A DNA stretch of 64,000 bases from Galbibacter pacificus. GTDB lineage: Bacteria > Bacteroidota > Bacteroidia > Flavobacteriales > Flavobacteriaceae. Location of the stretch: assembly GCF_029603165.1 (NCBI RefSeq), contig NZ_JAQSVC010000001.1, positions 310,001 to 374,000 of the forward strand, given 5' to 3'. Positions 1-64,000 of the stretch are shown piece after piece; within the stretch, counting starts at the first letter, position 1, and every line of letters begins with the position of its first letter. Both the position numbers and the translations under genes were made by a program. Under the pieces are notes generated by a model. It did no database searches. It was not told the DNA's origin and was given only the letters and a program-made list of their open reading frames with translations.

Positions 1-213
1 TTCATTTATATAAATTTTTTGTTTGCTGAAAATAAGTAAATCATATATTCGTAAAGGTTTGGAAGGTTCAATTCCTCAATTTTTATCGGGAGGGGAAATC
101 ACAAGATAGTCGATTTTTTTTGAACGTAATCCTCGTATTCGTTTTAACTTTGTAAGCAAATGTAACAGATTATTAAATTTATCAAAAGGGAAACCTTTAA
201 AGGATTAAAAAAT
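1..213. other. upstream region of gldB, no gene seen
   Basis: This AT-rich leader at the left edge holds no convincing coding region on either strand. Its only recognisable content is the probable gldB promoter at 119-152. The neighbouring gene to the left lies outside the window. Confidence 0.5.
119..152 (+). promoter_or_regulatory. probable promoter of gldBC
   Basis: TAACTTTG at 145-152 fits the Bacteroidota -7 consensus TAnnTTTG. TTTG at 119-122 is a possible -33 element with a 22-bp spacer, slightly long. The box lies about 60 bp before the gldB start. Assigned by motif only. Confidence 0.45.
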
Positions 214-1176
214 ATGCGTATGAACAAAATTTTGGGTTTGCTTATTGCGATATTGATAATTTCTTGCTCAAAAGAAAATAAATTGGAGCAGGAAATAGCA
301 AAAATAGAAGTGCATGTCCGTATTGATAGGTTTGATGAGGTTTTTAATAATTCGTCTACAAAAGACCTTCCGAAGTTAAAAAATAAATACCCTTATTTGT
401 TTCCAGCGGAATATAACGACAGCATTTGGGCAAACAGGATGAACGATACCTTGCAAAAAGAATTGTATGCCGAGATAGACAAACGCTTTGCCGATTTTGA
501 AAACGATACTGCTCAGTTTAGCTCCCTGTTTCAACATATAAAATATTATTTTACAGATTTTAAACCGCCAAAAATAGTTACCGTAATTTCTGATGTTGAT
601 TATAAAAACCGGGTTATTTATGCCGATACCCTGCTTTTGCTGGGCCTGGATAATTATTTGGGTCCCGACCATAAGTTTTATAAAGGGATTCAGCAGTACA
701 TCAGAAAAAATTTTGAAGCCTCGAAAATCCCTGTCGATATGGCAAAGACCATTGCCAAAAGCAAAGTGCGGCCGCCACAAAACCGCACCTTTATTGCGCA
801 AATGGTTTATTATGGGAAAATATATTACATGGTACATTTGTTTTTACCCAACACGGCCAAGGAAGTCCAGCTTGGCTATACGGATGAAGAATTAAAATGG
901 GCCATTGCCGACGAAGGCTATATTTGGCGCTACTTTGTGGAAAGAGAGCTTCTTTTTTCTACCGATGCCAAACTTCAGGAACGGTTTATCCATCCGGCGC
1001 CTTTTTCAAAATTTTATTTAGAGCTCGATAATGAATCTCCCGGTAGATTGGGGCAATATATAGGTTGGCAAATTGTAAATGCATATATGGAAAATAATGA
1101 AGTATCTTTGCAGCATATGTTGAATGCTTCGGCCGAAGAAATTTTTAATAACTCAAAATACAAACCCAAAAAATAA
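214..1176 (+). CDS. gldB: gliding motility lipoprotein GldB
   Basis: A 320-residue lipoprotein with a short hydrophobic leader and a lipobox-like LIISC ending at Cys18, followed by a soluble periplasmic domain. The sequence (early FDEVFNN, then KYPYLFP, later DNYLGPDHKFY and GQYIGWQIVNAYM) is recognised as GldB, a protein of the flavobacterial gliding machinery linked to type IX secretion; its exact biochemical role is unsettled. The stop overlaps the start of gldC by one base (TAATG), so the two are translationally coupled, as in other flavobacteria. Met3 is an alternative start that would not alter the lipobox. Confidence 0.9.
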   Translation: MRMNKILGLLIAILIISCSKENKLEQEIAKIEVHVRIDRFDEVFNNSSTKDLPKLKNKYPYLFPAEYNDSIWANRMNDTLQKELYAEIDKRFADFENDTAQFSSLFQHIKYYFTDFKPPKIVTVISDVDYKNRVIYADTLLLLGLDNYLGPDHKFYKGIQQYIRKNFEASKIPVDMAKTIAKSKVRPPQNRTFIAQMVYYGKIYYMVHLFLPNTAKEVQLGYTDEELKWAIADEGYIWRYFVERELLFSTDAKLQERFIHPAPFSKFYLELDNESPGRLGQYIGWQIVNAYMENNEVSLQHMLNASAEEIFNNSKYKPKK

Positions 1177-1511
1177 TGGCAAAATCGCATAGATCGGATA
1201 TAAACTTACGTATAGAACTCGATGAAAATAAAGTTCCGGAGAAATTGTTTTGGACCGCAAAAGACGGGGGCGTAGAAAATGAAGCCGCTAAGGCTTTATT
1301 GCTTTCTGTATGGAACAGCCAGCAACAGGAAACCTTGAAAATTGACCTTTGGACCAAAGATATGCCCGTTGATGAAATGAAAAAATTTATGCACCAGACC
1401 TTGGTATCTTTAAGCGATACTTATTTTAGGGCTACCCAAGACGAGAAAATGACGGCTACCATGCGGGATTTTTGCGATTATTTTGCAGAAAAACTGGAAT
1501 TAAAAAAGTAA
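1176..1511 (+). CDS. gldC: gliding motility protein GldC
   Basis: A 111-residue soluble protein without signal peptide or membrane segment, matching the usual GldC length. It opens with SDINLRIELDENKVPEKLFW and contains a TKDMPVDEMKKFMHQ stretch typical of GldC. It starts inside the gldB stop codon. GldC is thought to support GldB function in gliding, but no enzymatic motif is visible. Confidence 0.9.
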   Translation: MAKSHRSDINLRIELDENKVPEKLFWTAKDGGVENEAAKALLLSVWNSQQQETLKIDLWTKDMPVDEMKKFMHQTLVSLSDTYFRATQDEKMTATMRDFCDYFAEKLELKK

Positions 1512-1659
1512 AGCATCAAATAGGTGCATGAATTTCCAAAATGGGGCCGCGATGTACTAAAAGTAACTGCCCGAGCTAGTATAGGGAATATTGATTTTAA
1601 TGTTGGCTGTAACAATATGTGTTGCAATTCGTCGTAAGCATATAACCAATATTTTAATT

Positions 1660-2130
1660 ATGAGAAAAATAGCAATATTAGCAGCAGTTTCCTTTTTGAT
1701 AGTCTCTTGTGGAGCTTCTACGCCCTACGATTCCTTCAGAAAAGAAAATAAAAAAGACATCGCTTTTTCATTAAGTGCATCCAATTTTTTGGTCAAAATG
1801 TTTGTAGATGATGAAGATTTTAGGGAAATCAATAAAGTAGTATCGGGAATTCATAAATACAGAGTGTTGATTAGTGAAGAAGAGAGTTCTCAATATCTTG
1901 AAAATGAGTTTGATGATTTTGTTCAGCGAAAAGGCTACGAATCTTTAATGTACGTAAACAGCGACGGTAGCAAAGTGGGGCTTTTTTACTATCAAAAAAG
2001 AAACAAAATCAAGGAGGTGCTGTTGAAAGTTAAGGATGATGAAGATTTTGTTGTTTTAAGTGCTGAGGGAAATATAAAAATTAAAGATTTGGACAGGTTA
2101 GTGAACAATGCCGTTGCAGAAATAAAATAA
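1660..2130 (+). CDS. DUF4252-like lipoprotein
   Basis: The start is placed at the ATG at 1660, giving MRKIAIL followed by a hydrophobic leader and the lipobox LIVSC (Cys at about residue 18). An in-frame ATG at 1591 would put 23 non-signal-like residues before the leader and is unlikely. The mature part (about 138 residues) is charged and ends in VNNAVAEIK. It resembles DUF4252 lipoproteins common in flavobacteria; no function is known. It ends only 4 bases from the convergent engB gene, so no room remains for separate terminators. Confidence 0.7.
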   Translation: MRKIAILAAVSFLIVSCGASTPYDSFRKENKKDIAFSLSASNFLVKMFVDDEDFREINKVVSGIHKYRVLISEEESSQYLENEFDDFVQRKGYESLMYVNSDGSKVGLFYYQKRNKIKEVLLKVKDDEDFVVLSAEGNIKIKDLDRLVNNAVAEIK

Positions 2131-2134
2131 AAGG

Positions 2135-2746
2135 TTAATTTTTTGTAATCTGCTGGTTTATCTGTTCAATGTAACTTAAAACATCTTCTTTTCCGGCTCC
2201 AGAAGTTGATGAAGTTACAAAATAATTTGGGGCTTCTTCCCAGATGTCGTCGGTCATTGCCTGTAAGTAATTGTTTACATTCTGGGGAATTTCCACGGGT
2301 TTCAACTTATCGGATTTGGTGAAAATAATGGAAAACGGAATTGCATGCTCGCCCAACCATTGCATAAATTCCATATCTATTTTTTGCGGACTGTGGCGAA
2401 TGTCAATCAAAACAAATGCAGAGACCAATTGGTTACGCTTTTTAAAATATTCGGTTATAAATTTTTGAAATGTATTTTTGAGCTTTTTAGAAACTTTGGC
2501 ATAACCATACCCTGGTAAATCTACCAAAAACCAGTTTTCGTTAATTTTAAAATGATTGATAAGTTGTGTTTTCCCTGGCCTTCCAGATGTCTTTGCCAAG
2601 TGCTTGCGGTTGGTAAGCATGTTGATTAACGAGGATTTCCCAACGTTAGACCGTCCAATAAAGGCATATTCGGGTATTGGCTCTTTAGGGCACTTTTCCA
2701 CATTAGAGTTGCTCATTACAAAAGAAGCCGATTTTATTTGCATCAT
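2135..2746 (-). CDS. engB: ribosome biogenesis GTPase EngB (YihA/YsxC)
   Basis: A 203-residue TrmE-Era-like GTPase with GRSNVGKSS (G1), a conserved Thr in SGRPGKTQ (G2), DLPGYGYAKV (G3), TKSDK (G4) and TSS near the C-terminus (G5). EngB assists assembly of the large ribosomal subunit. It is the second gene of a minus-strand pair, 7 bases after the hydrolase stop. Its position next to the dcw cluster is common in Flavobacteriia. No anomalies. Confidence 0.95.
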   Translation of the reverse strand: MMQIKSASFVMSNSNVEKCPKEPIPEYAFIGRSNVGKSSLINMLTNRKHLAKTSGRPGKTQLINHFKINENWFLVDLPGYGYAKVSKKLKNTFQKFITEYFKKRNQLVSAFVLIDIRHSPQKIDMEFMQWLGEHAIPFSIIFTKSDKLKPVEIPQNVNNYLQAMTDDIWEEAPNYFVTSSTSGAGKEDVLSYIEQINQQITKN

Positions 2747-2753
2747 TTTAGTT

Positions 2754-3518
2754 TTATAAATCCCTTTCAGTAAGCCATTTGTCGAGAATCCTATTAAAAT
2801 CGTTGGGATGTTCCATCATGGGTGCGTGCCCGCATTTGTCTATCCAGAAAATATCAGAGTCTGGCAAAAGCTCATGAAACTCCTTTGCAACGCTAGGTGG
2901 CGTAACCGTATCGTTTTCGCCCCAAATAATGCAAGTCGGTGTATGCATGTGCGGAAGGTCTTTGGCCATGTTGTGCCTAATAGCGCTTTTGGCTATGGCC
3001 AATGTTTTTATAAGCTTGTTCCGGTCGTTAACCGTTGCAAATACCTCGTCTACAATTTCTTTGGTTGCAACGGCGGGGTCGTAAAAAACATCCTGGCTTT
3101 TCTTTTTAATAAATTCGTAATTGCCACGTTTGGGATATCCGTCTCCCATGGCATTTTCATACAGCCCAGAACTCCCCGTAATTACAAGTGCCTTAACTTT
3201 TTGGGGATAAAGTTTGGTATGTAAAAGGCCAATATGTCCTCCTAAAGAGTTGCCTAAAAGAATTACTTCCTCCAGCTCTTTATACTCAATGAATTTCTCT
3301 AAGTAATTAGCAAAGCTTTTTACGTTTGTCTTCAATAAAGACATTTTGTAAATAGGTAATTCGGGGATTAACACCTTGTATCCTCTTGTTGAAAAATAAT
3401 CAGCTACATCGTCAAAATTGCTTAACCCCCCCATTAAACCATGCAATACAATCATGGGGGTTCCTTCTCCAACTTCTAAATAAGTAAATTTACCTTCCTT
3501 CTTTAAATCGTGTGCCAT
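2754..3518 (-). CDS. alpha/beta-fold hydrolase
   Basis: A 254-residue cytoplasmic alpha/beta hydrolase without signal peptide. Visible features are the oxyanion-hole region VLHGLMGG, the nucleophile elbow GNSLGGHIG with catalytic Ser, an acid in WGENDTVTP, and the catalytic His in CGHAPMMEHP. The substrate is unknown; related proteins are annotated as esterases or MhpC-like hydrolases. It is cotranscribed with engB, and a TATATTTG box on the minus strand sits about 30 bases before its start. Confidence 0.85.
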   Translation of the reverse strand: MAHDLKKEGKFTYLEVGEGTPMIVLHGLMGGLSNFDDVADYFSTRGYKVLIPELPIYKMSLLKTNVKSFANYLEKFIEYKELEEVILLGNSLGGHIGLLHTKLYPQKVKALVITGSSGLYENAMGDGYPKRGNYEFIKKKSQDVFYDPAVATKEIVDEVFATVNDRNKLIKTLAIAKSAIRHNMAKDLPHMHTPTCIIWGENDTVTPPSVAKEFHELLPDSDIFWIDKCGHAPMMEHPNDFNRILDKWLTERDL

Positions 3519-3545
3519 TAAGGGTTAGTTACATTTCTTCGGGAA

Positions 3546-3553
3546 CAAATATA
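3546..3553 (-). promoter_or_regulatory. -7 promoter box of the hydrolase-engB pair
   Basis: The plus strand reads CAAATATA, which is TATATTTG on the minus strand, a perfect TAnnTTTG match. It lies about 28 bases before the hydrolase start. No clear -33 TTTG is seen. Confidence 0.5.
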
Positions 3554-3723
3554 GGCATTTCGAGCTTATAATAAATCATTTCTGCTCAATGCCGGAATTT
3601 GCCCATTTTAAAAATGTAAAATTATGAATTTTCGCTTTCGCCACGGCAATTATGCACTTATTAACAATTTTATAACTATTGGATTTACTGTTGGTTGGCG
3701 TAAAAAACGGAGAATTTATCAAC

Positions 3724-3763
3724 AAAGTGGTAAAAAGTGACGAAAAGTGGTAAAAAGTGGTAA
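3724..3763 (+). promoter_or_regulatory. probable MraZ operator: four AAAGTG repeats, 10-bp period
   Basis: Four direct repeats begin at 3724, 3734, 3744 and 3754: AAAGTGGTAA, AAAGTGACGA, AAAGTGGTAA and AAAGTGGTAA. The exact 10-bp period puts every AAAGTG on the same DNA face. MraZ proteins bind repeated short boxes with this period upstream of their own operon, and the mycoplasma box is described as AAAGTGKN3. The array immediately precedes the mraZ -7 box and overlaps where a -33 element would be, as expected for autoregulation of the dcw operon. Confidence 0.8.
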
Positions 3764-3772
3764 ATAATTCTC

Positions 3773-3780
3773 TATATTTG
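3773..3780 (+). promoter_or_regulatory. -7 box of the dcw operon promoter
   Basis: TATATTTG is a perfect TAnnTTTG. It lies 9 bases after the MraZ repeat array and 27 bases before the mraZ GTG start. No TTG-type -33 motif is present because that region is occupied by the repeats. Confidence 0.6.
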
Positions 3781-3807
3781 AAAAAGTTAACCGCTAAAAC
3801 GGATTGA

Positions 3808-4287
3808 GTGATTCAGTTTTCAGAAGAGTATGAGTGTAAGGCAGATAGCAAAGGGCGCATTATGGTGCCATCTTCTTTGCGTGCCAAATTAGCGCCCGTT
3901 CTTAAGGACGGTTTGGTGCTAAAGCGCTCTATTTTTCAAAAATGCCTCGAAGTTTATACCATGGCTGCTTGGGAAAAGGAAATGAAGCAGGTTGGTAAAC
4001 TAAACCGTTTTGTGAAAAAGAATAACGATTTTATCCGTCAGTTTACGGCAGGAGTGAGAGTGGTGGAGATTGATGCAAATGGAAGACTTTCCCTTCCTAA
4101 AAATTTAATGGCGTTTGCGGGGATTGAAAAAGAAGTGGTTCTTTCCGAATCAATCGATAGGATTGAAGTGTGGGACAAGCAAAAATATTATAACGTGCTT
4201 GACGAAGGCGCCGGGTCTTTTTCTGACCTTGCCGAAGATGTAATGGGCGGGTTTGAGGTAAACAACTATGAGGATGGAGTATCATAA
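3808..4287 (+). CDS. mraZ: transcriptional regulator MraZ
   Basis: A 159-residue protein with two SpoVT-AbrB-type halves: an N-terminal YECKADSKGRIMVPSSLR and a second VVEIDANGRLSLPKNL. These are the duplicated DxxGR signatures of MraZ, a ring-forming DNA-binding regulator of the dcw operon. The start is GTG at 3808, chosen because the family begins only a few residues before this motif and no ATG precedes it in frame. It is the first gene of the dcw cluster and overlaps rsmH by 20 bases. Four AAAGTG repeats upstream are its likely own operator. Confidence 0.93.
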   Translation: MIQFSEEYECKADSKGRIMVPSSLRAKLAPVLKDGLVLKRSIFQKCLEVYTMAAWEKEMKQVGKLNRFVKKNNDFIRQFTAGVRVVEIDANGRLSLPKNLMAFAGIEKEVVLSESIDRIEVWDKQKYYNVLDEGAGSFSDLAEDVMGGFEVNNYEDGVS

Positions 4288-5170
4288 CCCGGTATTGTTG
4301 AAGGAGGCTGTAGACGGACTTCATGTGGAAGATGATGGGGTATATGTAGACGTAACATTTGGCGGCGGCGGGCATTCCAGGGAAATATTGGCTAGGCTTG
4401 GTGAAAGGGGGCGGTTGATAGCTTTTGATCAAGATGAAGATGCGGCAAGGAATGCAATCGACGATGAACGATTTTTATTGATAGGAGAAAATTTTAGGTT
4501 TATAAAGCGTTTTTTGAAATTTAACGGAATAGTAAAGGTTGATGGGGTTTTGGGTGATTTTGGAGTGTCCTCACATCAATTTGATATTCCGGAACGTGGC
4601 TTTTCAACGCGTTTTGATGCTGAATTGGACATGAGGATGAGCCAACAAAATCCTGTTTCTGCTTTTGAGGTTGTGAACAACTATGAAGAAGCAGCGTTGC
4701 GAAACGTGTTGAGTATGTACGGAGAGCTAAGAAATGCCGGGGCTATTGCAAAAACTATTGTCCAGCAGCGGGCAGAAGCTCCAATAAAAACTACCGAAGG
4801 GTTAAAACAGGCCCTGAAGAAGTTTTTGCCTCAGCATAAGGAGCATAAAATATTGGCCCAGATATATCAAGCTATCCGTATTGAAGTCAACCAAGAGGTG
4901 CAGGTGCTAAAGGAATTTTTAATGCAAACTGCCGAAATTTTAAACACAGGCGGAAGGCTTAGTTTAATAAGCTACCATTCGTTGGAAGACCGTCTGGTAA
5001 AAAGATTTATAAGAAACGGAAAGTTTGAAGGGGAGCCGGAGAAAGATTTTTATGGAAACATCAATGTTCCGTTTAAAAAGGTGGGGGGCTTGATTACGCC
5101 TTCCGCAGAAGAAATTAAAGTGAATAATAGGGCGCGAAGCGCTAAACTTAGGATAGCGGAAAAGCTATAG
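4268..5170 (+). CDS. rsmH: 16S rRNA (cytosine-1402-N4)-methyltransferase RsmH
   Basis: A 300-residue SAM-dependent methyltransferase. It shows the N-terminal YHNPVLLKEAVDGL, the SAM-binding FGGGGHSREIL, LGDFGVSSHQFD, and the C-terminal ISYHSLEDRLVKRF characteristic of RsmH (MraW). It modifies C1402 of 16S rRNA in the ribosomal P site. Its start lies inside mraZ. An ATG two codons downstream (4274) is an equally possible start. Confidence 0.95.
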   Translation: MRMEYHNPVLLKEAVDGLHVEDDGVYVDVTFGGGGHSREILARLGERGRLIAFDQDEDAARNAIDDERFLLIGENFRFIKRFLKFNGIVKVDGVLGDFGVSSHQFDIPERGFSTRFDAELDMRMSQQNPVSAFEVVNNYEEAALRNVLSMYGELRNAGAIAKTIVQQRAEAPIKTTEGLKQALKKFLPQHKEHKILAQIYQAIRIEVNQEVQVLKEFLMQTAEILNTGGRLSLISYHSLEDRLVKRFIRNGKFEGEPEKDFYGNINVPFKKVGGLITPSAEEIKVNNRARSAKLRIAEKL

Positions 5171-5183
5171 AAAATGAAGTGTT

Positions 5184-5501
5184 ATGAAGAAAGGGATTTT
5201 AGATTTATTGAAAGGGAAGTTTCTCATAAGCGATGATTCGGTAAAAAACTGGAGGTTTTTTCTTTTTGTTTCAATATTGGCCGTTATCATGATTTCTAGT
5301 GCGCACCATGCCGATAAAAAAGTACATGAACTGGCAAAGTTGAACGATGAGGTAATGGAGCTTAGGAGCGAATTTGTAGATGTCAGGACAAAAGTTCAGC
5401 AAGTGAAGCTGGAATCGAACGTAACAGAAAAAGTGGCCGCATCTGGATTGAGGCCTTCTTTAATTCCACCGAAAAAAATAATGGTAGCTCAAAAAAAATA
5501 A
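5184..5501 (+). CDS. ftsL: FtsL-like cell division protein
   Basis: A 105-residue bitopic protein: a short cytoplasmic N-terminus, one membrane helix around residues 24-42 (WRFFLFVSILAVIMISS), then a periplasmic coiled coil rich in E, K and V, ending in a basic tail. Size, topology and position between rsmH and ftsI identify it as FtsL, which connects the FtsQ complex to FtsWI. Sequence conservation in this family is low, so the call rests mainly on context. Confidence 0.85.
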   Translation: MKKGILDLLKGKFLISDDSVKNWRFFLFVSILAVIMISSAHHADKKVHELAKLNDEVMELRSEFVDVRTKVQQVKLESNVTEKVAASGLRPSLIPPKKIMVAQKK

Positions 5502-5504
5502 ATT

Positions 5505-7514
5505 ATGCCAATAACCGATAAGAACATATTAAGCCGATTGTATTTTGTGGCCGGATGTATGTTTTTCTTCGCTTTGGCCGTGGTGGTAAAACTTATTACC
5601 ATTCAAGTAGTAGATGGAGAAAAATACAGGGGGTTGGCAGAACAACGCACTATTAAGAATTTTACAATAGAGCCAAAAAGGGGTAACCTGTATTCAGACG
5701 ATGGTAGCTTGCTGGCTACTTCCGTTACTAAATATGATATCCGTTTTGATGCAATTACGCCGCAGCACAAAGTTTTTGAGGAAAACTTAAAGCCGTTGTC
5801 CGATTCGTTGTCGTTAATACTTGGCAGGCCTGCATCATATTATCAAAATTTACTTCGAAAAGCGCGTGCCAATAAAAACAGGTACTTGCTTATAGCACGC
5901 GATCTTGGCTATACAAACTATATCCGTGTTAAAAATTTTCCGCTGTTCAACCTTGGGCCATACAAGGGCGGACTTATCGTTGAACAGGAAACCAAGCGGG
6001 AATATCCCTTGGGCGGAATGGCACATAGAAGTGTGGGTTATGAACGCGTAGACGATAAAGGTTATTACACAAGGGTTGGACTGGAAGGTGCTTTTGGCGA
6101 TTATTTAAGGGGAACGGAAGGACACAGGTTGAAGCAAAAAATAGCAAAAGGACAGTGGAAGCCCATAACCGATTACAATGAGGTCGAGCCAAAAGACGGT
6201 TATGATGTGGTTTCGACCATTAATGTAAATATTCAGGATATCGCTCATCATGCTTTGTTGAGCCAATTGGAAAAATACAAGGCCGATCACGGCTCGGTAG
6301 TGGTTATGGAGGTGGCTACCGGAGAAATCAAGGCAATCTCAAATCTGGGAAGGACAAAAGGTGGAAAATACTACGAACGGTTAAATTATGCCGTGGGCGA
6401 GTCTCACGAACCCGGATCTACCTTTAAGTTGATGTCCATGATTGCTGCTCTGGAAGATCATGCCGTTGATACCACAGATATTATCGATACCGAAAAAGGG
6501 GTTATTTCCTTTTACGGAGAGAAGGTAACGGACTCTAAAATTGGAGGCTATGGAAAGATAACGGTAGCTGAAGTTTTGGAGCGTTCGTCAAATGTTGGGA
6601 TTGTTAAAATTATAGATGGATATTATGGAGACCAGCCCGAAAAATTTGTAAACCGCCTATACAATATGGGACTTAACAAAAAATTGGGCTTGTCCATAAA
6701 AGGAGAAGGGGCTCCCATTATTCCACATCCAAACGATAAAGACCGCTGGAGCGGAATAGCATTGCAATGGATGGCCTATGGTTATGGGGTGTCTTTTACG
6801 CCATTGCAAACGCTTGCTTTTTATAATGCCGTGGCAAACGGCGGCGAAATGGTAAAACCAAGGTTGATTAAGGAAGTCAGGGAGTGGGACAAGGTAATTT
6901 ATAAGTTTGACAAAGAAGTTATAAATCCATCAATTTGTTCAAAAGAAACCATAAAAGAAGTACAGGCAATGTTGAAAAATGTAGTGGAATATAAGCATGG
7001 AACCGGACATGGATTGTACTCTCCAAATTTTTCAATGGCCGGAAAAACAGGTACCTGTCAAAAAGATTATAGGGATAAAAGCAAGTTGAATTACATATCC
7101 AGCTTTGCTGGATACTTTCCTGCCGAAAACCCAAAATACTCATGCATTGTTGTTATTCACGAACCCGATAAAAGCGTTGGTTATTTTGGAGCCGATGTTT
7201 CCGGGCCGGTTTTTAAAAGCATAGCACAAAAAATTTATACCAATTCTCCGCTTATAGATACCATTGAAGAATTAAACGAAGAAGATGGAGCAGTAGAAAA
7301 AGATTATAAAGCATATTACGCCAAAGTAAAAAAACGAAACGAGATTGTGCCCAATGTTGAGGGAATGAGTGGCATGGATGCTATTTCTATTCTAGAAAAC
7401 CTTGGATTAAAGGTAAAAATAGAAGGAAGCGGTATTGGCGTGGTAAAAAGCCAGTCGCTTAAAAGTGGAGAAAAAATAAAAACAAACCAAACCATTGTAT
7501 TGCAATTGTCATGA
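5505..7514 (+). CDS. ftsI: septal peptidoglycan transpeptidase FtsI (PBP3) with PASTA domain
   Basis: A 669-residue class B penicillin-binding protein. It has an N-terminal membrane helix (about residues 12-32), a PBP dimerisation domain starting near EPKRGNLYSDDG, and a transpeptidase domain with STFK (Ser305, Lys308), an SSN motif in ERSSNVGIV, and KTG at 514-516. A C-terminal PASTA domain occupies about 612-669, an arrangement usual in Bacteroidota but absent from E. coli FtsI. It crosslinks septal peptidoglycan with FtsW. Its stop overlaps murE (ATGA). Confidence 0.95.
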   Translation: MPITDKNILSRLYFVAGCMFFFALAVVVKLITIQVVDGEKYRGLAEQRTIKNFTIEPKRGNLYSDDGSLLATSVTKYDIRFDAITPQHKVFEENLKPLSDSLSLILGRPASYYQNLLRKARANKNRYLLIARDLGYTNYIRVKNFPLFNLGPYKGGLIVEQETKREYPLGGMAHRSVGYERVDDKGYYTRVGLEGAFGDYLRGTEGHRLKQKIAKGQWKPITDYNEVEPKDGYDVVSTINVNIQDIAHHALLSQLEKYKADHGSVVVMEVATGEIKAISNLGRTKGGKYYERLNYAVGESHEPGSTFKLMSMIAALEDHAVDTTDIIDTEKGVISFYGEKVTDSKIGGYGKITVAEVLERSSNVGIVKIIDGYYGDQPEKFVNRLYNMGLNKKLGLSIKGEGAPIIPHPNDKDRWSGIALQWMAYGYGVSFTPLQTLAFYNAVANGGEMVKPRLIKEVREWDKVIYKFDKEVINPSICSKETIKEVQAMLKNVVEYKHGTGHGLYSPNFSMAGKTGTCQKDYRDKSKLNYISSFAGYFPAENPKYSCIVVIHEPDKSVGYFGADVSGPVFKSIAQKIYTNSPLIDTIEELNEEDGAVEKDYKAYYAKVKKRNEIVPNVEGMSGMDAISILENLGLKVKIEGSGIGVVKSQSLKSGEKIKTNQTIVLQLS

Positions 7515-8974
7515 TTTTGTTAAAAGACATATTATACAAAGTGAATATCAATGCTGTAGCCGGTAATACGGTTACCTATGTAAACGATGTTCATTTTGAT
7601 TCCAGAAAAGTTTCCCTGGATGATGTTTTTGTGGCAGTTCCCGGTACTGTTGTAGATGGTCATGATTATATTACCAAGGCAGTCGAAGCAGGCGCCATTG
7701 CTGTAGTATGCGAAAGGCTCCCGGAGCAGCTTGTCAATGGGATTACTTATGTTGAAGTAGAAAATGCACACAAAGCATTGGCGGTAATGGCTGCGAATTT
7801 CTACGGAAACCCTTCACAAAACTTAAAATTGATAGGAGTTACCGGAACAAATGGTAAAACAACGGTTACCTCACTTTTGAGCCAGTTATTTACAAAAGCA
7901 GGATACAAAACAGGTTTGTTGTCTACGGTTAAGGTAATGGTAGGGAGTAAAGAATATCCGGCAACACATACAACCCCGGATTCCATGACCATTAATAGGT
8001 ATTTAAAAATGATGAACGATGCCGGGGTAGAGTACTGTTTTATGGAGGTAAGTTCGCATGGCATTCATCAGGAACGCACTATGGGCCTGAACTTTGCAGG
8101 CGGTGTTTTTACCAATTTAAGCCATGACCATTTAGATTACCATAAAACATTCGCCGAATACCGAGACACTAAAAAACGCTTTTTTGATGAACTCCCCAAA
8201 AATGCTTTTGCCCTCGTTAATGTGGATGATAAAAACGGGGTGGTCATGCTGCAAAACACAAAAGCCAGAAAAATTACCTATGCCTTAAAAACATATGCCG
8301 ATTATAAAGCCCAAATATTAGAAAATCAATTTACCGGATTGCTTTTAAAAGTAAACGATAACGAAGTCTGGTCGCGTTTAATTGGGAGTTTTAATGCATA
8401 CAACTTATTGGCCGTTTATGCGGTAGCCGACCTTTTTGAGCTTGATAAACTAGAAATATTAAAATATATAAGCGAACTGGAGAGTGTGGGTGGCCGTTTT
8501 CAGTATTTTATTTCAGATGATAAGGTTACGGCCATAGTAGATTATGCACATACACCCGACGCTTTAAAAAATGTCCTGGAAACCATTAATGCCATTCGCA
8601 CAGGTAACGAAACGTTGATAACGGTTGTAGGCTGTGGGGGCGACAGGGACAAAACAAAACGGCCAATAATGGCAAATATAGCGTCGACCTTGAGCACCAA
8701 GGCAATTTTTACTTCTGATAACCCCCGGACCGAAGACCCAAACAAAATTATAGAAGAAATGGAAAGTGGAGTCGAGCCCCAAAATTTTAATAAAACACTT
8801 TCTATTGAAGACAGAAAGCAGGCCATAAAAACAGCTTGCCAATTTGCACAGGCAAACGATATCATTCTTATTGCGGGGAAGGGGCATGAAACCTATCAGG
8901 AAATAAATGGCGTCCGCAGTGATTTTGACGATATGAAAGTGGTGAAAAAATTATTAACGCACATAAAAAAATAA
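7511..8974 (+). CDS. murE: UDP-MurNAc-tripeptide synthetase MurE (meso-DAP type)
   Basis: A 487-residue Mur ligase with an N-terminal UDP-binding domain, ATP loop GTNGKTT at 112-118, and a C-terminal domain containing DNPR at 403-406. DNPR is the known signature for selecting meso-diaminopimelate over lysine as the third stem residue. It is a cytosolic ATP-dependent ligase. The start overlaps the ftsI stop by 4 bases. Usual length, no anomalies. Confidence 0.96.
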   Translation: MILLKDILYKVNINAVAGNTVTYVNDVHFDSRKVSLDDVFVAVPGTVVDGHDYITKAVEAGAIAVVCERLPEQLVNGITYVEVENAHKALAVMAANFYGNPSQNLKLIGVTGTNGKTTVTSLLSQLFTKAGYKTGLLSTVKVMVGSKEYPATHTTPDSMTINRYLKMMNDAGVEYCFMEVSSHGIHQERTMGLNFAGGVFTNLSHDHLDYHKTFAEYRDTKKRFFDELPKNAFALVNVDDKNGVVMLQNTKARKITYALKTYADYKAQILENQFTGLLLKVNDNEVWSRLIGSFNAYNLLAVYAVADLFELDKLEILKYISELESVGGRFQYFISDDKVTAIVDYAHTPDALKNVLETINAIRTGNETLITVVGCGGDRDKTKRPIMANIASTLSTKAIFTSDNPRTEDPNKIIEEMESGVEPQNFNKTLSIEDRKQAIKTACQFAQANDIILIAGKGHETYQEINGVRSDFDDMKVVKKLLTHIKK

Positions 8975-9015
8975 CGCAGCGGTTCCTTTTAGAATAGGGC
9001 CAAACAAAAATTTAT

Positions 9016-10248
9016 ATGTTATACTATTTATTCGAATTTTTAGAAAAAAACTATCAATTGCCTGGAGCGGGATTATACCAGTTTATCACCTTCAGGGCTG
9101 CTGCTGCTGTTATTTTATCATTATTGTTTTCTACCATTTACGGTAAAAGGATTATCAATTATTTACGTGCACAACAAATAGGCGAAAGCGTAAGGGAATT
9201 AGGTCTGGAAGGGCAGTCGCAAAAAGCGGGAACCCCGACCATGGGAGGTATCATTATTATCCTGGCTACCATAATTCCCGTATTGCTGTTTGCAAAACTG
9301 GAAAATATCTACATAATCGTATTATTGGTAACTACTATTTGGATGGGGGCCATTGGTTTTGTAGACGACTATATTAAGATTTTCAAAAAAGACAAAGAAG
9401 GGCTAAAAGGGAGGTTTAAAATCCTTGGCCAAATAGGAATAGGGATTATAGTTGGTGCAACGCTATATTTTCATCCAGAAGTAACCGTAAAAGAAGAATT
9501 AAAGGCCCCCAATAATATCGAGGTGGTATCAAATGGAGATGTAACGCAGGAATACGGAGAAGAAGAAAAGTCAACCAAAACCACCATCCCGTTTGTAAAG
9601 AACAATGAGTTTGATTACGCAATGTTGATTTCTTGGTTGGGCGATAACTATAAAAGCTACGCATGGCTCATTTTTATCCCTATAGTGATTTTTATTATTA
9701 CGGCTGTTTCAAATGGGGCAAACCTTACTGATGGAATCGATGGCCTTGCCGCTGGCACATCGGCAATTATAGTGCTTACACTGGGAATTTTCGCATGGAT
9801 TTCGGGTAACATCATTTTTTCAGACTATTTAAACATAATGTACATTCCGCGTGCCGGGGAAATAACCATATTTATTGCCGCTTTTGCGGGTGGCCTGGTA
9901 GGCTTTTTATGGTACAATGCATTCCCTGCCCAAATATTTATGGGAGATACGGGAAGCTTGACCATTGGTGGTATTATAGCTGTTATTGCAATAGCCATTA
10001 GAAAGGAGTGGCTTATACCCATTCTCTGCGGAATCTTTTTAGCCGAAAACTTATCGGTGGTAATGCAAGTGAGCTACTTTAAATATACCAAGAAAAAATT
10101 TGGCGAAGGGAAACGTATTTTTTTAATGTCGCCCTTGCATCATCATTATCAAAAGAAAGGATATCATGAAAGTAAAATAGTAACCCGTTTTTGGATTATC
10201 GGGATCCTTTTGGCAATTGTTACCATTGTAACACTTAAACTGAGGTAA
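9016..10248 (+). CDS. mraY: phospho-MurNAc-pentapeptide transferase MraY
   Basis: A 410-residue polytopic membrane enzyme that forms lipid I from UDP-MurNAc-pentapeptide and undecaprenyl phosphate. Visible signatures: GTPTMGG, the Asp pair in [32 protein letters not shown] and [10 protein letters not shown]. Between about residues 155 and 200 there is a polar insertion (from TVKEELKAP to VKNNEFDYA), which makes it longer than the roughly 360-residue E. coli enzyme; such an insertion is common in Bacteroidota. The stop overlaps the murD ATG by one base. Confidence 0.96.
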
Positions 10249-11582
10249 TGCAAAGACTGGTTGTGCTAGGCGGGGGAGAAAGCGGAGTTGGGACTGCCGT
10301 TTTAGGAAAGCAAAAGGGTTTTGATGTTTTTGTTTCTGATAAAGGAAGAATAAAGGAAAAATATAAAAACGTTCTTATAAATTCTAAAATTGATTGGGAA
10401 GAAGAAAAGCATTCAGAAGAAAAAATATTGAATGCAGATCTGGTAATGAAGAGTCCGGGAATACCCGATAAAGCTCCTCTGGTTAACGAACTTTTGAAAA
10501 AAGGCATCAAAGTGATTTCAGAAATTGAATTTGCATCGCTTTACACCAGAGCCACAATTATTGGGATTACCGGAAGCAATGGTAAAACCACCACCACCAT
10601 GCTTACGCACCACATACTTAAAAATGGGGGGCTAAACGTGGGAATGGCAGGAAATATAGGCGATAGCTTTGCCCAAATGGTAGCCAAAAATGATAAAGAT
10701 ATGTATGCACTGGAAATCAGTAGTTTTCAGTTGGATGGCATAGAAACATTTAAGCCTCATATTGCAATAATTACCAATATAACGCCCGATCATTTAGATC
10801 GATACGATTATCGGTTCGAAAATTACATCGCATCCAAATTTAGGATCGCCATGAACCAGACCGAAGACGATTACCTTATTTACGATGCCGATGATCCCGT
10901 TGTTCGGGATTGGCTGGATAAGCATCCCGTACAATCAAGGTTATTGCCGTTTTCCATTGAAAAAACAGTAGAAAATGGAGCGTATTTAAAAGATGAAAGC
11001 ATAATAATTAATATAGATAAACAGCATATAGAAATGTCTACAGATACTTTAGCACTAGAAGGGAAACATAATTTGAAGAACGCTATGGCAGCTTCAACAG
11101 TAGCGCAATTGGTAAAAATAAGGAAAGCGACCATTAGGGAAAGTTTAGAAAACTTTCAGGGCGCTTCGCACCGCTTGGAAAAAGTATTGAAAATTCAAAA
11201 CGTGCAATACATAAACGATTCAAAAGCTACCAATGTAAATGCTACGTTCTATGCTTTGGATAGTATGAATACCCCAACGGTTTGGATTGTCGGTGGACAG
11301 GACAAGGGAAATGACTATCTGTCTTTAATGCCATTGGTACGGGAAAAGGTAAAGGCGATTGTTTGTCTTGGGCTGGACAACGGTAAGATTATTGAAACTT
11401 TTGGGAGCGTTGTAGACTTTATTGTAGAGACAACTTCTATGCAGGATGCTGTTAAAATTAGTAAAGAAGTAGCCGAAAGGGGCGATGCAGTGCTGTTGTC
11501 TCCGGCATGTGCTTCATTCGATTTGTTTAAGAATTACGAAGATCGCGGAGACCAGTTTAAACAAGCCGTTAAAAATTTATAA
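10248..11582 (+). CDS. murD: UDP-MurNAc-L-alanine:D-glutamate ligase MurD
   Basis: A 444-residue Mur ligase. It opens with the nucleotide-binding GGGESGVGTAVLGKQKGFDVFVSD, carries the ATP loop GITGSNGKTTTT near residue 105, the central NITPDHLDRY and the C-terminal VGGQDKGNDY. It adds D-glutamate to UDP-MurNAc-L-Ala in the cytosol. Coupled to mraY by a TAATG overlap. Confidence 0.96.
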   Translation: MQRLVVLGGGESGVGTAVLGKQKGFDVFVSDKGRIKEKYKNVLINSKIDWEEEKHSEEKILNADLVMKSPGIPDKAPLVNELLKKGIKVISEIEFASLYTRATIIGITGSNGKTTTTMLTHHILKNGGLNVGMAGNIGDSFAQMVAKNDKDMYALEISSFQLDGIETFKPHIAIITNITPDHLDRYDYRFENYIASKFRIAMNQTEDDYLIYDADDPVVRDWLDKHPVQSRLLPFSIEKTVENGAYLKDESIIINIDKQHIEMSTDTLALEGKHNLKNAMAASTVAQLVKIRKATIRESLENFQGASHRLEKVLKIQNVQYINDSKATNVNATFYALDSMNTPTVWIVGGQDKGNDYLSLMPLVREKVKAIVCLGLDNGKIIETFGSVVDFIVETTSMQDAVKISKEVAERGDAVLLSPACASFDLFKNYEDRGDQFKQAVKNL

Positions 11583-11595
11583 AAACTAAATATAC

Positions 11596-12798
11596 GTGCA
11601 GGAATTATTTAAAAATATAAAAGGTGATAAGGCAATATGGGCTGTAGTGGCACTGTTGGCATTGTTTTCTTTTTTACCTGTGTATAGCGCAAGTACCAAT
11701 TTGGTATACGTGGTAGGCAGCGGTACCACCTTTGGCTATTTGCTCAAGCATGGTATATTGCTGGCATTGGGCGTGGCCATAATTTATGGGGTGCACAAAA
11801 TACCCTACCGATATTTTAAAGGATTGTCTATTATAGCCATGCCAATAACCATATTACTTTTAATATATACTTTGGCACAGGGGACAACCATTGGTGGGGC
11901 AAATGCAAGTAGGTGGATTCAGGTACCGTTTGTGGGCATTACTTTTCAAACGTCAACATTGGCCTCTATTGTCTTGTTGATTCATGTTGCAAGGTATTTG
12001 GCAAAAATAAAAAATGAAAAAATAACCTTTAAAGAGAGCATAGTGCCACTTTGGTTGCCAGTGTTCTTGGTTTTGATATTGATTCTCCCTGCCAATTTTT
12101 CTACCACGGCCATTATCTTTTTAATGGTTTTGGTATTATGCTTTTTGGGGGGTTATCCATGGAAATATTTAGCAGCAATTGTAGGAGCCGGATTATTGGG
12201 CTTAACCATGTTTGTTTTAACGGCCAAAGCTTTTCCGGGGCTATTCCCAAATAGGGTAGACACATGGATAAGCAGGGTTGAAAATTTTGCAGATGAAGGA
12301 GATAGTGAGGCCGATTATCAAATAGAAAGAGCAAAAATAGCCATTGCAACCGGCGGAATTGTAGGCGTGGGTGCCGGAAAAAGTGTAATGAAGAATTTCT
12401 TGCCCCAAAGCTCATCAGATTTTATATATGCCATTATTATTGAAGAATATGGTTTAATAGGCGGACTTACAATGGTTTTTATTTATTTGCTGCTCCTTTT
12501 CAGGATAGTAATAGTAGCACATAAGTCGGAATCCACCTTTGGGAAACTCTTGGTCATTGCAGCTGGATTGCCCATAGTTTTTCAGGCATTTATAAATATG
12601 GCGGTTGCCGTAGAGCTATTCCCGGTTACAGGGCAAACATTACCACTTGTAAGTAGCGGCGGTACTTCTATCTGGATGACGTGCCTTTCCATAGGAATTA
12701 TTTTAAGTGTAAGCGCCAAACGCCAAGAAGATTTGGAACAAATTGAAGAAGAAGCCGATAATCAAAACCCATTAGATATTTTAAGTGAGCAGTTATAG
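11596..12798 (+). CDS. ftsW: septal peptidoglycan polymerase FtsW
   Basis: A 400-residue SEDS-family protein with about ten hydrophobic segments. Recognisable are the N-terminal PVYSAST stretch, [17 protein letters not shown], and near the C-terminus the conserved [13 protein letters not shown]. It polymerises glycan strands from lipid II together with FtsI. The start is GTG at 11596, 13 bases after murD. The end overlaps murG by 14 bases. Confidence 0.95.
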
Positions 12799-13882
12799 AT
12801 TTATATTATCAGGAGGAGGCACAGGAGGCCATATATATCCAGCTATTGCCATAGCCAACGAGCTAAAGCAACGGTACCCGGACGCTTCATTCCTCTTTGT
12901 AGGTGCTCAAGACAGGATGGAAATGGAAAAAGTGCCGCAGGCAGGCTACGAAATTAAAGGTTTATGGATTTCTGGCATTCAGCGAAAGCTAACGCTTAAA
13001 AATTTAATGTTCCCGTTTAAATTAATAAGCAGCATATGGAAGGCAAAAAAAATAGTAAAATCGTTTAAGCCCGATATTGCCGTTGGAACAGGCGGGTATG
13101 CAAGCGGGCCATTGTTAAAGGCTGCTTCAGGGAAAAAGATTCCGTGCGTATTGCAGGAACAAAACTCTTTCCCCGGAATAACAAACAAGTGGTTGGCAAA
13201 AAACGTAGAAAAGATATTTGTGGCATACAATGGCCTGGATCGCTTTTTTCCTGCTGATAAAATAATAAAAAGCGGAAACCCGGTCCGTCAGGATTTATTA
13301 AAGATTGATGATAAAAAAGAAGAAGGCCTTAAATTTTTTCAATTGACCAAGAACTGTAAAACCCTGTTTGTCATGGGCGGAAGTTTAGGAGCGAGGAGAA
13401 TTAACCAGTTAATTGAAAAAGAGCTAAACTTTTTTAAGGAAAATAACGTACAACTTATATGGCAATGCGGAAAGTTGTACTTCGATGAATATAAAAAGCA
13501 CCAAGGCGACACCGTAAAAGTGCACGCATTTATTAACGATATGAAACTTGCATATGCCGCTGCCGATATTATTATTTCCCGTGCAGGGGCCATCTCTGTT
13601 TCAGAATTGGCCATAGTGGGGAAACCTGTGTTTTTTATCCCATCGCCAAATGTTGCAGAAGACCATCAAACTAAAAATGCTTCAGCAGTTGTAAAAAACA
13701 ATGCGGCTGTTTTAATCAGGGAAAATGACTTGGACACAACTTTTGAAGAAACATTTTTATCGGTATTTAATTCAGAAGAAAAACAAAAAGAGCTGGGCAT
13801 CAACATTAAAGCCATGGCGTTGCCAAATGCCACTAGCGATATTGTTGACGAAATAGAAAAATTAATAAAAAAAGTTGCATAA
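12785..13882 (+). CDS. murG: lipid II synthase MurG (GlcNAc transferase)
   Basis: A 365-residue GT28 glycosyltransferase with [18 protein letters not shown] at the N-terminus, GTGGYASGP, and the C-terminal donor-binding [12 protein letters not shown] and [14 protein letters not shown]. It adds GlcNAc to lipid I on the inner membrane face. The start is GTG at 12785 inside ftsW, reading [12 protein letters not shown]. Confidence 0.96.
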
Positions 13883-13889
13883 GCATAAA

Positions 13890-15245
13890 ATGGACTTAAA
13901 TAAAATACATAACGTTTACTTTTTGGGCATAGGCGGCATTGGCATGTCTGGTCTGGCGCGTTATTTTAAGTTCATTGGGAAAAATGTAGCGGGTTACGAT
14001 AAAGTTTCAACAGAAATTACAGACGGACTTGCAGATTTGGGAATCGATCTTCATTTTGAAGAAGATGTGGATAAAATTCCGCGTAGTTTCAAGGATAAAG
14101 AAGCAACGTTGGTGGTATATACGCCTGCGGTGCCCAAAAAGCATCAGGAGTATGTTTATTTTTTGGCAAATGGCTTTGAAATACAAAAACGCGCTGCCGT
14201 ACTGGGCATCATAACAAAAGATACGTATTGCTTTGCCGTGGCTGGAACTCATGGAAAAACCACTACAAGCGCCATATTGGCCCATATTTTAAAAGAAACG
14301 GGAACCCCCATTACAGCCTTTTTGGGTGGGGTTTCAGAAAATTTCAACAGTAATTTTTTAATTGAAGGCAACGAGTATACCGTTGTGGAAGCCGATGAAT
14401 TCGACAGGTCCTTTTTGCACCTTTCGCCAATGGTAGCTTGCATTACTTCCATAGATGCCGACCACTTGGACATATATGGAAATGAAAACGAAATGAAAAA
14501 AACATTCATTGAATTTTCTAAAAAAGTGAAGCCACAAGGAAAGCTTTTTGTAAAAAACGGGTTGCCAATTCAGGGGACTACCTTTGGGATAGAAGACAAT
14601 TCGGACTTTTCAATCAGAAATATAACAATTACAAACTCAACCTACCTATTCGACCTAGTAACCCCGACAGAAACCATAAATGGGGTTATGTTTAACAAAC
14701 CAGGAAAACACAATTTGTTAAACGCATTGGCAGCATTGGCAATGGCGACGACTTTAGGCACCCCCCTAAGTCGCCTTGCCAGGGCGCTTGCCAGTTTTAA
14801 AGGCATAAAACGCCGCTTTTCATACCAAATCAATGAAAAGGATTTAATTTATATAGACGATTACGCGCATCATCCTACAGAAATAGATGCCGTGTATGAA
14901 GCTGTTACGAGTACACACCCAAACAAAAGGATTACGGTGGTATTTCAACCACATTTGTTTTCAAGAACAAAAGATTTCGCCCTAGATTTTTCAAAGAGCT
15001 TAGCCCGTTTTGATGAGATTATTTTACTGGACATTTACCCTGCAAGAGAAGAGCCCATTGAAGGAATAACAGCTAATTGGTTGCTGGACATGATAGACCA
15101 TGGCCACAAACAAAAAGTTGCAAAGCAAGACCTTCCTGAGATTTTGAGAGCAAGCCGTTCTCAAGTCTTTTTAACGCTCGGCGCAGGCGATATCGGACAA
15201 GAAGTTAATAGCATAAAAAAAGCGTTAAGTGAAAAAGTATGTTAG
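13890..15245 (+). CDS. murC: UDP-MurNAc:L-alanine ligase MurC
   Basis: A 451-residue Mur ligase with GIGGIGMSGLARY near the N-terminus, ATP loop AGTHGKTTTSA, EADEFDRSFLHL, and the C-terminal DDYAHHPTEI. It ligates L-alanine to UDP-MurNAc. The ATG at 13890 (MDLNKIHNVYFLGIGG) fits the family; a TTG at 13875 overlapping murG would add five residues and is less likely. It overlaps ftsQ by 17 bases. Confidence 0.95.
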   Translation: MDLNKIHNVYFLGIGGIGMSGLARYFKFIGKNVAGYDKVSTEITDGLADLGIDLHFEEDVDKIPRSFKDKEATLVVYTPAVPKKHQEYVYFLANGFEIQKRAAVLGIITKDTYCFAVAGTHGKTTTSAILAHILKETGTPITAFLGGVSENFNSNFLIEGNEYTVVEADEFDRSFLHLSPMVACITSIDADHLDIYGNENEMKKTFIEFSKKVKPQGKLFVKNGLPIQGTTFGIEDNSDFSIRNITITNSTYLFDLVTPTETINGVMFNKPGKHNLLNALAALAMATTLGTPLSRLARALASFKGIKRRFSYQINEKDLIYIDDYAHHPTEIDAVYEAVTSTHPNKRITVVFQPHLFSRTKDFALDFSKSLARFDEIILLDIYPAREEPIEGITANWLLDMIDHGHKQKVAKQDLPEILRASRSQVFLTLGAGDIGQEVNSIKKALSEKVC

Positions 15246-15948
15246 TTTTATAAAATTAGTAATAGTGCTCCTTGCATTGGTTTTTATGTATTCTTTTTCA
15301 AACAAAAGAAACAATAGCCGTATGTTGAGCAACAATTCCCGTATTGAGTTCCTAAACGATAATGCACATTTTATCACAAGGAACACAGTTAATAAATTGT
15401 TGATACAAAATCGGGACACTGCTTCGGGCGTACCCAAAGAAAAATTAGCTTTGAATATTATAGAGAAATCCCTCAACGCCAATAAAATGGTTCAAGAGGC
15501 TGATGTCTATGTATCTATAACTGGGGAAGTTGGGGCAAAAATACGTCAGCGTACACCAATTGCAAGAGTGGCGGCTAGTAAACCTTTTTATATTGATGTA
15601 AAAGGAGAAACGATGCCGTTATCGCCTGTTTATTCAGCTAGGGTACCTTTAGTAACAGGAAACAGTATAAAAAATAAATTGCCGGAGTTATATACACTGG
15701 CCAAATTTATATACGATGATGATTTTTTAAAGATGAACGTAATTGGCATCCAGCAAAAAGAAGATCATTACGAATTAAAATTGAGAACCGAAGATTTTGT
15801 TTTGTACCTGAATAAAATAGAAGAACTGGAATCTAAGTTTAATAATTTTAAGGCTTTTTATCAAAAAGGGTTGCACGATAAAACCCTGGATATATATAAG
15901 GTTGTAAACCTAAGTTTTGACAATCAGGTAGTGTGTACCAAAAAATAG
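15229..15948 (+). CDS. ftsQ: cell division protein FtsQ
   Basis: A 239-residue bitopic protein with an N-terminal membrane helix at about residues 6-22 and a periplasmic part. A POTRA-like segment begins near ITRNTVNKLL, and a beta-rich FtsQ domain includes RQRTPIARVA and FYIDVKGETMPLS. The start is GTG at 15229 within murC. Its position between murC and ftsA identifies FtsQ, the scaffold that recruits FtsL and FtsWI. Confidence 0.92.
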   Translation: MKKYVSFIKLVIVLLALVFMYSFSNKRNNSRMLSNNSRIEFLNDNAHFITRNTVNKLLIQNRDTASGVPKEKLALNIIEKSLNANKMVQEADVYVSITGEVGAKIRQRTPIARVAASKPFYIDVKGETMPLSPVYSARVPLVTGNSIKNKLPELYTLAKFIYDDDFLKMNVIGIQQKEDHYELKLRTEDFVLYLNKIEELESKFNNFKAFYQKGLHDKTLDIYKVVNLSFDNQVVCTKK

Positions 15949-15951
15949 ATT

Positions 15952-17298
15952 ATGGAAAATACTAAATACGCAGTAGGGTTAGACATAGGGACCACAAAAA
16001 TAGTGGCCATGATCGGTCGTGAGAACGATTATGGAAAGATTGAAATATTAGGTATTGGTAAGTCCAAAAGTTTGGGAGTGCACAGGGGCGTGGTAAACAA
16101 TATTACCCAAACCATTCAATCAATTCAACAAGCAGTACAGGAATCCGAGAGCGCATCGGGTCTTAAAATAAACGATTGCGTGGTAGGGATAGCCGGACAG
16201 CACATAAGAAGTTTGCAACACAGCGATTATATAACCAGACCCGATTCGGAAGAAGTAATCAGCGAAGACGATCTGGACAAACTTTGCAATCAAGTATATA
16301 AACTGGTAATGCTTCCCGGGGAAGAAATCATCCATGTATTGCCACAAGAATACAAAGTAGACGGCCAAGCCGAAATAAAAGAACCCATCGGGATGTATGG
16401 CGGTCGTTTGGAGGCCAATTTCCACGTGGTCGTGGGGCAGGTATCATCCATTAGAAATATTGGTAGGTGCGTAAAAAGCTCCGGTCTCGATTTGGCCGGT
16501 ATTACTCTCGAACCCTTGGCGGCGGCCAATGCTGTGTTGAGCCAAGAAGAAAAAGAAGCTGGCGTTGCGTTAATCGATATCGGGGGCGGCACCACCGACC
16601 TTGCCATTTTTAAAGACGGAATTATCCGTCATACCGCGGTAATCCCTTTTGGTGGGAATGTAGTTACCGAAGATATAAAAGAAGGCTGTTCCATTATCGA
16701 GAAACAGGCCGAATTGTTAAAAATTAAGTTTGGCTCGGCATGGCCCGGCGAAAACAAAGACAACGAAATAGTCTCCATACCCGGTTTAAGGGGAAGGGAA
16801 CCAAAGGAAATTACATTAAAAAACCTCTCTAAAATTATTCATGCACGCGTTGTGGAGATTATCGAGCAGGTATACATGGAAATTAAAAATTACGGTCATG
16901 AAGATCAAAAGAAAAAACTGATTGCCGGAATTGTATTAACGGGCGGTGGAAGCCAGTTAAAGCACCTAAAGCAATTGGTGGAATACATAACGGGCATGGA
17001 TACCAGAATTGGCTATCCAAATGAGCACTTGGCAGGCGATTCGGATACAGAAATAGCCAGTCCGGTATATGCCACGGCAGTCGGTTTGGTAATGAATGCC
17101 ATTCAGCAACAAAAAAAGAATGTGCCAAGACAGCCTGAAAACCAGTCGAAAAAAGAAGCACAAGAAACCAAACAAGAAGAACAACCAAACGATTATAATC
17201 AAACAGAGCCCCAATCAACTGAGCCAAAAAGAGAAAGAAAATCCTTTCTTGAAAAATGGTCAGAGAAATTAAAAGATTTTTTAGACAATGCAGAATAG
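15952..17298 (+). CDS. ftsA: cell division actin homolog FtsA
   Basis: A 448-residue actin-fold ATPase with the phosphate-binding GLDIGTTKIVAMIG at the N-terminus, a SHS2-type 1C domain, ALIDIGGGTTDLAIF, and GIVLTGGGSQLKHL. A low-complexity Gln/Glu/Lys-rich linker (about 385-425) precedes a C-terminal amphipathic helix (KSFLEKWSEKLKDFLDNAE), the likely membrane-targeting sequence. FtsA tethers FtsZ filaments to the membrane. It starts 3 bases after ftsQ. Confidence 0.96.
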   Translation: MENTKYAVGLDIGTTKIVAMIGRENDYGKIEILGIGKSKSLGVHRGVVNNITQTIQSIQQAVQESESASGLKINDCVVGIAGQHIRSLQHSDYITRPDSEEVISEDDLDKLCNQVYKLVMLPGEEIIHVLPQEYKVDGQAEIKEPIGMYGGRLEANFHVVVGQVSSIRNIGRCVKSSGLDLAGITLEPLAAANAVLSQEEKEAGVALIDIGGGTTDLAIFKDGIIRHTAVIPFGGNVVTEDIKEGCSIIEKQAELLKIKFGSAWPGENKDNEIVSIPGLRGREPKEITLKNLSKIIHARVVEIIEQVYMEIKNYGHEDQKKKLIAGIVLTGGGSQLKHLKQLVEYITGMDTRIGYPNEHLAGDSDTEIASPVYATAVGLVMNAIQQQKKNVPRQPENQSKKEAQETKQEEQPNDYNQTEPQSTEPKRERKSFLEKWSEKLKDFLDNAE

Positions 17299-17376
17299 TC
17301 AACCAACACTAGAAGCAAGCGTTTAAAAAAATATTAGTAAGTAGTAATAGGAAAAAATAGGGTAAAAAAAATTATT

Positions 17377-19308
17377 ATGAGTAGCAACACAGATTTAGGG
17401 AACATCTCATTCGACTTACCAAAAAATCAAAGCAATGTAATTAAGGTTATTGGCGTTGGCGGCGGTGGTAGCAATGCAATTAATTACATGTTTCAACAAG
17501 GCATAAACGGCGTGGATTTTGTAGTTTGTAATACAGATTCGCAAGCATTGCAAAACACTGGAGTGCCAAATAAAGTACAACTGGGGGTATCTTTAACAGA
17601 AGGCCTCGGTGCGGGGGCAAATCCCGAGGTAGGCGAAAAAGCGGCCATAGAAAGCTTGGAAGAATTGCAGTCCATGCTGGACACCAACACCAAAATGGTT
17701 TTTATCACTGCCGGTATGGGTGGCGGAACAGGCACCGGAGCGGCACCGGTAATAGCCAAGCTGGCCAAGGATATGGATATCCTAACGGTTGGAATTGTAA
17801 CCATTCCTTTTCAATTTGAAGGGAAAATGCGTAACGAACAGGCACAACGCGGCGTGGAAAAATTGCGTTCCCATGTCGATTCGCTTATTATGATTAATAA
17901 CAACAAACTTCGCGAAGTATATGGAAACCTTGGTTTTAAAGCAGGCTTTTCCAAAGCAGACGAAGTATTGGCAACGGCTGCAAGGGGGATTGCAGAAGTT
18001 ATTACGCACCACTACACGCAAAACATTGACTTAAGAGATGCCAAGACGGTGCTGTCTAACAGCGGAACCGCCATTATGGGGTCTGCAACGGCAACCGGTG
18101 CAAACCGAGCGCCCGAAGCCATTATGAAAGCATTGGACTCTCCATTATTGAACGACAACAAAATTACCGGCGCACAAAACGTACTGCTACTTATAGTTTC
18201 TGGTGCCGAAGAAATTACCCTAGACGAAATTGGAGAAATCAACGATCATATTCAAAACGAAGCCGGCCACAATGCCAATATTATCATGGGTGTTGGTGAA
18301 GACGAAGGTTTGGGCGATGCTATAGCCGTAACCGTAATTGCAACGGGATTTAACCCTGAGCAACAACATGAGATTGTAAATACAGAGGCCAAAAAGATTA
18401 TCCATACACTGGAAGACGAACAAAAAGCGGTTCACGATCTTACCCCAAAGGCTTCACAAAAGAAATTTACAGCAGCTATTGATGAAGAAAAGTCCGAAGA
18501 AAAAAAGGTAGTGAAGCATGTTTTGGTGGACGATTCAGAAGAAGAAAAGATAGTTGAAGACCAACAAATGGAATTGATTCCAACTTCAGAAATTATAAAA
18601 AACATCAATGTTATTTATGATGAAGTGACATTGGAAAACGACGATGATTTTATTATAATAGATACCACTGCCAAAATTAAGGACATAGATGTTGTGGACC
18701 CAGAAATATTAAAACCAGAGGCCAAAAAGCAGACAATGCTTTCTTTTGACATGCCCTTGCAGGAAGAAGACCGCGAAGAGGAGGAAAACGTAATTACATT
18801 CGACCTTTCTGAAGATGTAAGTGATTATGAGGTGAACGACCATGTAGAAATAGTGCCGGTTACCGAAGTTTCGCATGATGGTACGAAGCGTTACAGCTTG
18901 GATGATTATATGGAAATGGAAGATCAGCTAAACAATGCAAGGCCAAAAGATAAAAAGGCCGAAAAAGTTGAAAAAGAACTGGATTTTGAAAAAAAGGTAG
19001 TCGAAGAAAAGCCGTCCCAAAACCAATCTTCAGACGAAATAGACCCCATGAACAGTTCTATTGAAGACAGTTTAAGGAGCAGGGCCGAAGAACGCAGGCG
19101 CAAGCTAAAAGATTTCAACTATAAATTTCATAACAATGCATCAAAAATAGAAGAAATAGAAAAGCAGCCCGCATACAAAAGGATGGGGATAGACCTTGAA
19201 AGTCAACAAGAAGAAAATCAATCTTCAAGAACGAGTGTAGGCTCAGATAGCAATGAAGAAATTCAGCTAAGAAGTAATAACTCCTTTTTGCATGATAATG
19301 TAGATTAG
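17377..19308 (+). CDS. ftsZ: cell division tubulin homolog FtsZ
   Basis: A 643-residue protein. The GTPase core (about 1-330) has IKVIGVGGGGSNAINYM, the tubulin signature GGGTGTGAAPV and the T7-loop region NIDLRDAKTVL. A very acidic linker of roughly 290 residues follows, then a conserved tail with LRSNNSFLHDNVD at the extreme end. Long acidic linkers are normal for Bacteroidota FtsZ and explain the size compared with about 380 residues in E. coli. Last gene of the dcw cluster, followed by a terminator. Confidence 0.97.
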   Translation: MSSNTDLGNISFDLPKNQSNVIKVIGVGGGGSNAINYMFQQGINGVDFVVCNTDSQALQNTGVPNKVQLGVSLTEGLGAGANPEVGEKAAIESLEELQSMLDTNTKMVFITAGMGGGTGTGAAPVIAKLAKDMDILTVGIVTIPFQFEGKMRNEQAQRGVEKLRSHVDSLIMINNNKLREVYGNLGFKAGFSKADEVLATAARGIAEVITHHYTQNIDLRDAKTVLSNSGTAIMGSATATGANRAPEAIMKALDSPLLNDNKITGAQNVLLLIVSGAEEITLDEIGEINDHIQNEAGHNANIIMGVGEDEGLGDAIAVTVIATGFNPEQQHEIVNTEAKKIIHTLEDEQKAVHDLTPKASQKKFTAAIDEEKSEEKKVVKHVLVDDSEEEKIVEDQQMELIPTSEIIKNINVIYDEVTLENDDDFIIIDTTAKIKDIDVVDPEILKPEAKKQTMLSFDMPLQEEDREEEENVITFDLSEDVSDYEVNDHVEIVPVTEVSHDGTKRYSLDDYMEMEDQLNNARPKDKKAEKVEKELDFEKKVVEEKPSQNQSSDEIDPMNSSIEDSLRSRAEERRRKLKDFNYKFHNNASKIEEIEKQPAYKRMGIDLESQQEENQSSRTSVGSDSNEEIQLRSNNSFLHDNVD

Positions 19309-19330
19309 GGAAAATTGATAATAGCCATAA

Positions 19331-19370
19331 AACCCGAAATCTTTTTAAGAAGTTTTCGGGTTATTTTTTT
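19331..19370 (+). terminator. terminator after ftsZ
   Basis: The stem AACCCGAAA (19331-19339) pairs with TTTCGGGTT (19354-19362) across a 14-base loop and is followed by A and seven T residues. It ends the dcw transcription unit. Confidence 0.85.
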
Positions 19371-19377
19371 ATCTTCG
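19370..19377 (+). promoter_or_regulatory. possible -7 box of the yqeY-like gene
   Basis: TATCTTCG differs from TAnnTTTG at one position. It abuts the ftsZ terminator and lies 35 bases before the YqeY-like start. Weak, motif-only call. Confidence 0.3.
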
Positions 19378-19411
19378 CACTGCGAAAAAAGTTTTATAAA
19401 ACAATAAGACC

Positions 19412-19861
19412 ATGAGTTTACAAGATAAAGTGATGACCGAAATGAAAACTGCCATGAAGGCCAAGGATTCAAAGGCACTGGAAGCCCTTAGGGCGGTTAA
19501 GTCTGAACTTTTATTGGCAAAGACAAACGCAGCGTCCAAAGATGGTCTAAGCGAAGAAGAAGAGATAAAGCTTTTGCAAAAACTTGTAAAACAAAGAAAA
19601 GATAGTGCAGCTATATACAAAGAGCAGGGGCGGGCAGATTTGGCAGAACCCGAACTGGCACAAGCTACTATTATAGAGAAATTTTTGCCCGAACAATTGA
19701 GTGAAGAGGAAATTACAGAAGTGGTTTCTGGAATTATCTCCAAGATAGGTGCAGAAGGGATGAAGGATATGGGGAAAGTAATGGGAATGGCATCGAAAGA
19801 ACTGGCTGGAAGGGCAGACGGAAAAACCATTTCTACAATTATTAAGGCTAAATTAAATTAA
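19412..19861 (+). CDS. yqeY: GatB/YqeY domain protein
   Basis: A 149-residue helical protein beginning MSLQDKVMTEMKTAMKAKDS with LEALRAVKSEL, followed by VKQRKDSAAIYKEQGR, EKFLPEQLSEEEI and a C-terminal GRADGKTIS. This is the complete GatB/YqeY domain as a stand-alone protein; its role is not firmly established, though the domain helps bind tRNA in GatB amidotransferase. The gene commonly follows ftsZ in flavobacteria. Confidence 0.9.
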   Translation: MSLQDKVMTEMKTAMKAKDSKALEALRAVKSELLLAKTNAASKDGLSEEEEIKLLQKLVKQRKDSAAIYKEQGRADLAEPELAQATIIEKFLPEQLSEEEITEVVSGIISKIGAEGMKDMGKVMGMASKELAGRADGKTISTIIKAKLN

Positions 19862-19896
19862 ATGTAAAATAAAAATTCCGGCATAAGCAGGAATAT

Positions 19897-19973
19897 GGCC
19901 CCGTGGCGCAACTGAATAGCGCATCAGATTTCGGCTCTGAGGGTTGCAGGTTTGAATCCTGCCGGGGTCACCA
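19897..19973 (+). tRNA. tRNA-Arg (anticodon UCG)
   Basis: A complete 77-base cloverleaf. Acceptor GGCCCCG (19897-19903) pairs with CGGGGTC (19963-19969) with one G-U pair. The D stem is GCGC/GCGC. The anticodon stem TCAGA/TCTGA encloses loop TTTCGGC with anticodon TCG. The T stem is GCAGG/CCTGC around TTTGAAT. Discriminator A is followed by an encoded CCA. It decodes CGA and probably CGN arginine codons. Confidence 0.97.
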
Positions 19974-19975
19974 TC

Positions 19976-20013
19976 GAGGACAAATTGATATTTTTCGATT
20001 TGTCCTCTTTTTT
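19976..20013 (+). terminator. terminator of tRNA-Arg
   Basis: GAGGACAAAT (19976-19985) pairs perfectly with ATTTGTCCTC (19998-20007) across a 12-base loop and is followed by six T residues. It starts 2 bases after the tRNA CCA. Confidence 0.9.
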
Positions 20014-20258
20014 GTTTATTTGTAAGTTGCTGTTAATCAATAGTATTATAGCTATTGCTTCATTAATTTTAGTGGTTCAAACTTTTCCAGATATTATCGT
20101 TAGTATTTCAGGAAAAATTTTAAAAAGATTATAATTGGCAATTAAGCATAAAAAAGTAATTCCTTCTCAAACTGGATAATTCCCAAATTTGACGAAGAGC
20201 CGGTCACTTCAAAATACCCATAAATGTTTAAAGCCCTTAGGGCAAATGCATAGCTATT
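20014..20258. other. intergenic stretch between tRNA-Arg and the PUL regulator
   Basis: No supported gene. The only structure seen is a short GCCC-TTA-GGGC inverted repeat at 20233-20243, downstream of the minus-strand regulator gene. It could be a weak terminator but has only four stem pairs. This stretch is the junction between conserved housekeeping DNA and the carbohydrate locus. Confidence 0.4.
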
Positions 20259-22769
20259 TTATTTTATAATATTAGAGAAAGACTTAGTGAACTCAGTTCC
20301 CAACAACGCTTCATATTCCTTCCTGAAAATATCATAGCACTGTTTTGCTAGTCCTTTTTTTCCTATTTTATAAAGTGATTTACATTTAAGTGTGATGGCT
20401 TCTTCATTTAACGGGTCATACTTTAAAATGCAATCTGCTATAGCATTGAGTAAATTTGGGTCAGTTTTCGACTTTGCTATAAACTCTAATCCATTGATGA
20501 CTCGGTTCGAGAAATCTACTTTAAAAGTGTCCATCCACTCGATTTGAATATTAGGACAAATTTCACCTGCTGATACAGTTTGTAATAGTTTTACAATGGT
20601 ACCTTCTTTAAGGGGGTGTTCTGATAGTGAATCTAATACTTGTATAGTTTTAATATAATCGCAATATATATTTTCATCCATACTCACTTTCCAATATGTA
20701 TTGTCGTTTGTTATCTCGATGTTTCCTATTTTTTCAAGCAGTATTCTCAATTTGCTAATATTAACATTCCGATTATTTCTTGCACTACTTTCACTTTTAT
20801 CAAACCATATTAGTTCAGTCAATTTAATGGAGGAAATACCTTTTTGATTTTTTACTGTATATAATACTATTAACAAGAATAATGATTTTAACGTTGGAGT
20901 GAACAGTGCAGTAATGTCTTTTCCTTCTCTATCATATACTTGTAATCCCCCTAAAAGATATATTGCGGACTCTCTTTTTTTGCTACCTTTTAAATAATTA
21001 ATCTTCTTTGGATAGTTTGCTGTATGACTGATCTTATTTTCTTTTTGTTTGAACTTACTTATTATTTGTTTGATAAAGAATAATATTAAAATCAGAATCA
21101 TGCCAAAAACTAACCATCTTTCCCAATTTATTAAATAGTTAGGATTATCTTGAAAAACTTCATTTTCGAGTAAAGGTGGATACGCAAGATCGTACAGTTT
21201 AATTGTATTATCTGAGGCAGTTACTGCGGTTAATTTGTTTTTTTTATTATTTAGGATCAATGTTCCCCATGACCTTACATCTAGAAAATTATAAGGAATT
21301 GAGTCTTGATAAAGGACTTGTTGTGGTTGATCTATAGAGTATCTCACTAAATTTAAATGAGTATTAAAGTTACTATTGTTATATACGAGTGTATAAAAAT
21401 TTCGAGTTTCTTGGTCAATGATTAAAGATTCTAAGGGGACGAAAGGATTATCACTTGTATTTGTATATTTCCACTTTTGAGAAATATTAAAGTTATTGAA
21501 GTTAATTGAGTATAAATCATAATAATATTCACTATTGACTTCTTGCCTTCCTGTTTTACTGCCATAACCACCAAATATTAAGAAATGATCGTTATCTAAT
21601 ATTCCTGCCCCGCTCAAGTAGCGAGGGGAAATGGAATCTTTTATTTCGTAATTAGTCCAGTTTTTATCTATTCGTATATTTTTAATAATATTTTTATATC
21701 TATAGTGACCATAACCACCAAATGTAATTAAGGAACTGTCCTTTGGGGAAATTAACTTATTGTGATGCCAAAAATCTGTTTCCAAACAATTTGTATTATT
21801 AATACTCCAACTTTTATTTTTTATGTTGAAAATGTTTATATCTTCATTATCAAAGTTATAAGACCATAATTCGTCTGTGTATTTATTGTATATAAAAGTG
21901 TTGGATTGGCAGAAATATGGATGTCCTGTATATTTTAAGGTGTCAATATGGTTACTGTTTAAATGATATGCATAGACTGCTTTGGGGTCAATAAAAAAAA
22001 TACGGTTATTTATATTATCTTTTGCGATGCCTATGAGTTTGTCAAATGTATATTCTCTTTTTTTCTTCCAGTGTAAATGTCGATCAATTTTCCAAATAGG
22101 ATTATATACTAATGCTTTCTTGCTAGATATTTCATCGTAAACACTATTGTTTTTAGAATGTTTGCCTAAAATCCAATGCCGTATTAATTTGGAATTATGG
22201 TTGAAAATTTTAATGTTTTTCAATGTCATTGGGCAAACATCGGTAGTTATGAAAGGCTTAATGTTACTGGCTCCAAAAACAATATTATAATTTTTGATAC
22301 CATGAATTGTTTTAGATCTTTTGTGTAGAGTATGACCATTAAGAGACAATGAGATTATGGAGTCTTCTTGATTGATTTTTAATTTTATGTTTATCCATTT
22401 GTCAAATGAACCATCGGGAATTTCATTCCATTTAACTGTAAATAGAATGGTGTCTTTAACAACTAGCCAAAAATTAGCTTCATTAGTATTTAAGTTAGAA
22501 ACCAAATCGATATTTAGTTTATCATCACCTATAACTCTAACAATATCTCCATAATAACCATCACCCTTTCTGAAATTGGCATCGAATTCAAGTGTAAAAC
22601 CTCTCTTTAAAAAAAGGGGATTATCAGGTGTTATATTTAATGATGTACGCTCATCTTGAATAACTTCATGCGAGGCAAAATAAAGGCCTTCATTTAAATA
22701 AGTTTGAGCATTAATTATAAAAACGTCACTAATTAGTAAAAAATAGAATGTTAGTTTGAGGATATTCAC
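20259..22769 (-). CDS. membrane-spanning SARP/BTAD-like transcriptional regulator with periplasmic Kelch-like sensor
   Basis: An 836-residue protein with an N-terminal signal (cleavage near NAQ, about residue 22). A LamG/concanavalin-like region at about 25-205 includes FTLEFDANFRKGDGYYGD, FDKWINIKLKIN and SLSLNGHTL. A Kelch or galactose-oxidase-like propeller at about 235-540 has repeated FGGYG motifs. One membrane helix lies at about 552-571 (WLVFGMILILILFFI) followed by a basic stretch. The cytoplasmic part at about 600-836 looks like an OmpR/SARP winged helix (IYLLGGLQVYDREGKDIT, TPTLKSLFLLIVLYTV, LTELIWFDKSESSARNNRNVNISKLRILLE) followed by a BTAD/TPR-type helical domain (KYDPLNEEAITLKCKSLYKIGKKGLAKQCYD, split here only by description). 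It is divergent from the first susC and is the only regulator visible in the locus. Inference: it senses a glycan or surface state in the periplasm and activates both PUL operons from the membrane. Domain calls are by eye. Confidence 0.72.
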   Translation of the reverse strand: MNILKLTFYFLLISDVFIINAQTYLNEGLYFASHEVIQDERTSLNITPDNPLFLKRGFTLEFDANFRKGDGYYGDIVRVIGDDKLNIDLVSNLNTNEANFWLVVKDTILFTVKWNEIPDGSFDKWINIKLKINQEDSIISLSLNGHTLHKRSKTIHGIKNYNIVFGASNIKPFITTDVCPMTLKNIKIFNHNSKLIRHWILGKHSKNNSVYDEISSKKALVYNPIWKIDRHLHWKKKREYTFDKLIGIAKDNINNRIFFIDPKAVYAYHLNSNHIDTLKYTGHPYFCQSNTFIYNKYTDELWSYNFDNEDINIFNIKNKSWSINNTNCLETDFWHHNKLISPKDSSLITFGGYGHYRYKNIIKNIRIDKNWTNYEIKDSISPRYLSGAGILDNDHFLIFGGYGSKTGRQEVNSEYYYDLYSINFNNFNISQKWKYTNTSDNPFVPLESLIIDQETRNFYTLVYNNSNFNTHLNLVRYSIDQPQQVLYQDSIPYNFLDVRSWGTLILNNKKNKLTAVTASDNTIKLYDLAYPPLLENEVFQDNPNYLINWERWLVFGMILILILFFIKQIISKFKQKENKISHTANYPKKINYLKGSKKRESAIYLLGGLQVYDREGKDITALFTPTLKSLFLLIVLYTVKNQKGISSIKLTELIWFDKSESSARNNRNVNISKLRILLEKIGNIEITNDNTYWKVSMDENIYCDYIKTIQVLDSLSEHPLKEGTIVKLLQTVSAGEICPNIQIEWMDTFKVDFSNRVINGLEFIAKSKTDPNLLNAIADCILKYDPLNEEAITLKCKSLYKIGKKGLAKQCYDIFRKEYEALLGTEFTKSFSNIIK

Positions 22770-23050
22770 AATTTTAATTGATGAGTTTATTGCTTGATTT
22801 TTTGATTATAAAATATAAAAACTAATATGAAATATTAAGCGAGTTATAGTCATTTAAACTATATATGGTTGATTTGTTAAACTTTCATTGAAATTAGAGT
22901 TCTTTAAATTATTAAATGCATTCTAAATTATTAGTGGCTATAGGAATTTATACAAAGTAATAAATTTAATCATTTAATTGAATTTTAGCACTTATTTAGT
23001 CGATAATGTAAAAATAAGTATGTTTTTTAATTAAATTAATTAAAATTAAG

Positions 23051-23112
23051 CGAATTTTAATGTTTTTTTTATCGTTAATTATAATATAATTAAGTACGCT
23101 CTCCTTTATTTG
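23051..23112 (+). promoter_or_regulatory. conserved PUL promoter element, copy 1
   Basis: The block has a T-run (23063-23070), then TTAATTATAATATAATTAA at 23075-23093, a perfect 9-1-9 palindrome. It also contains two TAATTA boxes 11 bp apart (23076 and 23087). The degenerate -7-like box TTTATTTG follows at 23105-23112. The same arrangement with identical spacing occurs at 37391-37442 before the second susC. It resembles an activator site overlapping the -33 region. Confidence 0.7.
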
Positions 23113-23346
23113 CTTGAGTAAAAATTACGTGTATTGTCATATCAATTCAAATAAAACTTAAATCAAAATAAAACTTTTGTACTGTGTTTAAATTCAAAAA
23201 ATCTGAATTGAACAATATACTTTTATTGTGGTCGTCTTGTCATTATTCATAATTTATATTGAATTGGCACCAACACTACATCGTTGTAGTATGCGAGTTT
23301 ATATATTCTGTTAATAATCTAAAATATTAGCCTGTGAAAAACAACT

Positions 23347-23375
23347 TTTGATGTTTTACCTAATAACATCAAAAA
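23347..23375 (+). promoter_or_regulatory. hairpin in susC-1 leader
   Basis: TTTTGATGTT (23347-23356) and AACATCAAAA (23366-23375) form a perfect 10-bp stem with a 9-base loop, ending 44 bases before the susC start. No T-tract follows, so it is not an ordinary terminator. It may stabilise or control the leader RNA. Confidence 0.45.
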
Positions 23376-23419
23376 TAATGTAAAACTACAATTTTAATGA
23401 AAACTAAACTACTTGATTT

Positions 23420-26400
23420 ATGAAATTAAACCAACCAAAAAATCATTATTGTAGTAAGTTTGGAAAACTTACTAAAACGTTTTTGTTGTTTGTTGTACTT
23501 ATAACAACAAATTTATGTTTAATGGGACAGAATAGTCCTAGCCAGAGAAAAATAATAGGAACGATTACTGATGAAGAGGGAATTCCAATACCTGGAGTAT
23601 CTATTATTTTAAAAAATACAAATAAGGGAACAGTATCAGACTTTGATGGAGGTTATGCCATAGATATTCCTTTAGCTGAAAATGCGACACTTGAATTCAA
23701 TTATATTGGCTATAAAACAGAAACGATTCCTGTTGAAGACCAATACGAAATTAATGTTGTTATGAAGTTGGATGTAGAGGGGCTAGATGAGGTGGTTGTT
23801 GTGGGGTATGGAAAACAGAAAAAGGTTACAGTAACTGGTGCCATTTCCAGTATAACAAGTGATGAAATAACAACAACAAAAAATGAAAATGTTGTTAACA
23901 CTATGACTGGAAAAATTCCTGGAGTAAGAATATTACAAAAGAGTAGTGAACCGGGATCTTTTGACAATGTATATGATATCAGAGGTTTTGGAAATCCTTT
24001 AATAGTGATTGACGGAGTTCCAAGAGGGGGGCTTGAACGCATGGATCCCAATGAAATAGAAAGCATTTCTGTTTTGAAGGATGCCTCAGCAGCAATTTAT
24101 GGTGTTAGGGCAGCAAACGGTGTTATTCTGGTTACCACTAAAAGAGGGGCAGATAAGTTTGGGAAATTTGACATTAATTATTCTGTGAATACTGCCATGC
24201 AACAATTCATGGATTTACCAGATGGAGTAAATGCACTAGAATATATGATGCTTAAAAATGAACAACAGAAAAGAGGTTTTGCTAATAACTTTTTTACTCA
24301 AACAGATCCCGCCTTCGGTGAGGCGGATATGGATTTATATAGTAATGGAACATTATTGTCTACGGATTGGATCGGTGCAACAATGAAAAAGGCTGCATTT
24401 CAAAATCAGCATAATCTAAATATAAATGGTAGTGGTGAACGGGTACAATATTATTTTAACTTAGGATACCTTGATCAGGAAGGATTGTTTAAAAGCGATG
24501 ACGTTAACTACAACCGCTGGAATTTTAGATCGAATGTACATATTAAAATATCAGATAATTTAAGAGCTGAAGCACTTTTATCTGGATTCACCGATGAAAA
24601 GAATCAGCCAAACAAGGGCATTTGGGAGATGTTTAAGAATGCCTGGAATCAATTACCAACAGATCAATTATATGCTAATAATAATCCTATGTACGTGCAG
24701 ATGTTACAAAATAATGGAAATGGCAACCCATTAGCAATTAGTGATTCAGACTTTGTTGGAAATCAAAACTATATTAATAAAAACTTTCAAGGACAGGCAG
24801 CCATAGAATATGATATTCCAGGTATTAATGGATTGATGGCTAGAGGTATGTATAGTTATGGATTTACAGAAAATAACAATACAGTGATTAATACCTCATA
24901 TACGCTTTACACATATGATAGGGAAAATGATGAATATATAAGCAATGAAATAAATACACCCTCCACCGTTAATCGCTATTTCGGAAGCTATATTTCTAAG
25001 TTGTTTCAGCTTTCATTAAGATATAATCAGAGTTTTGGTAACCATAATTTTAGTGGACTTTTATTGTATGAAGAAAGTAATGCCGAGGCCGACAATTTTT
25101 ATGCTCAAAGGGAATTTTCATTAGGCATACCTTATCTGTTTGCTGGAAATACAACCAATCAAATTGGTTCAATGAATTCAGGGGGATTATGGGAAACAGT
25201 AAATAAAGGATTAGTAGGGAAAGTAAATTATGACTACAGGGGTAAATACCTTGTTGAATTTAGTTTTAGATATGATGGATCTTCAAAATTCAAAAAGGGT
25301 TCACAATGGGGGTTCTTCCCCGCAGCGTCATTGGGGTGGCGTATTAGTGAAGAACCATTTATGAAGAAACTCATTTCTCCTGAAGTTTTGAATAATCTTA
25401 AATTTCGTGGATCATATGGTAAGCTTGGAGATGATAGCGCCACTGGTTTCCAATACATTTCAGGGTATAATTATCCTGCAACTGGTTATATTTTTGGGGG
25501 TGATTACATTAATGGTCTTCAGTCAAGAGGAGTTGTTAACCCAAACCTTACTTGGTATACGGCCAAGACAATGAATTTGGGTATTGATTTTGATTTATGG
25601 AACGGCTTATTGGGTGGAACTACAGAATATTTTGTCAGGAATCGAGATGGGCTTTTGGCGACTAGGACTACAACACTTCCCGGAACTGTAGGAACTAATT
25701 TACCACAAGAAAATCTCAATAGTGATAGAACAAGTGGTTTTGAATTCCAATTAACTCATAGGAATAATATTAATGAATTTAAATATAATATCAGTGCTAA
25801 CATATCTACAACCAGGACCAAGTTGATCAATGTTCAACAGACACCTGCAGGGAATTCTTATGAAAACTGGAGAAACAGTATGCAGAATCGATATACGAAT
25901 ATTTGGTGGGGTAAAGAATATGCTGGCCAATTTGAATCTTATGATGAAATTTATAATCATTTAGTAAATACAGGTGGTGGAAATCAAAATATTATTCCGG
26001 GAGATTATTATTATGAAGATTTGAATAATGATGGGGTAATCGATTATAAAGATGAACATCCAATTGCAGTTAGGGATTTGCCCTTGGTTAATTTTGGAAT
26101 GACACTCAATGCCAGTTGGAAAGGTTTTGATGTGAATATTTTAATGCAAGGGGCAACTGACTTTTATGTGCAATATGCAGAACAATTAGCAGAGCCTTTA
26201 ATGTATGGTAGGAGCGCATTATCACAGTTCATGGATCGTTGGCATACTATAAATCCTGAGGCCGATGTCTTTGACCCATCAACGGAATGGGTACCCGGTA
26301 GATACCCTGCTATGGGATCGCCAATAGCGGAAGGAACCAAGGCCGTTCAGGATGCGACATACTTTAGAATTAAAAGTTTGGAAATAGGATATACAATACC

Positions 26401-26605
26401 TTCAGAGGTGCTCTCCCCAATGGGAATAAATAAGCTTCGCGTATATCTCAACAGTTATAATCTGGCAACATTTACCGGATTAAAAAACAGTGACCCTGAG
26501 AGACCTGGAATGGTAGCTGATGGAGCTGATTGGAACTATTCGCAGGGCGGGTATAAATATCCACTTAACAGAACTTTTAACCTTGGATTCAATGTTAGTT
26601 TTTAA
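23420..26605 (+). CDS. SusC-family TonB-dependent receptor (first pair)
   Basis: A 1061-residue outer-membrane importer. A signal peptide ends near LCLMGQ (about 37). A carboxypeptidase-regulatory-like domain follows (KIIGTITDEEGIPIPGVSI to about 120), then the TonB-box/plug start DEVVVVGYGKQKKVTVTGA and plug motifs VIDGVPRGG and YGVRAANGVILVTTKRG. The rest is a 22-strand-type barrel ending in the aromatic NLGFNVSF. It imports glycan oligomers together with the SusD next door. First gene of operon 1, with a roughly 300-base leader that carries a hairpin. Confidence 0.95.
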   Translation: MKLNQPKNHYCSKFGKLTKTFLLFVVLITTNLCLMGQNSPSQRKIIGTITDEEGIPIPGVSIILKNTNKGTVSDFDGGYAIDIPLAENATLEFNYIGYKTETIPVEDQYEINVVMKLDVEGLDEVVVVGYGKQKKVTVTGAISSITSDEITTTKNENVVNTMTGKIPGVRILQKSSEPGSFDNVYDIRGFGNPLIVIDGVPRGGLERMDPNEIESISVLKDASAAIYGVRAANGVILVTTKRGADKFGKFDINYSVNTAMQQFMDLPDGVNALEYMMLKNEQQKRGFANNFFTQTDPAFGEADMDLYSNGTLLSTDWIGATMKKAAFQNQHNLNINGSGERVQYYFNLGYLDQEGLFKSDDVNYNRWNFRSNVHIKISDNLRAEALLSGFTDEKNQPNKGIWEMFKNAWNQLPTDQLYANNNPMYVQMLQNNGNGNPLAISDSDFVGNQNYINKNFQGQAAIEYDIPGINGLMARGMYSYGFTENNNTVINTSYTLYTYDRENDEYISNEINTPSTVNRYFGSYISKLFQLSLRYNQSFGNHNFSGLLLYEESNAEADNFYAQREFSLGIPYLFAGNTTNQIGSMNSGGLWETVNKGLVGKVNYDYRGKYLVEFSFRYDGSSKFKKGSQWGFFPAASLGWRISEEPFMKKLISPEVLNNLKFRGSYGKLGDDSATGFQYISGYNYPATGYIFGGDYINGLQSRGVVNPNLTWYTAKTMNLGIDFDLWNGLLGGTTEYFVRNRDGLLATRTTTLPGTVGTNLPQENLNSDRTSGFEFQLTHRNNINEFKYNISANISTTRTKLINVQQTPAGNSYENWRNSMQNRYTNIWWGKEYAGQFESYDEIYNHLVNTGGGNQNIIPGDYYYEDLNNDGVIDYKDEHPIAVRDLPLVNFGMTLNASWKGFDVNILMQGATDFYVQYAEQLAEPLMYGRSALSQFMDRWHTINPEADVFDPSTEWVPGRYPAMGSPIAEGTKAVQDATYFRIKSLEIGYTIPSEVLSPMGINKLRVYLNSYNLATFTGLKNSDPERPGMVADGADWNYSQGGYKYPLNRTFNLGFNVSF

Positions 26606-26615
26606 ATTAAAAAAA

Positions 26616-28445
26616 ATGAAGATATTATATAAATATATAGTAGTAGTTATAGGGGTATTGACTGTATCCTGTAATGATTTAGATGTAGATCCTTTAAATA
26701 TAATTCAAGATAAAGATATATTTAATAACGAAAATGGTGTCGAGGCATATTTTGCTGGAATTTACAACACCCTTCCGGTTGAAGATTTTATTTATAGACA
26801 AGATGCGGGTTTTATGAGAAACGATGGTGGTCGATGGCAATGTTTTTATCATCCTGGAGCACTAACGGGAGAACTTGTGGGGCCATATGGTAGTACATAT
26901 GATGGCGCGGGAGGTTTTGGTTATTGGCCATACTCTGATATAAGAACTGTAAATTATTTGATTCATAATCTACCCGAAAATGCCCAAAACTTTACAGAAA
27001 AACAAATTGGGGAGTGGCTAGGGGAAGCATACTTTTGTAGAGCTTTTTTATATTTTTCGCTAGTAAAAAGATATGGTGGAATCCCTATTATAAAAGATGT
27101 TCAGAATTACCCAGAGCAAAGTATAGAGGACTTACAGGTTCCAAGGGATAAGGAGATAGATGTTTGGAATTTCATAGCCGATGACTTGGATATGGCGATT
27201 GATTTAATGCCTGAGTCTAGTGATAAGGGAAGAGCCAACAAATACGTAGCTGCGGCATTAAAGTCAAGGGCGATGTTATATGCAGGAACAATTGCTAAAT
27301 ATGGCTCACAAAATCATGTTTCAGGTGAAGCTAGGGATTTAGGATTAGTAGGCATCCCCTCGGCAAAGGCGGAAGATCTTTTCAGACAATCCCTTGAAGC
27401 ATCTAGAATTTTAGATGGGCAGTATTCATTATATAAAAAACGGATGGATGATAAGGAACAGAACTATGTTGATTTGTTTCTGGATCCAGAGAGCCCTGAG
27501 AGTATTTGGGTTAAAGACTATTCTTTAACAAGTGGGTCAGCACATAGCTGGGATGCTACTATGACATGTAGATTTATGACGGCCGATGGGCTTTCCAGAT
27601 CATACCCAACATTGGAAACTGTTGAAAGGTTTGGAGAACTTGATGTGGTAAATGATGATGGAACTCCTAAAAGATTTGATAACTTAAGTGATATAACAGA
27701 AGGCATAGAACCTCGTTTATTGGCTTCTGTTTATTTTCCAGGGTCAATGCTAAGAGATATAGAGTTTGATATCCAAAGGGGTATATACGAGCAATTTTCA
27801 GGAACTGCTGAAGATGAAATCGGATTGAATCCACCCAATGAACAATATAGACATTTAGCAGGTAGTACAGATGTATTGTTCGAGGGAAAACAAGTGATTG
27901 GTTTTACGGGAATAAGTACCAATGGAGACGATAAGACAAGGACTGGGTTTTATGTCAGAAAGTATATTGATTACAATAAAGAACAGTCAAGTTGCGGGTT
28001 ATATCAGAGCACACAAAGTTGGATTATTATACGGTACGCTGAAGTTTTGTTAAATCGGGCCGAAGCGGCTTATGAATTAGGAGAGGTTGATGAAGCCCTG
28101 AATGCTATTAATGATATAAAAGATAGGGCCGGGGCTGGTATTGTGAGTTCCGGAGAACTTACCATAGATGAAATCAGAAATGAACGTAATAAAGAACTGG
28201 CATTTGAAAAGCATTATTGGTGGGATTTGAAACGTTGGGCAATTGCTGACAGAGTTTTAGATAATACTAAGTTTCATGGTTTATTACCCTATTACATACT
28301 CGATGAGGATAAATACATTTTCCTAAAGGACTTTGAGACATTTCAGCGTACTTACACCTTTGAAAAGAAGTTTTATTATGAACCGATTCCTGGTGGTGAG
28401 TTAGGAAAAAATCCTAATCTATATCCAAATAACCCTAATTATTAA
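26616..28445 (+). CDS. SusD-family glycan-binding lipoprotein (first pair)
   Basis: About 609 residues. The start is set at the ATG at 26616 because it gives MKILYKYIVVV and the lipobox TVSC (Cys19), 10 bases after susC ends; the in-frame ATG at 26520 lies inside susC and would hide the signal peptide. SusD features include NDLDVDPLNIIQDKDIF at the mature N-terminus, the TPR-type AYFCRAFLYFSLVKRYGGIPI, and the C-terminal ERNKELAFEKHYWWDLKRW and NPNLYPNNPNY. It forms the lid of the SusC channel on the cell surface. Confidence 0.94.
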   Translation: MKILYKYIVVVIGVLTVSCNDLDVDPLNIIQDKDIFNNENGVEAYFAGIYNTLPVEDFIYRQDAGFMRNDGGRWQCFYHPGALTGELVGPYGSTYDGAGGFGYWPYSDIRTVNYLIHNLPENAQNFTEKQIGEWLGEAYFCRAFLYFSLVKRYGGIPIIKDVQNYPEQSIEDLQVPRDKEIDVWNFIADDLDMAIDLMPESSDKGRANKYVAAALKSRAMLYAGTIAKYGSQNHVSGEARDLGLVGIPSAKAEDLFRQSLEASRILDGQYSLYKKRMDDKEQNYVDLFLDPESPESIWVKDYSLTSGSAHSWDATMTCRFMTADGLSRSYPTLETVERFGELDVVNDDGTPKRFDNLSDITEGIEPRLLASVYFPGSMLRDIEFDIQRGIYEQFSGTAEDEIGLNPPNEQYRHLAGSTDVLFEGKQVIGFTGISTNGDDKTRTGFYVRKYIDYNKEQSSCGLYQSTQSWIIIRYAEVLLNRAEAAYELGEVDEALNAINDIKDRAGAGIVSSGELTIDEIRNERNKELAFEKHYWWDLKRWAIADRVLDNTKFHGLLPYYILDEDKYIFLKDFETFQRTYTFEKKFYYEPIPGGELGKNPNLYPNNPNY

Positions 28446-28465
28446 TTGATTTAAATTCAAACCTT

Positions 28466-29188
28466 ATGAAAAGAAATATAAAAATCAAATCATGGATATT
28501 GTTAGTAATCAGCTTATGTCTTTTTGCTTGTAGTGAAGTTGATAACTACAATGGGCCTGATTCTAGCTTTGAAGGACGTATAATAGATGAAACTACAGGT
28601 GAAATTTTTGTTACAGAAACGGGCGGAATTCAAATCCAATTAGAGGAACTCAGTTGGAGTGAAACACCTTCCCCCCAACATATACCGATAAAAGAAGATG
28701 GAACCTTTGAAGATAGTCAGCTCTTTAGCGGGCACTATTTGGTAATGCCCATTAATGGTCCTTTTTGGCCATTGAATCAAGGTATTGAACTTGATATAAA
28801 CGGTAGCACTTCTCATGATTTTGAAGTTTTACCCTATTTAAAGATAGAAAATCTTGAGTATAGTTTAGAAGGAAATACACTGGTTTTAAATTTTAATTTG
28901 AAAGCTCCAATATCAGAGGGGTTACCTAATGTTTTAGATATAAAGCCATTTGTAAATATTACTAATTATGTCGGTAATGGAGCAACAATTAGCCAGTACA
29001 GTGATCCAAATAAAATAGATATAAATGCTGCATGGGATAGTGAAATGGCATCTACGACTTATGAGTTAAGGGTTTCTGATTTAAAGGCAGGGAGAAAATT
29101 TTATGCCAGAGTTGGGGCTAGGGTAGATGATAGTTTTAAAAAGTATAATTATTCCCAGATTGTTGAAGTTGATGTTCCTAGTGAGTAA
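28466..29188 (+). CDS. DUF3823-like surface lipoprotein
   Basis: A 240-residue lipoprotein with leader and lipobox LFAC (Cys about 22), then the DUF3823-typical EVDNYNGPDSSFEGRIIDETTGE and GGIQIQLEELSW, and a second beta domain from about residue 125. DUF3823 proteins follow susD genes in many PULs and are presumed glycan-binding surface proteins, analogous in position to SusE/F. No catalytic motif is visible. Confidence 0.75.
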   Translation: MKRNIKIKSWILLVISLCLFACSEVDNYNGPDSSFEGRIIDETTGEIFVTETGGIQIQLEELSWSETPSPQHIPIKEDGTFEDSQLFSGHYLVMPINGPFWPLNQGIELDINGSTSHDFEVLPYLKIENLEYSLEGNTLVLNFNLKAPISEGLPNVLDIKPFVNITNYVGNGATISQYSDPNKIDINAAWDSEMASTTYELRVSDLKAGRKFYARVGARVDDSFKKYNYSQIVEVDVPSE

Positions 29189-29202
29189 AATCAATTAGAA
29201 AA

Positions 29203-30642
29203 ATGAAATCGCAAACAAAGAAGAGCATTATCTATTTATTTCCGTTATTTATTCTTTTGAATGTTTTAACTGTAAAGGCAACAACAAAAATTGTTTGTAT
29301 TGGAGCCAGTATTACATATGGGGCATTTATAGAGAATCGGGATAAAAAATCATTCCCTAGTCAACTACAATATTTATTAGGGCCAAAATATAAAGTCTTT
29401 AACTATGGGGTTAATGGAACAACTATGTTAAAGAATGGTGATAATCCTTATTGGGAAACACTACAATACCGGGAAGCTTTAATTAGCAACCCGGATATTG
29501 TTGTAATCGACCTAGGGGGCAATGACAGTAAACAAATTAATAGAAAGTATTTGGGCGAATTATATCAAGATGCAGTTTCATTGATAAAAAACTTCAAGAA
29601 ATTAAAAAGTACGCCCAGAATTATCGTCTTATTGCCTGTGACATCTTTCGTAAAAGACAAATCAGGAATTTGGGATCCAGTAATAAATAAACAGATTATA
29701 CCTTCCTTACAACAAGCGGCTATGGATATGGATGTGGAAGTGATTGATATGCATCCATTATTGATTGAACGTGCCGATTTGTACTTAGACATGATACATC
29801 CGAATCGAACCGGGTTGGGACTTATGGCAGGAAAATTATGCCAAGTAATTATACAACCTAGGGATCAACAATTTAAGATTGATTTAAGTGAATATGAACT
29901 TATACAAAGCTCATTTTATGGTTATAAAAACCAAAACTTTCTATTTAATGGAAGGCAAGCTACAATTGTTGAGCCAAAAATCCCAGCAAGAGGGCATCCC
30001 TGGATATGGAGGGCAAGATTTTTTCGACATGAACCTCAAGTTGACATTGCATTATTGGAAATGGGCTTCTATATAGTCTATATCGATACAGCTGAATTAT
30101 TAGGCAATAAAGCATGCATCAATCATTGGAATTCATTTTATGCTTACTTAAAGCAGTTAGGCCTAAGTAAAAAAGGATTTTTTGAAGGAATGAGCCGTGG
30201 GGCTATTTATGTGTTGAACTGGGCTTCTCAAAACCCTGATAAAATTCAAGGCATTTATTTGGACAATCCAGTACTGGACATGAAAAGTTGGCCTATAGGA
30301 TTAGGCAGTGCAACTCGGGATGAGGAAGTATATAATGCATTTTTGGTGGATTTTAAGATGAATGGTAAGGAATCAAAATTAAAATCTTTTATGGCTAGCC
30401 CTATAAATCAAATAGATAAAATTGTTTCAGGAGATTATCCGATTTTAATTTTATGTGCTGATTCTGATAAAGCTTTACCCCCTGAAGAAAATACTTTTAT
30501 ATGGGAAGCAATGAGGAAAAGGTTTAACGGAAATCTCACTATTATACATAAGCCAGGCTATGATCATCATCCACATAGCCTCGAAAATCCTTATCCGATT
30601 GTACAATTTATTTCAAATCAATACTATAAATCAATAAAATGA
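29203..30642 (+). CDS. bimodular esterase: SGNH hydrolase fused to alpha/beta hydrolase
   Basis: A 479-residue secreted protein. After the signal peptide, an SGNH/GDSL domain spans about 28-216. Its blocks are CIGASITYG (Ser36), NYGVNGTT (Gly/Asn), LGGND (105-108) and DMIHPN (Asp196, His199). A second domain at about 240-479 is alpha/beta-hydrolase-like, with the elbow GMSRG (Ser331), a probable acid Asp422 in CADSDKALP, and a His in GYDHHPHSL (455-458). Both triads look intact. It probably removes acyl groups from the glycan, but the ester type is unknown. Located between the DUF3823-like gene and the ROK kinase. Confidence 0.8.
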   Translation: MKSQTKKSIIYLFPLFILLNVLTVKATTKIVCIGASITYGAFIENRDKKSFPSQLQYLLGPKYKVFNYGVNGTTMLKNGDNPYWETLQYREALISNPDIVVIDLGGNDSKQINRKYLGELYQDAVSLIKNFKKLKSTPRIIVLLPVTSFVKDKSGIWDPVINKQIIPSLQQAAMDMDVEVIDMHPLLIERADLYLDMIHPNRTGLGLMAGKLCQVIIQPRDQQFKIDLSEYELIQSSFYGYKNQNFLFNGRQATIVEPKIPARGHPWIWRARFFRHEPQVDIALLEMGFYIVYIDTAELLGNKACINHWNSFYAYLKQLGLSKKGFFEGMSRGAIYVLNWASQNPDKIQGIYLDNPVLDMKSWPIGLGSATRDEEVYNAFLVDFKMNGKESKLKSFMASPINQIDKIVSGDYPILILCADSDKALPPEENTFIWEAMRKRFNGNLTIIHKPGYDHHPHSLENPYPIVQFISNQYYKSIK

Positions 30643-30661
30643 CTAAACTATATTTTAACGT

Positions 30662-31531
30662 ATGAAAAATGATGACATAGATTATATAGGGGTTGATATC
30701 GGAGGCTCGCATATAACAGTTGCCAGAATCGATAAACAATCAAGATGTATTGAAACGGGATCTATTCAACGAGAATATGTTGATGCTCATATGAACTCAA
30801 ATGAGATAATAAAAAAATGGGGGGAAAGTATTCAAAAAATAATAAAAAATAAACAAAATACATTAATAGGAATAGCTATGCCCGGACCCTTTGACTATAA
30901 AGAGGGCATAAGCTATATAAATGGACAGGATAAATTTGATGACCTCTATAAAAAAAATGTCAAAATACTTATAGCCAATGAATTAAATATGAGGTCCGAT
31001 CAAATTGAGTTTGTAAATGATGCAGCTAGTTTTTTACAGGGAGAGATTTTATCTATGGGAAAGGAGGGCTTAGACTCTGTTATTGGTATTACCCTCGGGA
31101 CGGGATTAGGTTCTGCATATACTCAGTATGGTCAAGCATTTGATGCAGATTTATGGAGGTTTCCTTTTAAAAATGGGATTGCTGAAGATTATTTGTCCAC
31201 GCGTTGGTTTGTGAAAAAATTTTACGAGGCTACAGGCGAAAAAGTTTTCGATTTAAAAGATATTTTGGAAAGGTATCAGCAACATCCATATACTACAAAG
31301 ATGTTTGCTCATTTCTCAAATAATTTAGCTTCATTTTTATATCAATTCGTTGACCTTAAAGAACCAGAATTAATTGTGATTGGCGGGAACATGAGCAAAG
31401 CTGGAAATTACTTTCTAAATGAAGTTGATATTATTTTGAAAAAACAACATATAAATGTTCCGATTAGACTGGCCCGTTTAGGAGAGAAAGCAACTTTAAT
31501 GGGAGCTGTGTATAATTGGATTATTACTTAA
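30662..31531 (+). CDS. ROK-family sugar kinase
   Basis: A 289-residue cytosolic protein with the ATP-binding YIGVDIGGSHITVARID, the sugar-binding IGIAMPGPFDYKEGI, the catalytic-Asp region FVNDAASFLQGE, GITLGTGLGSAY, and the C-terminal VIGGNMSKAGNYF. The zinc-binding cysteine motif of classical ROK proteins is absent: GIAEDYLSTRWF stands in its place. No DNA-binding domain is present, so it is a kinase rather than a repressor. It probably phosphorylates a hexose released by the locus. Confidence 0.85.
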   Translation: MKNDDIDYIGVDIGGSHITVARIDKQSRCIETGSIQREYVDAHMNSNEIIKKWGESIQKIIKNKQNTLIGIAMPGPFDYKEGISYINGQDKFDDLYKKNVKILIANELNMRSDQIEFVNDAASFLQGEILSMGKEGLDSVIGITLGTGLGSAYTQYGQAFDADLWRFPFKNGIAEDYLSTRWFVKKFYEATGEKVFDLKDILERYQQHPYTTKMFAHFSNNLASFLYQFVDLKEPELIVIGGNMSKAGNYFLNEVDIILKKQHINVPIRLARLGEKATLMGAVYNWIIT

Positions 31532-31542
31532 AACTAACCATA

Positions 31543-32832
31543 ATGATAAATCAAATGAAATTAAAAGTTATTTATATATCTATAATAATTTTTGCAGGGT
31601 GGCTTATCCCGCAAAATATCAATGCTCAAAACAAGCATTCAACAAAAACAGATTATCCGTCTTATAATGGATTGGTAATGGCCGGATATCAAGGATGGTT
31701 TCATCAAAGAGAAGGAAAAATGTATAACGACGAAAAAAATATTAGAATAGATATGTGGCCTGATATGAATGAATATAAAAAAACATATCCAACTGGGTTG
31801 AAATTGAAAAATGGTAGTACGGCCTATTTTTTCAGTTCAGATGATAAGAGTACTATCGACCTTCATTTTAAATGGATGAAAGATTATGGTATAGATGGGG
31901 TCTTTATGCAACGTTTTTTTAATCCGGCGAAACATCGTAGCAAGATTGCAACTAAAATATTGCAGGATGCTTTTTCAGCAGCTTCAAATGAAGACAGAGC
32001 GATAGCCATAATGTATGACTTATCAGGGCTTGCAGCCAAAGGAGAAGATTGTTCCATATTAATTGAGGATTGGAAATTTTTGGTAGATTCTTTAAAGGTT
32101 ACCAATCAAAACGGGACTCAGACCTATTTACACCATAAAGGGAAACCCTTGGTAGCGATATGGGGGGTAGGATTCCCGGATCGCCCATACAATATTAGGG
32201 ATATAGGGATAAAGAGGTTCATTGATTTTTTAAAAAACGATCCCGAATATGGGGGTTGTAGTATTATGTTAGGTGTACCCACCTTTTGGAGAACTCTCCA
32301 GGCAGATTGTATTAGTGATCCTTATTTGCATGAAGTAATAAAACAGGTCGATATAGTTTTGCCATGGATGGTGCAACGATTTACACCTCTACTTCATAAT
32401 GATATGGATCGTTACAGGGATTTGATCATAGAAGACTTAAAATGGTGTAATGCGAATGGCATTGATTATGTCCCGTCTATCTATCCCGGCTTTAGTTGGC
32501 ATAACCTGAGCCGTTTTGAATTTCCGGACGATATAAAACCCTCAGGGTCTATACCTAGGCAAGGAGGGCGTTTTTATTGGCAACAAATAGGGACAGCCTT
32601 GAATTCAGGGGTGCAGATGTTGTATGTTGCCATGTTTGATGAAGTAAATGAAGGGACTGCTATTTTTAAAGGATCTGATAATCCTCCTGTTAGTGAATAT
32701 GCAGAATTTATAAATATGGACGGTGTGCCCTCCGATCATTATCTATGGCTTACCGGTCAGGCAGCCAAAATGCTCAAAGGTGATAAAAAGCTTACACATT
32801 CCATGCCCGAAAGGGATTTAGATAGTCATTAA
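31543..32832 (+). CDS. GH71/99-like glycoside hydrolase, copy A
   Basis: About 429 residues from the ATG at 31543 (a Met at 31555 is also possible); the upstream ATG at 31516 lies inside the ROK gene and precedes no signal. A signal peptide ends near NINAQ. The body reads YNGLVMAGYQGWFHQ, DLHFKWMKDYGIDGVFMQRF, AIMYDLSGLA, KPLVAIWGVGFPDRPY, YPGFSWHNL, and the acidic MLYVAMFDEVNEGTAIFK near the C-terminus. This is the layout of proteins annotated as GH71/99-like TIM barrels. GH99 acts on alpha-mannosides and GH71 on alpha-1,3-glucan; the exact activity here is unknown. Confidence 0.75.
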   Translation: MINQMKLKVIYISIIIFAGWLIPQNINAQNKHSTKTDYPSYNGLVMAGYQGWFHQREGKMYNDEKNIRIDMWPDMNEYKKTYPTGLKLKNGSTAYFFSSDDKSTIDLHFKWMKDYGIDGVFMQRFFNPAKHRSKIATKILQDAFSAASNEDRAIAIMYDLSGLAAKGEDCSILIEDWKFLVDSLKVTNQNGTQTYLHHKGKPLVAIWGVGFPDRPYNIRDIGIKRFIDFLKNDPEYGGCSIMLGVPTFWRTLQADCISDPYLHEVIKQVDIVLPWMVQRFTPLLHNDMDRYRDLIIEDLKWCNANGIDYVPSIYPGFSWHNLSRFEFPDDIKPSGSIPRQGGRFYWQQIGTALNSGVQMLYVAMFDEVNEGTAIFKGSDNPPVSEYAEFINMDGVPSDHYLWLTGQAAKMLKGDKKLTHSMPERDLDSH

Positions 32833-32842
32833 CCTTATAGTT

Positions 32843-34108
32843 ATGAAATATTTTAATATTAAGTGGACTCTATATGTCTGTATATTACCATTACTAGCTT
32901 TGTCTCAAGAACATAATTCAAGAAGAAATTATTATAAAAAGTATGAATTATCGCAAGGTTTGGTAATGGCAGGATATCAAGGCTGGTTTAATACCCCCAA
33001 TGATGGGGCTAATAGAGGATGGCATCACTATGAAAGATTGGGGAAATTTGAACCGGGATATTGTACGATTGATCTTTGGCCAGATGTGAGGGAATATAAG
33101 GAAACATATAGTACTAATTTTAAATTTCAGGACGGGTCAGAGGCCAAAGTATTTAGTTCGTATGATGCCGGTACCGTAGATTTACATTTTCAGTGGATGC
33201 AAACCTATGGCATAGATGGTGTATTTATGCAAAGATTTATTTCTGAAATCCGGAATCCTTCAGGAGCCAAGCATTTTACGACTGTATTGAAGAATGCTAC
33301 TCAAGCAGCTACGAAGTACGAGAGGGCCATAGCGGTTATGTATGATTTATCCGGAAGCAGTTCTAAAGAAATGAATATTGTTATTAAAGATTGGAAAAGG
33401 TTGTTGAAAACATTTAAATATAATAAAAGGGATACCTATCCAAATTATTTGTTTTATAAGGAACGTCCTCTGGTAGCAATTTGGGGAGTAGGTTTTAATG
33501 ATGGACGAGAGTATACTCTTGAAGATATAAAGATGCTGATTTCGTTTTTTAAGTCAGATGAAGGGGGGAATTGTACTGTGTTACTGGGAGTGCCTACCTA
33601 CTGGAGAGAACAGGGCAGGGACTGTATTAAAGATCAAGATTTTTTGGATGTTATTAAATCTGCTGATGTAATTCACCCATGGTTTGTCGGTCGTTTTCGT
33701 GAAGAAACATATGACAGCTTTAAGGATCTTATTGGGAAGGATCAAAAATGGTGTGAATCCCATGGATTAAGATATATGCCGGTTGTATTTCCAGGGTTTA
33801 GTTGGAATAATATGTTGTCCGAAGGACACAAAAGTAGTACTATACCAAGAAATGGTGGTAACTTTTTATGGAAACAGATTAGTGGTGCTTCCAGTCAGGG
33901 AGCTTCAATGTTATATGTAGCCATGTTTGATGAAATAGATGAAGGTACTGCGATTTTCAAAATATCCCGTGAAGTACCTATTGGAACAAGTAAGTTTATA
34001 CCTGTTGCCGAGAATTTGCCAAGTGATTTTTATTTAAAATTGGTAGGAAAGGCATCGTCAATGCTTAAGAATCAAGTTCCTATTCCAGATGTTTTGCCAA
34101 TAAAATAG
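32843..34108 (+). CDS. GH71/99-like glycoside hydrolase, copy B
   Basis: A 421-residue paralog of the preceding gene, 10 bases downstream, with a signal peptide ending near LALSQ. Shared blocks include GLVMAGYQGWF, DLHFQWMQTYGIDGVFMQRF, AVMYDLSG, LVAIWGVGF, FPGFSWNN and MLYVAMFDEIDEGTAIFK. It differs by an insertion after GYQGWF (NTPNDGANRGWHHYERLG). The two probably arose by tandem duplication and may attack different linkages or chain positions. Confidence 0.75.
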   Translation: MKYFNIKWTLYVCILPLLALSQEHNSRRNYYKKYELSQGLVMAGYQGWFNTPNDGANRGWHHYERLGKFEPGYCTIDLWPDVREYKETYSTNFKFQDGSEAKVFSSYDAGTVDLHFQWMQTYGIDGVFMQRFISEIRNPSGAKHFTTVLKNATQAATKYERAIAVMYDLSGSSSKEMNIVIKDWKRLLKTFKYNKRDTYPNYLFYKERPLVAIWGVGFNDGREYTLEDIKMLISFFKSDEGGNCTVLLGVPTYWREQGRDCIKDQDFLDVIKSADVIHPWFVGRFREETYDSFKDLIGKDQKWCESHGLRYMPVVFPGFSWNNMLSEGHKSSTIPRNGGNFLWKQISGASSQGASMLYVAMFDEIDEGTAIFKISREVPIGTSKFIPVAENLPSDFYLKLVGKASSMLKNQVPIPDVLPIK

Positions 34109-34155
34109 TGATATGAGCGAATTTAAATATATTTAATTTTTATAAAAATAGAAAA

Positions 34156-35166
34156 ATGAAAAAAATCCAATCTTTAATTTATGTGATTCTTGTCTCATTG
34201 TTTTTTAATGGATGTGAGCAGTCGCAAAAGAAGGAAAAAGTGGCAATCGAGACAGCCGTTATTAATGAAAAAGTTCAAAATCCAATATTCAGAAATATTT
34301 TTACTGCAGACCCTTCGGCACATGTGTGGAATGATGGTAGGTTGTACGTATATCCTTCCCATGATATAGCACCTCCAAAAGGATGTGACCTTATGGATAG
34401 GTACCATGTATATTCAACAGATGATATGATACACTGGAAAGATCATGGAGAGATACTTTCTTCTAACGATGTGCCTTGGGGACGCGAAGAGGGTGGTTTT
34501 ATGTGGGCGCCTGATTGTGCCTATAAAGATGGAACCTATTATTTCTACTTTCCTCACCCAAGCGGAAAAGAATGGAACGATACATGGAAAATAGGGGTTG
34601 CAACTAGTAAGTACCCAGATAAGAATTTTAAAGTACAAGGCTATATTGAAGGTTTGGATCCTATGATAGATCCATGTGTATTTATTGATGACGATGGACA
34701 AGCTTATTTTTATTATGGAGGAGGCGGAAAGTGTCAAGGAGGAAAACTTGCGGAAAACATGACAGAGATACAAGGAAAGATGCAACCGATGGAAGGCCTT
34801 GAAGATTTTCATGAGGCAACTTGGGTACATAAAAAAGGAGATATTTATTATTTATCCTATTCAGATAATCATGATGATGGGGAAAAGCACAACCGCATGC
34901 GATATGCCACCAGTAAAAATCCGCTAGGACCTTGGACTTATCGGGGAATATATATGGAGCCTACCGATAGCTATACAAATCATGGTTCAATTGTGGAATA
35001 TAAAGGGAAATGGTATTCTTTTTATCATAATAGTAAACTTTCCGGTGGCCATGATTGGTTAAGATCTGTTTGTGTAGATGAACTTTTTTTTAATACTGAC
35101 GGCACTATTAAAGTAGTTAAGCAGACATTAGACCCAGATATGAAACCCTTACCGTGGAAGGAATAA
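34156..35166 (+). CDS. GH43-family glycosidase lipoprotein
   Basis: A 336-residue five-bladed propeller enzyme with lipobox FFNGC (Cys20). The probable GH43 catalytic acids are Asp52 in TADPSAHV (general base), Asp172 in MIDPCVFIDDDG (pKa modulator) and Glu220 in FHEATWVHK (general acid). GH43 members are mostly alpha-L-arabinofuranosidases, beta-xylosidases or galactosidases; the subfamily cannot be set by eye. No accessory domain. Likely at the cell surface or periplasm. Confidence 0.88.
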   Translation: MKKIQSLIYVILVSLFFNGCEQSQKKEKVAIETAVINEKVQNPIFRNIFTADPSAHVWNDGRLYVYPSHDIAPPKGCDLMDRYHVYSTDDMIHWKDHGEILSSNDVPWGREEGGFMWAPDCAYKDGTYYFYFPHPSGKEWNDTWKIGVATSKYPDKNFKVQGYIEGLDPMIDPCVFIDDDGQAYFYYGGGGKCQGGKLAENMTEIQGKMQPMEGLEDFHEATWVHKKGDIYYLSYSDNHDDGEKHNRMRYATSKNPLGPWTYRGIYMEPTDSYTNHGSIVEYKGKWYSFYHNSKLSGGHDWLRSVCVDELFFNTDGTIKVVKQTLDPDMKPLPWKE

Positions 35167-35209
35167 GAAAAACATTCTTACTATACAATCAGTTATATAG
35201 TTCGTTTTT

Positions 35210-36961
35210 ATGATCAAAAGGGATAAAAAAAATATATATAAAGGTATTATAATAGCAATTAATATTCTAATTATATGTATAACTCATGATGGTTATGCTC
35301 AAGAGCATAATATTACCGACATAGTTATAGGAACCTATTGTAATCCGGTTGATATAAGCTATCGTTTTAGCTTGGATTCACCGAGTAGAAGAGAAGCAGC
35401 GGATCCGTCAGTAATTCAATTCAAAGGGCAATATTATTTATTTGCATCTAAATCTGGAGGATACTGGAGGTCTTCGGACCTTTTGAAATGGAAGTTTGTC
35501 GAAGTTAAAAATTTCCCGACGGAAGACTATGCTCCTACAGCAGTGGTTATAAACGATTCGATTTATATGATGGCATCGTCTGATAAAATCTATCAGGCTA
35601 AAGATATTGACAAGGGAACATGGAAGATGATAGCTACTTTACCTTTCGGAGTAATTGACCCTGCCTTCTTTATGGATGATGATGATAAATTGTATCTATA
35701 TTGGGGATGTTCTGATGTAGATCCATTATATGGAGTGCAATTAGACTACCATCAAAATAAATTTAATTTAATAGGAGAACCGAAGCCTTTAATATATACC
35801 AATCCTAATACTAACGGCTGGGAGGTAAGCGGTGATACTAATGAAACGGACGATAAAGCTCCATGGCTCGAAGGAGCCTGGATGAATAAGCATCATGACA
35901 TTTATTATTTGCAATATGCTAGTCCAGGTACACAATATAAAAGTTACTCCGATGGGGTCTATTATTCAGAAAATCCATTAGGGCCTTTTGTACAGGCAGA
36001 AAACAATCCATTTTCTTATAAACCTTCAGGATATGCCAATGGTGCCGGTCACGGAAGTACTTTTAAAGATAAGTACGGGAATTTTTGGCATATAGCTACA
36101 GTAACGGTTTCTAACAAGCATATGTTTGAGAGGCGGTTGTCGTTATTTCCAGCTTTTTTCGATCAAGAAGGGGTCTTATTTGCTCAAACTGGTTTTGGAG
36201 ATTATCCCATGCAGATTCCCAAGGGTAAAGTAATGGGGAAAGATTATGTTTTACCCTTTTGGATGTTATTATCTTATGATAAGCCCGTACAAGTTTCGAG
36301 TGAAAAGGAATCTTTTGTTAAAACTAACCTTGCAGATGAAAACTTGAGAACTTTTTGGTCTGCAAAAAGTGGTAATCCTAATGAATGGGCAGAAATTGAT
36401 CTGCAAAATAATCAAGATGTTTATGCGGTGCAATTAAACTTTTATGAAAACAACTCGGTTATTTATGGAAGACAAAAAGGATTATGCTATCAATATACAC
36501 TAGAAGGTTCATTAGATAGAAAGAACTGGAAAATTATTGCAGACAAATCTTCTTCTACGATAGATAACCCTCATCAATATATTCAGTTAAAAGAAAAAGA
36601 AAGGTTGCGTTACATACGCATAAATAATATTAAAGTACCTTCTGGGAATTTTGCATTATCCGGATTTCGTGTATTTGGAAAAGGATTGGGAAAAGAACCA
36701 AAACCGGTCGAACAATTTATAGTAGATAGGCAATGGGACAGAAGGCGAACTCGTTTGAAATGGAAAAATAATAAAAAAGCTATTGGATATATTATTTATT
36801 ATGGAAACAGTCCCAATAAGCTATACCATAGTTATCTGTTATATAAAAAGAATTCATTTTATCTGAATAGTTTGAATGCAAATCAGCCATATGTTTTTCA
36901 AATTTATGCATTTAATGAAAATGGTTTTTCTGAAGCAAGCAAAATGGTTTTAATTAAGTGA
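35210..36961 (+). CDS. GH43-like enzyme with F5/8-type and fibronectin-like domains
   Basis: A 583-residue secreted protein with a signal peptide ending near GYAQ (about 31). The GH43-like propeller (about 40-345) retains candidate acids Asp65 (AADPSVIQF), Asp150 (GVIDPAFFMDDD) and Glu221 (WLEGAWMNKHHD). An F5/8 type C (CBM32-like) domain follows at about 350-490 (KTNLADENLRTFWSA to FALSGFRVFG), and a fibronectin-type-III-like domain at 500-583. Last gene of operon 1, followed by a terminator about 200 bases on. Confidence 0.82.
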   Translation: MIKRDKKNIYKGIIIAINILIICITHDGYAQEHNITDIVIGTYCNPVDISYRFSLDSPSRREAADPSVIQFKGQYYLFASKSGGYWRSSDLLKWKFVEVKNFPTEDYAPTAVVINDSIYMMASSDKIYQAKDIDKGTWKMIATLPFGVIDPAFFMDDDDKLYLYWGCSDVDPLYGVQLDYHQNKFNLIGEPKPLIYTNPNTNGWEVSGDTNETDDKAPWLEGAWMNKHHDIYYLQYASPGTQYKSYSDGVYYSENPLGPFVQAENNPFSYKPSGYANGAGHGSTFKDKYGNFWHIATVTVSNKHMFERRLSLFPAFFDQEGVLFAQTGFGDYPMQIPKGKVMGKDYVLPFWMLLSYDKPVQVSSEKESFVKTNLADENLRTFWSAKSGNPNEWAEIDLQNNQDVYAVQLNFYENNSVIYGRQKGLCYQYTLEGSLDRKNWKIIADKSSSTIDNPHQYIQLKEKERLRYIRINNIKVPSGNFALSGFRVFGKGLGKEPKPVEQFIVDRQWDRRRTRLKWKNNKKAIGYIIYYGNSPNKLYHSYLLYKKNSFYLNSLNANQPYVFQIYAFNENGFSEASKMVLIK

Positions 36962-37158
36962 TTAAACTGAAAACATATACCCTATGTAAATAATAAGGGA
37001 TTAGTTTAAGTGGCAATATGTGTGATAAAGAATATGATAATAATATATCTCGTGTATTTACTTATGGTTATAGTTAATCAGGGGCTATATATATTATAAT
37101 ATATGTAAAGGATTTTAAAATTCAGTGTTTTCATAAATACCCACTGAGCTAGTTAGCA

Positions 37159-37194
37159 GGGATAGGAAGGTAGTGTTTCCTATCCCTTTTTTTT
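37159..37194 (+). terminator. terminator of PUL operon 1
   Basis: GGGATAGGAA (37159-37168) pairs perfectly with TTCCTATCCC (37177-37186) across an 8-base loop, followed by eight T residues. It separates the two SusCD operons. Confidence 0.92.
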
Positions 37195-37390
37195 GTTGAT
37201 ATTATTTAGCTTTATAGATGATAGCCTTGAGGTTCCTTGATTGTAAATGTACGTATATATAATGAATGATGAATTTTTTGTCGTTTTCCCTCCAAATATA
37301 GATGTTCGCCTATTTTAATTAAAAAATTGAATAATATGAGATATTGCCCCACATTATTTGACATATATATAAATATTAATCAAAAATTAA

Positions 37391-37442
37391 GTTTTTTTTT
37401 AGTGTTAATTATATCATTATTAAGCACCCCCTCTTTTCTTTG
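37391..37442 (+). promoter_or_regulatory. conserved PUL promoter element, copy 2
   Basis: G plus nine T, four bases, then TTAATTATATCATTATTAA at 37405-37423, an imperfect version of the copy-1 palindrome with TTAAT...ATTAA ends. TAATTA at 37406 and TTATTA at 37417 are again 11 bp apart. The -7-like TTTCTTTG at 37435-37442 sits at exactly the same distance as in copy 1. The susC-2 start is about 220 bases downstream. Confidence 0.7.
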
Positions 37443-37662
37443 TTTTAAGAAATTCCAAGCTAACCTATTGTTGTGGGTAATTCAGTTGGGAAATTTTTGG
37501 TATATAAATATGCATGAAGAATATTCAATCAAACCTATATAATTTATGAAAATTTTAAACATTAAAAAGGGGCATTCTCTAATGCTTTATTACAAACGGA
37601 GCTCGTAAGCTAAAAACTAATACTAACATTAACAACAAACTTCATTTGAATAATTCAATTTT

Positions 37663-40600
37663 ATGAAAAACAAAATTTTAGGTACCAGAAAACGTTCTGG
37701 TATGATGCAAAGCTTGTCTTGTACGATATTGCTTTGTATTTTATCGATTTCGTCAAATTTATTTGCACAGACAGCTTCAAACACACAACAGACTATAAAA
37801 GGGGTTGTTTATGATGAAAACAGCCAACCTATTCCAGGTGCTACTGTTATTGTAAAAGGGACATCCAAGGGGACTGCTACCGACTTTGACGGTAATTATG
37901 AATTAACCATAACTGAACCGGACGCTGTTCTAGAGTTTAGTTACATCGGTTATAAGACCATGGAACTTCCTATAAGCGGACAGACAATTATTGATGCTAC
38001 CATGGAACTGGATGTTGAAAGCTTGAAGGAAGTGGTAGTTGTAGGATACGGTACACAATTAAAAAGAGATGTAACCGGAGCTACCAGTACTGTAAAGGCA
38101 GAAGAAATTGTAAAAAGACCTATTGTTCAGGTTGAGCAGGCTCTGCAAGGAACCGCTTCAGGAGTTGTAGTTACACAAAATAGCGGGCAACCAGGACAAG
38201 GAATGAGTGTGCGAATTCGTGGTGCAAACTCCATTACAGGTAATAATGAACCTTTATATGTGATAGATGGGAATATTGGAGGGAATATTACCGGCCTTAA
38301 TCCTAATGATATAGAATCGATGGAAATTCTTAAAGATGCATCCGCAACAGCAATTTATGGATCTAGAGGAGCCAATGGAGTCGTATTGATAACTACCAAA
38401 ATGGGAAATTCAGGGAAAATGCAAGTTAACTTTAATACATGGTTAAGCAAGGCAAGTATACCCAAACATTTGGATTTAATGAATGCTTATGATTTTGCCA
38501 CTGTGGTTAATACTACGAATGTTTCCACGGGGGGATCACCGGCATTTACAGAGGAGGATTTGACCTATTTTCAAGAATGGGGCGGAACCGATTGGCATAA
38601 AGAATTAGAACAGAAGCCACTTATTCAAAATTACGATTTAAATATTTCCGGAGGTTCGCCTGAGATGAGATACAGGGTGTCGTATAACCATTTAGATCAA
38701 CCGGGACTTATTGTTAATCAGTATTTTAAGAAAGATATATTTAGGACAAATCTTGATTTAAAGGCAGGAGAACGAATTGATTTAAAGATAAATTTATCAG
38801 CACTTCAGAACAAAGGGAGGAATAATTCATATCAAGGAGACCTGACAGATCCTTTCTCACAAGCTAATATTTGGGATCCAACATCTCCAGTCAGAAATCC
38901 TGAAACAGGTCAATATATTAAAAACTCTACCTATGGATCAACCGGGTTTAATCCTGTTGCTCAAGCAAATGGTCAGTTGGAAGACACAAGTTCCAGAAGT
39001 ATTAATGGAACTGGGGTTTTGGTATATAGAATTACCGACGATCTTACATTTACAACTAATAATACGTATAATATGGGGTCAGGATATAATCAGGCATTTC
39101 GTGGACTGGATACCGATGAGGGAAATACGAACGGTGTTAGGGCTACTGTATATTCCAACAAATCATGGTCATTCCAGAACAGTAATTTTTTAACGTATAA
39201 AAAGAGTATCGGCGTTCATGATATTACTTTAATGGGCTTGTATGAGCAATACAAATATGAAAATGAATGGGTCCGTGCCAATTCTAATAATTTGTCAACA
39301 CCTTCATTAGGATATTACAATTTGGGATTGGGGGCCAGTCAACAAACAACATCAGGGTACACATCGGATGCATTACAATCCTATATGGTTAGGGTAAACT
39401 ATGCGTACAAGAATAAATATTTGTTAACCTCTAGTGTCCGCGTTGACGGATCTTCTCATTTAACAGATAAATACAGTATCTTTCCTTCTATAGCTTTAGG
39501 CTGGAATATTTCGGAAGAAAACTTTCTTAAGGATTCAGAGATATTGACAACCTTAAAACTTCGCGCAAGTTATGGAGAGACAGGAAATCAAGCCGTGGGT
39601 GCCTACTCAACCATTCCTAGAATTCAAACGGGAGGTCCGTATTTTTATGATGGCGTTACCCCAAGTGTGACTACTCCTTTAGGCCCACCCGTATCCTCGG
39701 ATTTAAAGTGGGAGATTACCAAACAAACGGACATAGGACTGGATATGGCATTCTTTTATGGAAGGCTAAATCTTGCAGTAGATGTTTATAATAAGAATAT
39801 CACGGATTTACTTTATAATTATCAAGCTCCATTTTACCTTGGGGGCGATAGCTACCAACGGAATTTGGGGGCATTGAACAATAAGGGGCTGGACTTTTCA
39901 ATTAGCGGAAACCCAATTGATGGCGATGCTTTTAGTTGGAGTACCAACTTTACAATGTCTTTTAACAGGAACAAAGTAAAAGATTTGGGCGGGTTGGATA
40001 ATATTCAGGTAAATAATATTGGATCTGCACAATCAGGAACTACTTATCTTAAGGTAGGAAGACCTCTTGGGGAATTTTATGGCTATAAATTTTTGGGGAC
40101 CTGGAAATCAAGTGAGGCAGCAGAAGCTGCTGAATATGGGATGCAGCCTGGTGATGCCAAATATGAAGATGTAAACGGAGATAATGTATACAATACTGAT
40201 GATCTTATGGTAATCGGTAATGGATCGCCAGATTTCTCATTTGGGTTCATTAATGATTTGAAATATCAAAATTTTACGTTGAGTTTTATGTTTCAGGGAA
40301 CGTCCGGAAATGAAATATATTCACAAACCATGGCCTACCTATGGGGAGGACAAGGGCAGGCAAAGACACCTACAACACAAGAAGCATTGAATATGTGGAC
40401 TCCAGAAAATGAAACAAATAATCCGGCCTTTAGTAATACGGGTAAGAATTTTATCAATAGTAGTCGTTATGTCTACGATGCCAGCTATATCAAACTGAAA
40501 AATATCTCTTTAGCCTATGACCTTCCTAAGGGGTTGTTGGATAAATTCGGGCTTAACAATATGCAAATATATATAAGCGGGCAAAATGTATTTACCATCA

Positions 40601-40722
40601 CAGATTATCCAGGTTATGATCCTGAGGTAAACAACGCTCAAAATGCATTGACTCAAGGACTGGAAATGGGAGTGATTCCGAATCCAAGAACCTATACCGT
40701 AGGGTTCCGGTTAGGGTTTTGA
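37663..40722 (+). CDS. SusC-family TonB-dependent receptor (second pair)
   Basis: A 1019-residue importer. A signal peptide ends near SSNLFAQ (about 36). The carboxypeptidase-regulatory-like domain reads TIKGVVYDENSQPIPGATVI. It is followed by LKEVVVVGYGTQLKRDVTGATSTV, the plug with RIRGANSITGNNEPLYVIDG and YGSRGANGVVLITTK, and a barrel ending in YTVGFRLGF. First gene of operon 2, behind the second conserved promoter element. It differs clearly from the first SusC, so the pairs probably import different oligosaccharides. Confidence 0.96.
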   Translation: MKNKILGTRKRSGMMQSLSCTILLCILSISSNLFAQTASNTQQTIKGVVYDENSQPIPGATVIVKGTSKGTATDFDGNYELTITEPDAVLEFSYIGYKTMELPISGQTIIDATMELDVESLKEVVVVGYGTQLKRDVTGATSTVKAEEIVKRPIVQVEQALQGTASGVVVTQNSGQPGQGMSVRIRGANSITGNNEPLYVIDGNIGGNITGLNPNDIESMEILKDASATAIYGSRGANGVVLITTKMGNSGKMQVNFNTWLSKASIPKHLDLMNAYDFATVVNTTNVSTGGSPAFTEEDLTYFQEWGGTDWHKELEQKPLIQNYDLNISGGSPEMRYRVSYNHLDQPGLIVNQYFKKDIFRTNLDLKAGERIDLKINLSALQNKGRNNSYQGDLTDPFSQANIWDPTSPVRNPETGQYIKNSTYGSTGFNPVAQANGQLEDTSSRSINGTGVLVYRITDDLTFTTNNTYNMGSGYNQAFRGLDTDEGNTNGVRATVYSNKSWSFQNSNFLTYKKSIGVHDITLMGLYEQYKYENEWVRANSNNLSTPSLGYYNLGLGASQQTTSGYTSDALQSYMVRVNYAYKNKYLLTSSVRVDGSSHLTDKYSIFPSIALGWNISEENFLKDSEILTTLKLRASYGETGNQAVGAYSTIPRIQTGGPYFYDGVTPSVTTPLGPPVSSDLKWEITKQTDIGLDMAFFYGRLNLAVDVYNKNITDLLYNYQAPFYLGGDSYQRNLGALNNKGLDFSISGNPIDGDAFSWSTNFTMSFNRNKVKDLGGLDNIQVNNIGSAQSGTTYLKVGRPLGEFYGYKFLGTWKSSEAAEAAEYGMQPGDAKYEDVNGDNVYNTDDLMVIGNGSPDFSFGFINDLKYQNFTLSFMFQGTSGNEIYSQTMAYLWGGQGQAKTPTTQEALNMWTPENETNNPAFSNTGKNFINSSRYVYDASYIKLKNISLAYDLPKGLLDKFGLNNMQIYISGQNVFTITDYPGYDPEVNNAQNALTQGLEMGVIPNPRTYTVGFRLGF

Positions 40723-40772
40723 TAAGTAGAGATAATTAGAAAACTTAATATTCATTCATAAAATTATAAATA

Positions 40773-42314
40773 ATGAAAATAAAATATTTAAAACAGTTGC
40801 CATTAATTCTCTTATTGGTGATGAGTAGCTGTCAAGATTTAGAAGAAGACCCTAAAGCTGATCTGACCCCCGGGACTTATTTTCAATCACAAAGTGATTT
40901 GGACGGGGCGGTGGCATCTATGTATGAAAAATTGGCAAGAGATGGTGCATGGGGCTTTACCAGTAGGATGACTTCATACTTTGGTTCTGACGACTTGACT
41001 ACGGACCCAGGCTTGAATAAAGCAGATATGAGAGATTTTGATCGTTTGTCGGGGAGTGATGGAAATGCGAGTTTAAGAGCACAATGGGAGGGACCATGGA
41101 AGGCAATATATCAAGCAAATAATGTTTTAGATAATTATGAACAGGTGAATTCTACAGAAGAATTAAAATTACAATCTGCGGGGCAGGCATATTTTATGAG
41201 AGGGATGTGCTATTATTATTTGGTGCGGACTTTTGGTGAATTACCCATTATTACCACAGAGATTGATGTAAATGACCGCCCACCAAGAGAATCAATCTCT
41301 AAAGTATATGACCAGATTGTCAGTGACCTTAATATGGCAATAGAAACTTTGCCCCCATCTTTTGAAGGCGAACCGGGCAAGGCTGATCAAATAGCAGCTA
41401 AAGCAATGTTATCGGATGTTTATCTTACCATGGCAGGCTGGCCTTTAAATGATGAACCCAAATATGCCCTATCCGCAAAATTAGCCAAGGAAGTTATGGA
41501 TACGGGAGAATTTAGCTTAATGGGGGATTATTTGAGTGTGTTTACGACGAACAATAATTCAGAGTCCATTTTTGCTCTACAATATAACGTAGATGCCGGA
41601 TTGCCTCAAAGGAGTTTTGGGTCTTCAGCAGTGCCTTTGGAAGAAGAGGCTCTTAATGGGATGACAGGATGGGACGATTACTATAGTGAAATAAATTTCT
41701 TTTTGAATGCACCAGACTGTAAACGTACTGATGATACATTTTATACAACCTTTAAGTTATTACAGAAACCGGAAAACACCTTTGACCTTGTTCCTTGGGA
41801 TTCACCCAGAACTAGGGTTCAGCATCCTTATTATAAAAAGTTCAGAGCCGGTTTGGGAGGGGATGGCGTAAATGAAACTGATACTGAAATTATTTCTATG
41901 AACCCGAGCACAAATAAGACATTAGAGATTATTCGTTACCCTCAGGTATTATTAAATTATGCTGAAGCATCCACAATGTCTTCAGGAGGGCCTTCTTCGG
42001 AAAGCTATGCTGCAATTAACCAGGTTCGTTCAAGAGCTGGTCTAGACGATTTAACAACGGGTCTAAGCAGAGAACAATTTAGGGATTCTGTGGTATATGA
42101 AAGGGCATATGAATTTGCAGGTGAATTTGGGATTCGTTGGTTTGATATCGTACGGCTTCAATTATTGCCACAAATAATTAGTGAAAGAGCAGTAGAAAAT
42201 GAGAATGCATTGTCTCCGATTGCCGTATCTGATCCTGCAAATTATTATTTGGCACCTATACCTGATAATGAAATGAGTAGAAACCCGGAATGGCAACAAA
42301 ACCCAGGATACTAG
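40773..42314 (+). CDS. SusD-family glycan-binding lipoprotein (second pair)
   Basis: A 513-residue lipoprotein with lipobox VMSSC (Cys20) followed by QDLEEDPKADLTPGTYF. Visible SusD/RagB features are GQAYFMRGMCYYYLVRTFGELPII, YPQVLLNYAEA, YERAYEFAGEFGIRWFDIVR and the C-terminal IPDNEMSRNPEWQQNPGY. It works with the SusC 50 bases upstream. The 141-base gap after it is the largest within operon 2. Confidence 0.95.
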   Translation: MKIKYLKQLPLILLLVMSSCQDLEEDPKADLTPGTYFQSQSDLDGAVASMYEKLARDGAWGFTSRMTSYFGSDDLTTDPGLNKADMRDFDRLSGSDGNASLRAQWEGPWKAIYQANNVLDNYEQVNSTEELKLQSAGQAYFMRGMCYYYLVRTFGELPIITTEIDVNDRPPRESISKVYDQIVSDLNMAIETLPPSFEGEPGKADQIAAKAMLSDVYLTMAGWPLNDEPKYALSAKLAKEVMDTGEFSLMGDYLSVFTTNNNSESIFALQYNVDAGLPQRSFGSSAVPLEEEALNGMTGWDDYYSEINFFLNAPDCKRTDDTFYTTFKLLQKPENTFDLVPWDSPRTRVQHPYYKKFRAGLGGDGVNETDTEIISMNPSTNKTLEIIRYPQVLLNYAEASTMSSGGPSSESYAAINQVRSRAGLDDLTTGLSREQFRDSVVYERAYEFAGEFGIRWFDIVRLQLLPQIISERAVENENALSPIAVSDPANYYLAPIPDNEMSRNPEWQQNPGY

Positions 42315-42443
42315 GAATAGATTTTTTATAAAAAAGTACCATAATTAAATCATGCATAATTGATTAGTTTTTAGTTAGCTTAAGATGATTCCCTTTGCGG
42401 TTATAGGTAATTAATTAAAGTATATGAGCGAATCGACGACGAT

Positions 42444-42451
42444 TATATTTG
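42444..42451 (+). promoter_or_regulatory. possible internal promoter before the carbamoyltransferase cassette
   Basis: TATATTTG is a perfect TAnnTTTG match ending 4 bases before the ATG at 42456. Transcription from it would begin at about that ATG, giving a nearly leaderless message, or would favour the Met at 42540. No -33 box is evident. Confidence 0.3.
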
Positions 42452-42455
42452 TTTA

Positions 42456-44510
42456 ATGAAACATAAGGATAATAAATACCATTTAAATAAGTCATTGAAT
42501 CCAAAACGAGTAACAGTTTATAAGGGGATTTCAATTATAATGCCTTTTTTAATACTCGTTATTATGGAATTAATCCTCCGATTGTTTCACTATGGATATA
42601 ATCCAGATCTTTTTATACCCTATGATCAAGAAGGGGATTATCTTATTTTTAACCCAGAAGCCTCGAAAAAATACTTTTCGGATATCTCTTATGCAACACA
42701 GGGAAACCGTGAACCTTTTAAAAGGGAAAAGCCTTTCGGAACATATAGAATATTCGTTTTAGGGGAATCAACTACCCTTGGCTATCCTTATTTTCACAAC
42801 GGATCATTTCATAGGTGGTTGGAATATCGTTTTATGAAGGATTATCCAGAAAAGGATATCGAAATTATAAACTTATCATTAACAGCTGTAAATACATATA
42901 CCATTGCAGGGTTTGCCAAAAGGCTTTCCAGTTATAAACCAGATGCGGTATTAATCTATGTAGGGCACAATGAATATTATGGAGCCATGGGAATAGCATC
43001 TACGCAAACTATTGGAGCCAACCCAATATTGGTACAAAGTGTCATATATCTCAGGAAATTTAAAGTTGCCCAGCTAATTTCCAACACACTTACTGCCCTT
43101 CGGGGATTATGGAATGAAGAACCTGATTCGGAAAGTTCCAGAATGGCTTTGATGGTTAATAGTGATAATATTTCTTTTGATTCCATTCTTTATAAAAAAG
43201 GGCTTTATCAATTTGAATATAATCTTAATAGAACATTGAGACAATTTAGCAAAGAAGGGATTCCGGTTTATATAGGGAACCTTGTTTGTAATGAAAAAGA
43301 CTTGCCTCCATTTGAAAGCCATATTAGCGATGATACAGATAAGAAATTTATGCCTTTATTCGAACAGGGGGTAGAGGCAATTCGATTGAAAGATACATTA
43401 ACGGCGTTTCAATATTTGTCAAAAGCCAATAGTGTGTATTCAAGACATGCTCTATGCAATTATTATATGGGAACACTTTTTTATCAAAAAAGGTTATATG
43501 ACAGTGCAGCCTCCTATTTCTCAAAAGCTATAGATTTTGATGGCCTTAAATTTAGAGCACCTGGTAGTTTTAATGAAATCATCGAGACATTAGCTTCACG
43601 ATATGAGGGTGTATATTTGGTGGACTGTGACCAATTGTTCAGGAGAGCTTCCATACATAATATACCTGGAGATAATCTTTTTACTGATCACGTGCATCCA
43701 AACCTTAGAGGATATGCATTAATGAGTGATGCCTATTTCAGAAAATTAAAAGAAAGCGATGAGTTTTCATTTATGGTAAGAAAGGGCATTTCTCTCAAGG
43801 AGCTTTATAGGGAGATGCCCATTACAGCTTTAGACTCTTTATGTGGTAAATATCGTATACAGCATTTAAAGGCCTCATGGCCATATAAAAATGATTATAA
43901 ATGTAAGCTAAAAATAACTCTCCCCGAAGAAGAAATATCACAAAAAGTGGTCTCCCACAAGCTCAATTGGTTAAAAGCAAATCAGGATTTATATATGTAT
44001 TATGTACAAAATAATAAGCTGTACAATGCTTCAAAAGTTGCTGAATCGATGGTTTTAGAATTTCCGAAAGACCCAGTTTTTTCCAAAAAGGCGGCTCAGG
44101 TATATGGTCAAATAAATATACCGAAAAAAGCATTTTTTTATATGGAAAGATCATTTAAACAGCATTCCTCTTTGGATAAAGCACGATTCCTATTAGTATA
44201 TGCCTTAAAACTAGACGATCCTAAAACCGCTTTGTCTTATATAAATTATATCGGATTGAATGGCCGCTTTGAAAGGAACAGAATAACCCAGCTTATAAAA
44301 ACAACACGGGAAATTATAAAACTGAAGGATACCATAGAAAAAGCAAGTCAACCTATACCTATATGGTTGGATATTGCAGACAAGTATAAACTGTTAAATA
44401 CAAATGAAATGGCTATGGTATACCTGAAAAAAGTTTTAGAGGTGGATCAAGACAATAAAGCAGCTCAAAAATTACTTGCCAACATTAAGAAGAATATAGT
44501 AAAAGGATGA
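42456..44510 (+). CDS. membrane-anchored SGNH hydrolase-like protein with TPR repeats
   Basis: A 684-residue protein. One N-terminal membrane helix lies at about 25-44 (ISIIMPFLILVIMELILRLF), then an SGNH-type domain with FVLGESTTLGYP (Ser in block I), LIYVGHNEYYGA (Asn in block III) and FTDHVHPNLRGYA (Asp/His in block V). Between blocks III and V is an inserted helical, TPR-like stretch (about 300-370, ALCNYYMGTLFYQKRLYDSAASYFSKAI). More TPR-like repeats follow at about 505-684. Catalytic positions look present. It is coupled to the SxtJ-like gene by an ATGA overlap, so it belongs to the carbamoyltransferase cassette. The substrate is unknown; removal or transfer of an O-linked group is one possibility. 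Confidence 0.72.
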   Translation: MKHKDNKYHLNKSLNPKRVTVYKGISIIMPFLILVIMELILRLFHYGYNPDLFIPYDQEGDYLIFNPEASKKYFSDISYATQGNREPFKREKPFGTYRIFVLGESTTLGYPYFHNGSFHRWLEYRFMKDYPEKDIEIINLSLTAVNTYTIAGFAKRLSSYKPDAVLIYVGHNEYYGAMGIASTQTIGANPILVQSVIYLRKFKVAQLISNTLTALRGLWNEEPDSESSRMALMVNSDNISFDSILYKKGLYQFEYNLNRTLRQFSKEGIPVYIGNLVCNEKDLPPFESHISDDTDKKFMPLFEQGVEAIRLKDTLTAFQYLSKANSVYSRHALCNYYMGTLFYQKRLYDSAASYFSKAIDFDGLKFRAPGSFNEIIETLASRYEGVYLVDCDQLFRRASIHNIPGDNLFTDHVHPNLRGYALMSDAYFRKLKESDEFSFMVRKGISLKELYREMPITALDSLCGKYRIQHLKASWPYKNDYKCKLKITLPEEEISQKVVSHKLNWLKANQDLYMYYVQNNKLYNASKVAESMVLEFPKDPVFSKKAAQVYGQINIPKKAFFYMERSFKQHSSLDKARFLLVYALKLDDPKTALSYINYIGLNGRFERNRITQLIKTTREIIKLKDTIEKASQPIPIWLDIADKYKLLNTNEMAMVYLKKVLEVDQDNKAAQKLLANIKKNIVKG

Positions 44511-44902
44511 ATATGGGTATAAAATATAAGGAGATTTCAAAAGAACAAGCGATTGATTTTGGCTTGGTCTGCATATTGCTGGAAGCTATCTATGGGTTTA
44601 ATGAACCTGATAGAGTTATATATTTATTAATGGCCGGTTTAGTGTTGATATTATTGACTTTTCCTCTTTTGTTGAGGCCATTTGCTTTTTTGTGGTATGG
44701 TTTAGCTGGCATTTTAAATAGGGTAAGCAGTTTTTTAACCTTAAGTCTCGTTTATTTTTTGATGGTTACCCCTATTGGTTTCTTTAGAAAGCTATATATG
44801 AAAGATGGACTAATGCTTTATATGTTTAAAAAGGGGAACACATCTGTTTTTCATAATGTGGATAAGGATTTTACTTCTGGAGATTTTGAAAGAACCTTTT
44901 AA
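44507..44902 (+). CDS. SxtJ-like small membrane protein
   Basis: A 131-residue protein with two hydrophobic segments (about 38-58, VIYLLMAGLVLILLTFPLLL, and 70-92) and a soluble C-terminus ending DFTSGDFERTF. The early SKEQAIDFGLV, central FPLLLRPFAFLWYGLAGIL and following LSLVYFLMVTPIGFFRKL match SxtJ-family proteins, known next to carbamoyltransferases including in saxitoxin clusters. Function is unknown; a membrane partner of the transferase is the usual suggestion. It overlaps the previous gene by 4 bases. Confidence 0.75.
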   Translation: MNMGIKYKEISKEQAIDFGLVCILLEAIYGFNEPDRVIYLLMAGLVLILLTFPLLLRPFAFLWYGLAGILNRVSSFLTLSLVYFLMVTPIGFFRKLYMKDGLMLYMFKKGNTSVFHNVDKDFTSGDFERTF

Positions 44903-44915
44903 ACACTTTGCATCA

Positions 44916-45065
44916 ATGGATTTTATAGTAGAGCTATTTTATTTTCTGAAATATCGTAAGAAATACTGGATGATACCATTAATATGTACTCTTTTGGCAT
45001 TATCGCTCTTAATGATCGCTACGGGTATATCTGCACTTTCACCATTAATATATTCCGTTTTTTAG
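44916..45065 (+). CDS. DUF5989-like 49-residue membrane protein
   Basis: A micro-protein starting at the ATG at 44916 (MDFIVELFYFLKYRKKYWMIP) with a single membrane helix at about 21-44. The pattern of an aromatic FLKxRKKYW amphipathic segment before a hydrophobic helix is that of DUF5989, the small partner (SxtK-like position) next to SxtJ and carbamoyltransferase. A longer frame from 44856 overlaps the SxtJ-like gene and lacks support. The stop is immediately followed by the transferase ATG. Confidence 0.72.
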   Translation: MDFIVELFYFLKYRKKYWMIPLICTLLALSLLMIATGISALSPLIYSVF

Positions 45066-46868
45066 ATGAGTAGAATAGCAATCATAGGGATATCTGCCTA
45101 TTTCCATGATAGCGCAGTGGCATTAATTATAGATGGAGAAATTATTGCCGCAGCCCAAGAGGAAAGGTTTAGTAGAATAAAAAATGATGCTAGTTTTCCA
45201 ATTAACGCGTTGCGGTACATTTTGGAAAGGGCATATATGCATACAGATAAGATATCTGCCGTGGTTTTTTATGAAAAACCTTTTTTAAAGTTTGAGAGAA
45301 TCGTGGAGATGTACCACATATTTGCCCCATATGGATTTAAGAGCTTTTTGGAGGCTATACCAATCTGGATAAAGGAAAAGCTTTTTTTAAAACGGAAGAT
45401 ACAAGTTGAAATTAAAGGGCTAGGGCTGGGCAATGTACCGCTATTATTTTCTGAGCATCATTTGTCACATGCAGGAAGTGCGTTTTATCCTTCTCCATAT
45501 GAAAAAGCTGCAATATTAATAGTTGACGGTGTTGGGGAATGGGCAACCATGAGTATAGGATTTGGTTATGGAAAAAATATAAAAATCCTGAAGGAGTTAA
45601 GGTTTCCCCATTCATTGGGCTTATTCTATTCGGCTTTTACCCATTATTTGGGATTCCGGGTTAATAATGGAGAATATAAGGTAATGGGGTTAGCACCATA
45701 TGGCGATATAGGTTCAGAAGAGTGTCAAAGAGTATATAATACCTTGTTGTCCGAGGTGATTGATATTCGGGAAGACGGATCCATATTGCTCAACATGAAA
45801 TATTTTAATTATGTCAATGGCTTGACCATGACAAATAATGATGAAATATATAACCTCATACAAATACCATATCGTAAATCAGATGACATAATAACTCAAG
45901 GTCATAAGAATTTGGCAATGGCCATTCAGAAAATAACAGAAGAGGTAATGATTGCCCTGGCGAAAACAGCAAAGGAAATTACACAATGTAATTATTTGGT
46001 ATTGGCTGGAGGTGTTGCCCTTAACTGTGTGGCCAATACAAAAATATTGGAGTCCAACTTATATGGAGGTATTTGGGTACAGCCAGCGGCTGGCGATGCT
46101 GGTGGGGCCATAGGGGCTGCCTTGAATATATATCATCAGTATTTTCATCGACCCCGAACTGAAAACTATGCCCATAAAATTAGTTCGTATTATTTAGGGC
46201 CAAAATATAGCTTAAGTCAAATAGAAACAGTACTCCTAAAGAACCGTGTAAATTATAAGCAATTTCGTGATTCATTTCAACTATACAATGAGGTTGCCTG
46301 TATGTTGGAAAAAGGAGCGGTAGTTGGTTGGTTTCAAGGAAGAATGGAGTTCGGGCCAAGGGCATTAGGGAATAGAAGTATTCTAGCAGACCCTAGATTA
46401 ATTGAAATGCAAAAGCACCTAAATCAAAAAGTAAAATTTAGGGAAGACTTTCGCCCTTTCGCTCCTTGTGTTCTCAAAGAGGATTTCGAAGAATATTTTA
46501 TGGGGAAAGGAATTTATGATTACATGTTATTTGTAGCCTATTGCAAGGAACATCAGCCATTGAAAGGAGATAAAAACAAGGAAGTTTTAAAAAAAGATTT
46601 GAATGTATTTCCCGCAGTTGTCCATTTGGATTATTCTTCAAGGGTCCAATCTGTAGACCGTACCCATAATGAAAAATTATGGAAACTGCTTAAGGCTTTT
46701 AAGAAGAAGACCGGGGTTGGGATGTTGGTTAATACCTCTTTTAATGTCATGGATGAGCCTATTGTTTGCTCACCAGAAGATGCCTATAGGAATTTTATAA
46801 AGTCAGGAATAGATGTTCTTGTAATGGAAAATTTTTTAATTAAAAAGTATAACAAATGCTCTCTTTGA
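45066..46868 (+). CDS. O-carbamoyltransferase (NodU/CmcH/SxtI family)
   Basis: A 600-residue cytosolic enzyme. The N-terminal ASKHA-fold domain has GISAYFHDSAVALI (His14), EERFSRIKND, SEHHLSHAGSAFY (His131, His132, His135), LIVDGVGEWATMS, and NGEYKVMGLAPYG. The C-terminal YrdC-like part has WFQGRMEFGPRALGNRSILADPR, REDFRPFAPCVL and VGMLVNTSFNVMDEP. These are the family signatures for transfer of a carbamoyl group from carbamoyl phosphate via carbamoyl-adenylate to a hydroxyl. The acceptor is unknown. Located inside a PUL between SusD and glycosidases, in a cassette with SGNH-TPR, SxtJ-like and DUF5989-like genes. It overlaps the next gene by 13 bases. Confidence 0.9.
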   Translation: MSRIAIIGISAYFHDSAVALIIDGEIIAAAQEERFSRIKNDASFPINALRYILERAYMHTDKISAVVFYEKPFLKFERIVEMYHIFAPYGFKSFLEAIPIWIKEKLFLKRKIQVEIKGLGLGNVPLLFSEHHLSHAGSAFYPSPYEKAAILIVDGVGEWATMSIGFGYGKNIKILKELRFPHSLGLFYSAFTHYLGFRVNNGEYKVMGLAPYGDIGSEECQRVYNTLLSEVIDIREDGSILLNMKYFNYVNGLTMTNNDEIYNLIQIPYRKSDDIITQGHKNLAMAIQKITEEVMIALAKTAKEITQCNYLVLAGGVALNCVANTKILESNLYGGIWVQPAAGDAGGAIGAALNIYHQYFHRPRTENYAHKISSYYLGPKYSLSQIETVLLKNRVNYKQFRDSFQLYNEVACMLEKGAVVGWFQGRMEFGPRALGNRSILADPRLIEMQKHLNQKVKFREDFRPFAPCVLKEDFEEYFMGKGIYDYMLFVAYCKEHQPLKGDKNKEVLKKDLNVFPAVVHLDYSSRVQSVDRTHNEKLWKLLKAFKKKTGVGMLVNTSFNVMDEPIVCSPEDAYRNFIKSGIDVLVMENFLIKKYNKCSL

Positions 46869-48136
46869 AAATCTTTATAAAACCGAAAGCTGTAATCTAT
46901 CTCTGTATTTTCTCTTTGTTTTTTTTCAGAAATGGTTATGCACAAAAAAGCGGAGATTTTTATTTTGATCGAAGGGGAATCTCGCAAAATGTACTGGAAA
47001 ATTACCTTGACAGGGCTGTTACGATGGTTTATTTTTTAATGCCAGAGAAACCTGAAGGAAAGAGATTGTATCCTTTTCATCAAGATGATGTACGACTAAT
47101 CCAAAATATTCACCCCAAATTTATTGGAAGGTCTATTTACAGATGGGGAGGAGAGGCTTTGTTAAATAAAGACTCTTTTTGGGATACGGCCCAAAAATGG
47201 GTTGACACTATTCATAAATTTGACCGTGAAATTATTTTTCAGGGCTGTTTATTCGAGATTGTTACTAAAGAAGTCGACCAAGTTCAGATTCCAAATTGGG
47301 TATTTAAGGATTTTGGAATTCCTGTGGAAGAAAGAACATTTATATATGCTAAAATGCTTAATAAGAGCGGAATGTATGTAGATCATTGGAGAAAAGGGAG
47401 TAGTGTCCCTGATATAAGCAGAAAAGAAACCCAAATGTGGTTTTATTATTTGGCTGCATCATATATAAAAATAGGGTGTGAAGCATTACATCTGGGGCAG
47501 GTTGAGCTAATAGGCATGAATGACCATGATTTAGAATATTGGAAATTCTTAATAGATAAAATAAGGCTTTTCGCAACTCGTAATGCACGTCGTAATTGGG
47601 TTTTATTAGATGCTCATGTCCCCAATCACGGAATGATCAAAAATGGTGAAAGTTTAATTGATTTTAATTCATTTCCACTTCGTATAAAGGAAACCCCTGA
47701 AAATTTTTTAGAAGGGAAGTTAGAAGTAGGATATCTGGATGCTTTATATACAAAAAGCAAGGGCTGTTATAGTCCGAGCGGATGGAAATGTGAACATCTT
47801 CCTTATCTGGTAGAGTTCGATAATTACGGGAGGGGAAAAACTCCCAATCAAGCAGACCTTACAACACATTTTGTATGGGGTTGGGATGAAATTTCATGGT
47901 TTTCACTCCAAAAAGAACCATATAGGAACAAATGGTTATCCTATGCATATCATTGGATTAAGGATACAGATTCATATGGTCATTTACAAATGCCCATAAA
48001 TAGAATGATTTCATGTCCAAATAATAGCCAGGGAAGTTATCGAGCCAATACGAAATCCGGAAATTGCCCCATAGGATATAATCAAGAAGAAACCATTAAG
48101 GCATTATGGTTTAATAATAACAAACAGAAAAAATAA
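46856..48136 (+). CDS. secreted protein of unknown family, possible TIM-barrel glycosidase
   Basis: A 426-residue protein with a signal peptide ending near RNGYAQ (about 30). I do not recognise the family. Notable are YRWGGEALLNKDSFW, IIFQGCLFEIVTKEVDQV, GCEALHLGQVELIGMNDHDLEYW, NWVLLDAHVPNHGM, and FVWGWDEISWF. Strand-ending acidic residues spaced across a W/Y-rich protein of this length suggest a TIM-barrel hydrolase, but no known catalytic signature is matched. It starts inside the carbamoyltransferase gene and is 12 bases before GH92. Confidence 0.5.
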   Translation: MLSLKIFIKPKAVIYLCIFSLFFFRNGYAQKSGDFYFDRRGISQNVLENYLDRAVTMVYFLMPEKPEGKRLYPFHQDDVRLIQNIHPKFIGRSIYRWGGEALLNKDSFWDTAQKWVDTIHKFDREIIFQGCLFEIVTKEVDQVQIPNWVFKDFGIPVEERTFIYAKMLNKSGMYVDHWRKGSSVPDISRKETQMWFYYLAASYIKIGCEALHLGQVELIGMNDHDLEYWKFLIDKIRLFATRNARRNWVLLDAHVPNHGMIKNGESLIDFNSFPLRIKETPENFLEGKLEVGYLDALYTKSKGCYSPSGWKCEHLPYLVEFDNYGRGKTPNQADLTTHFVWGWDEISWFSLQKEPYRNKWLSYAYHWIKDTDSYGHLQMPINRMISCPNNSQGSYRANTKSGNCPIGYNQEETIKALWFNNNKQKK

Positions 48137-48148
48137 TATCTACTTGCG

Positions 48149-50389
48149 ATGGGTTCAAAAATAATGGTCAAATGGATACTAAATATATTGTCTTGTATTC
48201 CATTGATACTACAAGCACAAGAGGAGAATTTTACGGATTATGTTGACCCATTCATTGGATCGGGTGGACACGGTCATGTTTTTATAGGAGCTAATGTTCC
48301 CTTCGGAGGGGTGCAACTAGGGCCAAATAATATTTATAAAGGATGGGACTGGTGTTCGGGCTATAATTATGCTGACAGTCTTATCATAGGTTTTTCTCAT
48401 TTAAGGCTTAGTGGAACCGGAATCGGTGACTTGGGCGATATTTTGATAATGCCTTATACCGGTAAAGTCAAATTGAATAAGGGAAAGCAGGAATTCCCTC
48501 ATAATGGGTATTTGTCAACCTTTAGCCATAATAAAGAGAAAGCTGAACCAGGTTATTACAAAGTAACGATGGATAATAAGGTAATTGTAGAATTGACTAG
48601 TACCGAAAGAGTAGGATATCATAAATATCAATTTCCGCCTGATGAGCAATCACAAATTATAATTGACCTAACCGAAGGGATTAACGACCAAACAAAAGAG
48701 GCCTTCTTAGAACGTGTAGACAGCCATACCTTGATAGGATATCGTTATTCCTCAGGTTGGGCTAAAAATCAAAAAATTTATTTTGCTATTAAAACCTCTA
48801 AAGCCATTGAATCTTTGGAAATATATAGTAATAATAATCGACTGATAGAATCCGAGAGTTATACCGCTACCATGATAAAGGGGTTAATTAGGTTTAAAGA
48901 AAGTCCTTTGGATTATGAAATGAAAGTTGGAATTTCACCTGTAAGTACTAAGAATGCCCTGTATAATATAGATAAGGAGGTGCCGGACTGGGATTTTGAT
49001 AAAATAAAGAAGAAAGCAAGAATAAAATGGAATAATGAACTTTCAAAAATAGAGGTTAGTAGAGAAGATTCAGTAGCAACAAAGATTTTTTATACCTCTA
49101 TGTACCACTTGTTTATGCACCCTTCTTTATTTAATGATGCTAATGGGGATTACAGGGGGGCTGATGGGAAAGTATATACGAATAAACGATTTAATAACTA
49201 TAGTGTTTTTTCAACCTGGGACACTTATCGAGCAGTACATCCATTATTTACACTATTACAACCCAAACGTATTAATGATTTTATCGATAGTATGCTTTCC
49301 ATTGAAATACAACAGGGATATTTGCCTGTTTGGCACCTCCATGGGAATGAAACAGGAACCATGGTGGGGATTAGTAGTCTGCAAATTATAGCGGAAGCAG
49401 TTATTAAAGGATATGATGGTTTTGATGTTGACAAAGCATATCAGGCTGTAAAAAGAACCTCTATGTCTGATGTTAGGGGGATGGATTATGTAAAAAATTT
49501 AAAACCAATCCCATCAGATAGCAATGTCAAAGAACCTTTAGCGATGGGTATGGAGCTAGCTATAGGTGACGGTAGTACTGCCTTAATGGCTCAATACTTG
49601 GGGAATAAAGAGGATTATGAGTATTTCTATAAACGCTCCATGAATTATAAATTGTATTATGATGATGATAAGGGGTTTTTTAGGGGAAAACTTTCAGATG
49701 GCTCGTGGAATCCACATTTTGATCCATTTGTTTCAACTGGTCAACGGGCAGAAGATTTTACGGAAGGGAATGCTTGGCAGTACCTATGGTTGGTCCCTCA
49801 GGATGTACATGGCTTAATCTCTTTATTGGGAGGGGATTTGGCATTTAATGAGCGTTTGGATCAGTTCTTTCATGTGGAATCTCCGCATGAAGAGGTACTG
49901 GTTGATCTTTCTGGAGCTATTGGGCAATATGCACATGGTAACGAACCAAGTCATCACATTGCCTATTTATATAACTATAGTGGAGCCCAGTGGAAATCAG
50001 CAGAAAAGATACGTCATATTACAACTTCGTTTTATCATGCATTACCCGATGGAATTATTGGAAATGAAGACTGTGGTCAGATGTCTGCGTGGTATATATT
50101 TTCATCTATGGGATTTTATCCGGTATTTCCGGCATCTGGCAAGTATGTTTTTGGGAGCCCTTTATTCAAAAAAGTTAATTTGAATTTGCCAAATGGAAAA
50201 AGCTTGTTGATCGAGACAGAAAGCAATGGTCTTGAAAATCTTTATATCCAAAAGATATTTTTCAATGAGAAACCTCTATACAACTCATATATTACCCATG
50301 ATCAACTTTTAGAAGGAGGGAAATTAAAGTTTGTAATGGGAAATCAACCAAATAAGCAATTCGGACAAAATATAATTAATCGACCATAA
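48149..50389 (+). CDS. GH92 alpha-mannosidase
   Basis: A 746-residue protein with a signal peptide ending near LILQAQ; the ATG at 48164 is an alternative start. The N-terminal domain has YVDPFIGSGGHGHVFIGANVPFGGVQLGP. The catalytic (alpha/alpha)6 domain has YSVFSTWDTYRAVHPLF, TEGNAWQYLW, GNEPSHHIAYLYNYSG and GNEDCGQMSAWYIFSSMGFYPV, the full canonical GH92 set. GH92 enzymes are calcium-dependent inverting exo-alpha-mannosidases, most often alpha-1,2. It indicates alpha-mannose in the target glycan. Confidence 0.92.
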   Translation: MGSKIMVKWILNILSCIPLILQAQEENFTDYVDPFIGSGGHGHVFIGANVPFGGVQLGPNNIYKGWDWCSGYNYADSLIIGFSHLRLSGTGIGDLGDILIMPYTGKVKLNKGKQEFPHNGYLSTFSHNKEKAEPGYYKVTMDNKVIVELTSTERVGYHKYQFPPDEQSQIIIDLTEGINDQTKEAFLERVDSHTLIGYRYSSGWAKNQKIYFAIKTSKAIESLEIYSNNNRLIESESYTATMIKGLIRFKESPLDYEMKVGISPVSTKNALYNIDKEVPDWDFDKIKKKARIKWNNELSKIEVSREDSVATKIFYTSMYHLFMHPSLFNDANGDYRGADGKVYTNKRFNNYSVFSTWDTYRAVHPLFTLLQPKRINDFIDSMLSIEIQQGYLPVWHLHGNETGTMVGISSLQIIAEAVIKGYDGFDVDKAYQAVKRTSMSDVRGMDYVKNLKPIPSDSNVKEPLAMGMELAIGDGSTALMAQYLGNKEDYEYFYKRSMNYKLYYDDDKGFFRGKLSDGSWNPHFDPFVSTGQRAEDFTEGNAWQYLWLVPQDVHGLISLLGGDLAFNERLDQFFHVESPHEEVLVDLSGAIGQYAHGNEPSHHIAYLYNYSGAQWKSAEKIRHITTSFYHALPDGIIGNEDCGQMSAWYIFSSMGFYPVFPASGKYVFGSPLFKKVNLNLPNGKSLLIETESNGLENLYIQKIFFNEKPLYNSYITHDQLLEGGKLKFVMGNQPNKQFGQNIINRP

Positions 50390-50411
50390 TTTTAAATTAA
50401 ATTACCATAGA

Positions 50412-52667
50412 ATGATTAAATCCAAAAAAGCAATTTTCATAGGGTTATTACTAATGCTCTATGGGTGTACCTATAATACTCTTAACCCTATATATAAAGA
50501 TGCTTCCCAATCTGTAGACAGTAGAGTGGCAGACCTTATTTCTAAAATGACCCTGCAAGAGAAAATAAAACAAATGGATATGTATTGGGGCAAGGAGGTG
50601 GCCATCATGAAGGGACATGATGCAATAAAGTTTTCTGAAGAAAAAATTTCACAAATGATGGATTCGTCTGGAATGGGATCAATTCATGATTTTTACCCAT
50701 TAGATCCTAATATTGGCAATCAAATACAAAAATATGCTTTAGAAAAAACCAGATTAGGAATTCCAGTTATGTTTATAGAGGAAGGGTTACATGGCTATTC
50801 TGGTAAAAATAGTACTACTTTTCCCGTTCCATTACAACTTGCCAGTGCCTGGGATTCTACTCTGGTTAAAAAGATAGGTAGGGTAATAGCCAGTGAGAGT
50901 CGTATGCACGGTATACATATGATACTGGGGCCGGTCTTGGGACTTGCCAGGGATCCGAGATGGGGACGAGTAGAAGAAACCTTTGGGGAAGATCCATATC
51001 TAACTGCCTTAAATGGAACTGCCATGGTTATGGGGTTGCAAGGGGATACCTTAAGTAATGACAATGCCGTTATTGCAGAGCCCAAACATTTTGCCATACA
51101 TAGTATTCCGGAAGCAGGAAGTAACATAGCTCCAGCATATATTGGGGAAAGAGAAGCTAGATCTAGCTTTTTGGTGCCGTTTGAGATGGCTGTCCGTAAA
51201 GGAAAGGCAAAAGGGATCATGGCTGCATATCATGAACTGGACGGCGTCCCTTGTGTATTTAATAAATGGCTTTTAAAATCGGTTTTACGTGACGAATGGG
51301 GCTTTAAAGGGTTTGTATTGTCTGATCTTGGAGCTATTCGAATGACTATTGAAAATCATAAAGTAGTAAAAGATACTGTAGAGGCCTTAGCCAATACTCT
51401 AAATGCGGGCTTAAATATGCAGTTTTACGATTTTAAACATGAAAGTTTTATGGATGCCATAGTGCAGGCAGTCGATCAGGGGCTATTAGATATGGAAACT
51501 ATTGATGATGCCGTTGGGGATATTTTGAGGCTAAAGTTTGAACTGGGTCTTTTTGATAACCCGTATGTGAAGGTAAATAATAATTCGGATTTTCATAACA
51601 AGAAGCATCAATACCTGGCTTTGGAAGCAGCCCAAAAAAGTATTGTATTGCTTAAAAATGAAAAGGGGATATTGCCTATATCAGGGAAATACGAAAATAT
51701 CGCTATAATCGGGGATTTAGCTACCAGCACTTATCCAGGAGGATATTCCAATCCAGATAAGAAAACAATTTCAATTTTAGAAGGATTAAAACAACGCTTG
51801 GCAACTTCAAAAAGCATTCAATACGAAAAGGGATACAGCTTGAAAGATACATTGGATTCAGAAAAATTAAAGACATCTGCTGTTAAAGTGTCTCAGGCAT
51901 CAGATCTAGCTATCGTAGTTATAGGTGAAAACATTGAAAAGGTTGGAGAAGGAAAAGATCGTTCAGATTTGGAACTTGATTCGAATCAATTGGAATTGCT
52001 AAAAGCAGTCTATGGAACAGGAACCCCTGTGGTTGCTATATTATTTAATGGACGACCCCTAGGTTTAAATTGGGTAGACGAACATATACCTTCTATTGTT
52101 GAATCATGGTTCTCCGGAGAAAAAAATGGTTTGGCCGTTGCAGATGTTTTATCCGGAACAGTGAACCCTTCCGGAAAGCTTCCTATAAGTTTTCCCAGAT
52201 CTGTGGGACAACTTCCTTTTTATTATAACCATAAGCCCTCCTCCAAACATAATTATGTAGATATCGACAATACACCTTTATATAGCTTTGGACATGGTTT
52301 GAGCTATACAACCTATGCATATTCTAATTTGCGATTATCGTCTTCGGAAATAGGAATAGAAGACTCCTTAACGGTTAAAATGACCATAACAAATACAGGA
52401 TCACGCTCAGGGGAAGAAGTGGTACAAGTTTATCTAAACGATATGATAAGCAGCGTGACTACCCCGGTAAAATCTCTTTGTGGTTTTAAAAAAGTATTTC
52501 TGGAGCCCAAAGAGAGTAAATCTATAAGTTTTCAACTGCATAATGAAGCCTTTAGACTTTGGAACCAAGAAATGAAACACCTAGTTGAGCCTGGAACCTT
52601 TCAAATTATGATAGGAAGTAGCGCTGGCGATATACGATTAATAAAGAATATTGAAATCAAAAAATAA
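50412..52667 (+). CDS. GH3 beta-glycosidase lipoprotein
   Basis: A 751-residue GH3 enzyme with lipobox LYGC (Cys19). The N-terminal barrel has RDPRWGRVEETFGEDPYL, AEPKHFAIHSIPEAG and GFVLSDLGAIRMT with the probable nucleophile Asp305. The alpha/beta sandwich has LLKNEKGILPIS and SGKLPISFPRSVGQLP, and an FN3-like C-terminal domain contains SGEEVVQVYLND. GH3 activities include beta-glucosidase, beta-xylosidase and others. Its stop overlaps the GH2 start (TAATG). Confidence 0.92.
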   Translation: MIKSKKAIFIGLLLMLYGCTYNTLNPIYKDASQSVDSRVADLISKMTLQEKIKQMDMYWGKEVAIMKGHDAIKFSEEKISQMMDSSGMGSIHDFYPLDPNIGNQIQKYALEKTRLGIPVMFIEEGLHGYSGKNSTTFPVPLQLASAWDSTLVKKIGRVIASESRMHGIHMILGPVLGLARDPRWGRVEETFGEDPYLTALNGTAMVMGLQGDTLSNDNAVIAEPKHFAIHSIPEAGSNIAPAYIGEREARSSFLVPFEMAVRKGKAKGIMAAYHELDGVPCVFNKWLLKSVLRDEWGFKGFVLSDLGAIRMTIENHKVVKDTVEALANTLNAGLNMQFYDFKHESFMDAIVQAVDQGLLDMETIDDAVGDILRLKFELGLFDNPYVKVNNNSDFHNKKHQYLALEAAQKSIVLLKNEKGILPISGKYENIAIIGDLATSTYPGGYSNPDKKTISILEGLKQRLATSKSIQYEKGYSLKDTLDSEKLKTSAVKVSQASDLAIVVIGENIEKVGEGKDRSDLELDSNQLELLKAVYGTGTPVVAILFNGRPLGLNWVDEHIPSIVESWFSGEKNGLAVADVLSGTVNPSGKLPISFPRSVGQLPFYYNHKPSSKHNYVDIDNTPLYSFGHGLSYTTYAYSNLRLSSSEIGIEDSLTVKMTITNTGSRSGEEVVQVYLNDMISSVTTPVKSLCGFKKVFLEPKESKSISFQLHNEAFRLWNQEMKHLVEPGTFQIMIGSSAGDIRLIKNIEIKK

Positions 52668-55600
52668 TGATAGAAAATAAAATTTTTTTTAAGGTACTTT
52701 TTTCATGTACTCTAACCTTTGCACTATGTTTCATTAGTATAGAAATCAGGGCTCAGGATCAAACGTATAACAAGGTTTTTAATCCTGTAAAAGGCATGGT
52801 AAGAACTTATGAAAAACCATATAGGGATGAGATTTCCCTTAATGGGAAATGGAAGTTTATGCCAGTGATGGCGAAAGATACCTCTATGTTTATAAGACCG
52901 GATGTTTTTCAATGGGAGAATACACCACTTAAGATTCCATCTCCATGGAATGTAAATTCATTTGCAGGGCAAAAAGGAGGAGATTTCGTGACCTATCCAT
53001 CTTACCCCAAATCATGGGAAAGCGCAAGTATTGGATGGATGCAAAAAGAATTTGAGATTCCTGAATATTGGTTGGGGAATAAACTCATATTGCATTTTAA
53101 AGCCATAGCCGGATATGCTAAAATATATGTAAATGGTAATTTTGTGGGGGAGAACCTCGATATATTTTTTTCAACTATAGTTGATGTTTCGAAATATCTA
53201 AAAGAAGGAAAAAATGTATTAACCGTTGGTATAGCTAAAGCAAGCTTAACAGATGACCAGGGAAGGTATGGTCGACGAAATTACATTGCCGGATCATTTT
53301 GGGGACAGCATATAGCCGGAATTTGGCAAGATGTTTCTTTAATAAAGGTTCCACAGATTAATATCTCAGACGTATACATACAGCCTAAAGTTTCCAAAGA
53401 TGAACTGACCCTAGCCATAAAGCTTAAAAACAATGGCCATAAAGATGAAAAAATAAAACTACAAACATCAATACAGGTTTGGAACAGGCCACAACCGTTA
53501 AGTATAGATAACCTTGCTGAGATTGATGGATTGGAAAAAGAGGTGTTTTCTATAAAATATCCCCAATTAATAAATATTGCCGTAGGGGATAGTGTCGTTG
53601 TGTATCTTCATACCAAAGTTGATGGACGGTTACAATACTGGACGCCGGACACTCCAAATTTATATGGAGCTGTTGTAAAGTTGACAAAAGCCTCCGATAA
53701 TACAGTCCTTGATCAAAAGTATACCCGTTTTGGGTGGCGGGAATTTAAAATTAGGGGGCAAAATTTATATTTAAATGGACGTCCGATAGAACTTAAAGGG
53801 GATTCTTGGCATTTTATGGGAATTCCCCAAATGACCCGGAGATATGCCTGGGGATGGTTTAAAATGTTAAAAGATGCGAAAGCCAATGCAGTTCGATTAC
53901 ATGCACAACCCTTTCCGGATTTTTATTTGGATATGGCAGATGAAATGGGGATTTGTGTATTGGATGAAACGGCTATATGGTCCAGTGACGGTGGACCGAG
54001 AATGGATTCTGAAGCTTATTGGACTTCTGCAAAATCTCATGTAAAAAATTTGGTATTGCGTGACAGAAATCATCCTGCAGTATTTGGATGGAGTGTTTGT
54101 AATGAAACGCTTCCCGTAGCGATTCATGTTTTTCATGCTCCCGAGACTATCATACAACGACAAATAACTGAAATCAACAACTGGATTTCAATAGTAAGGG
54201 AAACAGATTCTACAAGGAACTGGATTTCGGGTGATGGAGAAACAATGAAGCCTACTCATCTTCCGACAGTTATCGGTCATTATGGAAATGAAGAATCTAT
54301 GAAAGAATGGTCGACAATGGGAAAACCATGGGGGATTGGAGAAACTGGAATGGCTTATTATGGAACCCCAAAACAAGTCGCCACTGTAAATGGAAATAGG
54401 GCCTATGAGTCTCAATTAGGTAGGATGGAGGGGTTGGCAACGGAGGCTTACAAACTTTTAAACTTACAAAAAAAATATAACGCTGTTTACCGTAGCATAT
54501 TTAATATAATTTGGTACGGACTTAAACCATTGCCATTGGGGCTTGATAATACCAGTCGTTCCGCCACATTAGAGGATGGTATATTTTTTACTGCATACAA
54601 AGAGGGGCAGCCTGGGGTACAACCGGAACGTTTGGGGCCATATACCACTACATTAAATCCTGGCTATGATCCCAATTTGCCACTTTATGAGCCTTGGCCA
54701 TTGTTCGAAGCTGTAAGGGCTGCAAATAGTAATGATGAATTTGTTATTGGAGACAACCCTATTGAAAAGAATTTTAACCAATCGTCGGCCCCGGCTCCAA
54801 GATCAACATTTATAGTTTCAGGTGAACAAAGCAGAATTTATTCCTACTTAACAGATCTGGGGGTAAATAAGGTAAGCTATAAAAGGGCGGGTATTGTTAT
54901 TGTTGATGCTACCAACCCAGGGGATATCATAAAAGCTAAGAAATATATTCAAAACGGTGTTAGAAAGAATAAAACTTTCTTAATTATGGGAATACACCCC
55001 GGGGCAATTTCCTGGCTGACTGAAAGTGTACCTTTTCCTATTAAAATAACAAATAGAAAAGCGACATCCTTTCTTTTAGGCAAACCTGACATTATCAATA
55101 TGAATATTAATAATGAAGACTTATACTTCAGTGAGTTAGTTAAAAATCCAGTTATGGAAAATGGGTTGTTTATAGACAGCCCCCAAGCAGTATCAATTAT
55201 TGAAGCATCAAATACAGATTGGGCTTTATGGAATGGACAGGCTGAATATCAAAAAACAGCAGCGGTATATAAAAATGAACTTTTAAAAAAGGAATCTGGC
55301 ATTGCCTTATATAAGGTGGATACTGGTAGAGGGGTTTATTATCTAACTACTTTAAAACTACTTGATTTAAGAAATAATGCTGATTGGTTAATAAAAAAAA
55401 TGTTATCCAATTTGGGCGTAACATTTAATGAGCTTTCTGTAAAAGATCTTTCAGTTATGGACAATGACGGTGTGATTGACAGGGCATTATATCTAGAAGA
55501 GGGTTCTCAAATTTTAAACATGGATATTGAGAATATCAATGAGGATATAATAACAGAAAAGGTCGTTACATCTAATAATTCAGGATATATTAAAATACCA

Positions 55601-55936
55601 TATGAAAAAAGTAAAAGTAATTCTTACCTCAGTTTTTGGGTAGATTCTCCTAGATCATTAAAAAACTTGCTAATCGAACCTGATATGCCCCGATTAGATT
55701 TGATAATCAGTGGTCAAGAACAGTATGTTATTAAAATCAATAATGAAGCATTGGATATGAGAAAAGGCAGGCAAAATTCTTTTAAAGGACTCCCGCTTGA
55801 AAAAGGCTGGAATCATATTCAAATATATCCAGAAGGAAAGAACACAAAGGTACCTATTAAGATTGAAATAAAATCAAGTAAAAAAGGCTTTCTAAATAAA
55901 ATAAAAACGTCATTAATAAATCAAAATAATAATTGA
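52667..55936 (+). CDS. GH2-family glycosidase with C-terminal extension
   Basis: A 1089-residue protein with a signal peptide ending near IRAQ (about 29). It has a sugar-binding jelly roll (about 50-210), an immunoglobulin-like domain, and a TIM barrel with ELKGDSWHFMG, WSVCNE (acid/base Glu480) and GIGETGMAYYG (nucleophile Glu559). After about residue 720 a further 370 residues form a region with an alpha/beta part (GIVIVDATNPGDIIKAKKYI, FLIMGIHPGAISWL) and a beta-rich tail, resembling glutamine-amidotransferase-like and carbohydrate-binding additions. GH2 covers beta-galactosidase, beta-mannosidase and beta-glucuronidase; the specific activity is open. Confidence 0.85.
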   Translation: MIENKIFFKVLFSCTLTFALCFISIEIRAQDQTYNKVFNPVKGMVRTYEKPYRDEISLNGKWKFMPVMAKDTSMFIRPDVFQWENTPLKIPSPWNVNSFAGQKGGDFVTYPSYPKSWESASIGWMQKEFEIPEYWLGNKLILHFKAIAGYAKIYVNGNFVGENLDIFFSTIVDVSKYLKEGKNVLTVGIAKASLTDDQGRYGRRNYIAGSFWGQHIAGIWQDVSLIKVPQINISDVYIQPKVSKDELTLAIKLKNNGHKDEKIKLQTSIQVWNRPQPLSIDNLAEIDGLEKEVFSIKYPQLINIAVGDSVVVYLHTKVDGRLQYWTPDTPNLYGAVVKLTKASDNTVLDQKYTRFGWREFKIRGQNLYLNGRPIELKGDSWHFMGIPQMTRRYAWGWFKMLKDAKANAVRLHAQPFPDFYLDMADEMGICVLDETAIWSSDGGPRMDSEAYWTSAKSHVKNLVLRDRNHPAVFGWSVCNETLPVAIHVFHAPETIIQRQITEINNWISIVRETDSTRNWISGDGETMKPTHLPTVIGHYGNEESMKEWSTMGKPWGIGETGMAYYGTPKQVATVNGNRAYESQLGRMEGLATEAYKLLNLQKKYNAVYRSIFNIIWYGLKPLPLGLDNTSRSATLEDGIFFTAYKEGQPGVQPERLGPYTTTLNPGYDPNLPLYEPWPLFEAVRAANSNDEFVIGDNPIEKNFNQSSAPAPRSTFIVSGEQSRIYSYLTDLGVNKVSYKRAGIVIVDATNPGDIIKAKKYIQNGVRKNKTFLIMGIHPGAISWLTESVPFPIKITNRKATSFLLGKPDIINMNINNEDLYFSELVKNPVMENGLFIDSPQAVSIIEASNTDWALWNGQAEYQKTAAVYKNELLKKESGIALYKVDTGRGVYYLTTLKLLDLRNNADWLIKKMLSNLGVTFNELSVKDLSVMDNDGVIDRALYLEEGSQILNMDIENINEDIITEKVVTSNNSGYIKIPYEKSKSNSYLSFWVDSPRSLKNLLIEPDMPRLDLIISGQEQYVIKINNEALDMRKGRQNSFKGLPLEKGWNHIQIYPEGKNTKVPIKIEIKSSKKGFLNKIKTSLINQNNN

Positions 55937-55947
55937 GATTAAGAAAT

Positions 55948-58803
55948 ATGAAAAATACACTGTCAATATTTATAGCATTATTTTCTTACGTGGGCATATT
56001 AAGTGCTCAACAGACAAACTTTACCTCTGGTAGCGCTACGGTGCAATCTACGGAGGTATCTAAAATTTATGATAAGAATAAGAGCAGTTATTGGTTCTTA
56101 ACTAAAAATGACCAAAAAACAAATCAACAACTAACACTAACGCTTACTAAGCCGGGAGATGTGTCAGAGTTAACAATCCTGACAAATATGGCCCAGAAGG
56201 AGCTATCAATACATAACCTACAATTATTTATTTCCTATGACCCTATGAACATGGGGGATCCAATCAATTACAAAGTAAGCAAAAACGGTGCTGATTATGT
56301 TCTTAAATTTCCGCCAAGATATGGGGCACATCTTCAATTAGTATTTGAGGGAAATTCTTTTAATGATTTGGTTAAAATTTTTGAGCTTTCCATAGGCTAT
56401 GAGCAAAAATCAGATGATGTTCATGATACCTTTAAGTTAGAAGAACAACCTTGGATGGATGCCTCCAGATCGGTAGAGAAACGTGTTACTTTGCTTATAA
56501 ATTCGATGTCTCAAGAAGATAAAATGGAACTGCTTAGAGAGGGGTGGGGGATTCCCGGTATACCAAGACTCGGAATTCCTTTCATTAATAAAGTAGAGGC
56601 CATACATGGATACTCTTATGGTAGTGGCGCCACTATCTTCCCTCAATCAATAGGATTAGGGGCAACATGGGATAAAGCTTTAGTTGAAAAAGTATCGGGC
56701 ATTATTGGAGATGAAACAGTAAGCGCCCATACCATTCAGGCCTGGTCACCGGTTCTTGATGTAGCTCAGGATGCTCGATGGGGACGTGTTGAAGAGACTT
56801 ATGGTGAAGATCCCGTATTGGTAACCAAAATTGGGAGTGCTTGGGTAAAAGGATTTAAATCCAGAGGACTTTTCGTAACACCTAAACATTTTGCAGCCCA
56901 TGGTGCCCCATTGGGTGGTCGTGATTCACATGATATTGGGCTGTCCGAACGGGAAATGCGTGAAATTCACCTAGTGCCTTTCAGAGAAATTATTCAAAAG
57001 TATGATGTACAGTCAATTATGGAAGCTTACTCCGACTATTTAGGGGTTCCGGTAGCTAAAAGTAAGGAGCTATTACAAGGTATTTTAAGAGAAGAATGGG
57101 GGTTTGATGGCTTTATTGTCAGTGACTGTGGTGCCGTTGGGAATCTGACAGCTCGGAAACATTATACTGCAGAGGACTATATTGTAGCAGCAAATCAGGC
57201 TTTAGAGGCTGGTATAGCTACTAATTGCGGTGACGTTTATAATAATTCTGCAGTTATTCAGGCAGCTAAGGATGGTCGATTAAATCAGGAAGCATTGGAC
57301 AATACATGTAAAACTATTTTAAGAACGATGTTTCGGAATGGACTTTTTGAGAACAACCCTTCCGAACCTTTAGACTGGGATATTATATATCCTGGATGGA
57401 ATAGCGCGGAACATAAAGCCGTAGCAAGGGAAGCAGCTAGAAAGTCTATCGTTATGCTAAAGAATAAAAATGCTGTATTGCCACTATCTAAATCGCTAAA
57501 AAAAATAGCTGTTATTGGCCCGGGGGCTGATGATCTACAACCAGGAGATTATACGGCTAAACTACAGCCTGGACAATTGAAATCGGTTTTGTATGGAATC
57601 AAAGAAAGCGTGGATGAAAATACAAATGTTATTTTCGAAAAGGGTTGTGAATTTTTTGATACAAAGAACTCAGATATACAAGCAGCTGTAAAAGCAGTCA
57701 GAACTTCGGATGTTGCTGTCCTTGTCCTTGGGGATTGTTCAACTAGTGAAGCCAGCAAAGGTGTTACAAAGACATCGGGAGAAGCAAATGATTATGCAAG
57801 TTTGATTCTGCCTGGTGATCAACAGAAACTATTAGAGGCAGTTTGCGCAACAGGAAAACCCGTAATATTAATTTTACAAAGCGGGAGGCCCTATAACCTT
57901 AGTTTTGCTAAGGAGCACTGTAACGCAATACTTGTAAATTGGTTGCCAGGTCAAGAAGGGGGACCAGCTACTGCGGACGTGTTATTTGGGGATTATAATC
58001 CATCTGGAAAGCTGCCCATGACCTTTCCTAAAAGTGTGGCACAGCTTCCCTTATATTATAATTTTAAAACTTCTGGAAGAGGTTATAATTATGTAGACAT
58101 GGACTTTTATCCTTTGTATCGTTTTGGTTATGGATTAAGTTATACCCATTTTACTTATTCTAATTTAAAAACCGAAGTTTTAGCAAATGGATCTATCTCA
58201 GTAAATATAGATATCACCAATTCCGGCCCTATAGATGGTGAAGAAGTAGTACAATTATATATTACTGATATGTTTGCAAGTGTGAAAACGAGGGTACTTG
58301 AATTAAAGGATTTTGAAAAGGTTATGTTAAAGCCGAAACAAACTAAAGCAATCAAGTTTATCCTTAGTCCGTACGCACTTTCATTACTTAATGATAAAAT
58401 GGACAGGGTTGTTGAAAAAGGTGCTTTTAAAGTCTCAGTAGGGGGAGTTAGCCCAAGATATAAAGCCGGTAATAATATAAAAGAAAGTGTGGGTTATGGA
58501 TCAGATAATGAGGGTCTTACATCGATAGTTGAATATGGCCAATCTTTTAAAGCAGATTTTCATATAGAACTTCAAAAGTCACAAGAAGCTACAGAAAATA
58601 ATATAGCATATAAGATAGTGAATTTAGGAAATATTACAGACACCGACAAACTGAAACTTTACGTCAACGGAAAGGAATATACATCACAGAATATAGAATT
58701 GGCAGCTGGAGAAGAAAAAATAGTAAAATTTAAACTTCCTCAAATTCTCATTAAAGATGTTATAGTAACGAGTAAATATAAGAGTCTTTCAACCTCTTTG
58801 TAA
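55948..58803 (+). CDS. GH3 beta-glycosidase with N-terminal binding domain
   Basis: About 951 residues from the ATG at 55948 (MKNTLSIFIALFSYVGILSAQ); a TTG at 55933 within the GH2 end is less likely. An N-terminal F5/8-like domain lies at about 20-145. The GH3 barrel shows EAIHGYSYGSGATIFPQ, ARWGRVEETYGEDPVL, TPKHFAAHGAP and FIVSDCGAVGNL with the probable nucleophile Asp393. It is followed by the sandwich domain (SGKLPMTFPKSVAQLP) and an FN3-like domain. An extra C-terminal beta domain of about 110 residues (from about 840) resembles CARDB/NEW3-type modules. Confidence 0.9.
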   Translation: MKNTLSIFIALFSYVGILSAQQTNFTSGSATVQSTEVSKIYDKNKSSYWFLTKNDQKTNQQLTLTLTKPGDVSELTILTNMAQKELSIHNLQLFISYDPMNMGDPINYKVSKNGADYVLKFPPRYGAHLQLVFEGNSFNDLVKIFELSIGYEQKSDDVHDTFKLEEQPWMDASRSVEKRVTLLINSMSQEDKMELLREGWGIPGIPRLGIPFINKVEAIHGYSYGSGATIFPQSIGLGATWDKALVEKVSGIIGDETVSAHTIQAWSPVLDVAQDARWGRVEETYGEDPVLVTKIGSAWVKGFKSRGLFVTPKHFAAHGAPLGGRDSHDIGLSEREMREIHLVPFREIIQKYDVQSIMEAYSDYLGVPVAKSKELLQGILREEWGFDGFIVSDCGAVGNLTARKHYTAEDYIVAANQALEAGIATNCGDVYNNSAVIQAAKDGRLNQEALDNTCKTILRTMFRNGLFENNPSEPLDWDIIYPGWNSAEHKAVAREAARKSIVMLKNKNAVLPLSKSLKKIAVIGPGADDLQPGDYTAKLQPGQLKSVLYGIKESVDENTNVIFEKGCEFFDTKNSDIQAAVKAVRTSDVAVLVLGDCSTSEASKGVTKTSGEANDYASLILPGDQQKLLEAVCATGKPVILILQSGRPYNLSFAKEHCNAILVNWLPGQEGGPATADVLFGDYNPSGKLPMTFPKSVAQLPLYYNFKTSGRGYNYVDMDFYPLYRFGYGLSYTHFTYSNLKTEVLANGSISVNIDITNSGPIDGEEVVQLYITDMFASVKTRVLELKDFEKVMLKPKQTKAIKFILSPYALSLLNDKMDRVVEKGAFKVSVGGVSPRYKAGNNIKESVGYGSDNEGLTSIVEYGQSFKADFHIELQKSQEATENNIAYKIVNLGNITDTDKLKLYVNGKEYTSQNIELAAGEEKIVKFKLPQILIKDVIVTSKYKSLSTSL

Positions 58804-58823
58804 TAAATAAATTATTTCATTTT

Positions 58824-61298
58824 ATGGAAAAAATAGTTAAAAATCTGATAGTTGTTATAGCTTTCTATTTGGTACAACCGATGCTATCACAGAACGTTGA
58901 ACCAGCAAGTATTCGGACAACTGAAATTTCAAATACATGGAAGGACCGTGCTAAGGTCATTTCGAATAAGGAGTTACAAAATGATAAAAATATATTATGG
59001 TATGCCGAGCCAGCCAATGAATGGGAGAAAGCTTTACCGCTTGGAAATGGGCAACTTGGGGCTATGGTATTTGGGGGGGTTCAAGATGAAAGAATACAAT
59101 TGAATGAAAGTACTTTATGGGATGGGTATGCACAGGATGCCAATAATCCGAAAGCACTTTCTGTATTACGGGAAGTCCAGGGTTTGTTGTTCCAGGATCA
59201 AAATGAGCGAGCAGTAGCCTTAGCAGAGAAAAATATGTTAGGCATACCTGCCGGGGTTAAATCCTATCAATCTTTGGGAGAATTATGGCTAGATACCCCC
59301 CATGATCAGGTGAATGGCTATGTACGGAGTCTGGATATGGAAAATGCCATAGTCCATACGGATTATTCTTATAAAAACACCAAATTTAATAGGGAGGCAT
59401 TTATTTCTTCAGTGGATAAAGTAATGGTAATACGATTTACTGCGGACAAAAAAGAGAAAATAAATCTATCATTCACATTAAAAAGGGCACAGGATGCCCA
59501 GATTCAGGTTGATCCTATAGACTCTAATTCCCTTATATTAAAAGGTCAAATACGCTTAAACACCAAAATGGACACAATCGAAGGACTTAGTTTTTCGGCT
59601 CAAGTTAAAGTGATATCACAAGACGGAAAAGTTTCCCAAAAAAATGGTACGATAAAAGTAGAGAATTCAAGTGAGTTGATGATATTGGTGGCGGGAGCAA
59701 CCAATTACCCAGGATTGGCCCATGCACATACTGGTATATTAAAACCTAAAGATTATCCACTTCATGCATGTAAGGATATTATTGAAAAAGCATCCGATAA
59801 ATCATATGAACAGTTAAAATCCGATCATATAAAATTTTATAAAAAATTCTTTGACCGGGTTGAAATTAATCTTGGAACAGATAGAATTATGGGATCAAAG
59901 TCAACAGCTCTAAGATTGGATGATGCAAAAATTGACGGAAAACCTGATTTGAGATTAATTGAAAATTACTTTCAGTTTGGTAGATATCTCTTAATTTCAA
60001 GTTCACAACCAGGCACTATGCCCGCTAATCTACAAGGATTATGGGCCTGGCAAATGCATGCCCCGTGGAATGCCGATTACCATACGAATATTAATTTCCA
60101 AATGAACTATTGGCCTACTGAGATTACCAATCTTTCTGAATTGCACCAGCCATATTTTGATTTATTAAGTTCTTTAATTGTTCCAGGGGAACGAACGGCA
60201 AACACGATGTATGGAGCAAGAGGATGGGTTGTCCACCATTTAACGGATGCTTGGGGATTTACGGTTCCTGCCGATGGCCCCCAGGGGATATGGCCAATGG
60301 GCGCCGCCTGGGCTGTTCGTCAGGCCTGGGATTATTATGCATATACGGGGGATAAAATTTTCTTAAAAAACACTGCCTATCCCTTAATGAAAGGGGCTTC
60401 TAGGTTTATTATGGATTTTTTGGTAGAAGCCCCTAATGGAACTGCATGCCCTGGTAAATTAGTGACAAACCCTTCATATTCCCCAGAAAATACCTTTATT
60501 AAACCGGATGGTTCAACTTCTGTTTTTACTTACGGAGCTACTATGGATTTACAAATAATCCATGAGCTTCTCACAACAACCAAAGAAGCCGCTGACATTT
60601 TAAATATGGATGAATTGTTTCAAAAGGAATGTTTAAAAACCCTTAAACAACTAGCACCAATAAGAATAAGTAAAACTACGGGGAGGATTATGGAATGGGC
60701 AGAAGATTATGAGGAGGTAGAGCCACATCATAGGCATACATCACATTTATTTGGATTATATCCTTCAAACCAGATAACAATATTGGAAACCCCAGATTTG
60801 GCTAGAGCTGCAAAAAAAACTTTAGAGGGTAGAGGAGATGGCGGGACAGGTTGGAGTCTGGCGTGGAAAATAAATATGTGGAATCGTCTTCATGATGGGG
60901 AACATGCATATCTATTGTTATCCAATTTACTTAAAGATAAAACATTGCCAAATTTATTTGATAATCACCCTCCATTTCAAATAGATGGAAATTTTGGTGC
61001 CACTGCTGCAATAGCAGAAATGTTTGTTCAGAGCCAATCAAGGGATAAGAATGGAAATTATATAATAGAACTATTACCTTCTTTGCCTAAAGAATTTATA
61101 AGGGGCCATGTCTCTGGGCTTTTGGCAAGGGGAGGATTTGAGGTCAGTATTAGCTGGAATAATAAAAAAATAAGGGAGGTTCGAATCAAATCTAATAAAG
61201 GTGGTGTCCTGAATATAAAATACAATGGTTTGAGTTTTAAGGGGAAAATGACTCAAGGCACTACAATAAAATTAAACGGGGACCTAAATCGAATATAA
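58824..61298 (+). CDS. GH95 alpha-L-fucosidase or alpha-L-galactosidase
   Basis: An 824-residue secreted protein with a signal peptide ending near PMLSQ. The N-terminal GH95 domain begins ILWYAEPANEWEKALPLGNGQLGAMVFG and LNESTLWDG. The (alpha/alpha)6 domain has PWNADYHTNINFQMNYWPTE (Asn pair of the GH95 active site), WAEDYEEVEPHHRHTSHLFGLYP (probable acid Glu near 626) and FQIDGNFGATAAIAEM (probable Asp). GH95 is an inverting family acting on alpha-1,2-fucose or alpha-L-galactose; which one applies here is not decided. Confidence 0.9.
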   Translation: MEKIVKNLIVVIAFYLVQPMLSQNVEPASIRTTEISNTWKDRAKVISNKELQNDKNILWYAEPANEWEKALPLGNGQLGAMVFGGVQDERIQLNESTLWDGYAQDANNPKALSVLREVQGLLFQDQNERAVALAEKNMLGIPAGVKSYQSLGELWLDTPHDQVNGYVRSLDMENAIVHTDYSYKNTKFNREAFISSVDKVMVIRFTADKKEKINLSFTLKRAQDAQIQVDPIDSNSLILKGQIRLNTKMDTIEGLSFSAQVKVISQDGKVSQKNGTIKVENSSELMILVAGATNYPGLAHAHTGILKPKDYPLHACKDIIEKASDKSYEQLKSDHIKFYKKFFDRVEINLGTDRIMGSKSTALRLDDAKIDGKPDLRLIENYFQFGRYLLISSSQPGTMPANLQGLWAWQMHAPWNADYHTNINFQMNYWPTEITNLSELHQPYFDLLSSLIVPGERTANTMYGARGWVVHHLTDAWGFTVPADGPQGIWPMGAAWAVRQAWDYYAYTGDKIFLKNTAYPLMKGASRFIMDFLVEAPNGTACPGKLVTNPSYSPENTFIKPDGSTSVFTYGATMDLQIIHELLTTTKEAADILNMDELFQKECLKTLKQLAPIRISKTTGRIMEWAEDYEEVEPHHRHTSHLFGLYPSNQITILETPDLARAAKKTLEGRGDGGTGWSLAWKINMWNRLHDGEHAYLLLSNLLKDKTLPNLFDNHPPFQIDGNFGATAAIAEMFVQSQSRDKNGNYIIELLPSLPKEFIRGHVSGLLARGGFEVSISWNNKKIREVRIKSNKGGVLNIKYNGLSFKGKMTQGTTIKLNGDLNRI

Positions 61299-61299
61299 T

Positions 61300-63618
61300 A
61301 TGACAATGAAAATAAAACTAGTTACCAAGGGATTGACTGCTATGGTATTAATAGTACTTTTAAGCAGTTGTGATAAGACTAAATATGATAATCAGGTAAG
61401 TCTACCGAATACACCGGTTGATTATGTCAATCCATATATGGGAAATATAAGCCATATGCTCGTGCCTACCTTTCCCACAATTCATTTACCGAACAGTATG
61501 TTGCGTGTTTATCCGGAGAGGAATGATTATACAGGGGATCGACTTCATGGACTACCATTAATAGTAACAAGCCATAGGGGGAGTTCTGCTTTTAATTTAA
61601 GTCCTTACAGAGGTTCAGAATTCGATTTAAAACCAGTTTTGAATTATTCATATGATCAGGAAAAAATCACCCCTTATTCCTATCAAGTCTACTTAGATGA
61701 ACAAAATATATCATTGGATTATGGACTTTCCCATCAGTCGGGAATGTATGAAATATCTTTAGAAGGAGATTTAAAGAAAGATGTTTTTTTGATATTGAAT
61801 TCAAAAAATGGATTTCTTCAATGGGATGGAACTGCGTTTTCAGGGTATCAGAATTTAGCAAACAATACAAAAGTGTTTATTTATTTCAAACCGGAACACC
61901 TACCAAAAGAGGTCACTGTTTTAAAAAATGGAGCAAGTATTTCCGGACATCAAACTACAGGTAAGAATGCTAGTTTGATACTTAAGTATGCAGAAAGCAT
62001 TAAAAAAATAGCCATACAATACGGTGTTTCTTTCATAAGTGAACTTCAGGCGAAAGCAAATATGAAAAGGGAAATAGAAGGCAAAACCCTCGAAAAGATA
62101 CAACTTTTAGGAAAGGAAATATGGAATGAGTCTCTTGGTAAAATTCAAGTGAAAGGTGGTGATATACAAGACGAGCATGTTTTTTATACTTCTCTTTATC
62201 GATGTTTTGAACGCCCTGTTTGCATTTCTGAAGATGGACAATATTTTAGTGCATTTGATGGCAAGGTACATCAAGATAATGGGAGGGACTTTTATACTGA
62301 TGATTGGATTTGGGATTCTTATAGGGCACATCACCCACTACGAGTTCTTATTGACCCAAAGAAAGAGCAGGATATCTTAAACTCCTTTATCCTTATGTCA
62401 GAACAAATGGATAATTTTTGGTTGCCAACTTTTCCGGAAATTACTGGAGATAGTCGACGAATGAACTCCAATCATGGCGTGGCAGCTATAATTGATGGAT
62501 ACAGGAAGGGACTGACAGATTTCGATTTGGAAGCTGCATATAAGGCAGCTAAGGGTGCCATTACTCAAAAAACACTAGCGCCGTGGTCAGGAAAGCCGGC
62601 AGGTTGGTTAGATTCCTTTTATAAGGAACATGGATATATTCCTGCTTTATATCCAGATGAGGAGGAAACTGTGGAAGAGGTAAATCATTTTGAAAAGAGA
62701 CAACCTGTGGCAGTTTCTTTGGGAACGGCCTATGATCAGTGGTGTTTGTCCCAAATAGCTAAAGAACTTCATAAACAAAATGATTATAAGGCTTTTCTTA
62801 ATGCGTCCTACAATTATAGAAATTTATTTAATACCCAGACGCTCTTTTTTCACCCTAAAGATAAAGAGGGGAAATTTATCGAACCTTTTGATTATGTATT
62901 TTCCGGGGGTCTGGGAGCAAGAAACTATTACGGAGAGAATAATGCATGGACATACAGATGGGATGTACAACATAATATCGCTGATTTGATTAACCTAATG
63001 GGTGGAAACGAATCCTTTATTTCCAATTTAGATGCTATGTTTTCAGAGCCTATGGGCAAAGGAAAATCTCAGTTTTATGCTCAGTTACCGGACCAAACAG
63101 GAAATGTGGGGCAATTTAGCATGGCCAATGAGCCTTCCTTACATATTCCTTATTTATACAATTATGCTGGAGCACCATGGAAAACACAAAAAAGAATACA
63201 TAAACTGATTCATACTTGGTTTAGAAATGATCTAATGGGAGTACCAGGAGACGAAGATGGGGGCGGTATGTCTTCATTTGTTGTCTTTTCTCAACTTGGA
63301 TTTTATCCGGTAACTCCGGGATTACCTATCTATAATATAGGAAGTCCATTTTTTGAGAAAAGTACCATTGAGTTAGAAAACGGTAAAAAATTTACCATCA
63401 TTGCCGAAAATTACTCTATGGAAAATAAATACATACAATCTGCAACCCTAAACGGAACCCCTTTAAATAAGGCATGGTTTACACATCAAGAATTGATGCA
63501 AGGAGGAACCCTTAAACTTCTAATGGGATCTAGGGCAAATAAAACTTGGGGAAGTAATCCGGCAATGGTTCCCCCATCCGCTGAACCATATATTAAAACT
63601 ACAAAAAATGAAAACTAA
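61300..63618 (+). CDS. divergent GH92-family glycosidase lipoprotein
   Basis: A 772-residue lipoprotein with lipobox LLSSC (about Cys25). The fold-level GH92 motifs remain but are altered: ENNAWTYRWDVQHN in place of EGNAWQY, ANEPSLHIPYLYNYAG in place of GNEPSHHIAYLYNYSG, and GDEDGGGMSSFVVFSQLGFYPV in place of GNEDCGQMSAWY. The N-terminal domain (VDYVNPYMGNISHMLVPTFPTIHLPNS) also lacks the usual GxGGHGHxxPGA pattern. The acidic residues are kept, so it is probably active but with altered specificity. Only about 35% of positions look shared with the other GH92 in these blocks by eye. Confidence 0.82.
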   Translation: MTMKIKLVTKGLTAMVLIVLLSSCDKTKYDNQVSLPNTPVDYVNPYMGNISHMLVPTFPTIHLPNSMLRVYPERNDYTGDRLHGLPLIVTSHRGSSAFNLSPYRGSEFDLKPVLNYSYDQEKITPYSYQVYLDEQNISLDYGLSHQSGMYEISLEGDLKKDVFLILNSKNGFLQWDGTAFSGYQNLANNTKVFIYFKPEHLPKEVTVLKNGASISGHQTTGKNASLILKYAESIKKIAIQYGVSFISELQAKANMKREIEGKTLEKIQLLGKEIWNESLGKIQVKGGDIQDEHVFYTSLYRCFERPVCISEDGQYFSAFDGKVHQDNGRDFYTDDWIWDSYRAHHPLRVLIDPKKEQDILNSFILMSEQMDNFWLPTFPEITGDSRRMNSNHGVAAIIDGYRKGLTDFDLEAAYKAAKGAITQKTLAPWSGKPAGWLDSFYKEHGYIPALYPDEEETVEEVNHFEKRQPVAVSLGTAYDQWCLSQIAKELHKQNDYKAFLNASYNYRNLFNTQTLFFHPKDKEGKFIEPFDYVFSGGLGARNYYGENNAWTYRWDVQHNIADLINLMGGNESFISNLDAMFSEPMGKGKSQFYAQLPDQTGNVGQFSMANEPSLHIPYLYNYAGAPWKTQKRIHKLIHTWFRNDLMGVPGDEDGGGMSSFVVFSQLGFYPVTPGLPIYNIGSPFFEKSTIELENGKKFTIIAENYSMENKYIQSATLNGTPLNKAWFTHQELMQGGTLKLLMGSRANKTWGSNPAMVPPSAEPYIKTTKNEN

Positions 63619-64000
63619 ATTACTTATAAAAAGAATAAAGTTCATAAAATTGATTTCCTTTTTGGTTTTGATACTATTTTTTTTGAATGGATGTCAAAAG
63701 AAAAAATCTACTCGTATTTATAAAGATTTTACAAAAGATTTTTCCTTGAGGGTAAATAATCTATTAAGCTATATGACTCTTGAAGAGAAGGTAGGCATGT
63801 TGCGTTACGACAATCCGGGAGTCCCCCGTTTGGGAATCCCCCGATACAATTGGTGGAACGAATGTTTACATGGAGTGGCAAGAGCCGGAGAAGCGACAGT
63901 TTTCCCTCAGGCAATAGGCTTGGCTTCCAGTTTTGATGAGAGGCTCATGAAAGAAGTAGCAACGGTCATTTCTGATGAAGCTAGGGCAAAACATCAATAC
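63608..64000 (+). CDS. GH3 beta-xylosidase-like lipoprotein, cut by window end
   Basis: The start ATG at 63608 overlaps the GH92 stop by 11 bases. The visible 131 residues begin MKTKLLIKRIKFIKLISF and have a lipobox LNGC (Cys29). The GH3 N-terminus follows, with MTLEEKVGMLRYDNPGVPRL, RYNWWNECLHGVARAGEAT and VFPQAIGLASSFDERL. The NWWNECLHGVARAG block is typical of the GH3 branch with beta-xylosidase and alpha-arabinofuranosidase activities. The nucleophile lies beyond the window. Confidence 0.88.
   Translation, partial: MKTKLLIKRIKFIKLISFLVLILFFLNGCQKKKSTRIYKDFTKDFSLRVNNLLSYMTLEEKVGMLRYDNPGVPRLGIPRYNWWNECLHGVARAGEATVFPQAIGLASSFDERLMKEVATVISDEARAKHQY

Follow-up and report, generated by a model that had tools for sequence, protein, structure and literature searches.

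The arrangement of four genes in a PUL of Galbibacter pacificus is above chance: their exact order recurs in three other contigs, and they co-occur strongly over genomes. These genes probably attach carbamoyl groups to sugars at the cell envelope, and the module looks like a regular PUL accessory, not a chance passenger. The reading preferred here, held tentatively and at a little under an even chance, is a membrane-docked O-carbamoylation module in which a class III O-carbamoyltransferase (CT) and two small membrane proteins would work inside and an SGNH-TPR protein outside, the whole having been recruited into PULs. PULs are usually seen as machines that bind, cut and import, and to our knowledge no PUL model includes a carbamoylation module. 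If the reading is true, an ATP-consuming carbamoylation recurs at SusC/SusD, so that part of glycan traffic is chemically tagged, and a job is suggested for two uncharacterised families of small membrane proteins, SxtJ and DUF5989.

The locus and its four proteins

The locus lies in a 64,000-nucleotide stretch of DNA, called the window, with these features:

37663..40722, + strand: SusC (TonB-dependent transporter); Pfam Plug 67 bits, CarbopepD_reg_2 71 bits
40773..42314, + strand: SusD; Pfam SusD_RagB 94.6 bits, SusD-like_3 93.6 bits
42456..44510, + strand: SGNH-TPR protein, 684 aa; Pfam PF13472 and catalytic residues
44507..44902, + strand: SxtJ-like small membrane protein, 131 aa; Pfam SxtJ below cut-off, hydrophobic segments
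44916..45065, + strand: DUF5989 small membrane protein, 49 aa; Pfam PF19451
45066..46868, + strand: class III O-carbamoyltransferase, 600 aa; Pfam Carbam_trans_N/C
46856..48136, + strand: 426-aa protein with hydrophobic N-terminus; no Pfam family at E 0.01
48149..63618, + strand: glycosidase genes GH92, GH3, GH2, GH3, GH95, GH92; Pfam

The four-gene unit described in the first-pass annotation is real, consisting of four plus-strand ORFs joined exactly as given there, by an ATGA overlap (SGNH-TPR/SxtJ-like), a 13-base gap (SxtJ-like/DUF5989) and a zero-base gap (DUF5989/CT). Pfam matches of the flanking genes bear out its placement between SusC/SusD and the glycosidases, and the tandem SusC/SusD pair with carbohydrate-active enzymes makes the locus a PUL. 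An intergenic gap of 141 bases separates SusD from SGNH-TPR; a TANNTTTG-like box was noted by eye immediately upstream of 42456 and set aside. A further overlap, absent from the first-pass annotation, links the cassette to the glycosidase genes: the last 13 bases of the CT gene are shared with the next ORF. Relatives of the 426-aa protein encoded by that ORF share loci with SGNH-TPR in L082 and L085, and relatives of the window SusC occur in L080, L081 and L084 (1337-1357 bits; self 2309) and in L083 (1110 bits).

The CT matches Carbam_trans_N at 264.4 bits (cut-off 24) and Carbam_trans_C at 225.4 bits (cut-off 27), while the NodU model matches at 136.9 bits, far under its 1000-bit cut-off; the closest solved relatives are 7xb6, 9s2t, 7vyj and 3ver. 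Residues H14, H131, H135, D154 and D344, invariant in 114/114 aligned CT frames, correspond by motif, without direct alignment, to the general-base histidine and the two histidine and two aspartate iron ligands of GdmN, given as H27, H133, H137, D156 and D333 in passages of PMC9633730. The first-pass annotation had let a PUL role hinge on the catalytic histidines appearing in an alignment with TobZ; they are kept, as judged from the GdmN motifs. A gene beside the second CT of the genome (L047:12089-13621) looked like an MBOAT by eye and was set aside, having no Pfam match at E 0.01.

Of the two small proteins, the first scores 20.7 bits against Pfam SxtJ (PF19588), under the curated cut-off of 24.4, and is therefore named SxtJ-like only. 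It has at least two hydrophobic segments, 37-55 and 69-87 (alignment A3 of 32), and a PDB sequence search with SxtJ gave no match. The second matches PF19451 at 65.6 bits (cut-off 27) over positions 1-49 of 49 and has one TM helix, 20-38. Two longer DUF5989 frames, of 633 aa (G565) and 434 aa (G477), were inspected as candidate fusions to a larger protein (L207, L189) and were not shown to be fusions.

The SGNH-TPR protein belongs to the PF13472 (Lipase_GDSL_2) superfamily, with a score of 43.7 bits (cut-off 32.9) and with what we take to be the Ser, Asn and Asp/Glu-x-x-His blocks of SGNH proteins. S105, N172, H412 and H414 are invariant in 129/129 aligned frames, position 411 is Asp or Glu, and 60/60 aligned members match Lipase_GDSL_2. 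One N-terminal TM helix (residues 25-43, by Kyte-Doolittle only) is followed by the SGNH domain and by TPRs, whose matches fall below threshold; against the PDB, the SGNH-TPR profile gave solely TPR-stretch matches among the best 60 of 389. This conservation of hydrolytic residues, together with the uniform Lipase_GDSL_2 matches, is what favours a carbamoyl esterase, by which a tag placed by the CT on a lipid-linked or envelope sugar would be stripped outside for editing, recycling or self-protection. SGNH-fold hydrolases and transferases use identical residues, so these do not separate the two activities, and a pair that makes and unmakes the same group would be costly. The likeness to the acetyltransferase family ALGX is weak, with matches below cut-off in 5 of the 28 small SGNH candidates scanned; ALGX does not appear among the 25 of 41 Pfam families shown for 60 SGNH-TPR members. 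An esterase is considered unlikely.

Co-occurrence of the four genes

The counts that follow treat related genomes, which are not independent; genes at surveyed loci were called by simple ORF picking, and locus markers were labelled from phmmer seeds, several of them named by eye, with Pfam run on some. Among 397 genomes of the same family, SGNH-TPR was found in 11 and DUF5989 over cut-off in 22, and 10 of those 11 carry both. The eleventh, G157, holds an SGNH-TPR fragment with a stop beside a 62-aa CT remnant, one case of joint decay of SGNH-TPR and CT. Species-wide, the best 80 of 391 SGNH-TPR loci, a sample biased to the relatives of the window, have CT or DUF5989 alongside in 44; the remaining 36, with no cassette in their flanks, have DUF5989 elsewhere in the assembly in 32 and CT elsewhere in 32. 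Where at least 5 kb is available on both sides (49 of the 80), CT or DUF5989 is present in 33.

Viewed from the transferase, 51 of 76 CT+DUF5989 loci have an SGNH-family gene no more than 5 kb from the CT, and just 8 such genes lie farther away in the same stretches; the profile used found none within 5 kb of the CT in the other 25. The 51 genes comprise 33 SGNH-TPR and 18 others, of which Pfam backs 16 as SGNH at E ≤ 0.01 (7 over cut-off); the small SGNH-type genes of L028 and L044, included in the 51, are without Pfam support. SGNH-CT and SxtJ-CT distances correlate (r 0.80 and 0.89; 0/2000 permutations as high), with shared ancestry not removed. DUF5989 stands without CT in the fetched stretch at 23/99 loci of the two DUF5989 samples and at 29/144 over all scanned loci. 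Clustering of 121 loci yielded no common fifth gene, the next family after SGNH, DUF5989, CT and two SxtJ groups being SusC, in 25 loci. Similar parts exist on Sinorhizobium meliloti pSymB and in named Christiangramia, Flagellimonas, Maribacter and Dyadobacter strains. The first-pass idea that the SGNH-TPR protein may act with the transferase is supported.

The PUL setting and the proposed mechanism

Catabolic settings go with the SGNH-TPR form in the family sample: SusC and SusD lie within about 10 kb of 9/10 cassettes with SGNH-TPR and of 0/11 without it (Fisher p = 3.4e-5). This sample used 21 of the 22 genomes with DUF5989 over cut-off, the window's included; left out were G067 (28.4 bits over 34 of 49 positions, on a short contig and without a CT seed hit) and two sub-cut-off hits, and L039 was entered manually as SGNH-TPR, its gene lying just beyond the fetched stretch and being seen in L113 and L252. 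Of the 11 cassettes without SGNH-TPR, 8 carry a smaller gene that Pfam matches to an SGNH-type family (2 over cut-off). Species-wide, a catabolic marker accompanies 37/44 cassette-bearing loci, and SGNH-TPR is the gene immediately after SusD in 16 of 42 loci, a set that holds two loci twice (L029/L109, L038/L128), none among the 16. The order SusC-SusD-SGNH-SxtJ-DUF5989-CT is identical in L083, L098 and L114. A phylum sample of one genome per genus gave a weak catabolic excess for SGNH-TPR loci (14/26 vs 7/29, p = 0.03); it covers 78/85 genera, one of them represented by other than its first-listed genome, and omits the window's own genus, one family genus and five more with weak or contig-end hits. 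The first-pass annotation had named random positions genome-wide, with no link to SusCD loci, as evidence against a PUL role, and the family and species-wide counts uphold that link; its view that the unit is unexpected in a PUL gives way, the unit recurring in PULs of relatives.

Hitch-hiking, also raised there, would make the unit a mobile cassette that landed in often-exchanged PULs with no functional tie. The patchy distribution (22/397 family genomes, and 0/2 other genomes of the same genus) and stand-alone copies in L089 and L093 fit this, as does the window SusD, which has no close orthologue in the 397 family genomes (best other match 41% identity), so that the whole block looks acquired. 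Set against this, 172 SusD in 9 genomes predict at most 0.88 of 9 cassettes with SusD within 10 kb and 8/9 were observed, and two distinct CT sets in the tree are linked to PULs. The adjacency to SusD and the decay in G157 also led to its rejection as the general case, and hitch-hiking is very unlikely.

A closer contender, possible though rather doubtful, is that the carbamoylated product of the module is a glycan of the envelope, unrelated to the PUL substrate, with the PUL position giving co-regulation only. Some cassettes lie in exopolysaccharide settings; in one family (code f24) the module stands among housekeeping genes (L174 and L187, inspected gene by gene); and the pSymB module has no SusCD annotated nearby. 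Cassette-bearing loci also differ in their catabolic genes, which include xylan markers, a Glycoamylase-family gene and a sulfatase. However, it is SGNH-TPR, not just the cassette, that sits directly behind SusD of several kinds, and Dyadobacter keeps SusC-SusD-SGNH-TPR together though its CT lies elsewhere with its own small SGNH-like gene.

In the membrane-docked module preferred here, the CT would use carbamoyl phosphate and ATP in the cytosol to form carbamoyl-adenylate, and would then carbamoylate a hydroxyl, as the chemistry of its family and the conservation of its active site suggest. The SxtJ-like and DUF5989 proteins, from their size, hydrophobic segments and co-occurrence, may tether the CT to the membrane and either present a membrane-borne acceptor or carrier or hand it on. 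SGNH-TPR, anchored by its N-terminal helix, would place its catalytic domain on the far side of the membrane, where it would most likely be a transferase, like the SGNH domains of transmembrane acyl-transfer systems, with the TPRs perhaps holding a partner protein. Co-expressed with SusC/SusD and the glycosidases, the module would modify a PUL-handled glycan or one of the envelope that is required alongside. Bacteroidota PULs appear to have acquired the SGNH-TPR version more than once, given the two PUL-linked CT sets and the several kinds of SusD; in the CT tree (a quick search with SH-aLRT only, four loci entered twice: L038/L128, L031/L104, L029/L109, L039/L113), the window CT falls inside a 19-row set (SH-aLRT 98) in which SGNH-TPR is present for 17 rows. 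Counting against the preferred reading are the f24 modules among housekeeping genes, the weak catabolic excess in the phylum sample, the 7/44 cassette-bearing loci that lack a catabolic marker (two of them, from Christiangramia, consist of just the four genes), the CT of Dyadobacter at a site away from SGNH-TPR, the DUF5989 loci without CT, the CT+DUF5989 loci without a nearby SGNH gene, and the lack of an AT3 or MBOAT match in the unit. A more specific version, put forward as a long shot, is a carbamoyl-tagging relay without AT3 or MBOAT, in which CT, SxtJ and DUF5989 would charge a membrane-borne carrier and SGNH-TPR would carbamoylate, in the periplasm, SusCD-imported oligosaccharides or the surface glycan that holds them; an anabolic step would then stand within glycan catabolism.

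Comparison with known systems

Class III CTs are described in parts of PMC9633730 as modifiers of secondary metabolites, which together with the SxtJ name favours a role in making some small carbamoylated natural product, by analogy with the clusters for saxitoxin or antibiotics. The first-pass comparison with saxitoxin stands for the family name SxtJ and fails beyond it: among those window proteins that were scanned against Pfam, neither a further sxt-type gene nor any natural-product gene was recognised, and the recurrent neighbours of the surveyed cassettes are sugar genes. With agreement in family name only, saxitoxin-like biosynthesis was rejected, and a natural-product role is highly improbable. 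The class III CTs TobZ, GdmN and NodU have both domains, the general-base histidine and the iron ligands in common with the window CT; unlike them, the latter has genes for SxtJ, DUF5989 and an SGNH protein beside its own, within a PUL, and membrane docking is probable. WapO, called a putative heptose carbamoyltransferase in the parts of PMC8005017 on the Pseudomonas LPS core, would also carbamoylate an envelope sugar, but from an LPS core locus.

The pSymB module of S. meliloti (KEM44_09010 to 09025) matches the profiles built for this analysis at 71 (SxtJ), 84 (DUF5989) and 958 bits (CT). Its neighbour is annotated as an SGNH/GDSL hydrolase, with PF13472 at its 32.9-bit cut-off; this protein is unlike that of the window, with no SGNH-TPR profile match at E 1e-3, no TPR match and a gene on the opposite strand.

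The AT3-SGNH proteins OafB and OatA resemble the proposed module in how they work, and in that only: a cytosolic activated donor, a membrane part and an SGNH domain with Ser-His-Asp/Glu, which in the window unit would likewise lie outside. AlgI-AlgJ/AlgX and PatA-PatB are further SGNH-dependent transmembrane acyl-transfer systems. The features of SGNH acyl transfer in OafB are treated in parts of PMC9833829. No AT3 or MBOAT match is listed for the four cassette proteins in Pfam at E up to 1; compared with the AT3/MBOAT-SGNH systems, the window unit has two very small membrane proteins instead, a carbamoyl donor (proposed) and added TPRs.

The four-gene unit and its catalytic residues

The first-pass annotation had described four genes at 42456-46868 of the window, and four plus-strand ORFs lie there. 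The window itself is G000:C11:310001-374000 in an assembly of 4.04 Mb and 21 contigs.

Products of the four-gene unit
Within 42456-46868, + strand: SGNH-TPR (SGNH domain with TPRs), 684 aa, one N-terminal hydrophobic helix; Pfam SGNH 43.7 bits, over cut-off
Within 42456-46868, + strand: SxtJ-like protein, 131 aa; Pfam SxtJ 20.7 bits, under the 24.4 cut-off
Within 42456-46868, + strand: DUF5989 protein, 49 aa; Pfam 65.6 bits, over cut-off
Within 42456-46868, + strand: class III O-carbamoyltransferase (CT), 600 aa; Pfam 264 and 225 bits, over cut-off

SusC and SusD genes lie upstream of this unit, and GH92, GH3, GH2, GH3, GH95 and GH92 genes follow downstream in that order. The CT gene shares 13 bases with the next ORF (46856-48136), which matches no Pfam family at E 0.01; its 426-aa product has a hydrophobic N-terminus, and relatives adjoin SGNH-TPR in locus L082 and are also found in the polysaccharide utilisation locus (PUL) of L085. 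A second SusC/SusD locus occupies 23420-36961, with two GH43 and two GH99 matches below cut-off. The best family match of the window SusD is only 41% identical, and this lack of a close orthologue within the family suggests that the PUL block was acquired from outside it. The sole DUF5989 match of the genome is the window's own. The genome also encodes a second carbamoyltransferase (L047, G000:C11:672420-673397; 562-aa frame, Carbam_trans_N 96.8 bits), with sulfate-activation-like genes upstream and apparent nucleotide-sugar genes after it, as judged by eye.

The catalytic histidines of the transferase, singled out for checking in the first-pass annotation, are kept. H14, H131, H135, D154 and D344 of the window CT are invariant in 114/114 aligned CT frames, and were assigned by motif to the general base (H27) and four iron ligands (H133, H137, D156 and D333) given for GdmN (PMC9633730). 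The nearest solved structures are themselves CTs (7xb6, 9s2t, GdmN and TobZ). SGNH-TPR residues Ser105, Asn172, His412 and His414 are invariant in 129 aligned frames, and position 411 carries either Glu (95 frames) or Asp (34 frames); a few loci are present twice in each of these two alignments.

Association with SusC/SusD loci

The DUF5989 marker was found at E <=0.001 in 24 of 397 same-family genomes (22 over cut-off), in neither of two other same-genus genomes, and in 134 of 395 genomes of the phylum-wide draw (132 over cut-off). Family cassettes were compared in 20 stretches of ~20 kb plus the window, leaving out genome G067, barely over cut-off, and two sub-cut-off hits. SGNH-TPR is present in 10 of these 21, counting L039, where the gene is visible through the overlapping L113 and L252 and through the SGNH-TPR profile search. 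SusC and SusD occur inside the stretch in nine of the ten cassettes with SGNH-TPR vs none of the 11 without it (Fisher p = 3.4e-5); in the tenth, L031, GH3 and GH95 genes adjoin instead. At least two exopolysaccharide markers accompany 4 of the 11. Small-SGNH seeds, derived from those same loci, match 10 of the 11, and Pfam Lipase_GDSL_2 matches eight of the 11 at E <=0.01, two of the 11 being over cut-off. The first-pass annotation had proposed a neighbourhood survey of the PUL link, and the link exceeds what the density of SusD genes would give by chance: with 172 SusD genes in ~34.2 Mb (SusD_RagB search, nine SGNH-TPR genomes), chance would place SusD within 10 kb either side of at most 0.88 of nine cassettes, and eight of nine were observed.

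A one-genome-per-species scan returned 391 SGNH-TPR relatives, and among the best 80 of these, 44 have CT or DUF5989 in their flanks (24/24 in Flavobacteriia). Catabolic markers accompany 37 of these 44 loci (the exceptions being L089, L090, L093, L107, L110, L120 and L150), with SusD in 28, xylan genes in seven and GH13 in six, and two exopolysaccharide markers occur together in none of the 44. Pfam confirmed GH67, UxuA, acetylesterase and LacI in L038 and GH115 in L037. Of the 42 loci having both genes, 16 show SGNH-TPR following a same-strand SusD at a distance of less than 400 bases. The order SusC, SusD, SGNH-TPR, SxtJ, DUF5989, CT is identical in the window, L083 (a Bacteroidales MAG), L098 and L114, whereas L088 and L092 have the small genes swapped and extra genes inserted. 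Three Dyadobacter genomes carry a window-type SusC-SusD-SGNH-TPR arrangement, with CT, DUF5989 and SxtJ elsewhere beside a small SGNH-like gene (28.6 bits, under cut-off, in L253; 38.7 bits in L256). Large FG-GAP plus UnbV_ASPIC proteins recur near PUL-linked cassettes (L034:12247-15537, by Pfam, and others; FG-GAP alone in L088).

Co-occurrence of SGNH-TPR and the transferase

Of the 397 family genomes, 11 were found to have the gene by a profile of nine SGNH-TPR proteins, and ten of these 11 are DUF5989 genomes. The eleventh, G157, retains a fragment covering 185/602 profile positions with an internal stop; a 62-aa CT remnant adjoins it (L251:9830-10399), amid apparent uronate and pentose genes, and these remnants are a decayed cassette. 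Among the 36 other genomes of the best 80 of 391, many with incomplete flanks and assemblies, DUF5989 occurs elsewhere in 32 and CT elsewhere (E <=1e-60) in 32; three lack both, one lacks DUF5989 only and one CT only. Two SGNH-TPR genes, tandem or neighbouring, occur at single loci in L134, L135 and L150.

By an iterated profile, 51 of the 76 CT plus DUF5989 loci (family and phylum samples) have an SGNH-family gene no more than 5 kb from CT, and these stretches contain eight more such genes at greater distances. SGNH-TPR accounts for 33 of the 51; the other 18 match Pfam Lipase_GDSL_2 at E <=0.01 in 16 cases and over cut-off in seven, the small candidates in L028 and L044 having no such support at E 0.01. 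Sub-cut-off matches to ALGX (AlgX acetyltransferase family) were seen in 5 of 28 small SGNH candidates scanned.

In a quick CT tree (114 rows, 110 different), the window CT falls in a 19-row set (SH-aLRT 98) with SGNH-TPR in 17. The xylan-type loci fall in another set, of 25 rows (SH-aLRT 91, or 100 for 24 of the rows), and every row of that set has SGNH-TPR. CTs from loci with at least two exopolysaccharide markers fall outside both sets, and the SGNH-TPR label changes 15 times on the tree vs 33 expected after shuffling. Pairwise distances correlate between SGNH and CT (r 0.80, 69 loci) and between SxtJ and CT (0.89, 65 loci), with 0/2000 permutations as high, although common descent by itself can produce such correlations.

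Settings outside PULs and likeness to known systems

The four-gene unit is a real, recurrent module, and it looks like a general envelope module drawn into PULs rather than a PUL invention, because several settings depart from a purely catabolic one. In the phylum sample, which takes one genome per genus (55 CT plus DUF5989 loci), the excess of catabolic markers is weak (14/26 with vs 7/29 without SGNH-TPR, p = 0.03 only), GH13 being found in 14 loci with SGNH-TPR and seven without. The module lies amid housekeeping genes in the f24 family (L174 and L187 examined), and the four genes stand by themselves in two Christiangramia loci. DUF5989 occurs without CT in the fetched stretch at 23 of 99 loci of two DUF5989 samples, and pSymB of Sinorhizobium meliloti carries a similar module, annotated as SGNH/GDSL hydrolase, two hypothetical proteins and carbamoyltransferase.

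In L171, L189, L206 and L217, where DUF5989 has no CT in the same stretch, the adjoining genes look by eye like MacB/FtsX-type permeases, so a second partner of DUF5989 besides CT may exist. Directly downstream of another lone DUF5989 gene lie carA (Pfam CPSase_sm_chain) and an apparent carB (L215:9942-11339), whose products make carbamoyl phosphate. An apparent carB also lies upstream of the CT cassette in L043.

The literature search found no paper on DUF5989, and judged by their titles, all matches for SxtJ with carbamoyltransferase dealt with saxitoxin or with algae and cyanobacteria that form toxins. Going by title or abstract start, the unit is not described among the matches listed for carbamoyltransferase with PUL or SusD, SGNH with polysaccharide, SGNH gene clusters in Bacteroidetes, carbamoylated exopolysaccharide, xylan PUL with TonB, LPS, or pSymB with SGNH. 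The unit is an unusual union of ordinary enzymes, with no prior description found in the open-access literature searched.

The CT family is established to form carbamoyl-adenylate from carbamoyl phosphate and ATP and then to transfer the carbamoyl group to an acceptor (PMC9633730). By its gene content, the unit would act as a carbamoylation module, in which CT would be docked through SxtJ and DUF5989, the acceptor would be membrane-borne and the SGNH step would face outward. In AT3-SGNH proteins such as OafB, the SGNH triad is required for acyl transfer (PMC9833829). Neither AT3 nor MBOAT is matched in the four-gene unit, which is therefore not itself one of those systems, though by analogy it may work like them.
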